Virus record (IMG/VR): IMGVR_UViG_3300022847_000009
Span: 1 to 39,129 of that record
Source of the DNA: a virus
Length of the DNA: 39,129 nucleotides
Strand: one strand, 5' to 3'
Shown here: piece after piece, positions 1 through 39,129 of the stretch
Layout: each line of letters starts with the position of its first letter
How positions within the stretch are numbered: the first letter of the stretch is position 1
Notes under the pieces: model-generated
Seen by the model: only the letters and a program-made list of their open reading frames with translations
Databases searched by the model: none
What the model was told of the DNA's origin: nothing
Position numbers and translations under genes: made by a program

Positions 1-2
1 TT

Positions 3-224
3 TCGTGCCCCGCCGCCGGGGGTAATCGGGCGTATCCGGCCGCCGTGTCCGTCATCACGGCAACCCCGCCGCCGGGGGTAATCGGGCGAACGGGTGCCGT
101 GTCCGTCATCACGGCAACCCCGCCGCCGGGGGTAATCGGGCGAACGGGTGCCGACCCCGTCAAGTCGGACGCCGCCGCCGGGCGTAGCCGGGCGTTTCGC
201 CACCTACCAGCGCATGAGAGGTAG
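3..224 (+). CDS. possible 3' end of the upstream gene (partial, low confidence)
   Basis: The frame starting at base 3 is open from the window edge to a TAG at 222-224, three bases before the scaffold ATG. Two of the repeat units are exactly 54 bases apart and would encode an 18-residue repeat containing TPPPGVIGRTG. In phages with this gene order the gene before the scaffold is usually the portal, so this could be a repetitive portal C-terminus. That is only a positional inference: the sequence has no recognisable portal motif, open frames are common by chance at this GC content, and the first repeat interval is not a multiple of three. Confidence 0.25.
   Translation, partial: SCPAAGGNRAYPAAVSVITATPPPGVIGRTGAVSVITATPPPGVIGRTGADPVKSDAAAGRSRAFRHLPAHER
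7..194. repeat. GC-rich tandem repeats with internal dyads
   Basis: A core of about 25 bases (CCCCGCCGCC, then GGGGGTAATCGGGCG) begins at 8, 64 and 118, with a degenerate fourth copy near 171-194, so the spacing is 56 and then 54 bases. Between cores lies GCCGTG-TCCGTCAT-CACGGC, which can form a hairpin, and the core itself contains the dyad CCCC...GGGG. The array sits immediately upstream of the scaffold gene. It may be a transcriptional or RNA-processing element before the capsid genes, or the repetitive 3' end of the preceding gene. The 2-base change in spacing argues against a conserved repeat peptide. Confidence 0.75.
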
Positions 225-227
225 ACC

Positions 228-1379
228 ATGAAAGAAGACGATCAGACTGCGACCGAGCCGCAAGGCCCGGAAGATACCGCCACCAAAAAGGAAGTGGTTG
301 AGGACCAGGAGTTCAAAACCCCGGAAGACATCGAAGCCGAGGAGGCCGAACGGGCTCTTCAAGAAGCCGAGGAGGCCGATAAGCAGGCCGCCGACGCCGG
401 CAACGATGACGAAGCAGCCGGGAAAAAGGACGAAAACCAACAGGTCCTCGACAATGCGACCGGTGACAGCAAGCAGGACACCGCCGACGGCAAAAAAGCT
501 GCCGCCGGTGACGACGAGGAAGGCGAGGACGGCAAAGTGCCGACGGCCGCGGTCCAAGCGGAGCGCAAACGTCGACAGGACGCCGAACGCGACAACGCCA
601 TTCTCAGGGGCAATCTGGCCGCGCTAAACGAGCGCTTGGGCCGTCTCGAGCAATCGAACGGGCCCGGGCAACCGGAAAACGCAAGCCAGCCGCCGACGCC
701 TGAACAGCATCTCACGGACCTAAATGCGAGGGTCGATAAGATTTGGGACGACGCCGACAACGGCGAAATCTCTTTCTCCGAGGCCCGCAAGAAGGAACGC
801 GCGCTGGAATCCGAGATCCGCGCTATCGAAGACGCCCAGCGGGGCGACCGGGACACCGGTTCGCGCCAGGTCGTGCTCGATACGAAGATCGAGGAGAACC
901 TGCAACGGCTCGAATCGACGTTTCCGATCATCAAAGCGCTCGATGAGACGCAGATGCAGCAGTTCGTGGATCATGCATACCGAGACGCCGAAGCCGCCGG
1001 GGAACCGATCCGGCCTGGCGCTCTTGGCACCGTCCGCTTGCACAACATGGCGGCCGAGGCTGCGCACAAGCACTTCGGCCAATACTACACGCCGGCCGCC
1101 CCCGCAGAAGCGGGCGCCGGTGGTCAACAGGGTGGCGGAAAACAACCGCAGTCGCCGGGCAATGGTAGCGGTCTCAGCCAATCGGCGAAGGACCGTGAAG
1201 CGGCTCTTGCCAGGGCCTCGAACCATCCGCCCAACATCAACGCCGTGGGGAACGGCGCCGAGGGACAGCTTTCGGATCAGCAACTCCAAGCCAAGCTGGA
1301 AGGCATGGGCGAAGAGGAGCAAATCCAGTTTCTCGACCAAATGCCGGGCCTCGCGAAACGGCTCGGGATTCCGGACTAA
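228..1379 (+). CDS. capsid scaffolding protein
   Basis: This 383-residue protein is very acidic and Gln/Ala/Lys-rich over residues 1-105, has a predicted coiled coil around 110-140 (AERKRRQDAERDNAILRG followed by a heptad-like stretch), and a charged helical middle. The C-terminus is rich in Gly and Gln and ends in GLAKRLGIPD. That composition and the position directly before the major capsid gene are typical of phage scaffolds, which template procapsid assembly and then leave the head. The ATG at 228 follows GAGAGG. The assignment rests on composition and synteny rather than on a diagnostic motif, and I see no embedded protease. Confidence 0.8.
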   Translation: MKEDDQTATEPQGPEDTATKKEVVEDQEFKTPEDIEAEEAERALQEAEEADKQAADAGNDDEAAGKKDENQQVLDNATGDSKQDTADGKKAAAGDDEEGEDGKVPTAAVQAERKRRQDAERDNAILRGNLAALNERLGRLEQSNGPGQPENASQPPTPEQHLTDLNARVDKIWDDADNGEISFSEARKKERALESEIRAIEDAQRGDRDTGSRQVVLDTKIEENLQRLESTFPIIKALDETQMQQFVDHAYRDAEAAGEPIRPGALGTVRLHNMAAEAAHKHFGQYYTPAAPAEAGAGGQQGGGKQPQSPGNGSGLSQSAKDREAALARASNHPPNINAVGNGAEGQLSDQQLQAKLEGMGEEEQIQFLDQMPGLAKRLGIPD

Positions 1380-1472
1380 GCACACCGAAAGGCCGCGCAA
1401 GCGGACTTTTTCATTGGTCTGCAGACGTCGGGATCCGGTCAACCTCAACTCTCAATCTCGAAAGGGAAACCT

Positions 1473-2594
1473 ATGTCTCAGACCGATTTCGGCGCCTTAT
1501 CGGCGCTGCAGCGGACGGCATGGTCGACCAAGGTGGCGAAACAGGGACGTGACGAAAACTTCTTCATGTCCAACGCCTTCATGGGTGCCAGCACGTCCGA
1601 TATGAACCGTCCCATCATTCGTGTGACGGAACTGACCAAGGACTCGCGCGGCTCTAAAGCCGTCCTGCCCCTGGTCACCGACCTGACCGGTGGCGGCGTC
1701 GCCGGTGACAACGTCCTCGAAGGTAACGAGGAAGCGCTGGTCGCCGACGAGCAGACCATCCAGATCGACCAGCTTCGGAACGGCGTTCGCTCGCGCGGCC
1801 GCATGTCCGAGCAGGACACCGTGATCCGTTTCCGCGTTCAGGCGCGCGACGCTCTCGGTTTCTGGCTGGCCGACACCATCGACGAGCTCATGTTCCTGAC
1901 CATCGCCGGTCGGGCCTATACGCTCAACACCGATGGCTCGACCCGCGATGCGTCCTCGCAACTGAGCACGTTGCGGTTCGCCTCCGACGTCGTCGCCGCG
2001 TCGTCCAACCGCATCCTGTATGCGGGCTCGGCAACGTCCGAGAACACGTTGACGGCGAACGACATCATGAAGTGGGACCTGGTCATCGAGGCGAAGGCCT
2101 TGGCGAAGCGGAAACGCATCAAGCCGATCCGTGCCGGCGGCAAGGGCTACTACGTCCTGGTGCTGTCGACCGAGCAATGCCGCGATCTGGAAAAGGACTC
2201 CGACTACAAGGCGCTCAACGCCCAGGCCATGCCGCGCGGCATGAACAACCCGCTGTTCACACACGCCAAGAAGGTCATCAACGACGTGGTGATCTACGAC
2301 CACCAGAAGGTGTTCAACACCCTCGGTCTGGCGTCGAGCAGCAAATGGGGCTCGGCCGGAACGGTCGATGGTGCGCAATCGTTCCTCATGGGCGCCTGCG
2401 CTGCCGGTGCCGCCATGCTCGGCGGCCTCGATTGGGCGGAGTCGGATAACACCGACTACAAAAACCGCCCTGCGATCGCCACCGGCCGCATCTTCGGGTT
2501 GCTGAAACCGCAGTACAAATCGCGTTACGACTCCAACGCGACGGAAGACTACGGCCTCATCACCATGAAGACGGCCGCCGCCGCCACGGCGTAA
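1473..2594 (+). CDS. major capsid protein, DUF4043/N4-gp56-like
   Basis: The 373-residue product forms the icosahedral head shell. It matches the layout of the DUF4043 capsid family: an N-terminal helical segment, a stretch around residues 66-90 (VLPLVTDLTGGGVAGDNVLEG), then NEEALVADEQTIQIDQLRNG and GRMSEQDTVIRFRVQARDALG, with DTIDELMFLTIAG at about 135-147. The length is normal for the family. It lies 93 bases after the scaffold gene and starts with AAAGGGAAACCT before the ATG. A weak GC hairpin followed by TTTTT at about 1388-1412 may separate the two transcripts. The HK97-type fold is inferred from the family. Confidence 0.92.
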   Translation: MSQTDFGALSALQRTAWSTKVAKQGRDENFFMSNAFMGASTSDMNRPIIRVTELTKDSRGSKAVLPLVTDLTGGGVAGDNVLEGNEEALVADEQTIQIDQLRNGVRSRGRMSEQDTVIRFRVQARDALGFWLADTIDELMFLTIAGRAYTLNTDGSTRDASSQLSTLRFASDVVAASSNRILYAGSATSENTLTANDIMKWDLVIEAKALAKRKRIKPIRAGGKGYYVLVLSTEQCRDLEKDSDYKALNAQAMPRGMNNPLFTHAKKVINDVVIYDHQKVFNTLGLASSSKWGSAGTVDGAQSFLMGACAAGAAMLGGLDWAESDNTDYKNRPAIATGRIFGLLKPQYKSRYDSNATEDYGLITMKTAAAATA

Positions 2595-2638
2595 GCCTGA
2601 CGGTTCACCCTCAAAACTGACACGAAAGGAACGATGCA

Positions 2639-3349
2639 ATGAAACGCATCAACTTCCAACTCTACAAGGGGATCGGAGGCTTTTCCCGTGCGGCGATGAT
2701 CGCCGCCGCGGGGGGCGTGGTTCTTGTCTGCATCGCCGGCGATACCACCAAGGCCACCATCACCGACAAAGACGGGGCGACGCTTTCCAACCCCGTTTCG
2801 CTCACCGCCGGCAAGGCGGAGTTCTATGTTGCCGACAGCGTCGACACCGTGGATCTCTACATCCTCGCGCCGGGTGGCCAATTCTTGGTGGAAACCGGTG
2901 TTCCCCAGGGTGGCCATGACTTCGCCGTCGACATCACGGTACGCCATCAAACGATGGTCATCCCGTTTGCCATCGGCGACACCACGGCAACCACCGAGAC
3001 CGACAGTGGTTTCGACGAGCCGGCCAACGCGCTGTTCCTGCCGAACGCCGCGGTGCGTACCACGACCTTGGACGCAACCGAAACCATCGACGTCGGCACC
3101 GACAGCGGGGCTTCCGGCAACGCCGACGGCTTCATCGACGGTCTCACGGTCGCCACCGCGGCGCTGGCCAAGGCGACTCTCGCCGACGGTGCGGCAACGC
3201 TGGGCGCCCTCCTGTACGTCGACGAAAGCAGCGGCGACCTGGTGCCGGAAAGCCACGTTTCGACCGCAAAGTCGATCACGTACACGCTTTCCGCCGGCAC
3301 CGACACCGCCGAAGGGTTCATCTACCTGCCTTACGTTCTCATGAACTGA
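2639..3349 (+). CDS. putative head decoration/head-fibre protein
   Basis: This 236-residue protein lies directly behind the capsid gene, the usual place for a decoration or head-fibre gene. Residues 1-30 contain a hydrophobic patch (AAMIAAAGGVVLVCIAG). Residues 30-75 read TTKATITDKDG, then NPVSLTAGKAEFYV, and resemble the N-terminal module of the two tail proteins at 5,082 and 7,217. The rest (residues 90-236) is Thr/Ala/Asp-rich and predicted to be beta-rich, ending in FIYLPYVLMN. A role on the capsid exterior is inferred from position and the shared module. I cannot tell a decoration protein from a fibre anchor. Confidence 0.6.
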   Translation: MKRINFQLYKGIGGFSRAAMIAAAGGVVLVCIAGDTTKATITDKDGATLSNPVSLTAGKAEFYVADSVDTVDLYILAPGGQFLVETGVPQGGHDFAVDITVRHQTMVIPFAIGDTTATTETDSGFDEPANALFLPNAAVRTTTLDATETIDVGTDSGASGNADGFIDGLTVATAALAKATLADGAATLGALLYVDESSGDLVPESHVSTAKSITYTLSAGTDTAEGFIYLPYVLMN

Positions 3350-3372
3350 GGCCAGGGGAACCCCTGACGATT

Positions 3373-3408
3373 AGAGGGGCGGGGCTTTTTCGGCCCCGCC
3401 TCTTTTTA
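3373..3408 (+). terminator. rho-independent terminator after the head genes
   Basis: The stem GGCGGGGC/GCCCCGCC encloses the loop TTTTTCG and is followed by TCTTTTT. It lies 24 bases after the stop of the putative decoration gene and upstream of the next head gene, so it probably reduces read-through from the highly expressed capsid genes. It belongs to the family of similar hairpins at 12,588, 13,828, 16,642 and 17,103. Confidence 0.85.
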
Positions 3409-3454
3409 TCCATTTCATTTGTTCATTTAGAGCCAACCACAGAGGAGATTTATC

Positions 3455-4003
3455 ATGGCTCCGCAAGCAGCAGAGAAGACGGCCGATTTGGCCGAGACGG
3501 GCAACGATAAGAAGAACCGCGACGAGATGGCCACGGTCATCCAGAAGAATTTGCCACCGGGCGCCGTGGCCAACCACCAAGCGCGGTCCGGCCGCACCTA
3601 CCCGATCACGTCCGACAGCAACAAGCCCTGCGAAGTGCCGCTCGAGGACGCCTACACGTTCCTGATCGACGAAGCCTTCGAGGTCCGCGGCCCCGACGGC
3701 AAGGTCATCACGCCGCCCTCCAACAAGAAACCCGACAGCGGGCGGCTGGTTCTCGAGGAGGACGAGGTTGTCGCCCGTCTCGAAGAGCTGACCCAGGAAA
3801 GCCTTATCAAGCGGGCCAAGCGCTTTGCCGGGTCGGAGGTCATCAAGAAGACGACGGCGAAAGACGACATCATCTCCTTCATTCTCGCCAACAAGCCGGA
3901 GGTCAATGTTGCGGTTACCGGCCGCAGCGACGGCGTGGTCGCGCCGCAGATGGACCGGGAGAGCCTCGACAGCCTGCTTGGCCCGGTCGACCTGGGCGCC
4001 TGA
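3455..4003 (+). CDS. structural protein of unknown function, head region
   Basis: The product has 182 residues. An acidic, Lys-rich N-terminus (residues 1-35) is followed by a compact mixed segment with SGRTYPITSDSNKPCEVPLED and an EVRGPDGKVITPP turn. Residues 105-155 form a predicted charged helical segment (EEDEVVARLEELTQESL, then FAGSEVIKKTTAKDD). It starts with a strong Shine-Dalgarno (AGAGGAG) and is two bases from the next gene, so it belongs to the head-completion block. I do not recognise the family. Its place between the capsid gene and the connector suggests a minor head or head-tail joining protein. Confidence 0.6.
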   Translation: MAPQAAEKTADLAETGNDKKNRDEMATVIQKNLPPGAVANHQARSGRTYPITSDSNKPCEVPLEDAYTFLIDEAFEVRGPDGKVITPPSNKKPDSGRLVLEEDEVVARLEELTQESLIKRAKRFAGSEVIKKTTAKDDIISFILANKPEVNVAVTGRSDGVVAPQMDRESLDSLLGPVDLGA

Positions 4004-4005
4004 GC

Positions 4006-4359
4006 ATGTTCGAGAAAGACGTCATCGCCGAGACTCTGCACGAAGCCGGACGGGCTTACCTGCGCGCGCTTGGCGATGACTATCTGCCGGCATGGCATGA
4101 CGCGCCACGCTGGATGCAGGAAGCCATGCTCGAGCTCGTCGACTACCTGATCGATAACCCGGTCGCGCCGGCGCATGCCGCCCACGACTATTGGCGGCAA
4201 GGGATGCTGGCGCGCGGCTGGCGGGTCGGCGAGGCCCGTGACTGGCTGGTGCGGCGAGATCCGAACATGGTGCCGTGGGACGAGCTCTCCGAGGTCGGGC
4301 GCCGCCGCGCCGTTCTTCTTCACAATGTCTTCTTTGCCCTTGTCGTGGCGGAGGTCTGA
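4006..4359 (+). CDS. RyR-domain protein, putative head-completion factor
   Basis: This 117-residue protein contains the signature of the small RyR repeat named after ryanodine receptors. The segment AHDYWRQGMLARGWRVGEA, then RDPNMVPWDELSE (about residues 60-100), matches the family pattern HxxW...GW.YG...P.LVPYDEL. Such domains occur in phage and bacterial proteins of unknown role. The N-terminus (residues 1-50) is helical and acidic. It is separated by two bases on each side from neighbouring head and connector genes, which implies translational coupling and a role in virion assembly. No transmembrane segment is visible. Confidence 0.75.
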   Translation: MFEKDVIAETLHEAGRAYLRALGDDYLPAWHDAPRWMQEAMLELVDYLIDNPVAPAHAAHDYWRQGMLARGWRVGEARDWLVRRDPNMVPWDELSEVGRRRAVLLHNVFFALVVAEV

Positions 4360-4361
4360 GC

Positions 4362-5078
4362 ATGGCCAAACGGTTCAATGCCAAGGAAATCGGCGAGCGC
4401 GCCCTTCGCAAGATCGGCGCCTATTCCATCAACGACGCCGAGGCCGATCCGGAAGAGCTGCAGGAAACGCTCTACTGGATGGACATGAACCTGGCGCACA
4501 TCTGCGGGACCGAGGCCGCGTTCTGGTTGCGGCCGGCAACTATTTCCAAGGCGTTGACGGCTGATACCGGGTCATACGTCCTGGAGACGCTCTTGGGCAC
4601 AGACTATCCAAGCGACGGCATTGTTAGCGTGCCCGGCGTCTGGATCACGACCGGCAGCGACGACGATCCGTTGGAACAACTTCGCCGCGTCGACTACGAG
4701 AACATCCAGAACAAAGCCGCGACCGGGCGCCCTGAATACTTCTACATCGATCGCTTGGCGTCCGACGACGAACAGAAAGTGTACTTCTATCCGGTGCCGT
4801 CGAGCGGCTACACCGCCAAGTTCTTGGTTCAGACTTATTCGCCGGACCTGACAAAGCGGCCGTTCGCCGAGCAGCACGGCCTTTATACAGCGGCGCAGCT
4901 TTGGCTGACGCTGTCGACCGCCTTTCTTATCAGTGACGGGCCGGTACGCCGCCTCGAGGCCGGACGCATGGACCGGATCGAAAAGCAGGCCATGCAGGCC
5001 TTCAAAGACCTTAAAGCCTATGGGTCGGTCAACACCGAGCAGGTGCGCGACCGACGTGTCCAAGCGTGGGGGCCATAA
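4362..5078 (+). CDS. P22 gp4-like head-tail connector/adaptor
   Basis: The 238-residue product most likely forms the ring beneath the portal that closes the packaged head. Its N-terminus, GERALRKIGAYS followed by EELQETLYWMDMNLAHI, has the same pattern as the N-terminal helices of P22 gp4 (ALRKLG ... two-helix segment). It is longer than the 166-residue P22 protein because of a beta-rich insert (residues 70-160) with GIVSVPGVWIT and EYFYIDRL. Residues 170-238 are helical. The ATG at 4362 is preferred over an upstream in-frame start inside the previous gene because it follows the preceding stop by two bases. Gp4 also has peptidoglycan-hydrolase activity in P22; I cannot see whether that is kept here. 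Confidence 0.75.
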   Translation: MAKRFNAKEIGERALRKIGAYSINDAEADPEELQETLYWMDMNLAHICGTEAAFWLRPATISKALTADTGSYVLETLLGTDYPSDGIVSVPGVWITTGSDDDPLEQLRRVDYENIQNKAATGRPEYFYIDRLASDDEQKVYFYPVPSSGYTAKFLVQTYSPDLTKRPFAEQHGLYTAAQLWLTLSTAFLISDGPVRRLEAGRMDRIEKQAMQAFKDLKAYGSVNTEQVRDRRVQAWGP

Positions 5079-5081
5079 TCG

Positions 5082-6545
5082 ATGCGCGTCAGTGTCATAG
5101 ACTTCCAAGTCGCCAACGCCGCCTATCCCGGCGCCACGGTCACGTTCTACACCGTCGACGCCAACGGCGTGAAGACGGCGACCCTTGCGACGCTCTACGA
5201 AGGCCTGTCCGGCAGCGGCACGCTGACCAATCCGCAGACCCTCGACAGCAAGGGCAAACTGGCACAGCCGGTCTATATCGACACGTCCGTCATCGCGACG
5301 GTCTCGGGGCTATCGATCGCCGATCACGACACCGGCATTATTTCGCCGGCGTTCAATTTTCGCGGCGCTTGGGTAACCTCGACGATCTACGCCGAAAACG
5401 ACGTCGTCAGCATCACCAGCGCCGAAGACGTCGACGAGGGAGCGAACCTTTATCTTTGCGTCGCACGCCACACATCCGGGACGTTCGCCACCGACCGCGA
5501 CAGCAACAGTTATTGGACGTTGTTTCTCGATGTAAGCCCGGCCGCAGATTGGGCCAACAAGGTCGACGGCGCGGTCAACGGAACGTCTGAATATTCCGCC
5601 AAGGCCTACGCGATCGGCGGCACAGGCGTCACTGATACGCCAGGCAAGGGTGCGGCCAAGGAATGGGCAACAAAGGCCGAGGACAACACTGTCGACGGGT
5701 CCGAGTATTCGGCCAAGCACTATGCGGCGAAGGCCGAAGATTTCCGCGACGAGGCGCAAGCCGCGGCCTCCGGATTCCGACGCAAGGAAAACGCCAAGGC
5801 CGCCTCGACCGGCAACCTGACACTCTCCGGCGAACAGACGGTTGACGATATCGCACTCGTTGCCGGTGACCGCGTTCTCGCCAAAGACCAATCCGACGCC
5901 AGCGAGAACGGTATTTACATCGTCGCGGCCGGCGCATGGTCTCGCGCAGCGGATCTCGATACCTGGGAAGAGGTGCCGAACGCCACGGTTGCGGTCGAGC
6001 AGGGCACAGTCAACGCTGACAAGTTCTTTCAGTCCATATCGGATAGCGGCGGCACGCTCGACGCCACAGATATCGACTGGTCGCAGACCGGCGGCGGCGA
6101 CATGGTCGGCTCCAACAACTTGTCCGACGTTTCCAACGCGGCAACGGCACGAACGAACCTCGGTATCGACGGGTCAAGCGGGAACATCGCTACGGGCGAC
6201 CTTGCCGACAACGGCGTGACCCCGGCCAAAGTATCCGGATCCGTCAATGCGCAGACCGGCACCACATATACCGCCGCTCTCACCGACGCATTCAAAACCG
6301 TCACGATGGACAACGCTTCGGCCAACACGTTTACCATCCCGGCCAACGCCGCCGTGGCGTTCGCCGTGGGCGACCGCATCGATGTCGTCATGCTTGGCGC
6401 TGGCGTTACGACAATCGAGGGCGATACCGGCGTCACTGTCAACGGCGTGTCGGCGGGTTCGGGCGATTTGGCTCGATACGGCGCAGCCTCACTTCTAAAG
6501 ATCGCCACCAACGAGTGGTTGGTTATCGGCCTGACGGTTTCGTAA
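5082..6545 (+). CDS. tail fibre protein
   Basis: The product has 487 residues. Residues 1-90 form an N-terminal module (GATVTFYTV, NPQTLDSKGKLAQPVYID, DHDTGIISPAF) shared with the tailspike at 7,217, probably the part that docks on the tail. Residues 165-220 contain repeats of the type EYSAKAYA/EYSAKHYAAKAEDF separated by EWATKAED, as in T7-like fibre shafts. Residues 225-335 form a domain often found in phage fibres (NLTLSGEQTVDD, GDRVLAKDQSDASENGIYIV). The C-terminal 100 residues are beta-rich. Host recognition is inferred from this architecture. Its stop codon overlaps the next ATG (TAATG). Confidence 0.85.
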   Translation: MRVSVIDFQVANAAYPGATVTFYTVDANGVKTATLATLYEGLSGSGTLTNPQTLDSKGKLAQPVYIDTSVIATVSGLSIADHDTGIISPAFNFRGAWVTSTIYAENDVVSITSAEDVDEGANLYLCVARHTSGTFATDRDSNSYWTLFLDVSPAADWANKVDGAVNGTSEYSAKAYAIGGTGVTDTPGKGAAKEWATKAEDNTVDGSEYSAKHYAAKAEDFRDEAQAAASGFRRKENAKAASTGNLTLSGEQTVDDIALVAGDRVLAKDQSDASENGIYIVAAGAWSRAADLDTWEEVPNATVAVEQGTVNADKFFQSISDSGGTLDATDIDWSQTGGGDMVGSNNLSDVSNAATARTNLGIDGSSGNIATGDLADNGVTPAKVSGSVNAQTGTTYTAALTDAFKTVTMDNASANTFTIPANAAVAFAVGDRIDVVMLGAGVTTIEGDTGVTVNGVSAGSGDLARYGAASLLKIATNEWLVIGLTVS

Positions 6546-7192
6546 TGCTGCACTCCATACCCCTCGGCATTATCGCCCCCGCCCCCGACCCGGTCGCTAT
6601 CAGCTACATCGGCAATGCCGTCGATGCGAGCAACCAATCGAGCGCCTATACGTTTTCAAGTCAGAGCATCGGCACGGCGGCGGCGGATCGATACGTCGTC
6701 GTGTGCGCCAGCACGGTCAACGAGGACATTACATCCGTGACCATCGGCGGCGTAACCGCGTCATTGGTCAAAAAGCAAACCAACTCAACGTCTTGCGTAG
6801 GAATGTGGCAGCTTCTTGTTCCGGCGGGCACCACTGCAACGGTCGTGGTCAATCTTGGCGGCACAGGCGAGGTTCGGTGCGGCATTGCGATCTGGACAAG
6901 AACCGGCGGCGCGTCGGCTTCTGCCACTGATACCGCTGGCGCGACGACAAACGGCGGGTCGCTCGCGGTAGATGTCAACGCAAACGGCGGCGTGATCGGC
7001 TACAGCCAGATGATTGGTCCGGCGACGATCACTTGGACGAACCTGACCAAAAAGTTTGAAGCCATAATGGAAGCGACAACCTATCAGACTGGCGCAAACG
7101 ATGACTTTGCGACCGCTCAGACCGTATCCGTGACGGCCCAAACATCGGGATCGCCGTCTTTGGTGACGGGCGTTTCGGCGGCTTTTGGATGA
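6545..7192 (+). CDS. small beta-rich tail-associated protein
   Basis: The 215-residue product starts at the ATG that overlaps the fibre gene's TAA. It is rich in Thr, Ser, Val and Ala and nearly free of long charged stretches. It has alternating beta-type segments such as YVVVCASTVNEDITSVTIGG and ATVVVNLGGTGEVRCGIAIW, resembling a jelly-roll or Ig-like surface domain. Being between the fibre and the tailspike, it is probably a receptor-binding accessory domain expressed as a separate chain. No enzyme motif is visible. An alternative start 30 bases upstream would lie inside the fibre gene and is less likely. Confidence 0.6.
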   Translation: MLHSIPLGIIAPAPDPVAISYIGNAVDASNQSSAYTFSSQSIGTAAADRYVVVCASTVNEDITSVTIGGVTASLVKKQTNSTSCVGMWQLLVPAGTTATVVVNLGGTGEVRCGIAIWTRTGGASASATDTAGATTNGGSLAVDVNANGGVIGYSQMIGPATITWTNLTKKFEAIMEATTYQTGANDDFATAQTVSVTAQTSGSPSLVTGVSAAFG

Positions 7193-7216
7193 CATACTTT
7201 AATCGGAGAACACGCC

Positions 7217-9100
7217 ATGCCGGCACAACGCATTAGCGACTTCGAGACGTGGCGAGAGGGCTACGGTGGGGCCATCGTCACCGTCTACGTCTTCGGCACG
7301 ACGACAAAGGCCAGCATCTACACCGACGAGGCGCTGACCGTCGCGGCCGCCAACCCGCAGACCCTCGGCACATTGAACCTCGGCGGCCGCACCTTCGGGA
7401 AATTAGCGCAGCCGATCTATACTGCACAGGCCGTTTCGTTGGACATCGATTCCACCGATCAGACTGGCGCCATCCGCCCGGCATTGACGACACTGGTCGC
7501 CGCCGACGCCAGCCAAGCCACCGTCCAAGCGCGGGCGGGCTCGCAAGATATCCAATTCCGCGACATCCTGGACCGCGTCGTCAATGCCGAGGATCACGGC
7601 GTTTTTCTGCCGACCAGCGACCCCGACGCCTCGAGCGCCACCAACACCGCGACACTGACGGCCGCGATCGGCGTGGCATCTGCTAACGGCGGCGGCGACG
7701 TCGTCATTCCTGGCGGCACCTTCGGTTTTACGCAGGTCACGCTTTCCGCGGGCGTCCGCCTCGTCGGTCAAGGCCATGAGGCAACCGTTCTGCAATCTCA
7801 GACCGGCGACAGCGTCATCACCGTCGGCGGCGACGAGGCGGGGCTCGCGCACATCAAGATTGACGGCGTCGACAACCAATCCGGGTCGGTCGGTCTCTAC
7901 GCCAAGGCCAAGGACTTTATCCGCCTGGATGACATCGAGATGAAGAATTTCGAGACCGGCATCCACATGCAGGGCGGCCGCAAGGCGCAATGGCACGACG
8001 TCGATATCGACGGCTGCGGCACCGGCGCCAAACTGCACGGCGACAACGACGCCTCCGGCGGCGCCGACGGCGATCACTTCATGTTCAACGAATGGGACGG
8101 CGGCATCGTTCAAAACTGCACGACGGCCGGCGTCCAGTTCAGTTATGTCGATAAGCGGTGCTGGCACAACACGATCAAGAACGTCGGGTTCGAGAGCATT
8201 AGCGGCGTCGCGCTCAACATCAACGGTGCCCGCTTCACCGACCTTTACGGGTGCTGGTGGACCGGGTGCACGACCAACTTCGCGGTCGACGACGACGACG
8301 ATACGGACGCCATCACCGAAAACACCGTCATCGGCCTGTTTTTCCGGGGCGGATCTCTGAGCGGCGGCGCGGCGACCCTGACCGGCACCTGCCAGGACGT
8401 CGTGCTCGAGGCGATGAATATCAGCGACGTCGACTTCACGTTGACGTCGCCGACCGGCAACATATTGGTGCAGGACTGCATCGAAGACAGCGACGTCACG
8501 ATCAGTGGACAGGGCACCAAGTACACGCGCTGGCGGCGCGTCAATGAAGGCCGATCGAGCGGCATCACCACGGACGCCACCGCCACGAATGCGTGGAGCA
8601 TCGACGTACAGCCGGGACAGATCGGCTATTTGGACGCCCGGGTCCTCGGTAACCGCCGCAACGGCACCACGATCGCGCAATACCATCGGGTCGCGAAGAT
8701 CAGCCGGCCGGGGTCCTCGAGCGCTTACGAGAACCAAACCGCCAACTTTACCGTCGGCGGCGTGCTTACCGGTGGCACTTCCGGCGCCACGGCCCGCATC
8801 ACGGCCGACAGCGACAGCGGCGCGACCGGTACGCTGACGCTCCGCGACATCGTCGGGACCTTTGCCGACGGCGAGACCATCACCGACGGGTCGGGCGGCT
8901 CGGCCGACGTCAACGGATCACTCTCGTCGGGCGGCAATGCCGTCATCGACCAGGCTGATACCCTCGGCACCGATCACGAAGACGTCACCGGCTGGAACGC
9001 GGCGTTCGCGGTCAACGGTACGAAGATCGAATTGCAGGTCACCGGCGCAGCCTCGACCACGATCGAATGGGTGGTTGATGTCAAGGCGGTACTCTCGTAA
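7217..9100 (+). CDS. tailspike with right-handed beta-helix domain
   Basis: The product has 627 residues. Residues 1-95 form the same docking module as in the tail fibre (GAIVTVYVF, NPQTLGTLN, FGKLAQPIY, DQTGAIRPAL). Residues 135-430 look like a parallel beta-helix of the pectate-lyase type: an AIGVASANGGGDVVIPGG entry motif is followed by repeated short strands with VRLVGQGHEATV, FIRLDDIEMKNFETGIHM and TIKNVGFESISG. Such helices usually bind or cleave surface polysaccharide; the catalytic residues cannot be assigned by eye. Residues 430-627 include TSGATARI- and DITSGG-like beta modules. The C-terminus, ASTTIEWVVDVKAVLS, overlaps the next gene by TAATG. Confidence 0.85.
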   Translation: MPAQRISDFETWREGYGGAIVTVYVFGTTTKASIYTDEALTVAAANPQTLGTLNLGGRTFGKLAQPIYTAQAVSLDIDSTDQTGAIRPALTTLVAADASQATVQARAGSQDIQFRDILDRVVNAEDHGVFLPTSDPDASSATNTATLTAAIGVASANGGGDVVIPGGTFGFTQVTLSAGVRLVGQGHEATVLQSQTGDSVITVGGDEAGLAHIKIDGVDNQSGSVGLYAKAKDFIRLDDIEMKNFETGIHMQGGRKAQWHDVDIDGCGTGAKLHGDNDASGGADGDHFMFNEWDGGIVQNCTTAGVQFSYVDKRCWHNTIKNVGFESISGVALNINGARFTDLYGCWWTGCTTNFAVDDDDDTDAITENTVIGLFFRGGSLSGGAATLTGTCQDVVLEAMNISDVDFTLTSPTGNILVQDCIEDSDVTISGQGTKYTRWRRVNEGRSSGITTDATATNAWSIDVQPGQIGYLDARVLGNRRNGTTIAQYHRVAKISRPGSSSAYENQTANFTVGGVLTGGTSGATARITADSDSGATGTLTLRDIVGTFADGETITDGSGGSADVNGSLSSGGNAVIDQADTLGTDHEDVTGWNAAFAVNGTKIELQVTGAASTTIEWVVDVKAVLS

Positions 9101-10518
9101 TGGCGCAGTCTTGGATACCGATTCCGATCGACACCAAGCTCTACCTCAACATCGATGAAACCAGTCTGACCAAGGGCCTTGCCGCCCTCGAAAACAGTTA
9201 CATCACGGAATCCGGTGCGCACAGCCGGTTCCCTGGACTATCGGATTTTGTCACCCTTTCGGGACAGGGCGAGACCTACATTTACGATCAGCCGTTCCGC
9301 GGCAACGGCATCGCGGTCTCGAACGGCGCGATCTACGAGGTCAGTTCCGCCGGCGTTGCTACGGCGGTCGCCGGTGTGCCGCTCGGGGGCGGCTACCGGC
9401 CGACGTTCACCGAGACCGAAGACGGGCTTTTGATGGCCGCCGGGTCGGACGCGGTGCTTTATAACGGCAAAGAGGCAAAGGTCCTTTCGGAAAACGCGCC
9501 GAAATGCACACACGTCGCCTTTATCGACGGCTACGCGCTGGCCAACGACATCGGCAGCAACCGCATTAAATATTCGAACGTCGGCGATATCTTCACATGG
9601 AACGCCTTGGATCAGTTCACGGCCAGCACCAAGCCGGACCCGGTGACGGCGCTGCACATCACCGACTTTCGCGAAATCATGGTGTGCGGCGGCCGCAGTA
9701 TCGAGCAGCACGAACGCCTGACGACCGGCTCGACCCCGTTCTTTCGGCGCTGGTCTGTCGGCGAGGGCGTCAAAGCGCCCTACACGGTCCTGACCGATAT
9801 CGACAACGCGACCTGGTGCGTCAACAAGGACGGTGAGTTCGTCCGCGCGTCCGGACAGTCGTCGTTGCCGGTCAGCGGCGATATTCAAGCCGTCTTGGAC
9901 GCGATCGACGACACCGAGAACGGCACCTGGGAAGGTGCTTGGACCGGGCAGATCAACACCAAGGGGCAGAAGTTTATCGTCCTCAAACTGCCGAGTGCGA
10001 CGAACGTCTACGGCAACAAGGGCCGCACGCTCCTTTACGACTACAAGCAACAAAAATGGGCCGAGCTTTACGGATGGGACGCCGACGTCGGGCAGCCGAA
10101 CGTTTGGCCCGGGCATTCCGTGGCGATGCTTTGGGGCAAGGTCCTGGTCGGCGGTAACGGCAAGATATTCAAGTTGGACCAGAGCGCGTTCAACAACGGC
10201 GGTGCGGTGCAGCGCATGTACGGCCGCACGGCGCACCTATCGGGCGTCGAGATGGAAATCGTCAATATTCGAGCACGTCTCAAGCGCGGCGTCGGCGGCA
10301 CCTCCAACCCGCAGTTTCTCTTGCGGGCGTGCCGCGACAACCGCCGCTGGTCGCGCTGGAAGTCGAAAGGGCTCGGTGCCGACGGTAACCGCGACATCGT
10401 CATTGAGTTCGGCGGCTTCGGCCAGGGCCATACGTGGCAATTCGAGTGGATGATAACCGACGACTGCCAGGTCGAGTTGCGATCCCTCGAAATGCAACGC
10501 GATTTTCTAGGAGAGTAA
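9100..10518 (+). CDS. P22 gp10-like packaged-DNA stabilisation protein
   Basis: The 472-residue length equals that of P22 gp10. The pattern of the middle region also agrees: FIDGYALANDIGSNRIKYSNV, then DPVTALHITDFREIMVCGGRSIEQH at about residues 145-205. It matches the P22 layout of a beta-propeller blade with the invariant WRDF..CFG...IE type motif. In P22 this protein forms the tail hub between gp4 and the needle and keeps packaged DNA in place. The final third is beta-rich, ending in VELRSLEMQRDFLGE. It lies between the tailspike and the ejection-protein genes. No gp26-like needle gene could be recognised. Confidence 0.8.
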   Translation: MAQSWIPIPIDTKLYLNIDETSLTKGLAALENSYITESGAHSRFPGLSDFVTLSGQGETYIYDQPFRGNGIAVSNGAIYEVSSAGVATAVAGVPLGGGYRPTFTETEDGLLMAAGSDAVLYNGKEAKVLSENAPKCTHVAFIDGYALANDIGSNRIKYSNVGDIFTWNALDQFTASTKPDPVTALHITDFREIMVCGGRSIEQHERLTTGSTPFFRRWSVGEGVKAPYTVLTDIDNATWCVNKDGEFVRASGQSSLPVSGDIQAVLDAIDDTENGTWEGAWTGQINTKGQKFIVLKLPSATNVYGNKGRTLLYDYKQQKWAELYGWDADVGQPNVWPGHSVAMLWGKVLVGGNGKIFKLDQSAFNNGGAVQRMYGRTAHLSGVEMEIVNIRARLKRGVGGTSNPQFLLRACRDNRRWSRWKSKGLGADGNRDIVIEFGGFGQGHTWQFEWMITDDCQVELRSLEMQRDFLGE

Positions 10519-10519
10519 C

Positions 10520-11065
10520 ATGGCGGAAGATGACGTCTCCGGCGGCGTACTGCCGACATACCCGCCGCCCAGGTTCTCAGGAAAGCCGGAGGAAGACGGT
10601 CCGGCGCTGGTCGAATACGTCTACCAGTTGTTCAACGTCGTCAAAGCGCAAAACGCAGAAATCGAGCGGGTCGCGAGTTTCGATTCAGACAGTTTCGACG
10701 TCAGCAGCTTGCCCGACCCGGCACAAGCGACCGTGGGTTCTGCACAACAGACCGCCAACGAGGCCTATGCGCTCGCCGCGGCCGCCAAAAGCCGGCTCGA
10801 CAACAGCGGCATCGACGATTGGCTCGAGGGCACGTTCACACTTTCCGGCACCAACACGACGGTCGACGTCACGTTCAGCGAGGCCCAGCCCGACACCGAC
10901 TACCAAGTCATTTGCCAGCCGATCGGCTTCACCGGATCGCCCGCGCTCGAGGGCGCCATCCCGGTCAAGATCACCAAAGCGACCGACAAGTTCGCGGTCG
11001 AAGTCAGCACCGCGCCGGGGTCCGGCACGTCGTTCTCTTACATTTATTGGCTCAGACGGAGATAA
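10520..11065 (+). CDS. tail-associated structural protein with beta-rich C-terminus
   Basis: The 181-residue product starts one base after the gp10-like gene. Residues 1-55 include a proline-rich start (LPTYPPPRFSGKPEED) and a helix (ALVEYVYQLFNVVKAQNAEIERV). Residues 70-95 form a short helical linker. Residues 105-181 form a beta domain, WLEGTFTLSGTNTTVDVTF followed by DTDYQVICQPIGF, of a kind found at the C-terminus of phage fibre proteins. The helix-plus-head layout suggests a trimeric needle or short fibre. That would be a candidate for the missing needle function, but I cannot confirm this from sequence. Confidence 0.6.
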   Translation: MAEDDVSGGVLPTYPPPRFSGKPEEDGPALVEYVYQLFNVVKAQNAEIERVASFDSDSFDVSSLPDPAQATVGSAQQTANEAYALAAAAKSRLDNSGIDDWLEGTFTLSGTNTTVDVTFSEAQPDTDYQVICQPIGFTGSPALEGAIPVKITKATDKFAVEVSTAPGSGTSFSYIYWLRRR

Positions 11066-11069
11066 GCCC

Positions 11070-12446
11070 ATGGGCGAGACCGATTTCAATGCCTACCCGA
11101 CGCGCGCCGCCGGGTATCGCTCCACACGCTATCCCGGCTTTGCCGGCGGCGCCATCGACCCGGCAACCGGCAACCTAGTCAACCCGAGCAGTGCGCAAAT
11201 CTCGTCAGGTCTCAGTACGTTCCGGGCCGAAGATCAGCCCACGACGAGGGGCCCGGCGCTTCCGGAATTGCCGAAGCCGGAAGGCGGCAGTTCGCTTACT
11301 GACTCCTTGATTGGTTCGGCCGCGACGGGTGCAGCGACGACCGTCGGCAAAACGGCCGGAAAATTGATTCAAGAGGGACGTCCAATCGGCGAATCGCTTG
11401 GCGCCGGCGTCCAGGAGGTCGGCAATCAAGTCTCCGAGTTTATCGGCTTTGATGGCATCGCATCACCCACAGCAGGCGCCGCCACCGGCGGGGCAAACGC
11501 TTTTGCAACGGCGGGTAGCGCGCCGGTCGGTGCCGTTGAGTTCGCCGGGACCCTACCGCCGCCCGCCTACAGCGCACCGGTCGGGTCGGTGACGTCAGCG
11601 GCCATTCCGCCGGTCGGCTTTCAGAGTGCTGCGGCAACACCAGTAACATCCGCTCCGCTCGGCGCGGTCGGAAGCGAGGCTGGTAGTGCTGCCGCAGGCG
11701 GGTTCCAAAACGCCGCTTTCAGCGGTGGCGGTGAGGTCGCAGGCGCGGCAAGTGGCGGCGGGGGCCTTGGTGCCGGCCCGGCCGCAGCACCCGCCGAGTC
11801 GTTCGGTGCAGCAGCTTCCGGATCTTCTTCCGCGGCATCGGCCGGTTCGGACGCGGCCGCCGGAGAGGTCTCGAGCGGCTTTAGCGGCGGGAGCGCACTT
11901 GGTGCCGGCTTTGGTGCGGGTCTTGCTACCGCCGCCATTGGACTTCTGACCGGCCAAAGGCCGGCCAAGGCTATTGCATCTGGTCTTGGTGCCGGCATCG
12001 GCGCGGCCGTTGGGTCGGTATTTGGTCCCGTCGGAACATTCGTAGGATCATATATCGGCGGTGCCATCGGCGGCCGCGTGGTCTGTACCGAGCTGGAGCG
12101 TCGTGGGCTGATGAGCCCGGCTCTATTGGCCGATGATTTGAAATTCTCTGTTACTCTCGATGAGAGGACAATCAAGGGATACCACCGTTGGGCGCCGACC
12201 GTGGTTCGCTGGATGCGGCGCGACGATTGGTTCGGCCGTCTCACCGTAGCCGTTGCGCTGCGCCTCGCGACGTGGCGCGCCTTCGAGGTCTCTTACGTCC
12301 TGGGAAACCGGGAGAGAGGCGACATCCGCGGCAAACTGATCCGGGCCATCGGCGAGCGCTGGTGTACCTGGCTGGGCAGGAGTGTCGAGGAAGAGTACGA
12401 CTGGACGGGCTTGTTTATCGAAGAGTTGCATCCCGACATAACGTAA
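11070..12446 (+). CDS. Gly/Ala-rich virion protein with glycine-zipper and conserved C-terminal domain
   Basis: The product has 458 residues from the ATG at 11,070, four bases after the previous stop. Residues 75-280 are low-complexity Ala/Gly/Ser/Pro. Residues 285-335 carry glycine-zipper repeats (GAGFGAGLATAAIG, then GAGIGAAVGSVFG and FVGSYIGGAIGG), a motif linked to membrane insertion in phage ejection proteins. The last 120 residues, CTELERRGLMSPALLADD to GYHRWAPTVVRWMRR, form a domain I recognise from other phage tail or ejection proteins, but its function is unknown. Its TAA is the first part of the 20-base dyad element at 12,441. A role in DNA ejection through the inner membrane is inferred. 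Confidence 0.75.
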   Translation: MGETDFNAYPTRAAGYRSTRYPGFAGGAIDPATGNLVNPSSAQISSGLSTFRAEDQPTTRGPALPELPKPEGGSSLTDSLIGSAATGAATTVGKTAGKLIQEGRPIGESLGAGVQEVGNQVSEFIGFDGIASPTAGAATGGANAFATAGSAPVGAVEFAGTLPPPAYSAPVGSVTSAAIPPVGFQSAAATPVTSAPLGAVGSEAGSAAAGGFQNAAFSGGGEVAGAASGGGGLGAGPAAAPAESFGAAASGSSSAASAGSDAAAGEVSSGFSGGSALGAGFGAGLATAAIGLLTGQRPAKAIASGLGAGIGAAVGSVFGPVGTFVGSYIGGAIGGRVVCTELERRGLMSPALLADDLKFSVTLDERTIKGYHRWAPTVVRWMRRDDWFGRLTVAVALRLATWRAFEVSYVLGNRERGDIRGKLIRAIGERWCTWLGRSVEEEYDWTGLFIEELHPDIT

Positions 12447-12461
12447 ACTATCATTACGTTC
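12441..12461. promoter_or_regulatory. 20-base dyad element, copy 1
   Basis: ACGTAAACTATCATTACGTT is an imperfect palindrome (ACGTAA...TTACGT) that overlaps the stop of the preceding gene. Related sequences occur at 13,711, 22,519 and 25,502, in each case in front of a gene block. It may be an operator or a promoter element recognised by a phage-encoded or host factor. I see no good sigma-70 boxes around it. Confidence 0.5.
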
Positions 12462-12587
12462 GGAGTTACGCCGAGAGTTCTCCTATCAACATCGGGTCCG
12501 CGATGCGGATACATGGCAGTCGAGGCGTGTCAGGGCGAGGCTTGGTGTGTCAGGGCGCGGCCCGGCAGGGCAAGTCTGAGCTTACAT
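12462..12587 (+). repeat. intergenic GGC-rich leader segment, copy 1
   Basis: This non-coding stretch between two virion genes resembles the segment at 13,731-13,827. Both follow the dyad element, both contain ACATGGC and then repeated GGC-type decamers (TCAGGGCGAGGC, CAGGGCGCGGCCCGGCAGGG), and both end at a terminator. A frame through it would encode a peptide ending GAARQGKSELT with its TAG at 12,586-12,588, the foot of the hairpin. A related ending, GAARQG, occurs in copy 2. It may be a leader-peptide attenuator or a structured mRNA leader. Confidence 0.55.
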
Positions 12588-12616
12588 AGAGGCGGTTCTT
12601 CGGAGCCGCCTCTTTT
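12588..12616 (+). terminator. UUCG-loop terminator before the small virion gene
   Basis: AGAGGCGGTTC pairs with GAGCCGCCTCT (one wobble pair) around a TTCG loop and is followed by TTTT. The ATG of the next gene comes 22 bases later behind AAAAAGGAAA. The hairpin is nearly identical to the one at 16,642. Confidence 0.85.
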
Positions 12617-12637
12617 CATTGGAAAAAGGAAATCGAC

Positions 12638-12973
12638 ATGAATCCGATGCAAGATGCAACGGGCGGACGCCCGCCCATGCAACAAGGCGGACAGCCGCAG
12701 CCGGCGCCGCAACAGCAAGGCACCACCGGCCCGGAAATGGCGCTCCTGCAACGCGCCGTCAGCCGCATCAATGCCGAGCAAGCGCAGTACCTCGATCAAC
12801 TGATTGATGATAACCCGACCTTGGGCGGCATCATCTTCACGATGTTTCCGGGTCTGGCCGCCCTGTTCGAGCAGCAGGGCCCGGCACCGGGTGGCCAAGC
12901 GCCGCAACCCGGGCCGATGGCGCAACCGTCACCGGCGACCGGCGGCGGTCTCGCGGCCTATCGCAGCAATTAA
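12638..12973 (+). CDS. small Pro/Gln-rich virion protein
   Basis: The 111-residue product has a Gln/Pro/Gly-rich N-terminus (residues 5-33) and a similar C-terminus (85-107). They flank a helical core (MALLQRAVSRINAEQAQYLDQLID) and a hydrophobic segment around GGIIFTMFPGLAALF. It has a strong Shine-Dalgarno (AAAAGGAAA). The next gene begins 13 bases downstream, so the two are co-expressed from the same terminator-led module. The position among ejection-protein genes suggests a minor internal virion protein or a chaperone for one. I do not recognise a family. Confidence 0.6.
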   Translation: MNPMQDATGGRPPMQQGGQPQPAPQQQGTTGPEMALLQRAVSRINAEQAQYLDQLIDDNPTLGGIIFTMFPGLAALFEQQGPAPGGQAPQPGPMAQPSPATGGGLAAYRSN

Positions 12974-12986
12974 GGAGTGAGCGGCC

Positions 12987-13694
12987 ATGTCGTTTCTCGA
13001 CGTCGCGTTCGACGAAGTATCAAACTGGTTTAGCGGCAGCAGCGGCGGGGGCGGCAATCCCGCCCTTGGTTTTGTGGCCGATGTGGCCGGTCATTACATC
13101 TCGGCCGACGCCAACGAGCGTGCGGCGCGAACCGTGGCGGAAGGGTATCAGGCGCAGGCCGAGGCGATGGCGCGGGGCAACCAAGCCGCCAATGAACGCC
13201 TCGACGGCATCGTGCAAACATCGGGCCCGGCGGTCACGTATCTCAGGAACACCGTGGCCGCCGATCCGTACCGCCTGACACCGCAGCAGCAAACCCAGCG
13301 CGGCGACGTGGTCCGTGAGGCGCGCAGTTCGCTTTCCGCAACGGGTATGCGCGGGTCCGGACGTGCCGCGGTCGACATGATCCAAAGCGCCGATCAGCGC
13401 TTTCAGGACAACGCCGTGGCGCAAAACCTATCGCGCTCGGACGCCGCGGCCAGCCAACTTGCATCCGCCGGCAACAGCGCGCAGCGCCGGGCCGCCGACA
13501 TCGACTACAGTACCGGCGGCGCAATCGCCGACGTCATCCCGAGAAGCGCCGACGCCACGGCCAGCGCCGACGTCGCCAACGCCGCGCTCAAAGGCACCGT
13601 CGTCGGGTCGCTCAGTAGCTTCATTGCCCAAGATCAAAAGGCGAAGGAAGGCCGTGATAGCCGTTACAAAGAATGGCAAAACCCGGACATTTAA
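12987..13694 (+). CDS. internal virion (ejection) protein, small
   Basis: The 235-residue product resembles the small ejection protein of podoviruses (the T7 gp14/P22 gp7 position) in size, order and composition. A Gly-rich N-terminus (SGSSGGGGNPALG) and a hydrophobic stretch (FVADVAGHYI) are followed by an Ala/Gln/Arg-rich helix (residues 40-75). A segment commonly seen in such proteins then follows, LTPQQQTQRGDVVREARSSL and GMRGSGRAAVDM (about 95-130). The last 100 residues are helical and end in RYKEWQNPDI. It would be packed in the head and ejected with DNA. Homology to a specific ejection protein is inferred from context. Confidence 0.65.
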   Translation: MSFLDVAFDEVSNWFSGSSGGGGNPALGFVADVAGHYISADANERAARTVAEGYQAQAEAMARGNQAANERLDGIVQTSGPAVTYLRNTVAADPYRLTPQQQTQRGDVVREARSSLSATGMRGSGRAAVDMIQSADQRFQDNAVAQNLSRSDAAASQLASAGNSAQRRAADIDYSTGGAIADVIPRSADATASADVANAALKGTVVGSLSSFIAQDQKAKEGRDSRYKEWQNPDI

Positions 13695-13710
13695 GTTGCG
13701 CATAGAAACT

Positions 13711-13730
13711 GCGTAAACTATATTTACGTT
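13711..13730. promoter_or_regulatory. 20-base dyad element, copy 2
   Basis: GCGTAAACTATATTTACGTT has arms CGTAAA and TTTACG and is the most symmetrical copy. It lies 17 bases after the stop of the preceding virion gene and heads the second leader cassette. Confidence 0.5.
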
Positions 13731-13761
13731 TGATCGTTACTCGTCAAGCGATCCATCAGAC

Positions 13762-13824
13762 ATGGCGTGGCGAGGCTTCGCATCGCACGGTCAGGCAAGG
13801 CCCGGCGCCGCTAGGCAAGGCTAA
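13762..13824 (+). CDS. 20-residue leader-type micro-ORF
   Basis: A frame from ATG 13,762 encodes 20 residues, beginning MAWRGFASHG and ending GAARQG, and stops four bases before the terminator stem. It lies in the intergenic segment related to 12,462-12,587. The DNA consists of repeated GGC-centred decamers (CAGGCAAGGC, TAGGCAAGGC). There is no clear Shine-Dalgarno in front of the ATG, so translation is uncertain. The segment may act as structured RNA, with the open frame a by-product of the repeats. Confidence 0.3.
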   Translation: MAWRGFASHGQARPGAARQG

Positions 13825-13827
13825 CAG

Positions 13828-13854
13828 AGAGGCATCCTTCGGGGTGCCTCTTTT
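13828..13854 (+). terminator. UUCG-loop terminator before the Ala/Gln/Pro-rich virion gene
   Basis: AGAGGCATCC pairs with GGGTGCCTCT (one wobble pair) around TTCG, followed by TTTT. The stem sequence differs from the other copies by compensating changes, which supports selection for the hairpin. The next start codon lies 20 bases downstream behind GAAAGGAAG. Confidence 0.85.
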
Positions 13855-13873
13855 CGTTTTGAAAGGAAGTACC

Positions 13874-15079
13874 GTGGTCGACTACATCACCGTCAACCCC
13901 GCGACACAGGCCCGGCGCCAAGCCGACGACGAGCGACGCCGTCAGGAAGATGCGCAGCGCGCCCAGGACCGCGCCAACCGCGAGACGTTCGCCTTCAAGT
14001 CCCAAGTCGGCCAAGATGCGGCGATCAGAAAGGGGCTCGGCGACTTCTACGCCCAGGATGGCGGCGGACAGTCGCAAGCGCCCCAGGCGGCAGCCCCGGC
14101 CGCGGCACAGCCCCAAGCACAGCCGAACCGGCCGCGCACGATGGAAGTATCCATGGGCGGCGGTCCGACACCGCACGCCACGCCCGGGTTCAACCCGCAG
14201 CCGCAAGAGCGTCGCAACCCGTCGGAGTCGATCATCCGCAATCTCTCGCAAGTGCCGGGCGGCGGGACCGCGGCCCTGCAGATGCACACGGCGCAGGAGG
14301 GAAGCCGCGCCGATAGCGAGGCCGCGTTTAAAAAAGACCTGAACGATGCGTTCACCAAGAATGATCCGGGCCGGGTTCAGGCGCTCTTTGCCATGCGCGG
14401 CAAGCCGGTTCCGCCGTGGGCAACCGACATGCAAGCGGGTATGGCATTCATGAAGGGGCTCGAATACGCCGAAAGCCAAGGCGTCAAGGATCCGCGCCAA
14501 GCCGGGCGGGTCGCCATCGGCTACATGCAGGCCATGGGTATCCAGCCGGGCCAGAACCGCACCCAGGCGGTCAACGCCATGCCGGAGGCCGCGCCGGCGT
14601 ACAAAGGCACCATGAACACGCAGGGCGGTGTCGTCGCCATCAACCAAGGCCCGGGCGGGGCCGTCACGGCGTCGCCGGTCATGATGAACGGGCAGCCGTT
14701 GCAGCCGGAGGCATCAGGCCCGACGGAGTTCCAGATCCGTCAAGCCGTACAGAAAGCCGTCATGGCAACGTACAAGGAAGCCCTGCAACCGCCGACGCAG
14801 GAAGACATCGAGCAGACCCGGCAATATTGGGACGCCTATTACAGAAACGGTGGCCAGAACGTCGCACCGGGCGGCACCGGCGCCGTGACTGACGTTACGG
14901 AGATGACGCCCGACGCGCGCTTTGCTTTCGGATCAAACCTTCCGGTCGGCGGGCAAGTGCTGATCGAGGGAAGGACGTATCAGAAGATCGGGGCCGATCA
15001 GTGGCAAGAGGTGGGCGCGGTGCAGGGAAATCCGATGACGCCGGAAGAACAGAGAGCGCATATCAACCAACGGAATTAG
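13874..15079 (+). CDS. Ala/Gln/Pro-rich internal virion protein
   Basis: The 401-residue product starts at GTG 13,874 behind GAAAGGAAGTACC; an upstream in-frame start would run through the terminator and is rejected. The N-terminus (residues 1-55) is a highly charged helix with many Arg, Asp and Gln. Residues 65-120 are Gln/Ala/Pro low complexity. The middle contains a helical segment with MQAGMAFMKGLEYAES and GYMQAMGIQPGQ, and the C-terminus ends in EEQRAHINQRN. Size, composition and place before the giant ejection protein suggest the second ejection protein. The stop codon overlaps the stop of the convergent gene on the other strand. Confidence 0.65.
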   Translation: MVDYITVNPATQARRQADDERRRQEDAQRAQDRANRETFAFKSQVGQDAAIRKGLGDFYAQDGGGQSQAPQAAAPAAAQPQAQPNRPRTMEVSMGGGPTPHATPGFNPQPQERRNPSESIIRNLSQVPGGGTAALQMHTAQEGSRADSEAAFKKDLNDAFTKNDPGRVQALFAMRGKPVPPWATDMQAGMAFMKGLEYAESQGVKDPRQAGRVAIGYMQAMGIQPGQNRTQAVNAMPEAAPAYKGTMNTQGGVVAINQGPGGAVTASPVMMNGQPLQPEASGPTEFQIRQAVQKAVMATYKEALQPPTQEDIEQTRQYWDAYYRNGGQNVAPGGTGAVTDVTEMTPDARFAFGSNLPVGGQVLIEGRTYQKIGADQWQEVGAVQGNPMTPEEQRAHINQRN

Positions 15080-15510
15080 AGCGCTTGCCCCTTATTTCGC
15101 TCGACAGGAAGAAGTTCGCCGCGTTCGATCGTGCCCATAATCGCCCAGCGGTCCTTGTCGGTCAGGGGCGGGTGAATTTCCTTGACCTTGCCCTCGAACA
15201 AAAACCGCCAACAGCCGCAATCGTCATGCCAGAGCCCGGCCATGACCTGGTCGAAGCGGGCGCGCATTTCTGGGGGCAGAGGCGGAACCGCGTTCTCGTC
15301 TGCAGCGGCGGGGGCCGAGAACGCACCAAAGGAGATTAGGACCACGACGATGAAGACACCGCCGTAGAATAGGGCGGAGAGCACCGCAACCGCACGTTCT
15401 GCGGGCTTCTTGCCCTTCTGACAGGCCATGACGGCACCGCCGTAAAGGATCATAGCACCAAACCCGCCGAAGACCGTAAGAACGATTATGAGACCGAATG
15501 CATCGCGCAT
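15076..15510 (-). CDS. two-TM membrane protein of the accessory island
   Basis: The proposed 144-residue protein has a first hydrophobic segment, FGLIIVLTVFGGFGAMILYGG (residues 4-24), a basic loop (CQKGKKPAER) and a second segment with ALFYGGVFIVVVLISFGAF (about 46-66). A soluble C-terminal domain of about 75 residues follows, with DDCGCWRFLFEG and a Trp/Asp-rich end. The start is uncertain: ATG 15,510 has no good Shine-Dalgarno, and an in-frame GTG at 15,639 would add 43 residues. It is leftward, against the virion operon, and is the last gene of a small leftward set. Function unknown; an envelope role such as superinfection exclusion is only a guess. Confidence 0.55.
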   Translation of the reverse strand: MRDAFGLIIVLTVFGGFGAMILYGGAVMACQKGKKPAERAVAVLSALFYGGVFIVVVLISFGAFSAPAAADENAVPPLPPEMRARFDQVMAGLWHDDCGCWRFLFEGKVKEIHPPLTDKDRWAIMGTIERGELLPVERNKGQAL

Positions 15511-15690
15511 GGGCGGAGGATTACGCCGCGACTTCGTTATGGTGATGGTCCTTAGCGTGGCTGACCAAGTCAAAAGCGATGATTTTACCGCTATCGTTAA
15601 AGCCGCCACTGTTACGACTATGCTTTGACGTCGTGACACTGAAAAGTACGAACCGTCGCAACAACGAACCGAAGACCGGGCTTTGATAAG

Positions 15691-16059
15691 TCATAGCCAA
15701 TGCGCCAGCGGCAACCGCTTGTGGAGGTAGAGGCCTTGCAATTCAGGCCGCAGCGAAGCGACAAGCATGTCATGGCGTGTGGCGCGGCCGTTGGCATAGG
15801 CGTCAGTCATTTGGCCGTTGACCACTGCAAAGAATATTTCGCGTACAATGCTCGCGTCGTACATCTTGTTTGAGATAAATTGAATGGTTTCAAAGACCTC
15901 GACAGGAACGTCTGGGTCTTCCAGCAATTTATCGGTCGATCTGTAGAACAGATCGAGCAGCGCCATGTATTGTTGTATGTGGGCGGCGCGGCGTCTGAGA
16001 ACAAATACAGTGAAAATAATGACGATGGCAGTCACGATACTCAAGACGATATACATCAT
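15691..16059 (-). CDS. single-TM membrane protein of the accessory island
   Basis: The 122-residue product starts at the double Met at 16,059, behind AAAGGTGG. Upstream in-frame codons overlap the regulator gene and are probably not translated. Residues 3-21 are one transmembrane helix (IVLSIVTAIVIIFTVFVL), followed by RRR, which places the C-terminus in the cytoplasm. The remainder is helical and amphipathic: QYMALLDLFYRSTDKLLEDPDVP, then VFETIQFISNKMYD. I do not know the family. It sits between the RHH regulator and the two-TM gene and is probably transcribed with both. Confidence 0.65.
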   Translation of the reverse strand: MMYIVLSIVTAIVIIFTVFVLRRRAAHIQQYMALLDLFYRSTDKLLEDPDVPVEVFETIQFISNKMYDASIVREIFFAVVNGQMTDAYANGRATRHDMLVASLRPELQGLYLHKRLPLAHWL

Positions 16060-16144
16060 CCGCACCACCTTTATTCCTCGCCGAGATCCATCGCTTCTTG
16101 CGTCGCCTGACGGTCGCGGAACCGGACGCCGGGGCCGCCGCCGT

Positions 16145-16309
16145 TCACTCGGCAGCGCCCTTTGGAAGATGGCCAGATTCCTCAAGATCGCGGATGATGA
16201 GAAGTTCAATGTAGGCCGCGAGGGTTCGACGGTCTTCCTTTGCCTTTGATTCGGCGGCTTGCTTGACTGCCGGCTTAACCCGAATACCGATACTTGCGGT
16301 CCGTGCCAT
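16145..16309 (-). CDS. ribbon-helix-helix (Arc/CopG-like) regulator
   Basis: This 54-residue protein begins MARTASIGIRVKPAVKQAA. The alternating residues ASIGIRV fit the DNA-binding beta strand, and the following helices (VKQAAESKAKEDRRTLAAY, then IELLIIRDLEE) fit the RHH fold. The ATG at 16,309 has a good Shine-Dalgarno (GAGGTAATAAG). It is the first gene of the leftward set. The region between it and the rightward gene at 16,419 has two direct ATTGTT repeats ten bases apart, a spacing expected for RHH dimers. It probably represses its own and perhaps the rightward promoter. RHH proteins are often antitoxins, but no typical toxin is recognisable here. Confidence 0.8.
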   Translation of the reverse strand: MARTASIGIRVKPAVKQAAESKAKEDRRTLAAYIELLIIRDLEESGHLPKGAAE

Positions 16310-16334
16310 CTTATTACCTCGTAAAACGCTAGCG

Positions 16335-16398
16335 ATTGTTAAACATTGTTTTTGACAGTAAACAACGATGCTGGCATTCTACCGTCATTATTCAACAA
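16335..16398. promoter_or_regulatory. divergent promoter/operator of the accessory island
   Basis: Rightward, TTGACA (16,352-16,357), a 17-base spacer and CATTCT (16,375-16,380) form a reasonable sigma-70-type promoter. The half-site ATTGTT occurs at 16,335 and 16,345 (one helical turn apart) and inverted as AACAAT at 16,393. These would place a ribbon-helix-helix repressor next to and over the promoter. A leftward promoter is less clear. Binding by the product of 16,145-16,309 is inferred. Confidence 0.55.
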
Positions 16399-16418
16399 TA
16401 GCAACGGTAGAGGCAATT

Positions 16419-16613
16419 ATGACAGCACTCAGTTTACGGACGACGCAGGTCCGGTCTCTCGGCGGCGCGATGCTCCGAGCGATCGAGATCCTGGACGAGA
16501 TGGAACGGGCGGTGACAGACCTGGGCGGCGACCCCGAGTCCGTCGAGCCGATCAAGAGCGCCTACGACCGATTTGCAGCCAATACCGACAAACTTTTGGC
16601 GGGAGGTCGGTGA
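16419..16613 (+). CDS. small helical protein of unknown function
   Basis: The 64-residue product starts at the ATG behind AGAGG. The N-terminus (MTALSLRTTQVRSLGG) is followed by an amphipathic helix (AMLRAIEILDEMERAVTDLG) and a second helix (IKSAYDRFAANTDKLLAGG). It lies directly downstream of the promoter at 16,352 and its TGA overlaps the ATG of the next micro-ORF. I do not recognise it. The short helical hairpin would be compatible with an anti-repressor or a regulator, but there is no direct evidence. Confidence 0.6.
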   Translation: MTALSLRTTQVRSLGGAMLRAIEILDEMERAVTDLGGDPESVEPIKSAYDRFAANTDKLLAGGR

Positions 16614-16675
16614 TGGCGACGAAGAAAACGAGCGAGCCCACGGGGCGGTTCTTCGGAGCCGCCTCTTTTTATTGA
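16613..16675 (+). CDS. 20-residue micro-ORF running through a terminator
   Basis: This frame starts at ATG 16,613, coupled by ATGA-type overlap to the preceding gene. It encodes 20 residues (MATKKTSEPT... ending FFGAASFY) and stops 12 bases before the next ATG. The terminator hairpin at 16,642-16,670 lies entirely inside it. A ribosome entering by coupling would melt the hairpin and could allow transcription to continue. Whether it is translated is unknown. Confidence 0.35.
   Translation: MATKKTSEPTGRFFGAASFY
16642..16670 (+). terminator. UUCG-loop terminator inside the micro-ORF
   Basis: GGCGGTTC pairs with GAGCCGCC around TTCG, followed by TCTTTTT. The core GGCGGTTCTTCGGAGCCGCC is identical to the hairpin at 12,588. 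Confidence 0.85.
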
Positions 16676-16687
16676 AAGGAACACGAT

Positions 16688-16921
16688 ATGGATAATATTG
16701 ACGCGCAGAATTTCGTCGCCGAAACGATGTTCAATGCCCTTGATCGGGCAAAGGCACGGGGTGACATGCTCAACATCGATATCCTGAACCAAGACGCGGT
16801 TACGGCGATCAGGTGCGGAGCTTCTTCACAATCTCATTTACCAAATCCGTTTTCAGCGCAATCGGATCAAGACCAACGCCAAGAACAAGATGGCACCCCA
16901 TGCTTGGGCATACGTAGCTGA
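16688..16921 (+). CDS. small protein, probably truncated or fused out of frame
   Basis: The start has a strong Shine-Dalgarno (GAAAGGAACACGAT) and follows a terminator, as for the virion genes. The first 41 residues look like natural protein (MDNIDAQNFVAETMFNAL, then RAKARGDMLNIDILNQDAV). From about base 16,809 the frame runs antisense through the zinc-ribbon gene on the other strand, and the residues become low-quality (SSQSHLPNPFSAQSDQDQRQ). I infer that the 3' part was replaced when the leftward zinc-ribbon gene arrived. The remaining 5' part may still be translated. Confidence 0.45.
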   Translation: MDNIDAQNFVAETMFNALDRAKARGDMLNIDILNQDAVTAIRCGASSQSHLPNPFSAQSDQDQRQEQDGTPCLGIRS

Positions 16922-17018
16922 CGCCCTTATAGGCTGAGCGCATTCCTACTTTTATGTCGATCTGTTCGATTTTGACGCTGCGAATCGTACTTCCACAACC
17001 TGGACATCTTCCGGTCAT
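16809..17018 (-). CDS. small zinc-ribbon protein
   Basis: The 69-residue product has two Cys pairs, CPGC near the N-terminus (residues 5-8) and CPSMGC in the middle (37-42), separated by a beta-rich stretch ending YKGVSYVCP. The helical C-terminus contains GVGLDPIALKTDLVNEIVKKL. This is the pattern of a small phage zinc-ribbon family of unknown role. The start follows GGGGAG with proper spacing. The gene faces the virion operon and overlaps the 3' half of the + strand gene at 16,688. Metal binding is inferred from the Cys pattern. Confidence 0.65.
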   Translation of the reverse strand: MTGRCPGCGSTIRSVKIEQIDIKVGMRSAYKGVSYVCPSMGCHLVLGVGLDPIALKTDLVNEIVKKLRT

Positions 17019-17025
17019 CTAGGAC

Positions 17026-17043
17026 TCCCCATCGGCATGGGGA
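17026..17043 (-). promoter_or_regulatory. hairpin over the ribosome-binding site of the zinc-ribbon gene
   Basis: TCCCCAT-CGGC-ATGGGGA is a perfect 7-bp stem with a 4-base loop. In the leftward mRNA the second arm contains most of the GGGGAG that precedes the zinc-ribbon ATG, so folding would hide the ribosome-binding site. No T-run follows, so it is not a terminator. Confidence 0.4.
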
Positions 17044-17071
17044 AATTCTGACTCCAGCTGAACCACCGAGT

Positions 17072-17089
17072 CAAAGTTTCCATACTTTG
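17072..17089. promoter_or_regulatory. inverted repeat upstream of the giant ejection-protein gene
   Basis: CAAAGT-TTCCAT-ACTTTG is a perfect 6-bp dyad with a 6-base spacer, 14 bases before the terminator at 17,103. It could be an operator. No clear promoter boxes are visible around it. Confidence 0.3.
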
Positions 17090-17102
17090 AAAATTCTGCA
17101 AC

Positions 17103-17124
17103 GACCGCTTCGGCGGTCTTTTTT
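17103..17124 (+). terminator. UUCG-loop terminator before the giant ejection-protein gene
   Basis: GACCGC-TTCG-GCGGTC is a perfect 6-bp stem followed by TTTTTT. The ATG of the giant gene comes 14 bases later behind TTGAGGAAC. It is the most compact member of the terminator family in this operon. Confidence 0.85.
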
Positions 17125-17137
17125 ATTGAGGAACACT

Positions 17138-20100
17138 ATGGCGGGAACACTTACGACTGAGCAGCTTTTCGGCGGGCAGCGCACCAGTGCGCCGGCAGCA
17201 CCAAAACCAGCAGCAATGCCCCAGGCGCAGAGCATGGCGCCCGAGACCGCTCAACCGACACCCGCCGCCGCACCGCGCACGTTATCGACGCAGGAGTTGT
17301 TCGGCCAATCGACGAGCAAGCAGCCGGCACCCGCACCGCCCGCCGGTGTTGATACCGAGCGCGGGCGTCTTCGCACCGCCGCGGCTCAGTTCCTTCGCGG
17401 TATCGCCGATGTCGCCGCCGGCGTGCCGAAAGCCATAGGTCTGATCGAAAGCAGTCGCGCCGGCAATGTCGTCGAAGTGTTCGATAGCATCGACCGCGGC
17501 GAGATTACCGGACCTGATCAGCCAGGCGTTTATACCAGCCGCGCCGCAGCGAACCGGGACTATCTTGCCGACATCGAAACGTATTTCGGCGCGCCCCCTG
17601 AGCAACGGAGAGCGTTGCGCCAAAAGTACGCCGAGATATCGCGGTCTCCGCAAGATACGTCCCCCTATAAATTCGGCACCGACATCGAGCAGAAAACGGC
17701 CGAATACTTCCCCATCAACCCACGCTACGATGATGAGTTCTGGACCAGTACGGTACCGCAAGGCGCCGGGTCCGCCGTCGGCTTTGTCGGTACCGGCCTT
17801 GCCGGCCGCGCCGTCCGTCTGCCGGCAGCGGCCACGATGGCCGGGGCTGGTGCATCCTTGGGCGGGGTCAATCAATTCGAAGAGGCGATACGGCACGGCG
17901 CTAGCATCGAAGACGCCTATGATGCGGCAGGGCTGGGCGCGGTTGTCGGCACCTCCGAGGCAATTCCAATCTCGTCGCTGCTAAACCGGCTCGACAAGGC
18001 CACCGGCGGTGGCGTCAAGCGGGTCATCATCGACGCGGCCAAGCAAGGTACCGAGGAAGCCATCCAAGAGGCGTTCCAGTCTGTATCGGATAACCTCATC
18101 GCCAGTGACCTCGTCGGCTACGACCCGTCGCGCGGCCTCTTCACGGGGACCGCCGAATCCGCCGGCGCCGGTTTCACCGTCGGCGCGTTGATGCAAACCA
18201 TTGGCGCGATGATCATGCCCGGGCGCTACCGCCGCCCCGGTGCCCCACCACCGCCGGAAGAACAACCAGCCCCCGCACCAATGCCCGCGCTCAACGCGCC
18301 CGGCACCCCGCTTGCCCTTCCCGCACCGACCCCGCCGCAAGGCGGCCGTACCACGTATGGCGATGGATTCTCGACAACCGAGGAGGGGGCGCAACTACAG
18401 ATCGAAGGTCCTCGCGAGAACGACTCGATCTACGGTGAGGGCTTTGTCACGGCTCCCACCGACGACGCGATCACGGTCGAAGAAACAGCCGGCCAGAGTT
18501 TCCGCCCCGAAACCCCACCCACCCGCGAAGATCTCATTCAGCGGGAGCGGAACGCCATCATTGCCGAAGGCGTTGCGGTCCTGCAGGGGGAGGCAGCCCC
18601 GGACGATATCACCTCCCGTCCGGAGAGCGCCGGTGCGGCCCCTGGGTCTGTGACGCCGCCCGCAGCACAGATGCCGGGGGCCGCCGCCGCGGCAGGCACC
18701 CAAGAGGCTCCCGTCAAGGCCGACGAGACCCGCGAAACCGAACAGGGCGTTGAGCTCTACGAAGTCGGCCGCCAAGGCCAGGTGAACACAGACCTTGAGG
18801 CCATCGCCCGCCAGGTCCTCGACATCTTCGCACAAATTGCGCCCAAGGAAACCGACCTGCAGGTGTTCAAGAAGATTTTCGGCCGCGGCGAAAACATGAT
18901 GATGTCCGGCGCCTCGTCGAGCGACCGCCAAGAGATTGCCGGGGCGTACAACCCGCTCGAGGACATCATCCGCGTTTCGCTCACCATGGCCGACCCGCAA
19001 AGCACGATCCGCCACGAAACCCTGCACGCGCTCAAAGCCGGCGGGTTCTTTACCGACCAGGAGTGGAAGTTGCTCGAGAACGATAGCCGGAAGCGCTGGA
19101 AGGACCGCTACGGCGTGCCGAACGTGGAGGAGGGTGTCGCCTATGCTTACGGCGATTTCCTCCAAGGCAAGCCGGTATCCGCGTTGCCGCTGGTCAAACG
19201 CGCCTTCAAGCGGATCAGCGACTTCCTGGCCCGCGTCGCCAACATGCTGCGCGGCATGGGCTTCCAGACCGCCGAGGACATCTTTGGGAAGATCGAGACC
19301 GGACAGGTCCGCGACCGGGGCCGGGGGGGTGGTCAAGCGACGGGCGAGGAAAGGTTCGCCGCCGTTCCGACGCCACCACAGAATCGCGTCGCCCAGGCGG
19401 ACGAGCCGTCCGATATGAAACTGGTGCCGCGTGAGGGCCGCGCAATCTCGGAAACGGAAGCGGAAAAAATAATCGCCGGTGAACTGAAAGTGGGTTCTAA
19501 GGTCCACAATCGGCCTACGCACGATGCCCTTCAACCCGACCTACGTGCCCCGGAGGGGACGGCTGGCAGTCGTCGCCGAAGCGAAATCTCGGACACCGAG
19601 GGAGCGGCTGACGACAATATAACCATCGACGACGACGGCAGCAAGTTTTCGCTCATGCCAAACTGGCGGTCGCGCGCCGAGCGCGTCGCAAAGGAAACCG
19701 GCGTTTCGGCCGACGACATCGCCAAGGCCGGGGGTCCGATGTGGAACGGCCCGGAACGCAAGAAGGGCACCAGCGAACAAGAGCGCGTGATGGCGAAGAT
19801 CCTCGCGCACGACGACCGCAGCGCGGGCGAGCGTATCCGCGACGGCATTCAATCCATCAAAGAGAACGCCAGCCGGCATTTGCGCCAAGGGCTCGTCGAC
19901 CAATTCGACGCCATTGCGCATTACGAGAAGTCCGGCAACGCCGGCAAACTTCGCGATGCGGCGACGTCGGCCTACAAGGCGACGCGGCTCACGCAAAACC
20001 TGCATTCCGTGATGCACGTCCTTTTGAAGCGCGGCATGATCGCCTACACGGACGGCCAATTCGTCCGCAGGGAAGGGTTCGACGGCGGGTTCGAGGGTAT

Positions 20101-22465
20101 CTTTAACGACATCGCCGACAAGGGCCTGATGCGGCTTTGGGCAGGCTATGCCATTGCCAACCGGGCAAAGCGCCTCAAGGCGGAGGGCCGCGAGAACCTG
20201 TTGAGCGATTCCGATATTCAGACCTTGCTCGCACTCCGCAGGGAACACCCGGAATTTCAGGTCGCGCTCCGAAAATGGAACCGCTTCAATAATGCCATCC
20301 TCGACATGGCGGAAGCCGCCGGCGTCGTCGACGGAGACACCAGAGAAGCATGGGCTAAGAATGATTACGTGCCGTTTTTCAGGGTCATCGACGACTCGCC
20401 GTCCGGCCCCTACAACAAGCGCGGCATCGCCAATCAGAGATCCGGTATTCGCCAACTCAAGGGCGGCGAAGCACAGATTAACGACCTGATCGAGAACATG
20501 GTGATGAACGTCACCCACCTGGTCGACGCCAGTTTCAAGAACGTGGCGGCGAAGCGGACCTTGCGCGAGGCCAAAAAGGCCGGTGCCGTCGAGAGTGTCG
20601 GCATGGACTGGACGGTCGCGCACATCGCCCCGGAGAAAGCGACGGAACTCCTCGAGGACATCGGCGTTCAGGTCGCCGGGCTCAGCAACGAGCAAAAGCA
20701 GCAGATGCTCAAGGTCTTCACCATGCGACCGCCGAAGGACCGCGACGTCGTCTCGGTGCTGGTCGGTGGCAAGCCGAAATATTTCCGGGTCAACGATCCG
20801 CTCTTGCTCAGTGCCATGACGCACATGGATCAACGCCGGTTCGATTGGTTCACGGAGAACGTCATGGGCCGCGCCAAGACGCTCCTGACGCGCGGGATTG
20901 TCAGTTTCCCGGACTTCATGATTGCCAACGCGATTCGCGACAGCATGGCGGCGTGGGTGGTCGCGAGCGGCAAGACGAACCCGGTTGCCGCGACAAAGGG
21001 GTTTTTCTCGTCGTGGCGCGACAGCGCATCGCGCCAAACGATCGCCGCGGCCGGGGGCGGCACCGCCGGGTACTACGACGTCACGCCCAAGGACGTGCGC
21101 AAGCAATTGGACGCCAAATACCGCGGCGGCGGCCGCAACGCGGCGGTGTGGCTTTGGGAGCAATGGAACGCCATCGGCCAGGCGTCCGAGAACATGAACC
21201 GTATCGCCATATTTGAGAAACTTCGCTCGGAAGGCGCGACCGAGGCGGAAGCGGCGTTTCAGGCGATGGATATTATGGATTTTTCCATGCGCGGCGATTG
21301 GGTCGCCGTGCGCTGGCTGACAACCGTGGTGCCGTTCCTCAACGCCCGTATGCAGGGCCTCTACAGGCTCGGCCGCGGCGCAATGGACAATCCGCGCGGC
21401 TTCGCGCTCAGGGGTGCCGCGATCAGCGCCGCGACCATGGCGCTTCTGGCCTGGAATTGGGACGACGAGCGCTACGAGGAACTGCCGGATTGGGACCGGG
21501 ACGTGAACTATCACATCTGGCTGGGTAACGGAAAATACTACGTGATCGACAAACAAAACAACTCGACCGGACAGCGTTACGACGCTTTCGCGGAGGCGGT
21601 TAAGGAGGCAAGGAAAATAGGCGGGTGGGTCGATAGCGATTACCACCTCAGCATCCCCAAACCGTTCGAGGTCGGCGCCGTCTTCTCGACCCTACCCGAG
21701 CGCCTGTCCAGGTTCTTTGCCGGCAAGGATGACGCCGACCGGTTTGGCGACGCCATGCTGACGATGTTCGGTGACACTTTCGCGTTCAACCCGGTGCCAC
21801 AAGCCGTGAAACCACTCGCCGAACAGGCCGCCAACAAAACCTTTTTCACCGGATCGCCGATCGAGAGTTTCTATCAGCAGGACATCCTGCCGGGATACCG
21901 GACGCGCTCCGGCACCAGCGCAATGAGCCGTGAGCTCGGCAAGGCCTTTCCAGAGACAGTTTCGCCGGTCCGCATGGATGCGCTTTTGCGCGGCTACCTC
22001 GGGACGCTTGGCGTTGCCATCATGGAAACGTCGAACATCGTCGAACAAGTGGTCTCGGACGTGCCTGCACCGGAGCGTCGAATTGATGGAATGCCTGTTA
22101 TCAAGCGTTTCGTGCGGACCGGACCGGCCAAGTACACGAGGTTCCTCGACGACTTTTACGATCTTCGCAACGAGATGACGCAGATCGTCCGGTCGGCTAA
22201 AGAACTGATAAAGCAGGGTGACAGAGAAGCGGCCTATAAACTTTTGGCTGAAAACCCGAACGCGCAGAGTTTCTACAAGGTCACAAACAGAGCCGGAAAA
22301 CGCCTGTCGGACTGGTCGAAGCTGCAAAAGCAAATCCGTGACGACAAATCACTGTCGCCGGCAGAGAAGCGCCGCCGCATGGACGAGATATACGCCGCAC
22401 GGAATGTGCTGACGAAAAACATCGTCGATTCCTACACCGCCGCAACGCAGCAGTCCCAGCCTTAA
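17138..22465 (+). CDS. giant internal virion/ejection protein with zincin motif and LPD38-like C-terminus
   Basis: The product has 1,775 residues from the ATG behind TTGAGGAAC. Residues 15-70 and 370-520 are Pro/Ala/Gln linkers. Residues 195-270 and 330-370 hold small-residue hydrophobic segments (GFVGTGLAGRAVRLPA, AGFTVGALMQTIGAMIM). HETLH at residues 626-630 is an HExxH zinc site, followed by FTDQEWKLLE and by EEG at 664-666, a plausible third ligand. This suggests a zincin-type peptidase domain. The last 700 residues resemble the large-polyvalent-protein associated domains (LPD38 type) of giant phage proteins: helical, with NPVAATKGFFSSWRD and RFVRTGPAKYTRFLDDFYD. It is likely ejected with DNA to form or open the envelope channel. 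Peptidase activity is inferred. Confidence 0.8.
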   Translation: MAGTLTTEQLFGGQRTSAPAAPKPAAMPQAQSMAPETAQPTPAAAPRTLSTQELFGQSTSKQPAPAPPAGVDTERGRLRTAAAQFLRGIADVAAGVPKAIGLIESSRAGNVVEVFDSIDRGEITGPDQPGVYTSRAAANRDYLADIETYFGAPPEQRRALRQKYAEISRSPQDTSPYKFGTDIEQKTAEYFPINPRYDDEFWTSTVPQGAGSAVGFVGTGLAGRAVRLPAAATMAGAGASLGGVNQFEEAIRHGASIEDAYDAAGLGAVVGTSEAIPISSLLNRLDKATGGGVKRVIIDAAKQGTEEAIQEAFQSVSDNLIASDLVGYDPSRGLFTGTAESAGAGFTVGALMQTIGAMIMPGRYRRPGAPPPPEEQPAPAPMPALNAPGTPLALPAPTPPQGGRTTYGDGFSTTEEGAQLQIEGPRENDSIYGEGFVTAPTDDAITVEETAGQSFRPETPPTREDLIQRERNAIIAEGVAVLQGEAAPDDITSRPESAGAAPGSVTPPAAQMPGAAAAAGTQEAPVKADETRETEQGVELYEVGRQGQVNTDLEAIARQVLDIFAQIAPKETDLQVFKKIFGRGENMMMSGASSSDRQEIAGAYNPLEDIIRVSLTMADPQSTIRHETLHALKAGGFFTDQEWKLLENDSRKRWKDRYGVPNVEEGVAYAYGDFLQGKPVSALPLVKRAFKRISDFLARVANMLRGMGFQTAEDIFGKIETGQVRDRGRGGGQATGEERFAAVPTPPQNRVAQADEPSDMKLVPREGRAISETEAEKIIAGELKVGSKVHNRPTHDALQPDLRAPEGTAGSRRRSEISDTEGAADDNITIDDDGSKFSLMPNWRSRAERVAKETGVSADDIAKAGGPMWNGPERKKGTSEQERVMAKILAHDDRSAGERIRDGIQSIKENASRHLRQGLVDQFDAIAHYEKSGNAGKLRDAATSAYKATRLTQNLHSVMHVLLKRGMIAYTDGQFVRREGFDGGFEGIFNDIADKGLMRLWAGYAIANRAKRLKAEGRENLLSDSDIQTLLALRREHPEFQVALRKWNRFNNAILDMAEAAGVVDGDTREAWAKNDYVPFFRVIDDSPSGPYNKRGIANQRSGIRQLKGGEAQINDLIENMVMNVTHLVDASFKNVAAKRTLREAKKAGAVESVGMDWTVAHIAPEKATELLEDIGVQVAGLSNEQKQQMLKVFTMRPPKDRDVVSVLVGGKPKYFRVNDPLLLSAMTHMDQRRFDWFTENVMGRAKTLLTRGIVSFPDFMIANAIRDSMAAWVVASGKTNPVAATKGFFSSWRDSASRQTIAAAGGGTAGYYDVTPKDVRKQLDAKYRGGGRNAAVWLWEQWNAIGQASENMNRIAIFEKLRSEGATEAEAAFQAMDIMDFSMRGDWVAVRWLTTVVPFLNARMQGLYRLGRGAMDNPRGFALRGAAISAATMALLAWNWDDERYEELPDWDRDVNYHIWLGNGKYYVIDKQNNSTGQRYDAFAEAVKEARKIGGWVDSDYHLSIPKPFEVGAVFSTLPERLSRFFAGKDDADRFGDAMLTMFGDTFAFNPVPQAVKPLAEQAANKTFFTGSPIESFYQQDILPGYRTRSGTSAMSRELGKAFPETVSPVRMDALLRGYLGTLGVAIMETSNIVEQVVSDVPAPERRIDGMPVIKRFVRTGPAKYTRFLDDFYDLRNEMTQIVRSAKELIKQGDREAAYKLLAENPNAQSFYKVTNRAGKRLSDWSKLQKQIRDDKSLSPAEKRRRMDEIYAARNVLTKNIVDSYTAATQQSQP

Positions 22466-22492
22466 AAAAATCCCCGGCGCGAAGGCCGGGGA
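22464..22492 (-). terminator. terminator-like hairpin with its T-run on the minus strand
   Basis: TCCCCGGC and GCCGGGGA form an 8-bp stem with a 6-base loop right after the stop of the giant gene. The run of seven A lies on the 5' side, so only leftward transcripts get stem followed by TTTTTTT. Read rightward, the hairpin lacks a T-run and may still slow polymerase or protect a 3' end. Confidence 0.65.
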
Positions 22493-22518
22493 AAGGTGAT
22501 TGGGAGGAAACATCCTAA

Positions 22519-22540
22519 ACGTACAAGATTATTTACGTTC
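22519..22540. promoter_or_regulatory. dyad element, copy 3, before the lysis genes
   Basis: ACGTACAAGATTATTTACGTTC keeps the arms ACGTA...TACGT and the TTTACGTT half seen at 13,711, with a one- or two-base longer centre. It lies 24 bases before the endolysin ATG, a suitable place to control lysis timing. Confidence 0.45.
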
Positions 22541-22563
22541 TTCCAATGGAAAAGGAGCGGGCC

Positions 22564-23115
22564 ATGCAGCCGCATGAACACCTAACGCGCCACTTCACGC
22601 TTTCTGAGGCGATGAAGTCGCAAATCGCCGTTCGCCTCGGCATCGACAACACGCCGCCGGACGACATCATTCCGCGCTTACGTGTTGTTTCACGTAAAAT
22701 ATTAGAGCCGGTCCGGGTATTTTATGGCGTCCCGATCGTGCCGTCGTCGTGGTATCGCTGCGAGCCCCTGGAAAAGAAAATATGTTGGGGCGGGGCGGCG
22801 AAATCGTCGTTCGGCCGATGGTGCGTAAAGCATCATTTGCCGATCAACGAGGCGTCGTGGCGTGAATATTTTGCACGCAAGCAACACCCCACCGGCAACG
22901 CCGTCGATTTCGAGGTCCCGGGCATCCCGAACATCGAGGTCGCGCGGTGGATCCGCGAGAACCTGAAATTCGATCAGCTCATTCTTGAGTTTTGGTCGCC
23001 GCATGACCCGACGGCCGGATGGGTGCATGCCTCGTTTACCGAAGACCGTCGCAACCGCGGCGAAGTGCTCACCATGGGCAACGGTGGCATCCTCAACGGA
23101 TTGCCGAAGGAGTAG
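22564..23115 (+). CDS. endolysin, peptidase M15 family
   Basis: The 183-residue product cleaves peptidoglycan peptide bridges at lysis. The start at 22,564 follows AAAGGAG; the upstream in-frame ATG at 22,546 overlaps that ribosome site. The M15 pattern is clear: FTLSEAMKSQIAVRLGIDN at residues 11-29, KILEPVRVFYG at 45-55, SSWYRCEPLE at 61-70, the zinc ligands H108 and D115 in HPTGNAVDFEVPG, and FDQLILE followed by WVHASF with H155. A cysteine-containing insert of about 30 residues (KICWGGAAKSSFGRWCVKHH) separates the substrate loop from H108 and is longer than in most relatives. No signal peptide is visible, so release depends on the holin. Confidence 0.92.
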   Translation: MQPHEHLTRHFTLSEAMKSQIAVRLGIDNTPPDDIIPRLRVVSRKILEPVRVFYGVPIVPSSWYRCEPLEKKICWGGAAKSSFGRWCVKHHLPINEASWREYFARKQHPTGNAVDFEVPGIPNIEVARWIRENLKFDQLILEFWSPHDPTAGWVHASFTEDRRNRGEVLTMGNGGILNGLPKE

Positions 23116-23119
23116 GCCC

Positions 23120-23332
23120 ATGTTCATGCCACTTGTCGTCGTCTGCTCGCTCGTCACCGGTCAATGCGTGGCCTTGGAAGACAAAGAAGGGCCGTACCGG
23201 ACCGTCGATCAATGCCAAGCGTCGCTCAGTGCCGCAGTACCCGAATTTGAAACCTCGGAGCCGGATAACCCACACATCCCGGCGCCGCGCCGCGTCACCG
23301 GATTCTGCATAAAGCAGGGAGAGGAAGTATAA
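23120..23332 (+). CDS. small Cys-containing protein in the lysis cassette
   Basis: The 70-residue product starts four bases after the endolysin stop and ends one base before the holin start. The N-terminus is hydrophobic (MFMPLVVVCSLVTGQCVAL) and could be a short signal or membrane anchor. Four Cys residues (positions 9, 16, 31 and 64) could form disulfides in the periplasm. There is no canonical lipobox. Its position suggests a spanin or antiholin, but the length and the lack of a coiled coil do not fit a known spanin well, so the function is open. Confidence 0.6.
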   Translation: MFMPLVVVCSLVTGQCVALEDKEGPYRTVDQCQASLSAAVPEFETSEPDNPHIPAPRRVTGFCIKQGEEV

Positions 23333-23333
23333 G

Positions 23334-23981
23334 ATGGTTTTGCCAATTCTTGCGGCCCTGCCGATGATTTTCGAGGGTATCGATATGGTCTCCGACCTAT
23401 TCGGTGAGGGGAAAAAGGTCTACGAGGCCGTCACAGGTGAAAAGGCACCGGAAACAAGATCGGCGCTCAAAACTGCGGTCGATAGCATGCCCGAGGATCA
23501 AAGGGCGCAATGGGCCGAGCAAATGAAAGCCAAGACCGAGGACTATAAGGCGCGTACCGAACGCATCGAGGTTCAGGGCGGCCGGATAGACGCGGAAACG
23601 CTCTTGGCCGTGCCGGAGAGGGCGAGGGCAAAGATTGCCATGATGCGTATGATGACGCGGCCGTGGGCAGTTCGCCAAATGGTCCGCGTTCTCATGACGC
23701 CGGCTTATGTCGTATGGGTCGACGGCCTTTTGGCCTTCATAAATATCTGGCTGACGTTTTTCGATTCCCAAAAACAACTGACGCTGTTGGCCGCGACGTT
23801 TTTTGACGGCAACAAGGTCTACGTCGATCTTTACGCGCAAGTAGCCTGGCCGGCGACATTGATCGTTACTGGCTACATGGGTCTTAGAGAAATCGGCAAG
23901 GCCAAGGGACATGCAGACGATGTTTCGCTCTCTGGCCTCGCCGGGCGGGTAACCGACCTGGTCAAAAAAATCAGAAGTTAA
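23334..23981 (+). CDS. holin, GTA three-TM type
   Basis: The 215-residue product has an N-terminal hydrophobic segment (LPILAALPMIFEGIDMV, residues 3-19) and a long charged helical middle (35-100). Then comes the family's RPW motif region (MMRMMTRPWAVRQM, about 103-116) and TM-type segments LMTPAYVVWVDGLLAFINIW and VAWPATLIVTGYMG. This layout fits the GTA_holin_3TM family, which makes membrane lesions that let the endolysin out. It is the last gene of the rightward lysis cassette and its stop overlaps the stop of the convergent gene at 23,978. Confidence 0.8.
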   Translation: MVLPILAALPMIFEGIDMVSDLFGEGKKVYEAVTGEKAPETRSALKTAVDSMPEDQRAQWAEQMKAKTEDYKARTERIEVQGGRIDAETLLAVPERARAKIAMMRMMTRPWAVRQMVRVLMTPAYVVWVDGLLAFINIWLTFFDSQKQLTLLAATFFDGNKVYVDLYAQVAWPATLIVTGYMGLREIGKAKGHADDVSLSGLAGRVTDLVKKIRS

Positions 23982-24667
23982 GCCGCTTCACCGTTCAACC
24001 GTTCGATCTCGGCCTGATAGCGCTCAACGTCACGTTTTGCAGCCGCAGACCGCGACGGGTCGCGGCGCTCGAAGTATTTTTCTTCCCATTGGGCGCCCCG
24101 GATTGCATTGGTCAGGTGCGCCATCTCGTCGTTGGCCGTCCATGGTGTCCACGTTCTGACCTGGCGCAGCAGGAAGTCCCTACGCCGCACCAGCTTGTCG
24201 CATTCGGCCTTCAACTCGTCCCAGGACGGAAAGAACGCCCATGTCCGACCGAATAGGGCCTGTTTGGCGACGTCGACCGGATAGTCCCGCAATCGGCGCC
24301 CGTAGGCGTCGTCGCGGATCTCTTCGTGCTGGTCGCTCATGCGCTTCGCCGGCGCGATCGTCTGCAATTCAAAAATCCACTTCGCCAAATCGGTATGACT
24401 GGCCGGTTTCATGCTGTCCTCGAGGACCGCGCGCAACTGGTCGATCTGCGTTTGCGTGACCCCGCGCGGCCGCACGGCAAGCGTCGGAAACTCCTCAAGG
24501 TCGGCCTCCGGGTTATCCAAGGCCCCACGCGACTTCCACGTGCTCTCAATCCGCAATGGCTGACCGAATATCCCATAAATCTTTTGGTCGATCATCCTGT
24601 CTGAAATCAGGCCCGGCGCACTCTGCATTTCGCCGTCGATGGTCTGCCTCCGCACAACCTCGTTCAT
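23978..24667 (-). CDS. phage replication-region protein, family unknown
   Basis: The 229-residue product is coupled to the upstream gene by ATGA overlap at 24,664-24,667. Its motif RLRDYPVDVAKQALFGRTW followed by FFPSWDELKAECDKL (about residues 125-165) is of a kind found in phage proteins encoded beside replication initiators or helicase loaders, where it may be a protein-protein docking segment. The C-terminal 50 residues are helical and charged (YFERRDPSRSAAAKRDVERY). I have no direct evidence of enzymatic function. It is probably the second gene of the leftward early operon. Confidence 0.65.
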   Translation of the reverse strand: MNEVVRRQTIDGEMQSAPGLISDRMIDQKIYGIFGQPLRIESTWKSRGALDNPEADLEEFPTLAVRPRGVTQTQIDQLRAVLEDSMKPASHTDLAKWIFELQTIAPAKRMSDQHEEIRDDAYGRRLRDYPVDVAKQALFGRTWAFFPSWDELKAECDKLVRRRDFLLRQVRTWTPWTANDEMAHLTNAIRGAQWEEKYFERRDPSRSAAAKRDVERYQAEIERLNGEAA

Positions 24668-25486
24668 GTTATCCCTTCCTGTTCATCTCGCTGTTTTGCC
24701 CGCTCGAGGCGCCGCCTTATCGATTCCCCGCCGTTACCGGTGGGCGGCGGCCCTCGGTCGTCGTATCCGCCTTCCATGAGTTTCGTGAAGCGGGCCGGGC
24801 GCAGCAGAAAATCAAAATCCGCCCCCGGCCAGTGCTGGCCATCCCCCCCCGACAAAGCCGTCTCGCATGGTCTGGCTGGCCTCGACCTTGGCCAAGGCGG
24901 CTTTCCAGCCCTCAATCCCGCCGCAGTCTTTCAACCGCGCCTTGACCTTGGCGCGGCGTTCTTTCGCCAGCGGTAACCGCACCGTCGGCCGTTCGATCCG
25001 CGCCGCGGTCTCGTTCCACAGTTCCGCGGCGCGCGTCACATCGTCGGGTGGTGGTTCTGACGGCGAGGAAGATGGATTACATCCATTATCGTCAGATAAT
25101 GGAGAATCAACGGGGATAGGGGATAGGGGATAGTGGTTAGGGGTTTCGATAGGGTCTCGATAGACTATCCCCAACCGTTCGATTTCAGAGGCCAAATCGT
25201 ACTTTTCAGGCTTCTGCTTTTGCGCCATCAAGTCATTGCAAACAATAAGTTTTGCATGGCTATCCGGTAGCCCAAAAGCAACCTTTGCCAGCGCTTCGGC
25301 ATGCTTTGGGTTTGTCGGCGGATCGTGCTCGATAAAGTCAACGATGCGAAGAAGCTCTTCCGACTCGTTCCAGTCCACCAAATCGACCCTGGATAGGCTA
25401 TCGATAGTCTTTACGCAGCGCGCATCATCCCACCCCATATCGGCCGAAATATAGCCAATAGGAAACGAGGAATTTATTCCCCACAT
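24664..25486 (-). pseudogene. replication-initiator-type protein, frameshifted at a G8 run
   Basis: The reading frame from ATG 25,486 carries an initiator-like pattern (IGYISADMGWDDARC, RIVDFIEHDPPTNPKHAEAL, and VKARLKDCGGIEGWKAALAKVEAS). It then reaches a run of eight G on the coding strand (24,843-24,850) and ends soon after at 24,812. Removing one G restores FVGGDGQHWPGADFDFLLRP and ARFTKLMEGGYDD, the usual C-terminus of this family, and ends in the TGA that overlaps the next ATG. The break is therefore a 1-base indel, real or from sequencing, or a slippage site. Homologues as I remember them have about 50 more residues at the N-terminus, so the 5' end may also be shortened. Confidence 0.75.
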
Positions 25487-25492
25487 TCCAGG

Positions 25493-25521
25493 ATTGACAG
25501 AACGTCAATAATATTTACAGT
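25493..25521. promoter_or_regulatory. divergent early operator/promoter region
   Basis: ATTGAC-AGAAC-GTCAAT (25,493-25,509) is a perfect 6-bp dyad. It overlaps a TTGACA box (25,494-25,499) and a copy of the recurrent element, ACGTCAATAATATTTACAGT (25,502-25,521). It lies in the 40-base gap between the leftward replication gene and the rightward regulator gene, so it can control both. The -10 boxes are weak, which suggests activation or a non-canonical promoter. Confidence 0.55.
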
Positions 25522-25526
25522 AATGA

Positions 25527-25799
25527 ATGAGAGATTCGCAGACCATACAGAATGATACCGTGCTGATTAAAAACCTTGGCGGCCCCGTCAAGGTCGCCAA
25601 GCGGCTGTCCGTCGCGACCGGCCACAAGATCACGCACAACAGGGTCAACAACTGGAAGACGATCGGCATTCCCAGCAATTGGCGCCCGATGATGGCGCAG
25701 ATTGCGATGATCGAGGGCCTGACGCTGCAAAGCAACTTCCTGGCCCCATTCAGCCGGTCGGCCGCTCCCGACGACGATAAGGAAGCCGACGCGGCATGA
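25527..25799 (+). CDS. Cro/YdaS-like DNA-binding regulator
   Basis: The 90-residue product contains a helix-turn-helix of the Cro/YdaS type. GGPVKVAKRLSVATGHKIT is the first helix pair, and NRVNNWKTIGIPSNWRPMM carries the recognition helix, the NW pair and the IP..WRP signature (about residues 18-58). The C-terminal 25 residues are Asp/Glu/Ala-rich and flexible. It starts immediately right of the divergent operator at 25,493 and is the first gene of the rightward early operon, the classic place for a Cro-like repressor. No matching CI-type repressor or integrase was found. The ATG at 25,527 has a weak Shine-Dalgarno. Confidence 0.75.
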   Translation: MRDSQTIQNDTVLIKNLGGPVKVAKRLSVATGHKITHNRVNNWKTIGIPSNWRPMMAQIAMIEGLTLQSNFLAPFSRSAAPDDDKEADAA

Positions 25800-26056
25800 A
25801 GACCTATAACGAAATCGTTGCTGCCGTTGCCGCCGCCATGCCGGGCGACGAGGTCGTCTATTTTCAGGGTCGCCTGTCCGAAGCGATCGACAGCCACGAC
25901 CGAAGCATTCGGGGCTATGCCCTATCGGTTCAGCGCTTCATCTACAATCTTGTGACCGAAAAGAACGCCGGGCACTCCATTCAGCGTCGCCGTGCCGATG
26001 GCGAGGGCTTTACCTACATCTACATTCCGCGCCGTGCCGGCGCCTTGGTGGCGTGA
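25796..26056 (+). CDS. small early protein, unknown
   Basis: The 86-residue product overlaps its neighbours on both sides by ATGA-type junctions, so it is translationally coupled. An N-terminal helical stretch (MKTYNEIVAAVAAAMPGDEVVYF) is followed by RLSEAIDSHDRSIRGYALS and a basic beta-rich end (SIQRRRADGEGFTYIYIPRR). The last part resembles the wing of a winged-helix protein, so DNA binding is possible. I do not recognise a family. Confidence 0.6.
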   Translation: MKTYNEIVAAVAAAMPGDEVVYFQGRLSEAIDSHDRSIRGYALSVQRFIYNLVTEKNAGHSIQRRRADGEGFTYIYIPRRAGALVA

Positions 26057-26382
26057 TGGACGGATCGCAAATGCCCATGTTCGCGTTTGCGGCGTCATAT
26101 CCGGATTGCCCGGCGTCGAGGCCGGTCGACACCAGCATCGAAGCCGCCGAGCGGATCGAAGAACGGGCGCCCGACATTCGGGACCGTGCCCTTTCGATTA
26201 TCCGGAGCGCCGGCGTCATGGGCGCGACGGCCGACGAGGTCGCCGAGCGGCTGCACCTGACGGTGCTTTCCGTAAGGCCCAGGATCTCCGAGCTCAAGAA
26301 AATGGGGTTGATCTGCGATAGCGAGGTCCGCCGCACCAATCGAAGCGGCCGCCGGGCGGCTGTCATGGTGGCGGTTCGATGA
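26056..26382 (+). CDS. winged-helix DNA-binding protein
   Basis: The 108-residue product starts at the ATG overlapping the previous TGA. Residues 45-108 read as a winged helix: RALSIIRSAGVMGATADEVA, then RLHLTVLSVRPRISELKKMG with the recognition helix, and a wing ending RTNRSGRRAAVMVAV. The form resembles phage proteins that regulate early transcription or assist replication initiation. The N-terminal 40 residues look like a flexible tail (SYPDCPASRPVDTSIE). It overlaps the following gene by ATGA. Confidence 0.7.
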   Translation: MDGSQMPMFAFAASYPDCPASRPVDTSIEAAERIEERAPDIRDRALSIIRSAGVMGATADEVAERLHLTVLSVRPRISELKKMGLICDSEVRRTNRSGRRAAVMVAVR

Positions 26383-26801
26383 AAGTATCAAAAAACCAGG
26401 TTCGCCAGCTTCGACGGGAGAATAAAACCTACCCGAAAACGCTGATCGAATTACCGTTTGATACTTGGCCCGTGGCGATGCGTTTAGCACCGCCCGAACG
26501 GGTGCCGCGGCGCGTATTTCGGAGCCGGGATTTTCTTGTCCAGGTCTTCACTGCGGACGGCGATCATGTGCGCCTGTCTGCCTGTCGAACCGATTTTGAC
26601 GTTAACGCCGGTCGGTGGCGGGAAAACATCACCTGGAACGAATTGCAAAGGCTCAAGGCCGAGGCCGGCTTCGCCGACGCATGGGCGGTCGAGGTATTCC
26701 CGCCAGAATCGGAAATCGTGGACGTAGCGAACATGCGGCACCTGTTCATGTTGCCGGAAGCGCCGTCCTTTGCTTGGAAAAAGGAACCTAAAAATGGCTG
26801 A
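26379..26801 (+). CDS. DUF7694-like phage protein
   Basis: The 140-residue product has the pattern of a conserved phage protein family of unknown function. RVFRSRDFLVQVF is followed by LSACRTDFDVNAGRWRENITWNELQRLK, then WAVEVFPPESEIVDVANMRHLFML and a terminal PSFAWK. The order and spacing of ITW.ELQ.LK and VVxVANMRHL are what I associate with DUF7694. It is coupled by ATGA to the upstream gene and overlaps the next by 8 bases. There are no catalytic motifs I can name. The N-terminus (MKVSKNQVRQLRRENK) is strongly basic. Confidence 0.65.
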   Translation: MKVSKNQVRQLRRENKTYPKTLIELPFDTWPVAMRLAPPERVPRRVFRSRDFLVQVFTADGDHVRLSACRTDFDVNAGRWRENITWNELQRLKAEAGFADAWAVEVFPPESEIVDVANMRHLFMLPEAPSFAWKKEPKNG

Positions 26802-27570
26802 TGTTGGCGGCGTCGCATCCGAGCGCCTTAGATCGTTTGTCGAGCGCATTGAGAGGCTGGAAGAGGAAAAGGCCGCGCTGACCGGCGATATACGTGAGGT
26901 CTACTCCGAGGCCAAGGGCACCGGTTTCGACGTCAAGGTGCTGCGCCAGATCGTGCGCTTGCGCAAGATGGACGCCAGCGCCCGCGCCGAGATGGAAGAG
27001 TTGGTCGACGTCTATAAGCGCGCGCTCGAGATGGACGGCATGCAGACCAGGGAACGCCGCGACGAGATTTGCCGCGCCCGCCCGACGCCGTTGGAAAAGT
27101 CAATCAAAGCGATGGGTACACCGGTTGAGCCGACCGCCGAGGAGAAATCCAAGGGCGTCGTCGCCGCGTTCGAGAAGAACGGCACGCGCATGTCGATCGC
27201 CACCGGCCGCAATCTCAAGGAAGCCGTCTCGGAAAAGCTGACCGATGCCGGGTTTAAGCATGAGGGCGGAAACCAATGGTCGGCACCCGACAAAGAACAG
27301 AATGACCCCGCGCCCGAGGGGCAAAGCGCCGGCGACGGTGCCAATATCGGCGGTTCGGCCCCACTCCAAGAGGACGAAGCGCGAGGGGCGCCATCTTCTG
27401 AAACACCAAGCCGGGATGAAGCGCCGGCGCCGAGCGATCACGTCGACGACGCAAAACGTGACCATTTTCAGGCCAATTCCGGCAACCCCTCGCAGACTTC
27501 CGACGACTTGATCGATCATCCAGACAGTTGGCCCAAGGGACTGGACCGCCGCCATGAGGCGGCCGGATGA
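26794..27570 (+). CDS. GapR/DUF2312-like protein with long C-terminal extension
   Basis: The product has 258 residues. Residues 5-80 match the DUF2312/GapR family: ERLRSFVERIERLEEEKAAL, DIREVYSEAKGTGFDVKVLR, and IVRLRKMD, followed by a helix to residue 80. GapR is an alphaproteobacterial nucleoid protein that binds overtwisted AT-rich DNA ahead of replication and transcription forks. Bacterial GapR is about 90 residues and ends there, but this protein continues for about 175. The extension includes GVVAAFEKNGTRMSIATGR and a final acidic, Ser/Pro-rich tail. The start at 26,794 follows AAAGGAACC. A role in phage DNA topology or host takeover is inferred. Confidence 0.8.
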   Translation: MADVGGVASERLRSFVERIERLEEEKAALTGDIREVYSEAKGTGFDVKVLRQIVRLRKMDASARAEMEELVDVYKRALEMDGMQTRERRDEICRARPTPLEKSIKAMGTPVEPTAEEKSKGVVAAFEKNGTRMSIATGRNLKEAVSEKLTDAGFKHEGGNQWSAPDKEQNDPAPEGQSAGDGANIGGSAPLQEDEARGAPSSETPSRDEAPAPSDHVDDAKRDHFQANSGNPSQTSDDLIDHPDSWPKGLDRRHEAAG

Positions 27571-28454
27571 GCGGTGTTCTTGCCCCGATCCTGGCGCCCA
27601 AGCGAAAACGCGGTAAGGCCATAAAGCGGCCCGAGCAGGACATCCAGATTGCCATTGCCACGTACCTTACGCTGATCGCGCCGCGTCACGCGCCGAGCGC
27701 GTCGTTCATCTGGCACCACAGCCCGAACGGCGGCGGTCGGTCTCGCGCCGAGGGCGGTCTGTTCAAGGCAATGGGCACGCTGGCCGGGTTTCCCGACGCC
27801 ATCTCGAAGACCTGCCTGTCGCCGCTGACGGCAACCATATCGATCCGCGCCGATGTCGGTCTCGCCAACATCAAGAACCACCTGATCAGCCTGCAGGAGC
27901 TCGGTTACATCGATCGCACCGGCACGCGCCGCCTGACCTTGCTGCACGTCAAGAAATGGCCGGACGGCATTACGCCGCGAAACACCGAGGGGCGTGAGGA
28001 CGGGTTTGTCGCCGAAGATCTGCTTGCCGATCTAAAGGCGTACTATAGTGACATACCGTTATGCACCGACGCACCACGCCCTGCCCCGCCGCCGGTAGAC
28101 AAACCGCTGCAAAAATCGGATCCGGTTGCGCCGGCGGCACCGACACCGAAACCGGCGCCACGCCCGCCCGTCTATCAGCGGCCGATATCCCGCCCGCCCG
28201 AGCCAAAACCAGCGCCAAAGGTCGAGTCCGTCGACGACTACATCGCCGCCAACGGCGTCAAACGCTACGAGCCCGGCATTTTCGAGGAACTGGTGAGGCG
28301 GCCGCTCGAGGCGGCAGGCTACGAGGTTGTCATCACGCGCCCGAAGGGGGTGCGGACCTGGCTGATAAACGGCAAGCCAATGGACGAGCAAACCGTCATC
28401 GACAAGGCCAATGTTCTCCGGGCAAGTACCGGTCTTGCGGAATTGTCGGTATGA
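27567..28454 (+). CDS. truncated VRR-NUC domain fused to a winged-helix domain
   Basis: The product has 295 residues. Residues 20-78 match the first half of a VRR-NUC nuclease: RPEQDIQIAIATYL, FIWHHSPNGGGRSRAEGG, FKAMGTLAGFPD, with the first catalytic Asp at 77. The usual ExK strand is absent. After AISKTCLSP the protein changes to a helix-turn-helix-like segment with NIKNHLISLQELGYIDRTG (about 97-120). A Pro-rich linker (160-215) and a small C-terminal domain (VRRPLEAAGYEVVITRPKG) follow. Without E and K it should not cleave DNA as a VRR-NUC. It overlaps the methyltransferase gene by ATGA. It could be a natural fusion after deletion or an assembly artefact. Confidence 0.65.
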   Translation: MSGVLAPILAPKRKRGKAIKRPEQDIQIAIATYLTLIAPRHAPSASFIWHHSPNGGGRSRAEGGLFKAMGTLAGFPDAISKTCLSPLTATISIRADVGLANIKNHLISLQELGYIDRTGTRRLTLLHVKKWPDGITPRNTEGREDGFVAEDLLADLKAYYSDIPLCTDAPRPAPPPVDKPLQKSDPVAPAAPTPKPAPRPPVYQRPISRPPEPKPAPKVESVDDYIAANGVKRYEPGIFEELVRRPLEAAGYEVVITRPKGVRTWLINGKPMDEQTVIDKANVLRASTGLAELSV

Positions 28455-29626
28455 GCGTTCGCATCGAACACGGGGATTGTCTGGACGTCATGCGCCGCCT
28501 GATCGGCGAAGGCGTCCAGGTCGACGCCGTGGTCACGGACGCGCCCTATCACCTTGCGAGTATTGTCAGCCGGCTTGGAAAGGCCGGGAGCGCGGCTATT
28601 CAGCACGGCACCGACGGCGCCTATGCGCGGGCCTCCAAAGGCTTTATAGGCAAGGAATGGGACGGCGGCGACATTGCCTTCCGAGCGCGGACCTGGTCCT
28701 TGGCGCTCATGCTACTAAAGCCCGGCGGTTACCTTTGCGCGTTCGGCGGCACCAAGGGATGTCATCGCATGGCGTGCGCGATCGAAGACGCGGGCGCGGA
28801 GATCCGGGACACCCTCGCCTGGCTGTATGGGTCTGGTTTCCCAAAATCGCACAATCAAAGCGGCCAATGGGACGGTTGGGGAACCGCGCTCAAGCCGGGA
28901 TACGAGCCGATTGTTTTGGCTCAACGTCAGTCCGGGAAGTCCGTACCGGCAACGCTGGCGCGTCACGGCGTCGGTGCCATCAACATCGATGGGTGCCGGA
29001 TACCTACAAACGATAGTTTGGCCGGGTCTGGAAGTGCCCAGCTCAAGTTTGCTGGCACAAACCACCGACCGTTTCACGATGATGCGGAACCGCGGGGCAC
29101 AAACCGAAATCCGGGCGGCCGCTGGCCCGCCAACGTGCTGCACGACGGCTCTGACGAGGTCATCGAGGCCTTTGCCGCATTCGGCACGAACAAGGGTGCC
29201 CAGGCACCGGTAACGCGCCGCGGTGCCGATAAATTCCGCAATACCTATGGCGACTTTAAGGGGCAGGAAGAGGCTGGGGCCACGTTTCACGGTGATAGCG
29301 GCGGTGCGGACCGTTTCTTTTACTGCGCAAAGGCCACCGAACGCGAGCGCGTCTATACGTGCAAGGAATGCGGCATGCGGTCCCGCGGTAAGCCTAGCTG
29401 CGGGCATGCGGACCTGGAAAGCCATCCGACCGTCAAGCCCATTGCGTTGATGCGCTGGCTATGCCGTCTCGTCACGCCACCGGGCGGGACCATCCTGGAC
29501 CCGTTTGCCGGCAGCGGTACCACCGGCGAGGCGGCCGAGGCCGAAGGCTTCGATAGCATCCTGATCGAGCGCGAGACCGACTACGTCGAAGATATCCGCA
29601 CGCGCATAGGGGCGACCCCGTCATGA
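28451..29626 (+). CDS. DNA methyltransferase, N6-adenine/N4-cytosine type
   Basis: The 391-residue product transfers a methyl group from S-adenosylmethionine to an exocyclic amino group in DNA. The catalytic motif IV is DAPY at residues 30-33 (usual form DPPY), and the SAM-binding motif I is DPFAGSGTT at 350-358. That puts the order IV before I, as in the beta class and PF01555. Other family features are KPGGYLCAFGG (about 97-107) and GSGFPKSHNQ (around 132). A four-Cys or Cys/His element (CKECGMRSRGKPSCGH) sits before motif I. No partner endonuclease is encoded next to it, so it probably protects phage DNA from host restriction. Confidence 0.9.
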   Translation: MSVRIEHGDCLDVMRRLIGEGVQVDAVVTDAPYHLASIVSRLGKAGSAAIQHGTDGAYARASKGFIGKEWDGGDIAFRARTWSLALMLLKPGGYLCAFGGTKGCHRMACAIEDAGAEIRDTLAWLYGSGFPKSHNQSGQWDGWGTALKPGYEPIVLAQRQSGKSVPATLARHGVGAINIDGCRIPTNDSLAGSGSAQLKFAGTNHRPFHDDAEPRGTNRNPGGRWPANVLHDGSDEVIEAFAAFGTNKGAQAPVTRRGADKFRNTYGDFKGQEEAGATFHGDSGGADRFFYCAKATERERVYTCKECGMRSRGKPSCGHADLESHPTVKPIALMRWLCRLVTPPGGTILDPFAGSGTTGEAAEAEGFDSILIERETDYVEDIRTRIGATPS

Positions 29627-29871
29627 TCGGCCTCGCATGCCCCGCGTGTAACCATTTGGCCAGCGGCTGCGTTGACAGCCGTCCCACCGACCGTGGGGCG
29701 AGCGTCCGTCGCCGCCGGGAATGCAAACACTGTGGCGCCCGCTTTACGACGATCGAAGAATGCGCCGAGACGGTAAAGGCCGTTGTGCCGCCGCCGTCTC
29801 CTGTCTCAAGGCCTACGCTCCTGACCCAGCGAAGCCTCCGAGAACGGCTCATTGCCGGCGAATACGCATGA
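29623..29871 (+). CDS. NrdR-type zinc-ribbon protein without the ATP-cone
   Basis: The 82-residue product begins LACPACNHLASGCVDSRPTD, then VRRRRECKHCGARFTTIEE. This is the N-terminal zinc ribbon of NrdR, the ribonucleotide-reductase regulator (CP.C.....V.DSR........RRRREC..CG.RFTT.E), with the four Cys at residues 6, 9, 34 and 37. NrdR is about 150 residues with an ATP-cone that senses nucleotides; here only the ribbon and about 30 unrelated residues remain. The gene overlaps its neighbours by ATGA junctions. It may bind NrdR boxes in the host genome or compete with host NrdR, which is an inference. Confidence 0.8.
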   Translation: MIGLACPACNHLASGCVDSRPTDRGASVRRRRECKHCGARFTTIEECAETVKAVVPPPSPVSRPTLLTQRSLRERLIAGEYA

Positions 29872-30050
29872 GCAAGTTGCAGCGGATGATCGATGCGCTG
29901 GTAAACGGCCACGCGAAGGAATGCACCTGGAGCGGAGCGCCGGCGCTGAAAATCGTACTCAAGGAACCGAACGGTATCCGTGAAATCTATTTGCTGGCCG
30001 AAGAGGTTGATGTTGATGAAGAGGAGCCTGACCAGTGCCCGGAAGCCTGA
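29868..30050 (+). CDS. small early protein, unknown
   Basis: This 60-residue product (MSKLQRMIDALVNGH, CTWSGAPALKIVL, IREIYLLAEEVDVDEEE) is coupled by ATGA to the NrdR-like gene. Its last 16 bases overlap the SSB start. The acidic tail and beta-type middle suggest a small partner protein. I do not recognise it. Conservation of the overlapping arrangement would be its best support. Confidence 0.55.
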   Translation: MSKLQRMIDALVNGHAKECTWSGAPALKIVLKEPNGIREIYLLAEEVDVDEEEPDQCPEA

Positions 30051-30427
30051 ACCGCGTCGACTTGATTGGTCATCTCGGCCGCGATCCCGAAGTCCGCTAC
30101 ACCGGACGCGGCGTGAAGGTCGTCTATCTGTCCTTGGCGACGAACGCCATGCGCACAAATCGTGCAGGCGAGCGCGTCGAACATACCGAGTGGCACCGCA
30201 TCGTGCTGTTTGGAACCGAGGCGGATAATGCAGAAAAGTTTCTACGAAAAGGCGAACAGGTCCATATTGTCGGGTCGCTGCACACGGAAAAATGGGTGGA
30301 TAACGGCGGGAAGCAAAAATATAGGACCGAAATTGTCCTCGATTCGCCACAACATACGCTCACCTTCCTGGGCAGGGGAAAGAGTGACGCCGGTGAAGAG
30401 AGCGCACGGCAAGCTGCGCATGGCTGA
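30035..30427 (+). CDS. ssb: single-stranded DNA-binding protein
   Basis: The 130-residue product has the OB-fold signature of bacterial SSB: SLNRVDLIGHLGRDPEVRYT at residues 4-23, VYLSLATNAM and EHTEWHRIVLFG (about 30-60), then AEKFLRKGEQVHIVGSLHTEKW and KYRTEIVLD. It binds and protects single-stranded DNA during phage replication. The start is GTG 30,035, which gives MPGSLNR as expected for SSB. The C-terminus ends ESARQAAHG and lacks the acidic DDDIPF-type tip that recruits host replication proteins. The protein may thus be specialised, or may be partnered by another phage factor. Confidence 0.92.
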   Translation: MPGSLNRVDLIGHLGRDPEVRYTGRGVKVVYLSLATNAMRTNRAGERVEHTEWHRIVLFGTEADNAEKFLRKGEQVHIVGSLHTEKWVDNGGKQKYRTEIVLDSPQHTLTFLGRGKSDAGEESARQAAHG

Positions 30428-30467
30428 CTGGTAGGCGTCTGGTGCGTAAACAACGAAGGGCAAAAAG

Positions 30468-30587
30468 ATGAAAATAGACAAAAAACAGAGAGGAAAAGAC
30501 TGTATTTCTGCCGAAGACATCTCCATGTCGTCGGACATCACCAACCGCGCCGGAAGCGCGCTGAATCGAGCATATTTCCGCCGATAA
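30468..30587 (+). CDS. 39-residue small ORF
   Basis: The ATG at 30,468 follows GAAGGGCAAAAAG, a good Shine-Dalgarno. The product is basic at its N-terminus (MKIDKKQRGKDC) and polar after that (AEDISMSSDITNRAGS). It fills part of the 245-base gap between the SSB gene and the next gene. No family is recognisable, and at this length chance is possible. The ribosome site is the main support. Confidence 0.4.
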   Translation: MKIDKKQRGKDCISAEDISMSSDITNRAGSALNRAYFRR

Positions 30588-30637
30588 TCTTCCCCATTAG
30601 ACTTTAATGTAAATTTTCTGCTTGCGTTCTTTCTGGC

Positions 30638-30660
30638 AGGTATGTAAAAAAACCTTACCT
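30638..30660. promoter_or_regulatory. inverted repeat upstream of the gene at 30,684
   Basis: AGGTA and TACCT form a dyad with a 13-base spacer containing an A-run, in a locally AT-rich stretch of an otherwise GC-rich early region. A TTGCGT box at 30,622 lies upstream, but no convincing -10 box is present. It may be an operator or promoter for the two following genes. Confidence 0.3.
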
Positions 30661-30683
30661 ACATTATCTGTATGCGAGGTTTT

Positions 30684-31055
30684 ATGAACGCGATCCATCA
30701 AAGCGAAAGAAACATCCGGTGGTACGAGAACCTTGGCGTTTACGTGCGCGTCGAAAACCCGCGCAGCCGGACCTACGATAAGCATTATTTTGAGTTTCTT
30801 TCGCCGGCCGACGAGGTGGTCAGTCTGCGAAAGCGGTGCGCCGACCTCGAGGTGCGGGTCGTCGAATGCAGCGACTTCGCGCGGAACCATCTCGCCCTGG
30901 CGAAGACGCTCCGCGAGCATGGTGAATGCGGCGCCCATGAGTTGAACCGAGCCCGGCATTTCATCGGCACCCGGCGCGTCATGCGGCGTCAGATCATTCT
31001 CATGAACCGCCGCGCCGAGGCGCTGGCGGCGGAACTTCAACAGGCGGCGGAATAG
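30684..31055 (+). CDS. small early protein with coiled-coil tendency
   Basis: The 123-residue product from ATG 30,684 (GAGG four bases upstream; another ATG at 30,672 would add four residues) begins with a beta-type segment: RWYENLGVYVRVENPRSR, then YFEFLSP. Residues 45-123 are helical and rich in Arg, Leu and Ala (VVSLRKRCADLEVRVVEC, then VMRRQIILMNRRAEALAAEL) and may form a coiled coil. I do not recognise it. Preceded by an AT-rich regulatory-looking stretch, it could be an independently regulated early gene. Confidence 0.6.
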   Translation: MNAIHQSERNIRWYENLGVYVRVENPRSRTYDKHYFEFLSPADEVVSLRKRCADLEVRVVECSDFARNHLALAKTLREHGECGAHELNRARHFIGTRRVMRRQIILMNRRAEALAAELQQAAE

Positions 31056-31067
31056 GAAGGTTATCCC

Positions 31068-31412
31068 ATGTGTAAGATTGAACGACTGCGCACGACGTCG
31101 ACGTTCGACGTTCACTTCAAAGGGACCGGCAGCAAGGTCAAGTGCGAAATGACCGAGTATGCCGGCGGGCCGCATCTCAGCATTCACACCGGCGGACAGA
31201 TCTTCGAGATGACCGAGGCCGATTTCGAGGGCTTCGTCAGCAGCATGCGCCATTTGTTCGCGCTGGATCGGAAGGTGCAGGCCGCCGCCGACAACGGGGC
31301 GCGCGGTGCCGAGCCCCAGCCGGCCGCGCCGGCGAGCCGGAACCGGGCGGCAACCGCAGCGATGGGTATTATCATGGCTGGCGAAACGGGGCCGTTGATG
31401 GTGGATACTTGA
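31068..31412 (+). CDS. early protein of unknown function
   Basis: The 114-residue product starts behind AGGAAGG. Residues 1-60 look like a beta-barrel or Tudor-like small fold (STFDVHFKGTGSKVKCEM, GGPHLSIHTGGQIFEM), followed by a short helix (ADFEGFVSSMRHLFALDRKV) and an Ala/Pro-rich tail with GIIMAGETGPL. It is the last gene of the rightward early operon and converges with the leftward gene at 31,447, 34 bases away. No intrinsic terminator is visible in the short gap. Confidence 0.6.
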   Translation: MCKIERLRTTSTFDVHFKGTGSKVKCEMTEYAGGPHLSIHTGGQIFEMTEADFEGFVSSMRHLFALDRKVQAAADNGARGAEPQPAAPASRNRAATAAMGIIMAGETGPLMVDT

Positions 31413-31446
31413 CGAAGGACCGTTTTCAATCGGCTGCCGCTAGAAA

Positions 31447-32268
31447 CTATTCAAGACGCCCGGCCGCCTGACTCCCCACCGGGCGAACATGCCCTTTACA
31501 GATGATGTGATAGAGTTCAAGCGCGTTGCGGATTGCCGCGACGGCGGTCTCATGACGCATTGAGCGAAGGCGCCTCGCCTCGCTGACTGGAATGCCCTCG
31601 ACGGCAACTAAAAGAACAAGCCGGCGATCGAGGTTTGGCGCCGCGTCGACGACGTTTGACCACGGCAAGTAACGCTCGGTCCACCAATCGCTAATTTTCT
31701 CGCTGATACTCATGGACGGCGGAAGTCGACCGCCTTTCGGATGTGATCCGGATGCGCCATCGATCGAGCTGCCGCGACAGGCGACGATGACGGTGATCGC
31801 CTCGAATACTTCGGCAATTTCACGGGCCGCGCGTTTGTGGTGCTCCTCGAGGTGACCGTCCTTGACCATGCGCAAGATCGGGTCCGGCCGTTGTCGTGCC
31901 TTCAATACCGCTTCCGCCGGCGCCGCCTCTCCATCACGCTTTAGGTCCAGGTTCTTTTTGCTGTGCTCGGCAAGCAAGTCATCGAAAACCTGGGCTTCGA
32001 TTTCATAGTTTGTGCCCTTCTGCAAATGGCGGTCGAGCTCGTCGTCGTACAAGCGACCACCCCATGGTAACGCGGCGAACAAAGCACCTTTCTTGCCGGC
32101 GCTGACAGCCATTGTTTGATGGCGTGCGCTTCGACCGCGCAGGTCGTCGCGAATACGCTCGGTCTTGGCGCGAACCTCCGGATCTCGTTGGCGGAAGGAT
32201 TGGTCAAGCAAATCAACGATTAGATTCCCGGCAGAGATGCGTTTTCTTCTGGCCTTAGATTTCCCCAT
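31447..32268 (-). CDS. GC-rich leftward gene, possible DNA-binding protein
   Basis: The product has 273 residues. The N-terminus is basic (MGKSKARRKRISAGN) and the middle has a segment with RPDPILRMVKDGHLEEHHKRAAREIAEVF (about residues 130-158), reminiscent of phage regulator or small-terminase-like proteins. The C-terminal part has LPWSNVVDAAPNLDRRL and EGIPVSEARRLRSMRHETA, which could be a helix-turn-helix. It keeps the high GC of the left part of the window, although it is transcribed in the same direction as the AT-rich block to its right. I cannot name a family. Its 5' end overlaps a short gene by 49 bases at the composition boundary. Confidence 0.6.
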   Translation of the reverse strand: MGKSKARRKRISAGNLIVDLLDQSFRQRDPEVRAKTERIRDDLRGRSARHQTMAVSAGKKGALFAALPWGGRLYDDELDRHLQKGTNYEIEAQVFDDLLAEHSKKNLDLKRDGEAAPAEAVLKARQRPDPILRMVKDGHLEEHHKRAAREIAEVFEAITVIVACRGSSIDGASGSHPKGGRLPPSMSISEKISDWWTERYLPWSNVVDAAPNLDRRLVLLVAVEGIPVSEARRLRSMRHETAVAAIRNALELYHIICKGHVRPVGSQAAGRLE

Positions 32269-32441
32269 AGCTTTCGGCCTCCAAATTGATCACCATAAAT
32301 CTTCGCTAAATAGCTCGCGGGGATGGTCTGCTTTCTCGATTTGCTTTGAGACGTGCAGAGCAATGTCCCGTGCTTCCATCCGGCCAACGAACCCGCGTTC
32401 ACTTTAGGATAGTTTGGATTGCCTTGTTCATTTCTTTGCAC
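32220..32441 (-). CDS. small gene crossing the composition boundary, probably 3'-truncated
   Basis: The 73-residue frame starts MQRNEQGNPNYPKVNAG and continues with WKHGTLLCTSQ and SYLAKIYGDQ, in AT-rich sequence. Its last 16 or so residues (RPEENASLPGI) are merely the +1 reading of the start of the GC-rich gene at 32,268. This suggests that the original 3' end was lost at a recombination or assembly junction near 32,280. The motif QxGNPxYP recurs as QKGNPDFP in the gene at 33,218. Function unknown. Confidence 0.45.
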   Translation of the reverse strand: MQRNEQGNPNYPKVNAGSLAGWKHGTLLCTSQSKSRKQTIPASYLAKIYGDQFGGRKLWGNLRPEENASLPGI

Positions 32442-32670
32442 TCTTCATTTTTGAATTAAACATTAGCCTAGCCCACTCTTCGTTGGCGCGTTGATACGAA
32501 TCCGGGTCATTGTCTTTTTGGACGCTGACCGGGAAACCGTCACGTTTTTCTTTGGCGATCTTGGACCGTTTGCGGCAAATAGTCTGGCGCTGTTGCGGAG
32601 TGAGTGACGCCAGGCCCCCACCGTTCCTTTTTTGCTTTTTGCTTTGGTCTTTCGGGTATCCTACGGGCAT
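32428..32670 (-). CDS. small basic protein, unknown
   Basis: The 80-residue product starts right after the TAG of the preceding gene, behind GAGGAAAAATAG. It is very basic (KDQSKKQKRNGG, QRQTICRKRSKIAKEKR) with a short more neutral end (DPDSYQRANEEWARLMFNS). A nucleic-acid-binding role is plausible from charge alone. It belongs to a chain of tiny, tightly packed leftward genes. I do not recognise a family. Confidence 0.5.
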   Translation of the reverse strand: MPVGYPKDQSKKQKRNGGGLASLTPQQRQTICRKRSKIAKEKRDGFPVSVQKDNDPDSYQRANEEWARLMFNSKMKSAKK

Positions 32671-32820
32671 CTATTTTTCCTCCGTGGTGCAATATGATCC
32701 CCCACATTCTTGATAGATGATGTCGTACTTCGCTTGAGTTTCTGACATCGATACCATCACGAGATATAGCATCACTACTGTCGTCAACATGACAGCTAGA
32801 CCTGCGATAAATTTATTCAT
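32671..32820 (-). CDS. small single-TM protein
   Basis: The 49-residue product starts at the ATG that overlaps the end of the upstream gene (ATGAATAA). Residues 3-22 are a transmembrane helix (KFIAGLAVMLTTVVMLYLV), followed by a polar tail with a Cys pair (CGGSYC). It could be a membrane-anchored host-takeover or exclusion peptide, but nothing specific identifies it. Confidence 0.55.
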   Translation of the reverse strand: MNKFIAGLAVMLTTVVMLYLVMVSMSETQAKYDIIYQECGGSYCTTEEK

Positions 32821-32974
32821 CGTAACGACGTTCATCAAGTTTAACACGAGCTTCATTCATTAAACGGACACCCCTGATAAACTTGATGCCATGTTCTTCA
32901 AGGAAATCACAAGCTTTAGAAAATGTGATTTCTTTACAGTCAATTTGCCACACAAGTAACTCAATATATGTCAT
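32813..32974 (-). CDS. small protein, 53 residues
   Basis: The product (MTYIELLVWQIDCKEITFSK, then ACDFLEEHGIKFIRGVRLMN) is coupled to the gene before it by the stop-start overlap TAAATAAATG and to the next by ATGAATAA. The helix-strand pattern looks like a small globular protein. It has a Shine-Dalgarno (GGGAG) inside the end of the upstream gene. No family is recognised. Confidence 0.55.
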   Translation of the reverse strand: MTYIELLVWQIDCKEITFSKACDFLEEHGIKFIRGVRLMNEARVKLDERRYDE

Positions 32975-33199
32975 TTATTTATCTCCCATCTCGTCAAAGG
33001 CTTTGCAAAATCCAGGATTGTTTGGACCACTACTGTGAAGAAGACGGCAACCTTGTTCGCCCCAATTCCATTCGCATCGATCGCAAGCCTCATGACCCTC
33101 ATCAAAAAACTCAGTAATTTTTATCCAAGTATCTTTAATAGGATCTTCTAAATTTTTTGTAGCGTTACGATCAAGAATGTTTTGAATTGATTTATGCAT
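32975..33199 (-). CDS. small Cys-rich protein, 74 residues
   Basis: The N-terminal half is helical and charged (MHKSIQNILDRNATKNLEDP). The C-terminal half has four Cys in CDRCEWNWGEQGC and CKAF, a pattern suitable for a zinc or iron-sulfur site. It lies in the chain of small leftward genes. Metal binding is inferred from the Cys spacing only. Confidence 0.5.
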   Translation of the reverse strand: MHKSIQNILDRNATKNLEDPIKDTWIKITEFFDEGHEACDRCEWNWGEQGCRLLHSSGPNNPGFCKAFDEMGDK

Positions 33200-33217
33200 C
33201 TTAAATTCCTTGAATAT

Positions 33218-33427
33218 CTAGTTTTGCGTAGCCTGAAGCTTAGCTAGATCCATAATCTCGCGCCATTTCACTTTGTCCATCATCGGACTTACTGTGAGAA
33301 TGTCTAAATTCTTAGGCTTATGTACAAAAGGGCTAGTTATTTGTTTCTCCAATCTTGGGCGGTTCGGGAAGTCCGGGTTGCCCTTCTGATGATTAAATAT
33401 AGGACGTATTGATTTCAGGGTCAACAT
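33218..33427 (-). CDS. small protein with QKGNPDFP motif
   Basis: The 69-residue product starts MLTLKSIRPIFNHQKGNPDFP and continues with RPRLEKQITSPFVHKPKNLD and a short helix at the end. It begins seven bases after the VRR-NUC stop, behind GAAG. The motif resembles QGNPNYP in the gene at 32,220, so the two may be related small proteins. Function unknown. Confidence 0.5.
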   Translation of the reverse strand: MLTLKSIRPIFNHQKGNPDFPNRPRLEKQITSPFVHKPKNLDILTVSPMMDKVKWREIMDLAKLQATQN

Positions 33428-33433
33428 TTATCT

Positions 33434-33757
33434 TCAAATAATATGAAATATTTTTGCCTTCGCGTCCTCAAATCCGTACCCTATAATGCACCGATGTCCG
33501 ATGCCTTCCAGATGTTCCATCCAATCTTTTTGTTCGGTTGATGTCTTGCTGCCCTTGATGCTTTTCATCTCAATCCACAACAGCAACTCTGGAATGAATA
33601 GATCCGGTACGCCACGGCTCACGCCTTCAAGCTTCAACTTGAGTGCAGTGGCCTTGTGTCGGTGACCGCCGTTTGGGATTGCGAAGATTCGGATGTCAGG
33701 GAATTTTTGCCTAAACCATTGCACAAGCTCTCGCTGTTCTTCATGTTCAGTCTTCAT
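33434..33757 (-). CDS. VRR-NUC nuclease, complete
   Basis: This 107-residue stand-alone PD-(D/E)XK nuclease has all the expected elements: EEQRELVQWFRQKFP (residues 6-20), IFAIPNGGHRHKATALKLKLEG (24-45), GVPDLF with catalytic D52, LLLWIEMK with E63 and K65, then STEQKDW and CIIGYGFEDA. Enzymes of this size act on branched or flapped DNA during phage recombination and replication. It overlaps the end of the broken diphosphohydrolase gene by 11 bases. Unlike the copy at 27,567, it retains the catalytic ExK. Confidence 0.9.
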   Translation of the reverse strand: MKTEHEEQRELVQWFRQKFPDIRIFAIPNGGHRHKATALKLKLEGVSRGVPDLFIPELLLWIEMKSIKGSKTSTEQKDWMEHLEGIGHRCIIGYGFEDAKAKIFHII

Positions 33758-34085
33758 TTTTTCTCAACTTTAATTCTAATCGGGCCAAGGCATTCCATGC
33801 TAGGTGGGCATCGTGCAGCATGTTGCTGTCAGTATCTTCCCCGCATTCGAGCCTGTGGCGGTCCATCGCGGCGGTGTATCTTTTAAATCCGTCTGGGACG
33901 TGCTGCCATCCGCCCTATGAATATTTATTAGCGCCGAATGTGGCGACTTCAGCCACAGCCTTTAGTGCCAGCGGCATCCCATCGAGGATCAGATCGATAC
34001 GGATTTTACCTTCGTCCATCTTTGCACCGGAATCCCCGGCAGATTTTCCTGCTGGGTCTTTTTCTTCAGTATTCCTCACATCCAT
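33747..34085 (-). pseudogene. dATP/dGTP diphosphohydrolase-like gene with in-frame amber codon
   Basis: The frame from ATG 34,085 encodes GAKMDEGKIRIDLILDGMPL, then LKAVAEVATFGANKYS, stops at TAG (33,917-33,915), and resumes in the same frame as GGWQHVPDGFKRYTAAMDRHR to LAWNALARLELKLRKNED. Together the halves match the phage dATP/dGTP diphosphohydrolase N-terminal family (D.GK.R.DL, FGA.KY...W..VPDG..RY). Both ends overlap neighbouring genes (ATGGATGTGA and AATGAAGACTGA), as for a functional operon member. TAG terminates other genes in the same block, so general recoding is unlikely. A nonsense mutation or a base-call error is the simplest explanation. Confidence 0.75.
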
Positions 34086-35662
34086 GTCCTATCTAAAACC
34101 CTGTGAAACTTGCCATCCATCTTATACCTAATGCCACTTGGTGGCACGGCGGCATTCATAATATTGGCTGCATCCTCAAGCCCTGCATTCTCAAGACCCT
34201 CCATGAATGCCTCTGATTTTACAGCCAGTTGGGCGAATAGTTCCAGCGCCTTTTTCCCGGCGTATCCCTGATGCTCAACAGTTAAATATTCATTAACAGG
34301 TTTATCAGATAAAGCACCGTAATAGGTCACGCGGAGCATTTCCTTGCCGCTGGTGTAGCTGACGTGCTTTCGCCATGTCCAGCTAGTCACTGACATATCG
34401 CTCGCATCCAGCCCCATGATATCGTCATTACGAAGCTTCGGCTTCTCAGGTAGGCTAGATTCTAAGAATGCCATACCGCAACTTGGACATACCTTAGTTG
34501 AGAGTGGCACAATCTCGTCGCAGTTCTCGCAGATCTTCATTGGCGCTTCGCCCGTGCCAGCCTTCCTGCCGGGGTCAACGGCGGTGATCGGCCCGTGCGT
34601 TTGGACAACGCCCGCAAAATCCAGAACTAAACAGTGATCCGTGTGGGTTTTGGGTCGCATTCCGCGTCCTGCCATCTGCACATACAGGGATGGCGACATG
34701 GTCGGGCGTAACATCACAATGAGATCCAAGTCAGGATGGTCGAAGCCAGTGGTCAGGACGTTGGCATTTGTCAGCGCCTTGATCCGCCCATCCTTAAAGT
34801 CTTCGATGTGCTGCTCGCGTTCCTTCTTCGATGTTTTCCCGGTGATTGTCTCCGCGACTATCCCGTTCTGTCGTAGCTCATCGCGAATGTTATACGCATG
34901 ATCGACGCCGACACAGAAGAATAACCAAGACTTGCGATCCTCTGCGAGCCGTATCGTTTCGTTTACGGCCCCCATGTTCTGATGCATTGTATCGACAGAC
35001 TTTTGCAGTTCGCTTTCTATGAACTCGCCGCCCCGCTTATGTACACCATATGTGCTTAACGCCAGATCCGTCACCTTGGATCTGAGCGGTGCCAAGTGTC
35101 CCTTGGCTATTAGTTCTTCAATTGTTACTGGGTCTATCAGGTCAGAAAACAGCCCTGTGTCATCCGTGATCAATCCATGCCCAAGACGGTATGGGGTGGC
35201 GGTTAGGCCCACTACACGAATATGCGGATTAATTGTGGTAAGCGCGTCAATGAGGTTCCGATACCCGCCTTCGGCCTTATGGCTGACAAGGTGGCATTCA
35301 TCGATAATTACCAGATCGATGTGACCAATTTCTTCTGCACGGTTACGCACCGATTGTACCCCGGCGAATGTTATTGGCTCGCCCAGCCGTCTGGATCTGA
35401 GCGAAGAAGAATAGATTCCCATGGGTGCAGTGGGCCAGTGCTGCCGCATCTTCTCTGCGTTCTGTTCAATAAGTTCTTTGACGTGCGTCAGCATAAGTAC
35501 GCGGGTGTCAGGCCAGTTCTGCAAAGCATCCTTGCATAACGCCGCTACGATGTGTGATTTGCCAGATCCAGTTGGCAACACTAGACAGGGATGCCCATCG
35601 TTGCCCGCCCTGAACCAATTATACAACTGATCGATTGTTCGCTGCTGGTAATCTCTAAGCAT
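34076..35662 (-). CDS. SF2 DEAD/DEAH-box helicase
   Basis: The 528-residue product starts at the ATG overlapping the previous gene's TAG (ATGCTTAG). Motifs: LRDYQQ (Q motif, residues 2-7), PTGSGKS (30-36), IDECHLV with DECH at 121-124, LTATPYR (153-159), and in the second RecA domain TTGFDHPDLDLI and YVQMAGRGMR. After the helicase core there is a four-Cys ribbon (CENCDEIVP, CPSCG) and a C-terminal domain with SWTWRKHVSYTSG. It unwinds DNA or remodels branched DNA, probably with the neighbouring nuclease and annealing proteins. The relationship is to phage UvsW/RadD-type helicases. Confidence 0.92.
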   Translation of the reverse strand: MLRDYQQRTIDQLYNWFRAGNDGHPCLVLPTGSGKSHIVAALCKDALQNWPDTRVLMLTHVKELIEQNAEKMRQHWPTAPMGIYSSSLRSRRLGEPITFAGVQSVRNRAEEIGHIDLVIIDECHLVSHKAEGGYRNLIDALTTINPHIRVVGLTATPYRLGHGLITDDTGLFSDLIDPVTIEELIAKGHLAPLRSKVTDLALSTYGVHKRGGEFIESELQKSVDTMHQNMGAVNETIRLAEDRKSWLFFCVGVDHAYNIRDELRQNGIVAETITGKTSKKEREQHIEDFKDGRIKALTNANVLTTGFDHPDLDLIVMLRPTMSPSLYVQMAGRGMRPKTHTDHCLVLDFAGVVQTHGPITAVDPGRKAGTGEAPMKICENCDEIVPLSTKVCPSCGMAFLESSLPEKPKLRNDDIMGLDASDMSVTSWTWRKHVSYTSGKEMLRVTYYGALSDKPVNEYLTVEHQGYAGKKALELFAQLAVKSEAFMEGLENAGLEDAANIMNAAVPPSGIRYKMDGKFHRVLDRTWM

Positions 35663-36713
35663 CGAATGTTTCCTCAATGGTGCGTACTTCTTTAATGGTA
35701 GCGCCGGGGAATGTTTCTCTGATGGTCTTTACTAGGTCGTTGGTGCAAGTTTCTCCGCTAGCAACAAGCTCTGTCGATGCGAATGTGTGTGCATCTGCTA
35801 CCCCGTTTCGGATTGGCTCGCCGTTGATAATGTAGACAGCTTCGTGTGGGTCCGTGCTTTCGCCCATCTCCCACGGTACCAAATCAGGATGAAGAACGTG
35901 GTCTTCGCAGCCCTCTGCTTGGAACTCAGTTGGAATGCCGCCCTCGCCATGCCGCGCACATGACCATGTGCCATCTTCTTCAGGCGTAACGTGGGCGCAC
36001 GTCCGGCAGTTCACTTCCTTGGTCAACTTGGTTGAATGGCAGAAATCATATGCGTCACAGAACTTGCACTCATACCAACTTGGGTCGGTGGAAAGTGGGT
36101 CTGGCATACGCTCTGACAGAACAATGCGCTTGGATCTCTCCAGCAGTTTTTCTGCAAAATCTTTGTCATACCGGACGCGCTCAATATAAAGCTGGTCATC
36201 GTTCTTGCAGACGGCAACGTACAGGGCGCGATCAATCTTCGTGCCGTGCATGTATAACTGCAACTGCGCGTAATGGACAGGCTTTGATTTCTCAACGCCG
36301 TTATTCTGCATGTCGGTGAATGACTTCAATGAATGTGTCTTGAACTCCGCAACGTGAGGCTTATTTGGTGCCTCTGGTACGCCGTTCGTAATAATGCAAT
36401 CCAACTGCCCTGACACATGGCACCCAAAGCTGACGCGCTTCTGCATCTTCCCGGCGTGAGTGATTCGGATACCTGCCGCTTTCAGATCATCGACAATCCA
36501 GTTTTCTTCGTGATGTCCACGTCTGAACAGGCGTAAGATCCTGCCGGGAAACTTAGGTTTCACAGCCCAGCGGAATGACAGCCAGAGCCATCGTTCACAT
36601 TTATGCCCTGCCTGTGACGCGCCGAAGTGCGGCCTTGGTCGTTCGGCACGGTCTTCGTGTGCCTTGTCGATCATGGTGATGATATCGTCATCGCGTTTTG
36701 GTATTGTGGTCAT
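35655..36713 (-). CDS. Cas4-like PD-(D/E)XK nuclease with Fe-S cluster
   Basis: The 352-residue product has PD-(D/E)XK residues D105 (VSGQLDCI), E123 and K125 (AEFKTHS), preceded by HHEENWIVDDL and followed by the QLQLY motif at 150-154 (HYAQLQLYMHG). Four Cys form the expected Fe-S arrangement of Cas4 and AddB: C39 in GHKCERW and C216, C219 and C225 in YECKFCDAYDFC. A second Cys group (CRTCAHVTP, CARHGEGG) lies near residues 235-265. The enzyme probably resects DNA ends for the annealing system encoded upstream. No CRISPR array is present, so a recombination role is favoured over spacer acquisition. Confidence 0.9.
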   Translation of the reverse strand: MTTIPKRDDDIITMIDKAHEDRAERPRPHFGASQAGHKCERWLWLSFRWAVKPKFPGRILRLFRRGHHEENWIVDDLKAAGIRITHAGKMQKRVSFGCHVSGQLDCIITNGVPEAPNKPHVAEFKTHSLKSFTDMQNNGVEKSKPVHYAQLQLYMHGTKIDRALYVAVCKNDDQLYIERVRYDKDFAEKLLERSKRIVLSERMPDPLSTDPSWYECKFCDAYDFCHSTKLTKEVNCRTCAHVTPEEDGTWSCARHGEGGIPTEFQAEGCEDHVLHPDLVPWEMGESTDPHEAVYIINGEPIRNGVADAHTFASTELVASGETCTNDLVKTIRETFPGATIKEVRTIEETFDA

Positions 36714-37098
36714 TTAATGTGTCTCCATGTTTTCTTAGTTTCTATTCTCAATATGGTTACGTCAGAAACCCCAAAGATTCTGCCTATTTCTCTTTTGCTC
36801 GTTTCCCTTCTTTTAATAAATGTCGTATTTCAACAATGTCGTGTTCTTTCAGTTTTGAGGATTTATTTTTTACCCCTATAAATGTAACCGTTCTTTTCTT
36901 TCTTGCTTGGTCTTCCATGTTTTCTTTTTGTGTGCCTAAAAACAGGTGGTCTGGATTAACGCACTGTCTATTATCACACTTATGCAGGACACAAGTGCCG
37001 TGTCGGCCTACAGAAGCTGTCCAGTTCCAGCATCCAGACACTCGATCTATGATATATTTTTCATCAAATCTTTCCTGAAGTGTTTTCATTGCGGACAT
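36710..37098 (-). pseudogene. decayed HNH homing endonuclease
   Basis: The frame from 37,098 encodes [13 protein letters not shown], then [35 protein letters not shown] and a C-terminal DNA-binding part, as in phage HNH endonucleases. About 25 residues that normally lie between W.W.....G and CVLHKCDN, including the AHR catalytic histidine, are missing. The frame ends early at TAG 36,786-36,784. A 2-base deletion or 1-base insertion in the A-rich stretch before it restores [19 protein letters not shown] and a stop at 36,712-36,710 that overlaps the next ATG. Both lesions mark it as a remnant of a selfish gene. Confidence 0.8.
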
Positions 37099-37100
37099 AG

Positions 37101-37129
37101 TAAAAAGCTGGGGGTTATTAGCCCCCAGC
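37101..37129 (-). terminator. rho-independent terminator after the DUF669 gene
   Basis: In the leftward direction GCTGGGGG-CTAATAA-CCCCCAGC is followed by TTTTT. It lies eight bases after the stop of the DUF669 gene and before the HNH remnant, so it separates the annealing genes from the nuclease/helicase genes. It may have arrived with, or been displaced by, the inserted HNH gene. Confidence 0.85.
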
Positions 37130-37136
37130 CCTCCCT

Positions 37137-37610
37137 TTATTTTTTCCAAGGTGGGTTGCTGTTGGGCGAGTTTTCTTCTGCTTTCGCCTTTGGCATTGGT
37201 GGTGAATATCCATCGATAGCCTTGTACGCTTTGATCTCGTTGCTATCGCCCCATTCTTCAGACAGTCGGATGCTGCATTTGATAGAACAAGTGCCGCCGA
37301 TAAGCTGGTCAGTGTCTTTAAGTGATGACAGCCCAACTGCCCGCATTAGGGAATCCAATTGTGATCTCCCGATTTCTTCAGCCTTCGGATTGGGGTTTTT
37401 TAGGTTTAGTTTTGTGAAAACCACACGCCCCTCATGCGCTGGACCCGTCACATCGAACCGAATTGAAATGTAATTTCCAGTGCCCGACTTGGTGTCTCTT
37501 AGTTCAGCAGCAAAAATCGTTGCGGTGTACCATCCAGCCGGGATTGGCAGGAACTCGTTTTGGATGTCTGGGGCATCGCCCACGTTGACAGTTTCTCCAA
37601 GAAAAACCAT
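37137..37610 (-). CDS. DUF669 single-strand-binding-type protein
   Basis: The 157-residue product has the DUF669 layout: [20 protein letters not shown] at residues 20-39, [26 protein letters not shown] (40-65), then [22 protein letters not shown] and the closing beta part with [15 protein letters not shown]. Proteins of this family occur beside phage annealing ATPases and probably bind single-stranded DNA. It starts behind GAGGAATAAGAAC, at the stop of the gene before it. The Pro/Lys/Asn-rich tail ([10 protein letters not shown]) may recruit partners. Confidence 0.8.
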
Positions 37611-37614
37611 GTTC

Positions 37615-37998
37615 TTATTCCTCTGTTATTGCGAATGAAGGACGGCTTGGCGTTGTTGTAATGCCGTCCAGTAGGGGCAGCGTGATTGCTGCGTCGGTGT
37701 TTTTCCATACAGCCATAATGATAGATGGCTTCCAGTTAAACAGGTTTGGTAGGTGTTCAGACAATCCGTGTTCTGTGGCAATTGCCTGTATCTTATCTCC
37801 ATCAACTTTGCGATTAATACGCCCAGTGATCTTGATCTTGAAGTTGTGGATTTCAAAATTCTCAACGCCTTCAAGCGCGTCAGATATCTTGAAGTCTTTG
37901 ACCATCTGGTCTTCAAGGAGGCGGCGCCGCGTCTGAGCTTCCTGCTCTTCAAGCTTTGCTTGCATCCATTGTGCGTAGATTGGGGAATTATTGATCAT
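37615..37998 (-). CDS. conserved small protein between Sak4-like and DUF669 genes
   Basis: The 127-residue product starts at ATG 37,998 behind GGAAGTGAT; a longer frame would begin inside the Sak4-like gene. A helical N-terminus (SPIYAQWMQAKLEEQEAQTRRRLLEDQM) is followed by a beta-rich core with FEIHNFKIKITGRINRKVDG and WKPSIIMAVWKN. The form is like the DUF7173 family of phage proteins, an assignment of moderate certainty. The tight spacing to both partners suggests a subunit of the annealing complex. Confidence 0.6.
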   Translation of the reverse strand: MINNSPIYAQWMQAKLEEQEAQTRRRLLEDQMVKDFKISDALEGVENFEIHNFKIKITGRINRKVDGDKIQAIATEHGLSEHLPNLFNWKPSIIMAVWKNTDAAITLPLLDGITTTPSRPSFAITEE

Positions 37999-37999
37999 A

Positions 38000-38677
38000 T
38001 CACTTCCATCCAATCTTCTTGATAATCTCGCTCAAGTCAGGAGCTTCCCACGCTTCGAGTTTGGCACCCATCCGGTGCTTGGCTTGCCAGAGGCCATCAC
38101 TCTCCATCATCAGCGCACGTTGCAGTTTACCTTCTTCGTCTTTCTCAACGCGCATTGCTGCGACGATGTCGAATGCATATGGCAATGACTGGCCCGCCTT
38201 CTGTCCCGGCATTGATGGCCCGTAAAGAACGCGGCCCATCTCGTCGGTGGTCTTTGACAATTGGGCAGTCATGTAAACATTCTTGCCCTTCAGGTCGCGG
38301 AACAAACGGATGACTTCAGCCATGGTCGTCTGCATTTCGCCATAGGCTGCGCGAGGATCTTTATTGATCTTCTTCTCGTTTGCCAGACAGACTTCAGCGA
38401 TCTCCGTGATGCTGTCGATTGCCACAGACTTGAAATGCTTTGCATCTTCATGCGTGTTCAGCCATTCGTATGCCTCGCGCAGATCATCCATAGATGCGAT
38501 CTGCATGAACGGCAGTTCCTCATCTGATAGTGTCAGCAATCCAGCCTCTGCCGATAATATAATTGGGTCTGGTAGGGTCTTGATCAGCATTGTCTTGCCA
38601 GATCCAGCGGCACCGTATGCCAATATCTTGATACCATCTGCTGAAATGGTACTGGTCGATTGTAAATTAACAGCCAT
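38000..38677 (-). CDS. Sak4-like RecA-fold ATPase (phage annealing protein)
   Basis: The 225-residue product has Walker A GAAGSGKT at residues 22-29 and a Walker B-type segment SVAIDSITEI with D88, in an AAA_24/RecA-like fold. AYGEMQTTMAEVIRLFRDL, NVYMTAQLSK and the end SEIIKKIGWK fit the Sak4 group of phage single-strand annealing or recombination ATPases. It follows AACAGGAGAACGCAGCA, a strong Shine-Dalgarno, and is the first gene of the recombination operon, below the operator at 38,781. It would anneal complementary single strands together with the DUF669 protein. Confidence 0.85.
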   Translation of the reverse strand: MAVNLQSTSTISADGIKILAYGAAGSGKTMLIKTLPDPIILSAEAGLLTLSDEELPFMQIASMDDLREAYEWLNTHEDAKHFKSVAIDSITEIAEVCLANEKKINKDPRAAYGEMQTTMAEVIRLFRDLKGKNVYMTAQLSKTTDEMGRVLYGPSMPGQKAGQSLPYAFDIVAAMRVEKDEEGKLQRALMMESDGLWQAKHRMGAKLEAWEAPDLSEIIKKIGWK

Positions 38678-38780
38678 TGCTGCGTTCTCCTGTTGTAGCC
38701 AGTTCGCGTAATGCGGTGCGGCTCCTACCCCAAAAGCCCCAGCATCCGAAGATGTCTGAGGCTAAATTGGCAGGGTGTTC

Positions 38781-38809
38781 CAGTTTAATTTGCCAGTTTA
38801 TTCAAACTG
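38781..38809. promoter_or_regulatory. operator palindrome upstream of the recombination operon
   Basis: CAGTTT-ATTC-AAACTG (38,794-38,809) is a perfect 6-bp dyad, and a further CAGTTT half-site lies at 38,781-38,786, 13 bases away. It sits in the 141-base gap between the repeat-protein gene and the Sak4-like gene. This looks like a repressor operator. A promoter cannot be assigned with confidence. Confidence 0.6.
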
Positions 38810-38818
38810 ATTCCCAAC

Positions 38819-39128
38819 TCACGATCTGGACGTGTCCGGCGGTAGTGACGATGTATCGTTTGCATCGCTCACCTCGTTTCGTAATTCGGACGGCGGTTGT
38901 GCTTCGCTCAGAAGAGTTAAGAGTTTATCCGCCATTAGGATATACGAACTCTCAGCACCCCACACAGCAGCACTCCTCGCAGCACTCCACGCAGCAGAAC
39001 TGTCAGCACTCCACGCAGCAGAACTGTCAGCACTCCACGCAGCAGCACTGTCAGCACCCCACACAGCACTCCACGCAGCAGAACTGTCAGCACTCCACGC
39101 AGCAGCACTCCTCGCAGCAGCCCTCGCA
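38819..39128 (-). CDS. Ala/Ser/Trp repeat protein, 5' end outside the window
   Basis: The frame is open to the window edge and encodes at least 102 residues. The visible N-terminal part is made of eight-residue repeats of the type SAAWSADS with variants SAAWSAAR, SAAVWGAE and AWSAVWGA. The unique C-terminus reads YILMADKLLTLLSEAQ and an acidic/Ser end. I have seen proteins with long (D/Y/W/R)SAA repeats and a final ADKLLELL-type helix in phages and bacteria, but their function is not known to me. A GTG at 39,064 could be an internal start. The reading frame is kept across all repeats. Confidence 0.65.
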   Translation of the reverse strand, partial: ARAAARSAAAWSADSSAAWSAVWGADSAAAWSADSSAAWSADSSAAWSAARSAAVWGAESSYILMADKLLTLLSEAQPPSELRNEVSDANDTSSLPPDTSRS

Positions 39129-39129
39129 G
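38965..39129. repeat. 24-bp tandem repeats (minisatellite) in the repeat-protein gene
   Basis: The unit CAGCACTCCACGCAGCAGAACTGT recurs with a few substitutions (AGCAGCACTGT, CCCCACACAGCACT) and one shortened unit, up to the window edge. Because 24 is divisible by three the repeats keep the frame and encode eight residues each. The number of units could vary by slippage. The contig may end here because the array could not be assembled. Confidence 0.8.

Follow-up and report, generated by a model that had tools for sequence, protein, structure and literature searches.

The window, a 39,129-base IMG/VR virus record, comprises a GC-rich backbone, a transition segment and an AT-richer island, whose features are collected in Table 1. 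We find that the island is, as judged from its genes, a complete replication and recombination cassette of about 10.5 kb, belonging to a type known chiefly from marine tailed phages; it covers window positions 32,196-39,129 and continues for ~3.5 kb past the end of the contig. The cassette is bidirectional, with a Cro-like ORF and a TOPRIM primase-helicase reading rightward and the other genes reading leftward and ending at the junction. The primase-helicase (666 aa, TOPRIM and AAA, rightward) lies past the window end on the contig G001 (33,354 bp), and directly upstream of it there is a rightward ORF of 53 aa that is Cro-like as judged by eye.

Table 1. Features of the window, with coordinates counted from its first base
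Feature	Position	Strand	Basis or remark
GC-rich backbone, GC 0.616	1..29945		composition and profile searches
Major capsid	1473-2594	+	backbone
Hc3-type protein	9100-10518	+	backbone
LPD38 protein, 1792 aa	17087-22465	+	backbone
Peptidase/endolysin	22546-23115	+	backbone
GapR-like DNA-binding protein	26770-27570	+	PF10073 E 1.6e-32
Left VRR-NUC-type protein	27567..28454	+	partial phrog_824 match, E 4e-11; no Pfam hit
N6/N4 methyltransferase	28061-29626	+	backbone
Transition segment, intermediate GC 0.576	29946..32195		composition and homologue search
Canonical OB-fold SSB, backbone side	30035..30427	+	PF00436 E 3.5e-29; phrog_44
Orphan gene, 273 aa, final gene of leftward run	31447..32268	-	GGAGG ahead of ATG
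Junction, left edge of the island	32180..32300		GC change-point and sequence-pattern matches
Small ORF, earlier read as a truncated gene	32220..32441	-	ORF present; coding and truncation unsupported
Small AT-rich ORFs in series, distal end of the leftward cassette operon	32428..33427	-	ORFs
VRR-NUC nuclease of the cassette	33434..33757	-	phrog_824 E 6e-36; PF08774 just under cut-off
ResIII/SF2 DNA helicase	34076..35677	-	profile matches
Cas4-domain/YqaJ-like exonuclease	35655..36713	-	phrog_1990 E 3e-100
HNH endonuclease, inserted within the cassette	36784..37149	-	PF13392
DUF669 ssDNA-binding-type protein	37137..37610	-	PF05037 E 2e-11
DUF7173 protein	37615..38013	-	profile matches
Sak4-like single-strand annealing ATPase	38000..38677	-	phrog_124 E 7e-57; PF13479
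Ala/Ser/Trp-repeat gene, 3' part	38819..39129	-	open frame extends onto G001 as far as reconstruction position 39682

G001 shares an exact 174-bp match with window positions 38,956-39,129, continues with ~12.4 kb absent from the window and is then matched by window positions 1-20,792, so that the two together form a circle of 51,505 bp. The relative G003 is of similar size, at 51,874 bp. The join falls in a 12-bp tandem-repeat array, but this array lies within a single open frame of 288 aa that spans the join, and, as in about 30 cassette contigs, the primase beyond the join is on the strand opposite to Sak4. The array (window 38,944-39,129 and onto G001) is in frame and gives a leftward protein, at most 288 aa long, a tail rich in Ala, Ser and Trp; the window and the assembly of metagenome 3300023296 both break at the array, and we rejected it as a candidate origin because it sits inside an open reading frame. 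Separately, a promoter-like TTGACC-17-TATATT is present at 33424-33396(-), followed at 33,366 by the leader GGCAACCCGGACTTCCC, of which a one-base-shorter version is found on G001; the promoter and a similar leader stand ahead of early genes at window 33,366-33,424 and at reconstruction positions 39,600-39,945. The repeated leader hairpin was discarded as a regulatory element, since its predicted folds were not clearly more stable than those of shuffled sequences.

We next consider the base composition. The sharp junction between GC-rich and AT-richer DNA that the sequence-only reading had described corresponds to the largest G+C step of the genome, at ~32,200 (0.58 to 0.49), and its observation that codons to the left favour G/C third positions also stands, with GC3 of 0.6-0.86 in the large left genes and 0.27-0.58 on the right. 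A likelihood change-point in G+C was placed at 32,195, with a GC content of 0.576 over 29,946-32,195 and of 0.490 over the next 10.5 kb, and across the 51.5-kb reconstruction the left-to-right drop was maximal at 32,200 with 1-kb flanks and at 32,150-32,400 with 2-kb flanks. Two further claims held in part: the genes right of the step all run leftward, but so does the orphan gene just left of it, and genes are smaller only within 32.2-33.8 kb, whereas genes of 533 and 352 aa follow further right. The opposite step, a rise in GC, occurs at 42,650, after the primase and close to where a metallopeptidase gene begins, beyond which G001 carries the small terminase, the large terminase and a P22-type portal; the island therefore measures ~10.5 kb and has two edges, of which the earlier reading had seen one.

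Because the composition of 29.9-32.2 kb is intermediate, the seam may extend over a zone instead of lying at a single point. Between the SSB and the step, the genes had homologues among the loci examined only in copies of the same phage, and the step itself falls within the first 75 bases of the orphan gene, whose protein matched only L003 and no phage record; within the collections searched, the gene is confined to this phage. A 56-base pattern immediately right of the change-point matched only L002 and L003, and the pattern to its left only L003. The small ORF, which overlaps the start of the orphan gene by 49 nt, had been taken for a gene truncated by the junction. This was not borne out: it had no homologue in the phage records and loci examined except copies of the same sequence, its GC content is flat across codon positions, and it begins with GTG and has no obvious Shine-Dalgarno sequence.

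Upon examining the relatives of the cassette, we observed that seven marker genes (the cassette list minus the HNH endonuclease and the Cro-like ORF) occur in identical order in 28 other viral contigs that were fetched, all remaining patterns being truncations of that order. The arrangement is that of Alteromonas phage PB15 (KX982260), with the TOPRIM primase-helicase, here on G001, divergent from Sak4-DUF7173-DUF669-exonuclease-helicase-VRR-NUC. As in this phage, a Cro-family regulator and a TOPRIM protein of PB15 share one strand, while the other carries an ATPase in the Sak4 position, a YqaJ-type recombinase, a helicase and a VRR-NUC in the same order; the two exonucleases are about 61% identical. 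PB15, whose genome has a GC content of 45.5% (PMC8265664), is in contrast a siphovirus with a GTA-like head, gave no canonical SSB match and lacks an HNH annotation in this stretch. The backbone major capsid was found in none of the 24 cassette records tested, many of which are partial contigs, and a near-DNA search of window 25,000-39,129 against phage records returned no match. The cassette helicase is ~72% identical to its nearest distinct relatives, which argues that the donor was not close kin of any sequence compared and that the exchange, which the earlier reading had offered as recent, is not necessarily so.

The backbone, as judged from its genes, is of a GC-rich, podovirus-related, Bcep22/KPP25-like type. 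It has a major capsid homologous to that of these phages, a P22-type portal and a very large LPD38 protein. The Bcep22-like (DC1, BcepIL02) and KPP25-like phages have capsids 33-40% identical to that of this phage, but their genomes are larger, at 61-64 kb compared with ~51.5 kb. Capsid relatives were also found in loci of Falsiroseomonas, a Rhodospirillaceae bacterium and another alphaproteobacterium. A nearer relative is G003 (IMGVR_UViG_3300032373_001207), with a capsid 81% and a portal 62% identical, which shares TerL, the methyltransferase and the late gene order. G003 differs in carrying DnaB and DnaD-like genes beside the methyltransferase, and RecT and an exonuclease elsewhere, in place of the cassette, and neither it nor the backbone relative G005 gave a match to Sak4. 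A second set of left-side relatives, sought through the methyltransferase, yielded distant matches only and no closer backbone. Relatives of the block therefore lie in other backbones and relatives of the backbone carry another block, as in a mosaic phage genome.

Several smaller observations concern the backbone. The GapR-like protein is 82% identical to its G003 counterpart across 71 residues. The large terminase (894 aa; G001 reverse complement 4851-7535; L089:9120-11804:-) contains an insertion of ~310 residues that its relatives lack, which has Cys as its first residue and His-Asn as its last two, followed by Ser, gives a LAGLIDADG-type match and splits an apparent Walker A site; it probably represents an intein that carries a homing endonuclease. 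Additionally, the gene at 13,730-15,079 shows a small indel between the window and G001 (453 aligned positions compared with 449 aa), the rest being nearly identical.

The assignment of an SSB to the left side and a DUF669 protein to the right was confirmed by profile searches. The claim of one VRR-NUC on each side was substantiated for the right-hand protein, whereas the left-hand one is recognised only by a partial phrog_824 match. A canonical SSB was found in none of 28 records tested, whether cassette carriers or backbone relatives, and VRR-NUC was present exactly once in each of the 24 cassette carriers and absent from the backbone relatives tested; from this distribution, the second SSB-type and second VRR-NUC-type proteins belong to the left side and not to the cassette. 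The combination of a canonical SSB, DUF669 and two VRR-NUC-type proteins in this phage is missing from all 24 cassette records. That the Sak4 system here works with the SSB of another module is doubtful, but if it were so, the hybrid would be a natural test of the ssDNA-binding partner that Sak4 requires.

The sequence-only reading had left open whether the junction reflects mosaic recombination or a chimeric contig, and the evidence favours the former. A fusion of two different phages by the assembler at 32.2 kb would account for the differences in relatives and composition between the two sides, and for the contig L002 (3300023296_000297; 99.99% identical to window 32,218-39,085, with 1 mismatch in 6,868 bases), which stops at 32,218, near the junction, after entering the gene on the left of the seam by 51 bases, an end that could mark an assembly branch. 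We nevertheless regard such a fusion as very improbable. A related sequence with the same junction had been named beforehand as one part of the test for an artefact, and L003 (IMGVR_UViG_3300022842_000782), from the different metagenome 3300022842, matches window 29,751-37,053 at 100% identity, with the junction included. At its far end the island is connected on G001, which derives like L002 from metagenome 3300023296, to the terminase, portal and capsid of the same phage. Both island-end joins are thus backed by separate metagenome records, since L003 spans the left seam and G001 links the right end, although the metagenomes may be samples of a single site that were assembled alike. Furthermore, no 15-mer of 32,000-32,700 is repeated elsewhere in the 51.5-kb reconstruction and no 17-mer is common to the other loci examined, so that no word was found that would cause a false join. 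The 39,129-bp contig is trustworthy, yet it represents only part of a ~51.5-kb genome.

Alternatively, no exchange took place and vertical drift made the early genes of the lineage AT-richer than its late genes. Where cassette contigs exceed 9 kb, the GC difference between cassette and flanks is usually only a few per cent, which indicates that module and host can co-evolve. However, G003 has a different replication block and a GC content mostly of 0.50-0.60 throughout, with no comparable step between modules, the cassette carriers are without the backbone capsid, and the other early genes of the phage (25.5-30.4 kb) are not of island composition, so that drift is the least credible of the explanations and can hardly be upheld. 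We consider it very likely that the junction is instead the left edge of a ~10.5-kb horizontally exchanged replication and recombination cassette in a GC-rich Bcep22/KPP25-like phage of ~51.5 kb. The cassette, which would supply the replication and recombination of the phage, probably moved as a unit from an AT-richer lineage, by phage-recombinase-mediated or illegitimate recombination, and would still partly retain the composition of its donor. Relaxed homologous recombination through phage annealases and illegitimate recombination are both possible routes; a homologous patch was looked for at the seam and not found.

Recombinases, Sak4 being one of those counted, are enriched in phages that have undergone recent transfers and also figure among the functions transferred (PMC8136500), while a study of Sak and Sak4 describes single-strand annealing proteins as involved in generating phage mosaicism (PMC5499656). 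The junction is real and natural and reflects ordinary phage mosaicism; as mosaic exchange with recombinases as both promoters and cargo has already been described (PMC8136500), it leaves the general understanding unchanged. Overall, this phage offers a clear example of unrelated tailed phages exchanging a whole replication and recombination cassette, both edges of which were located.
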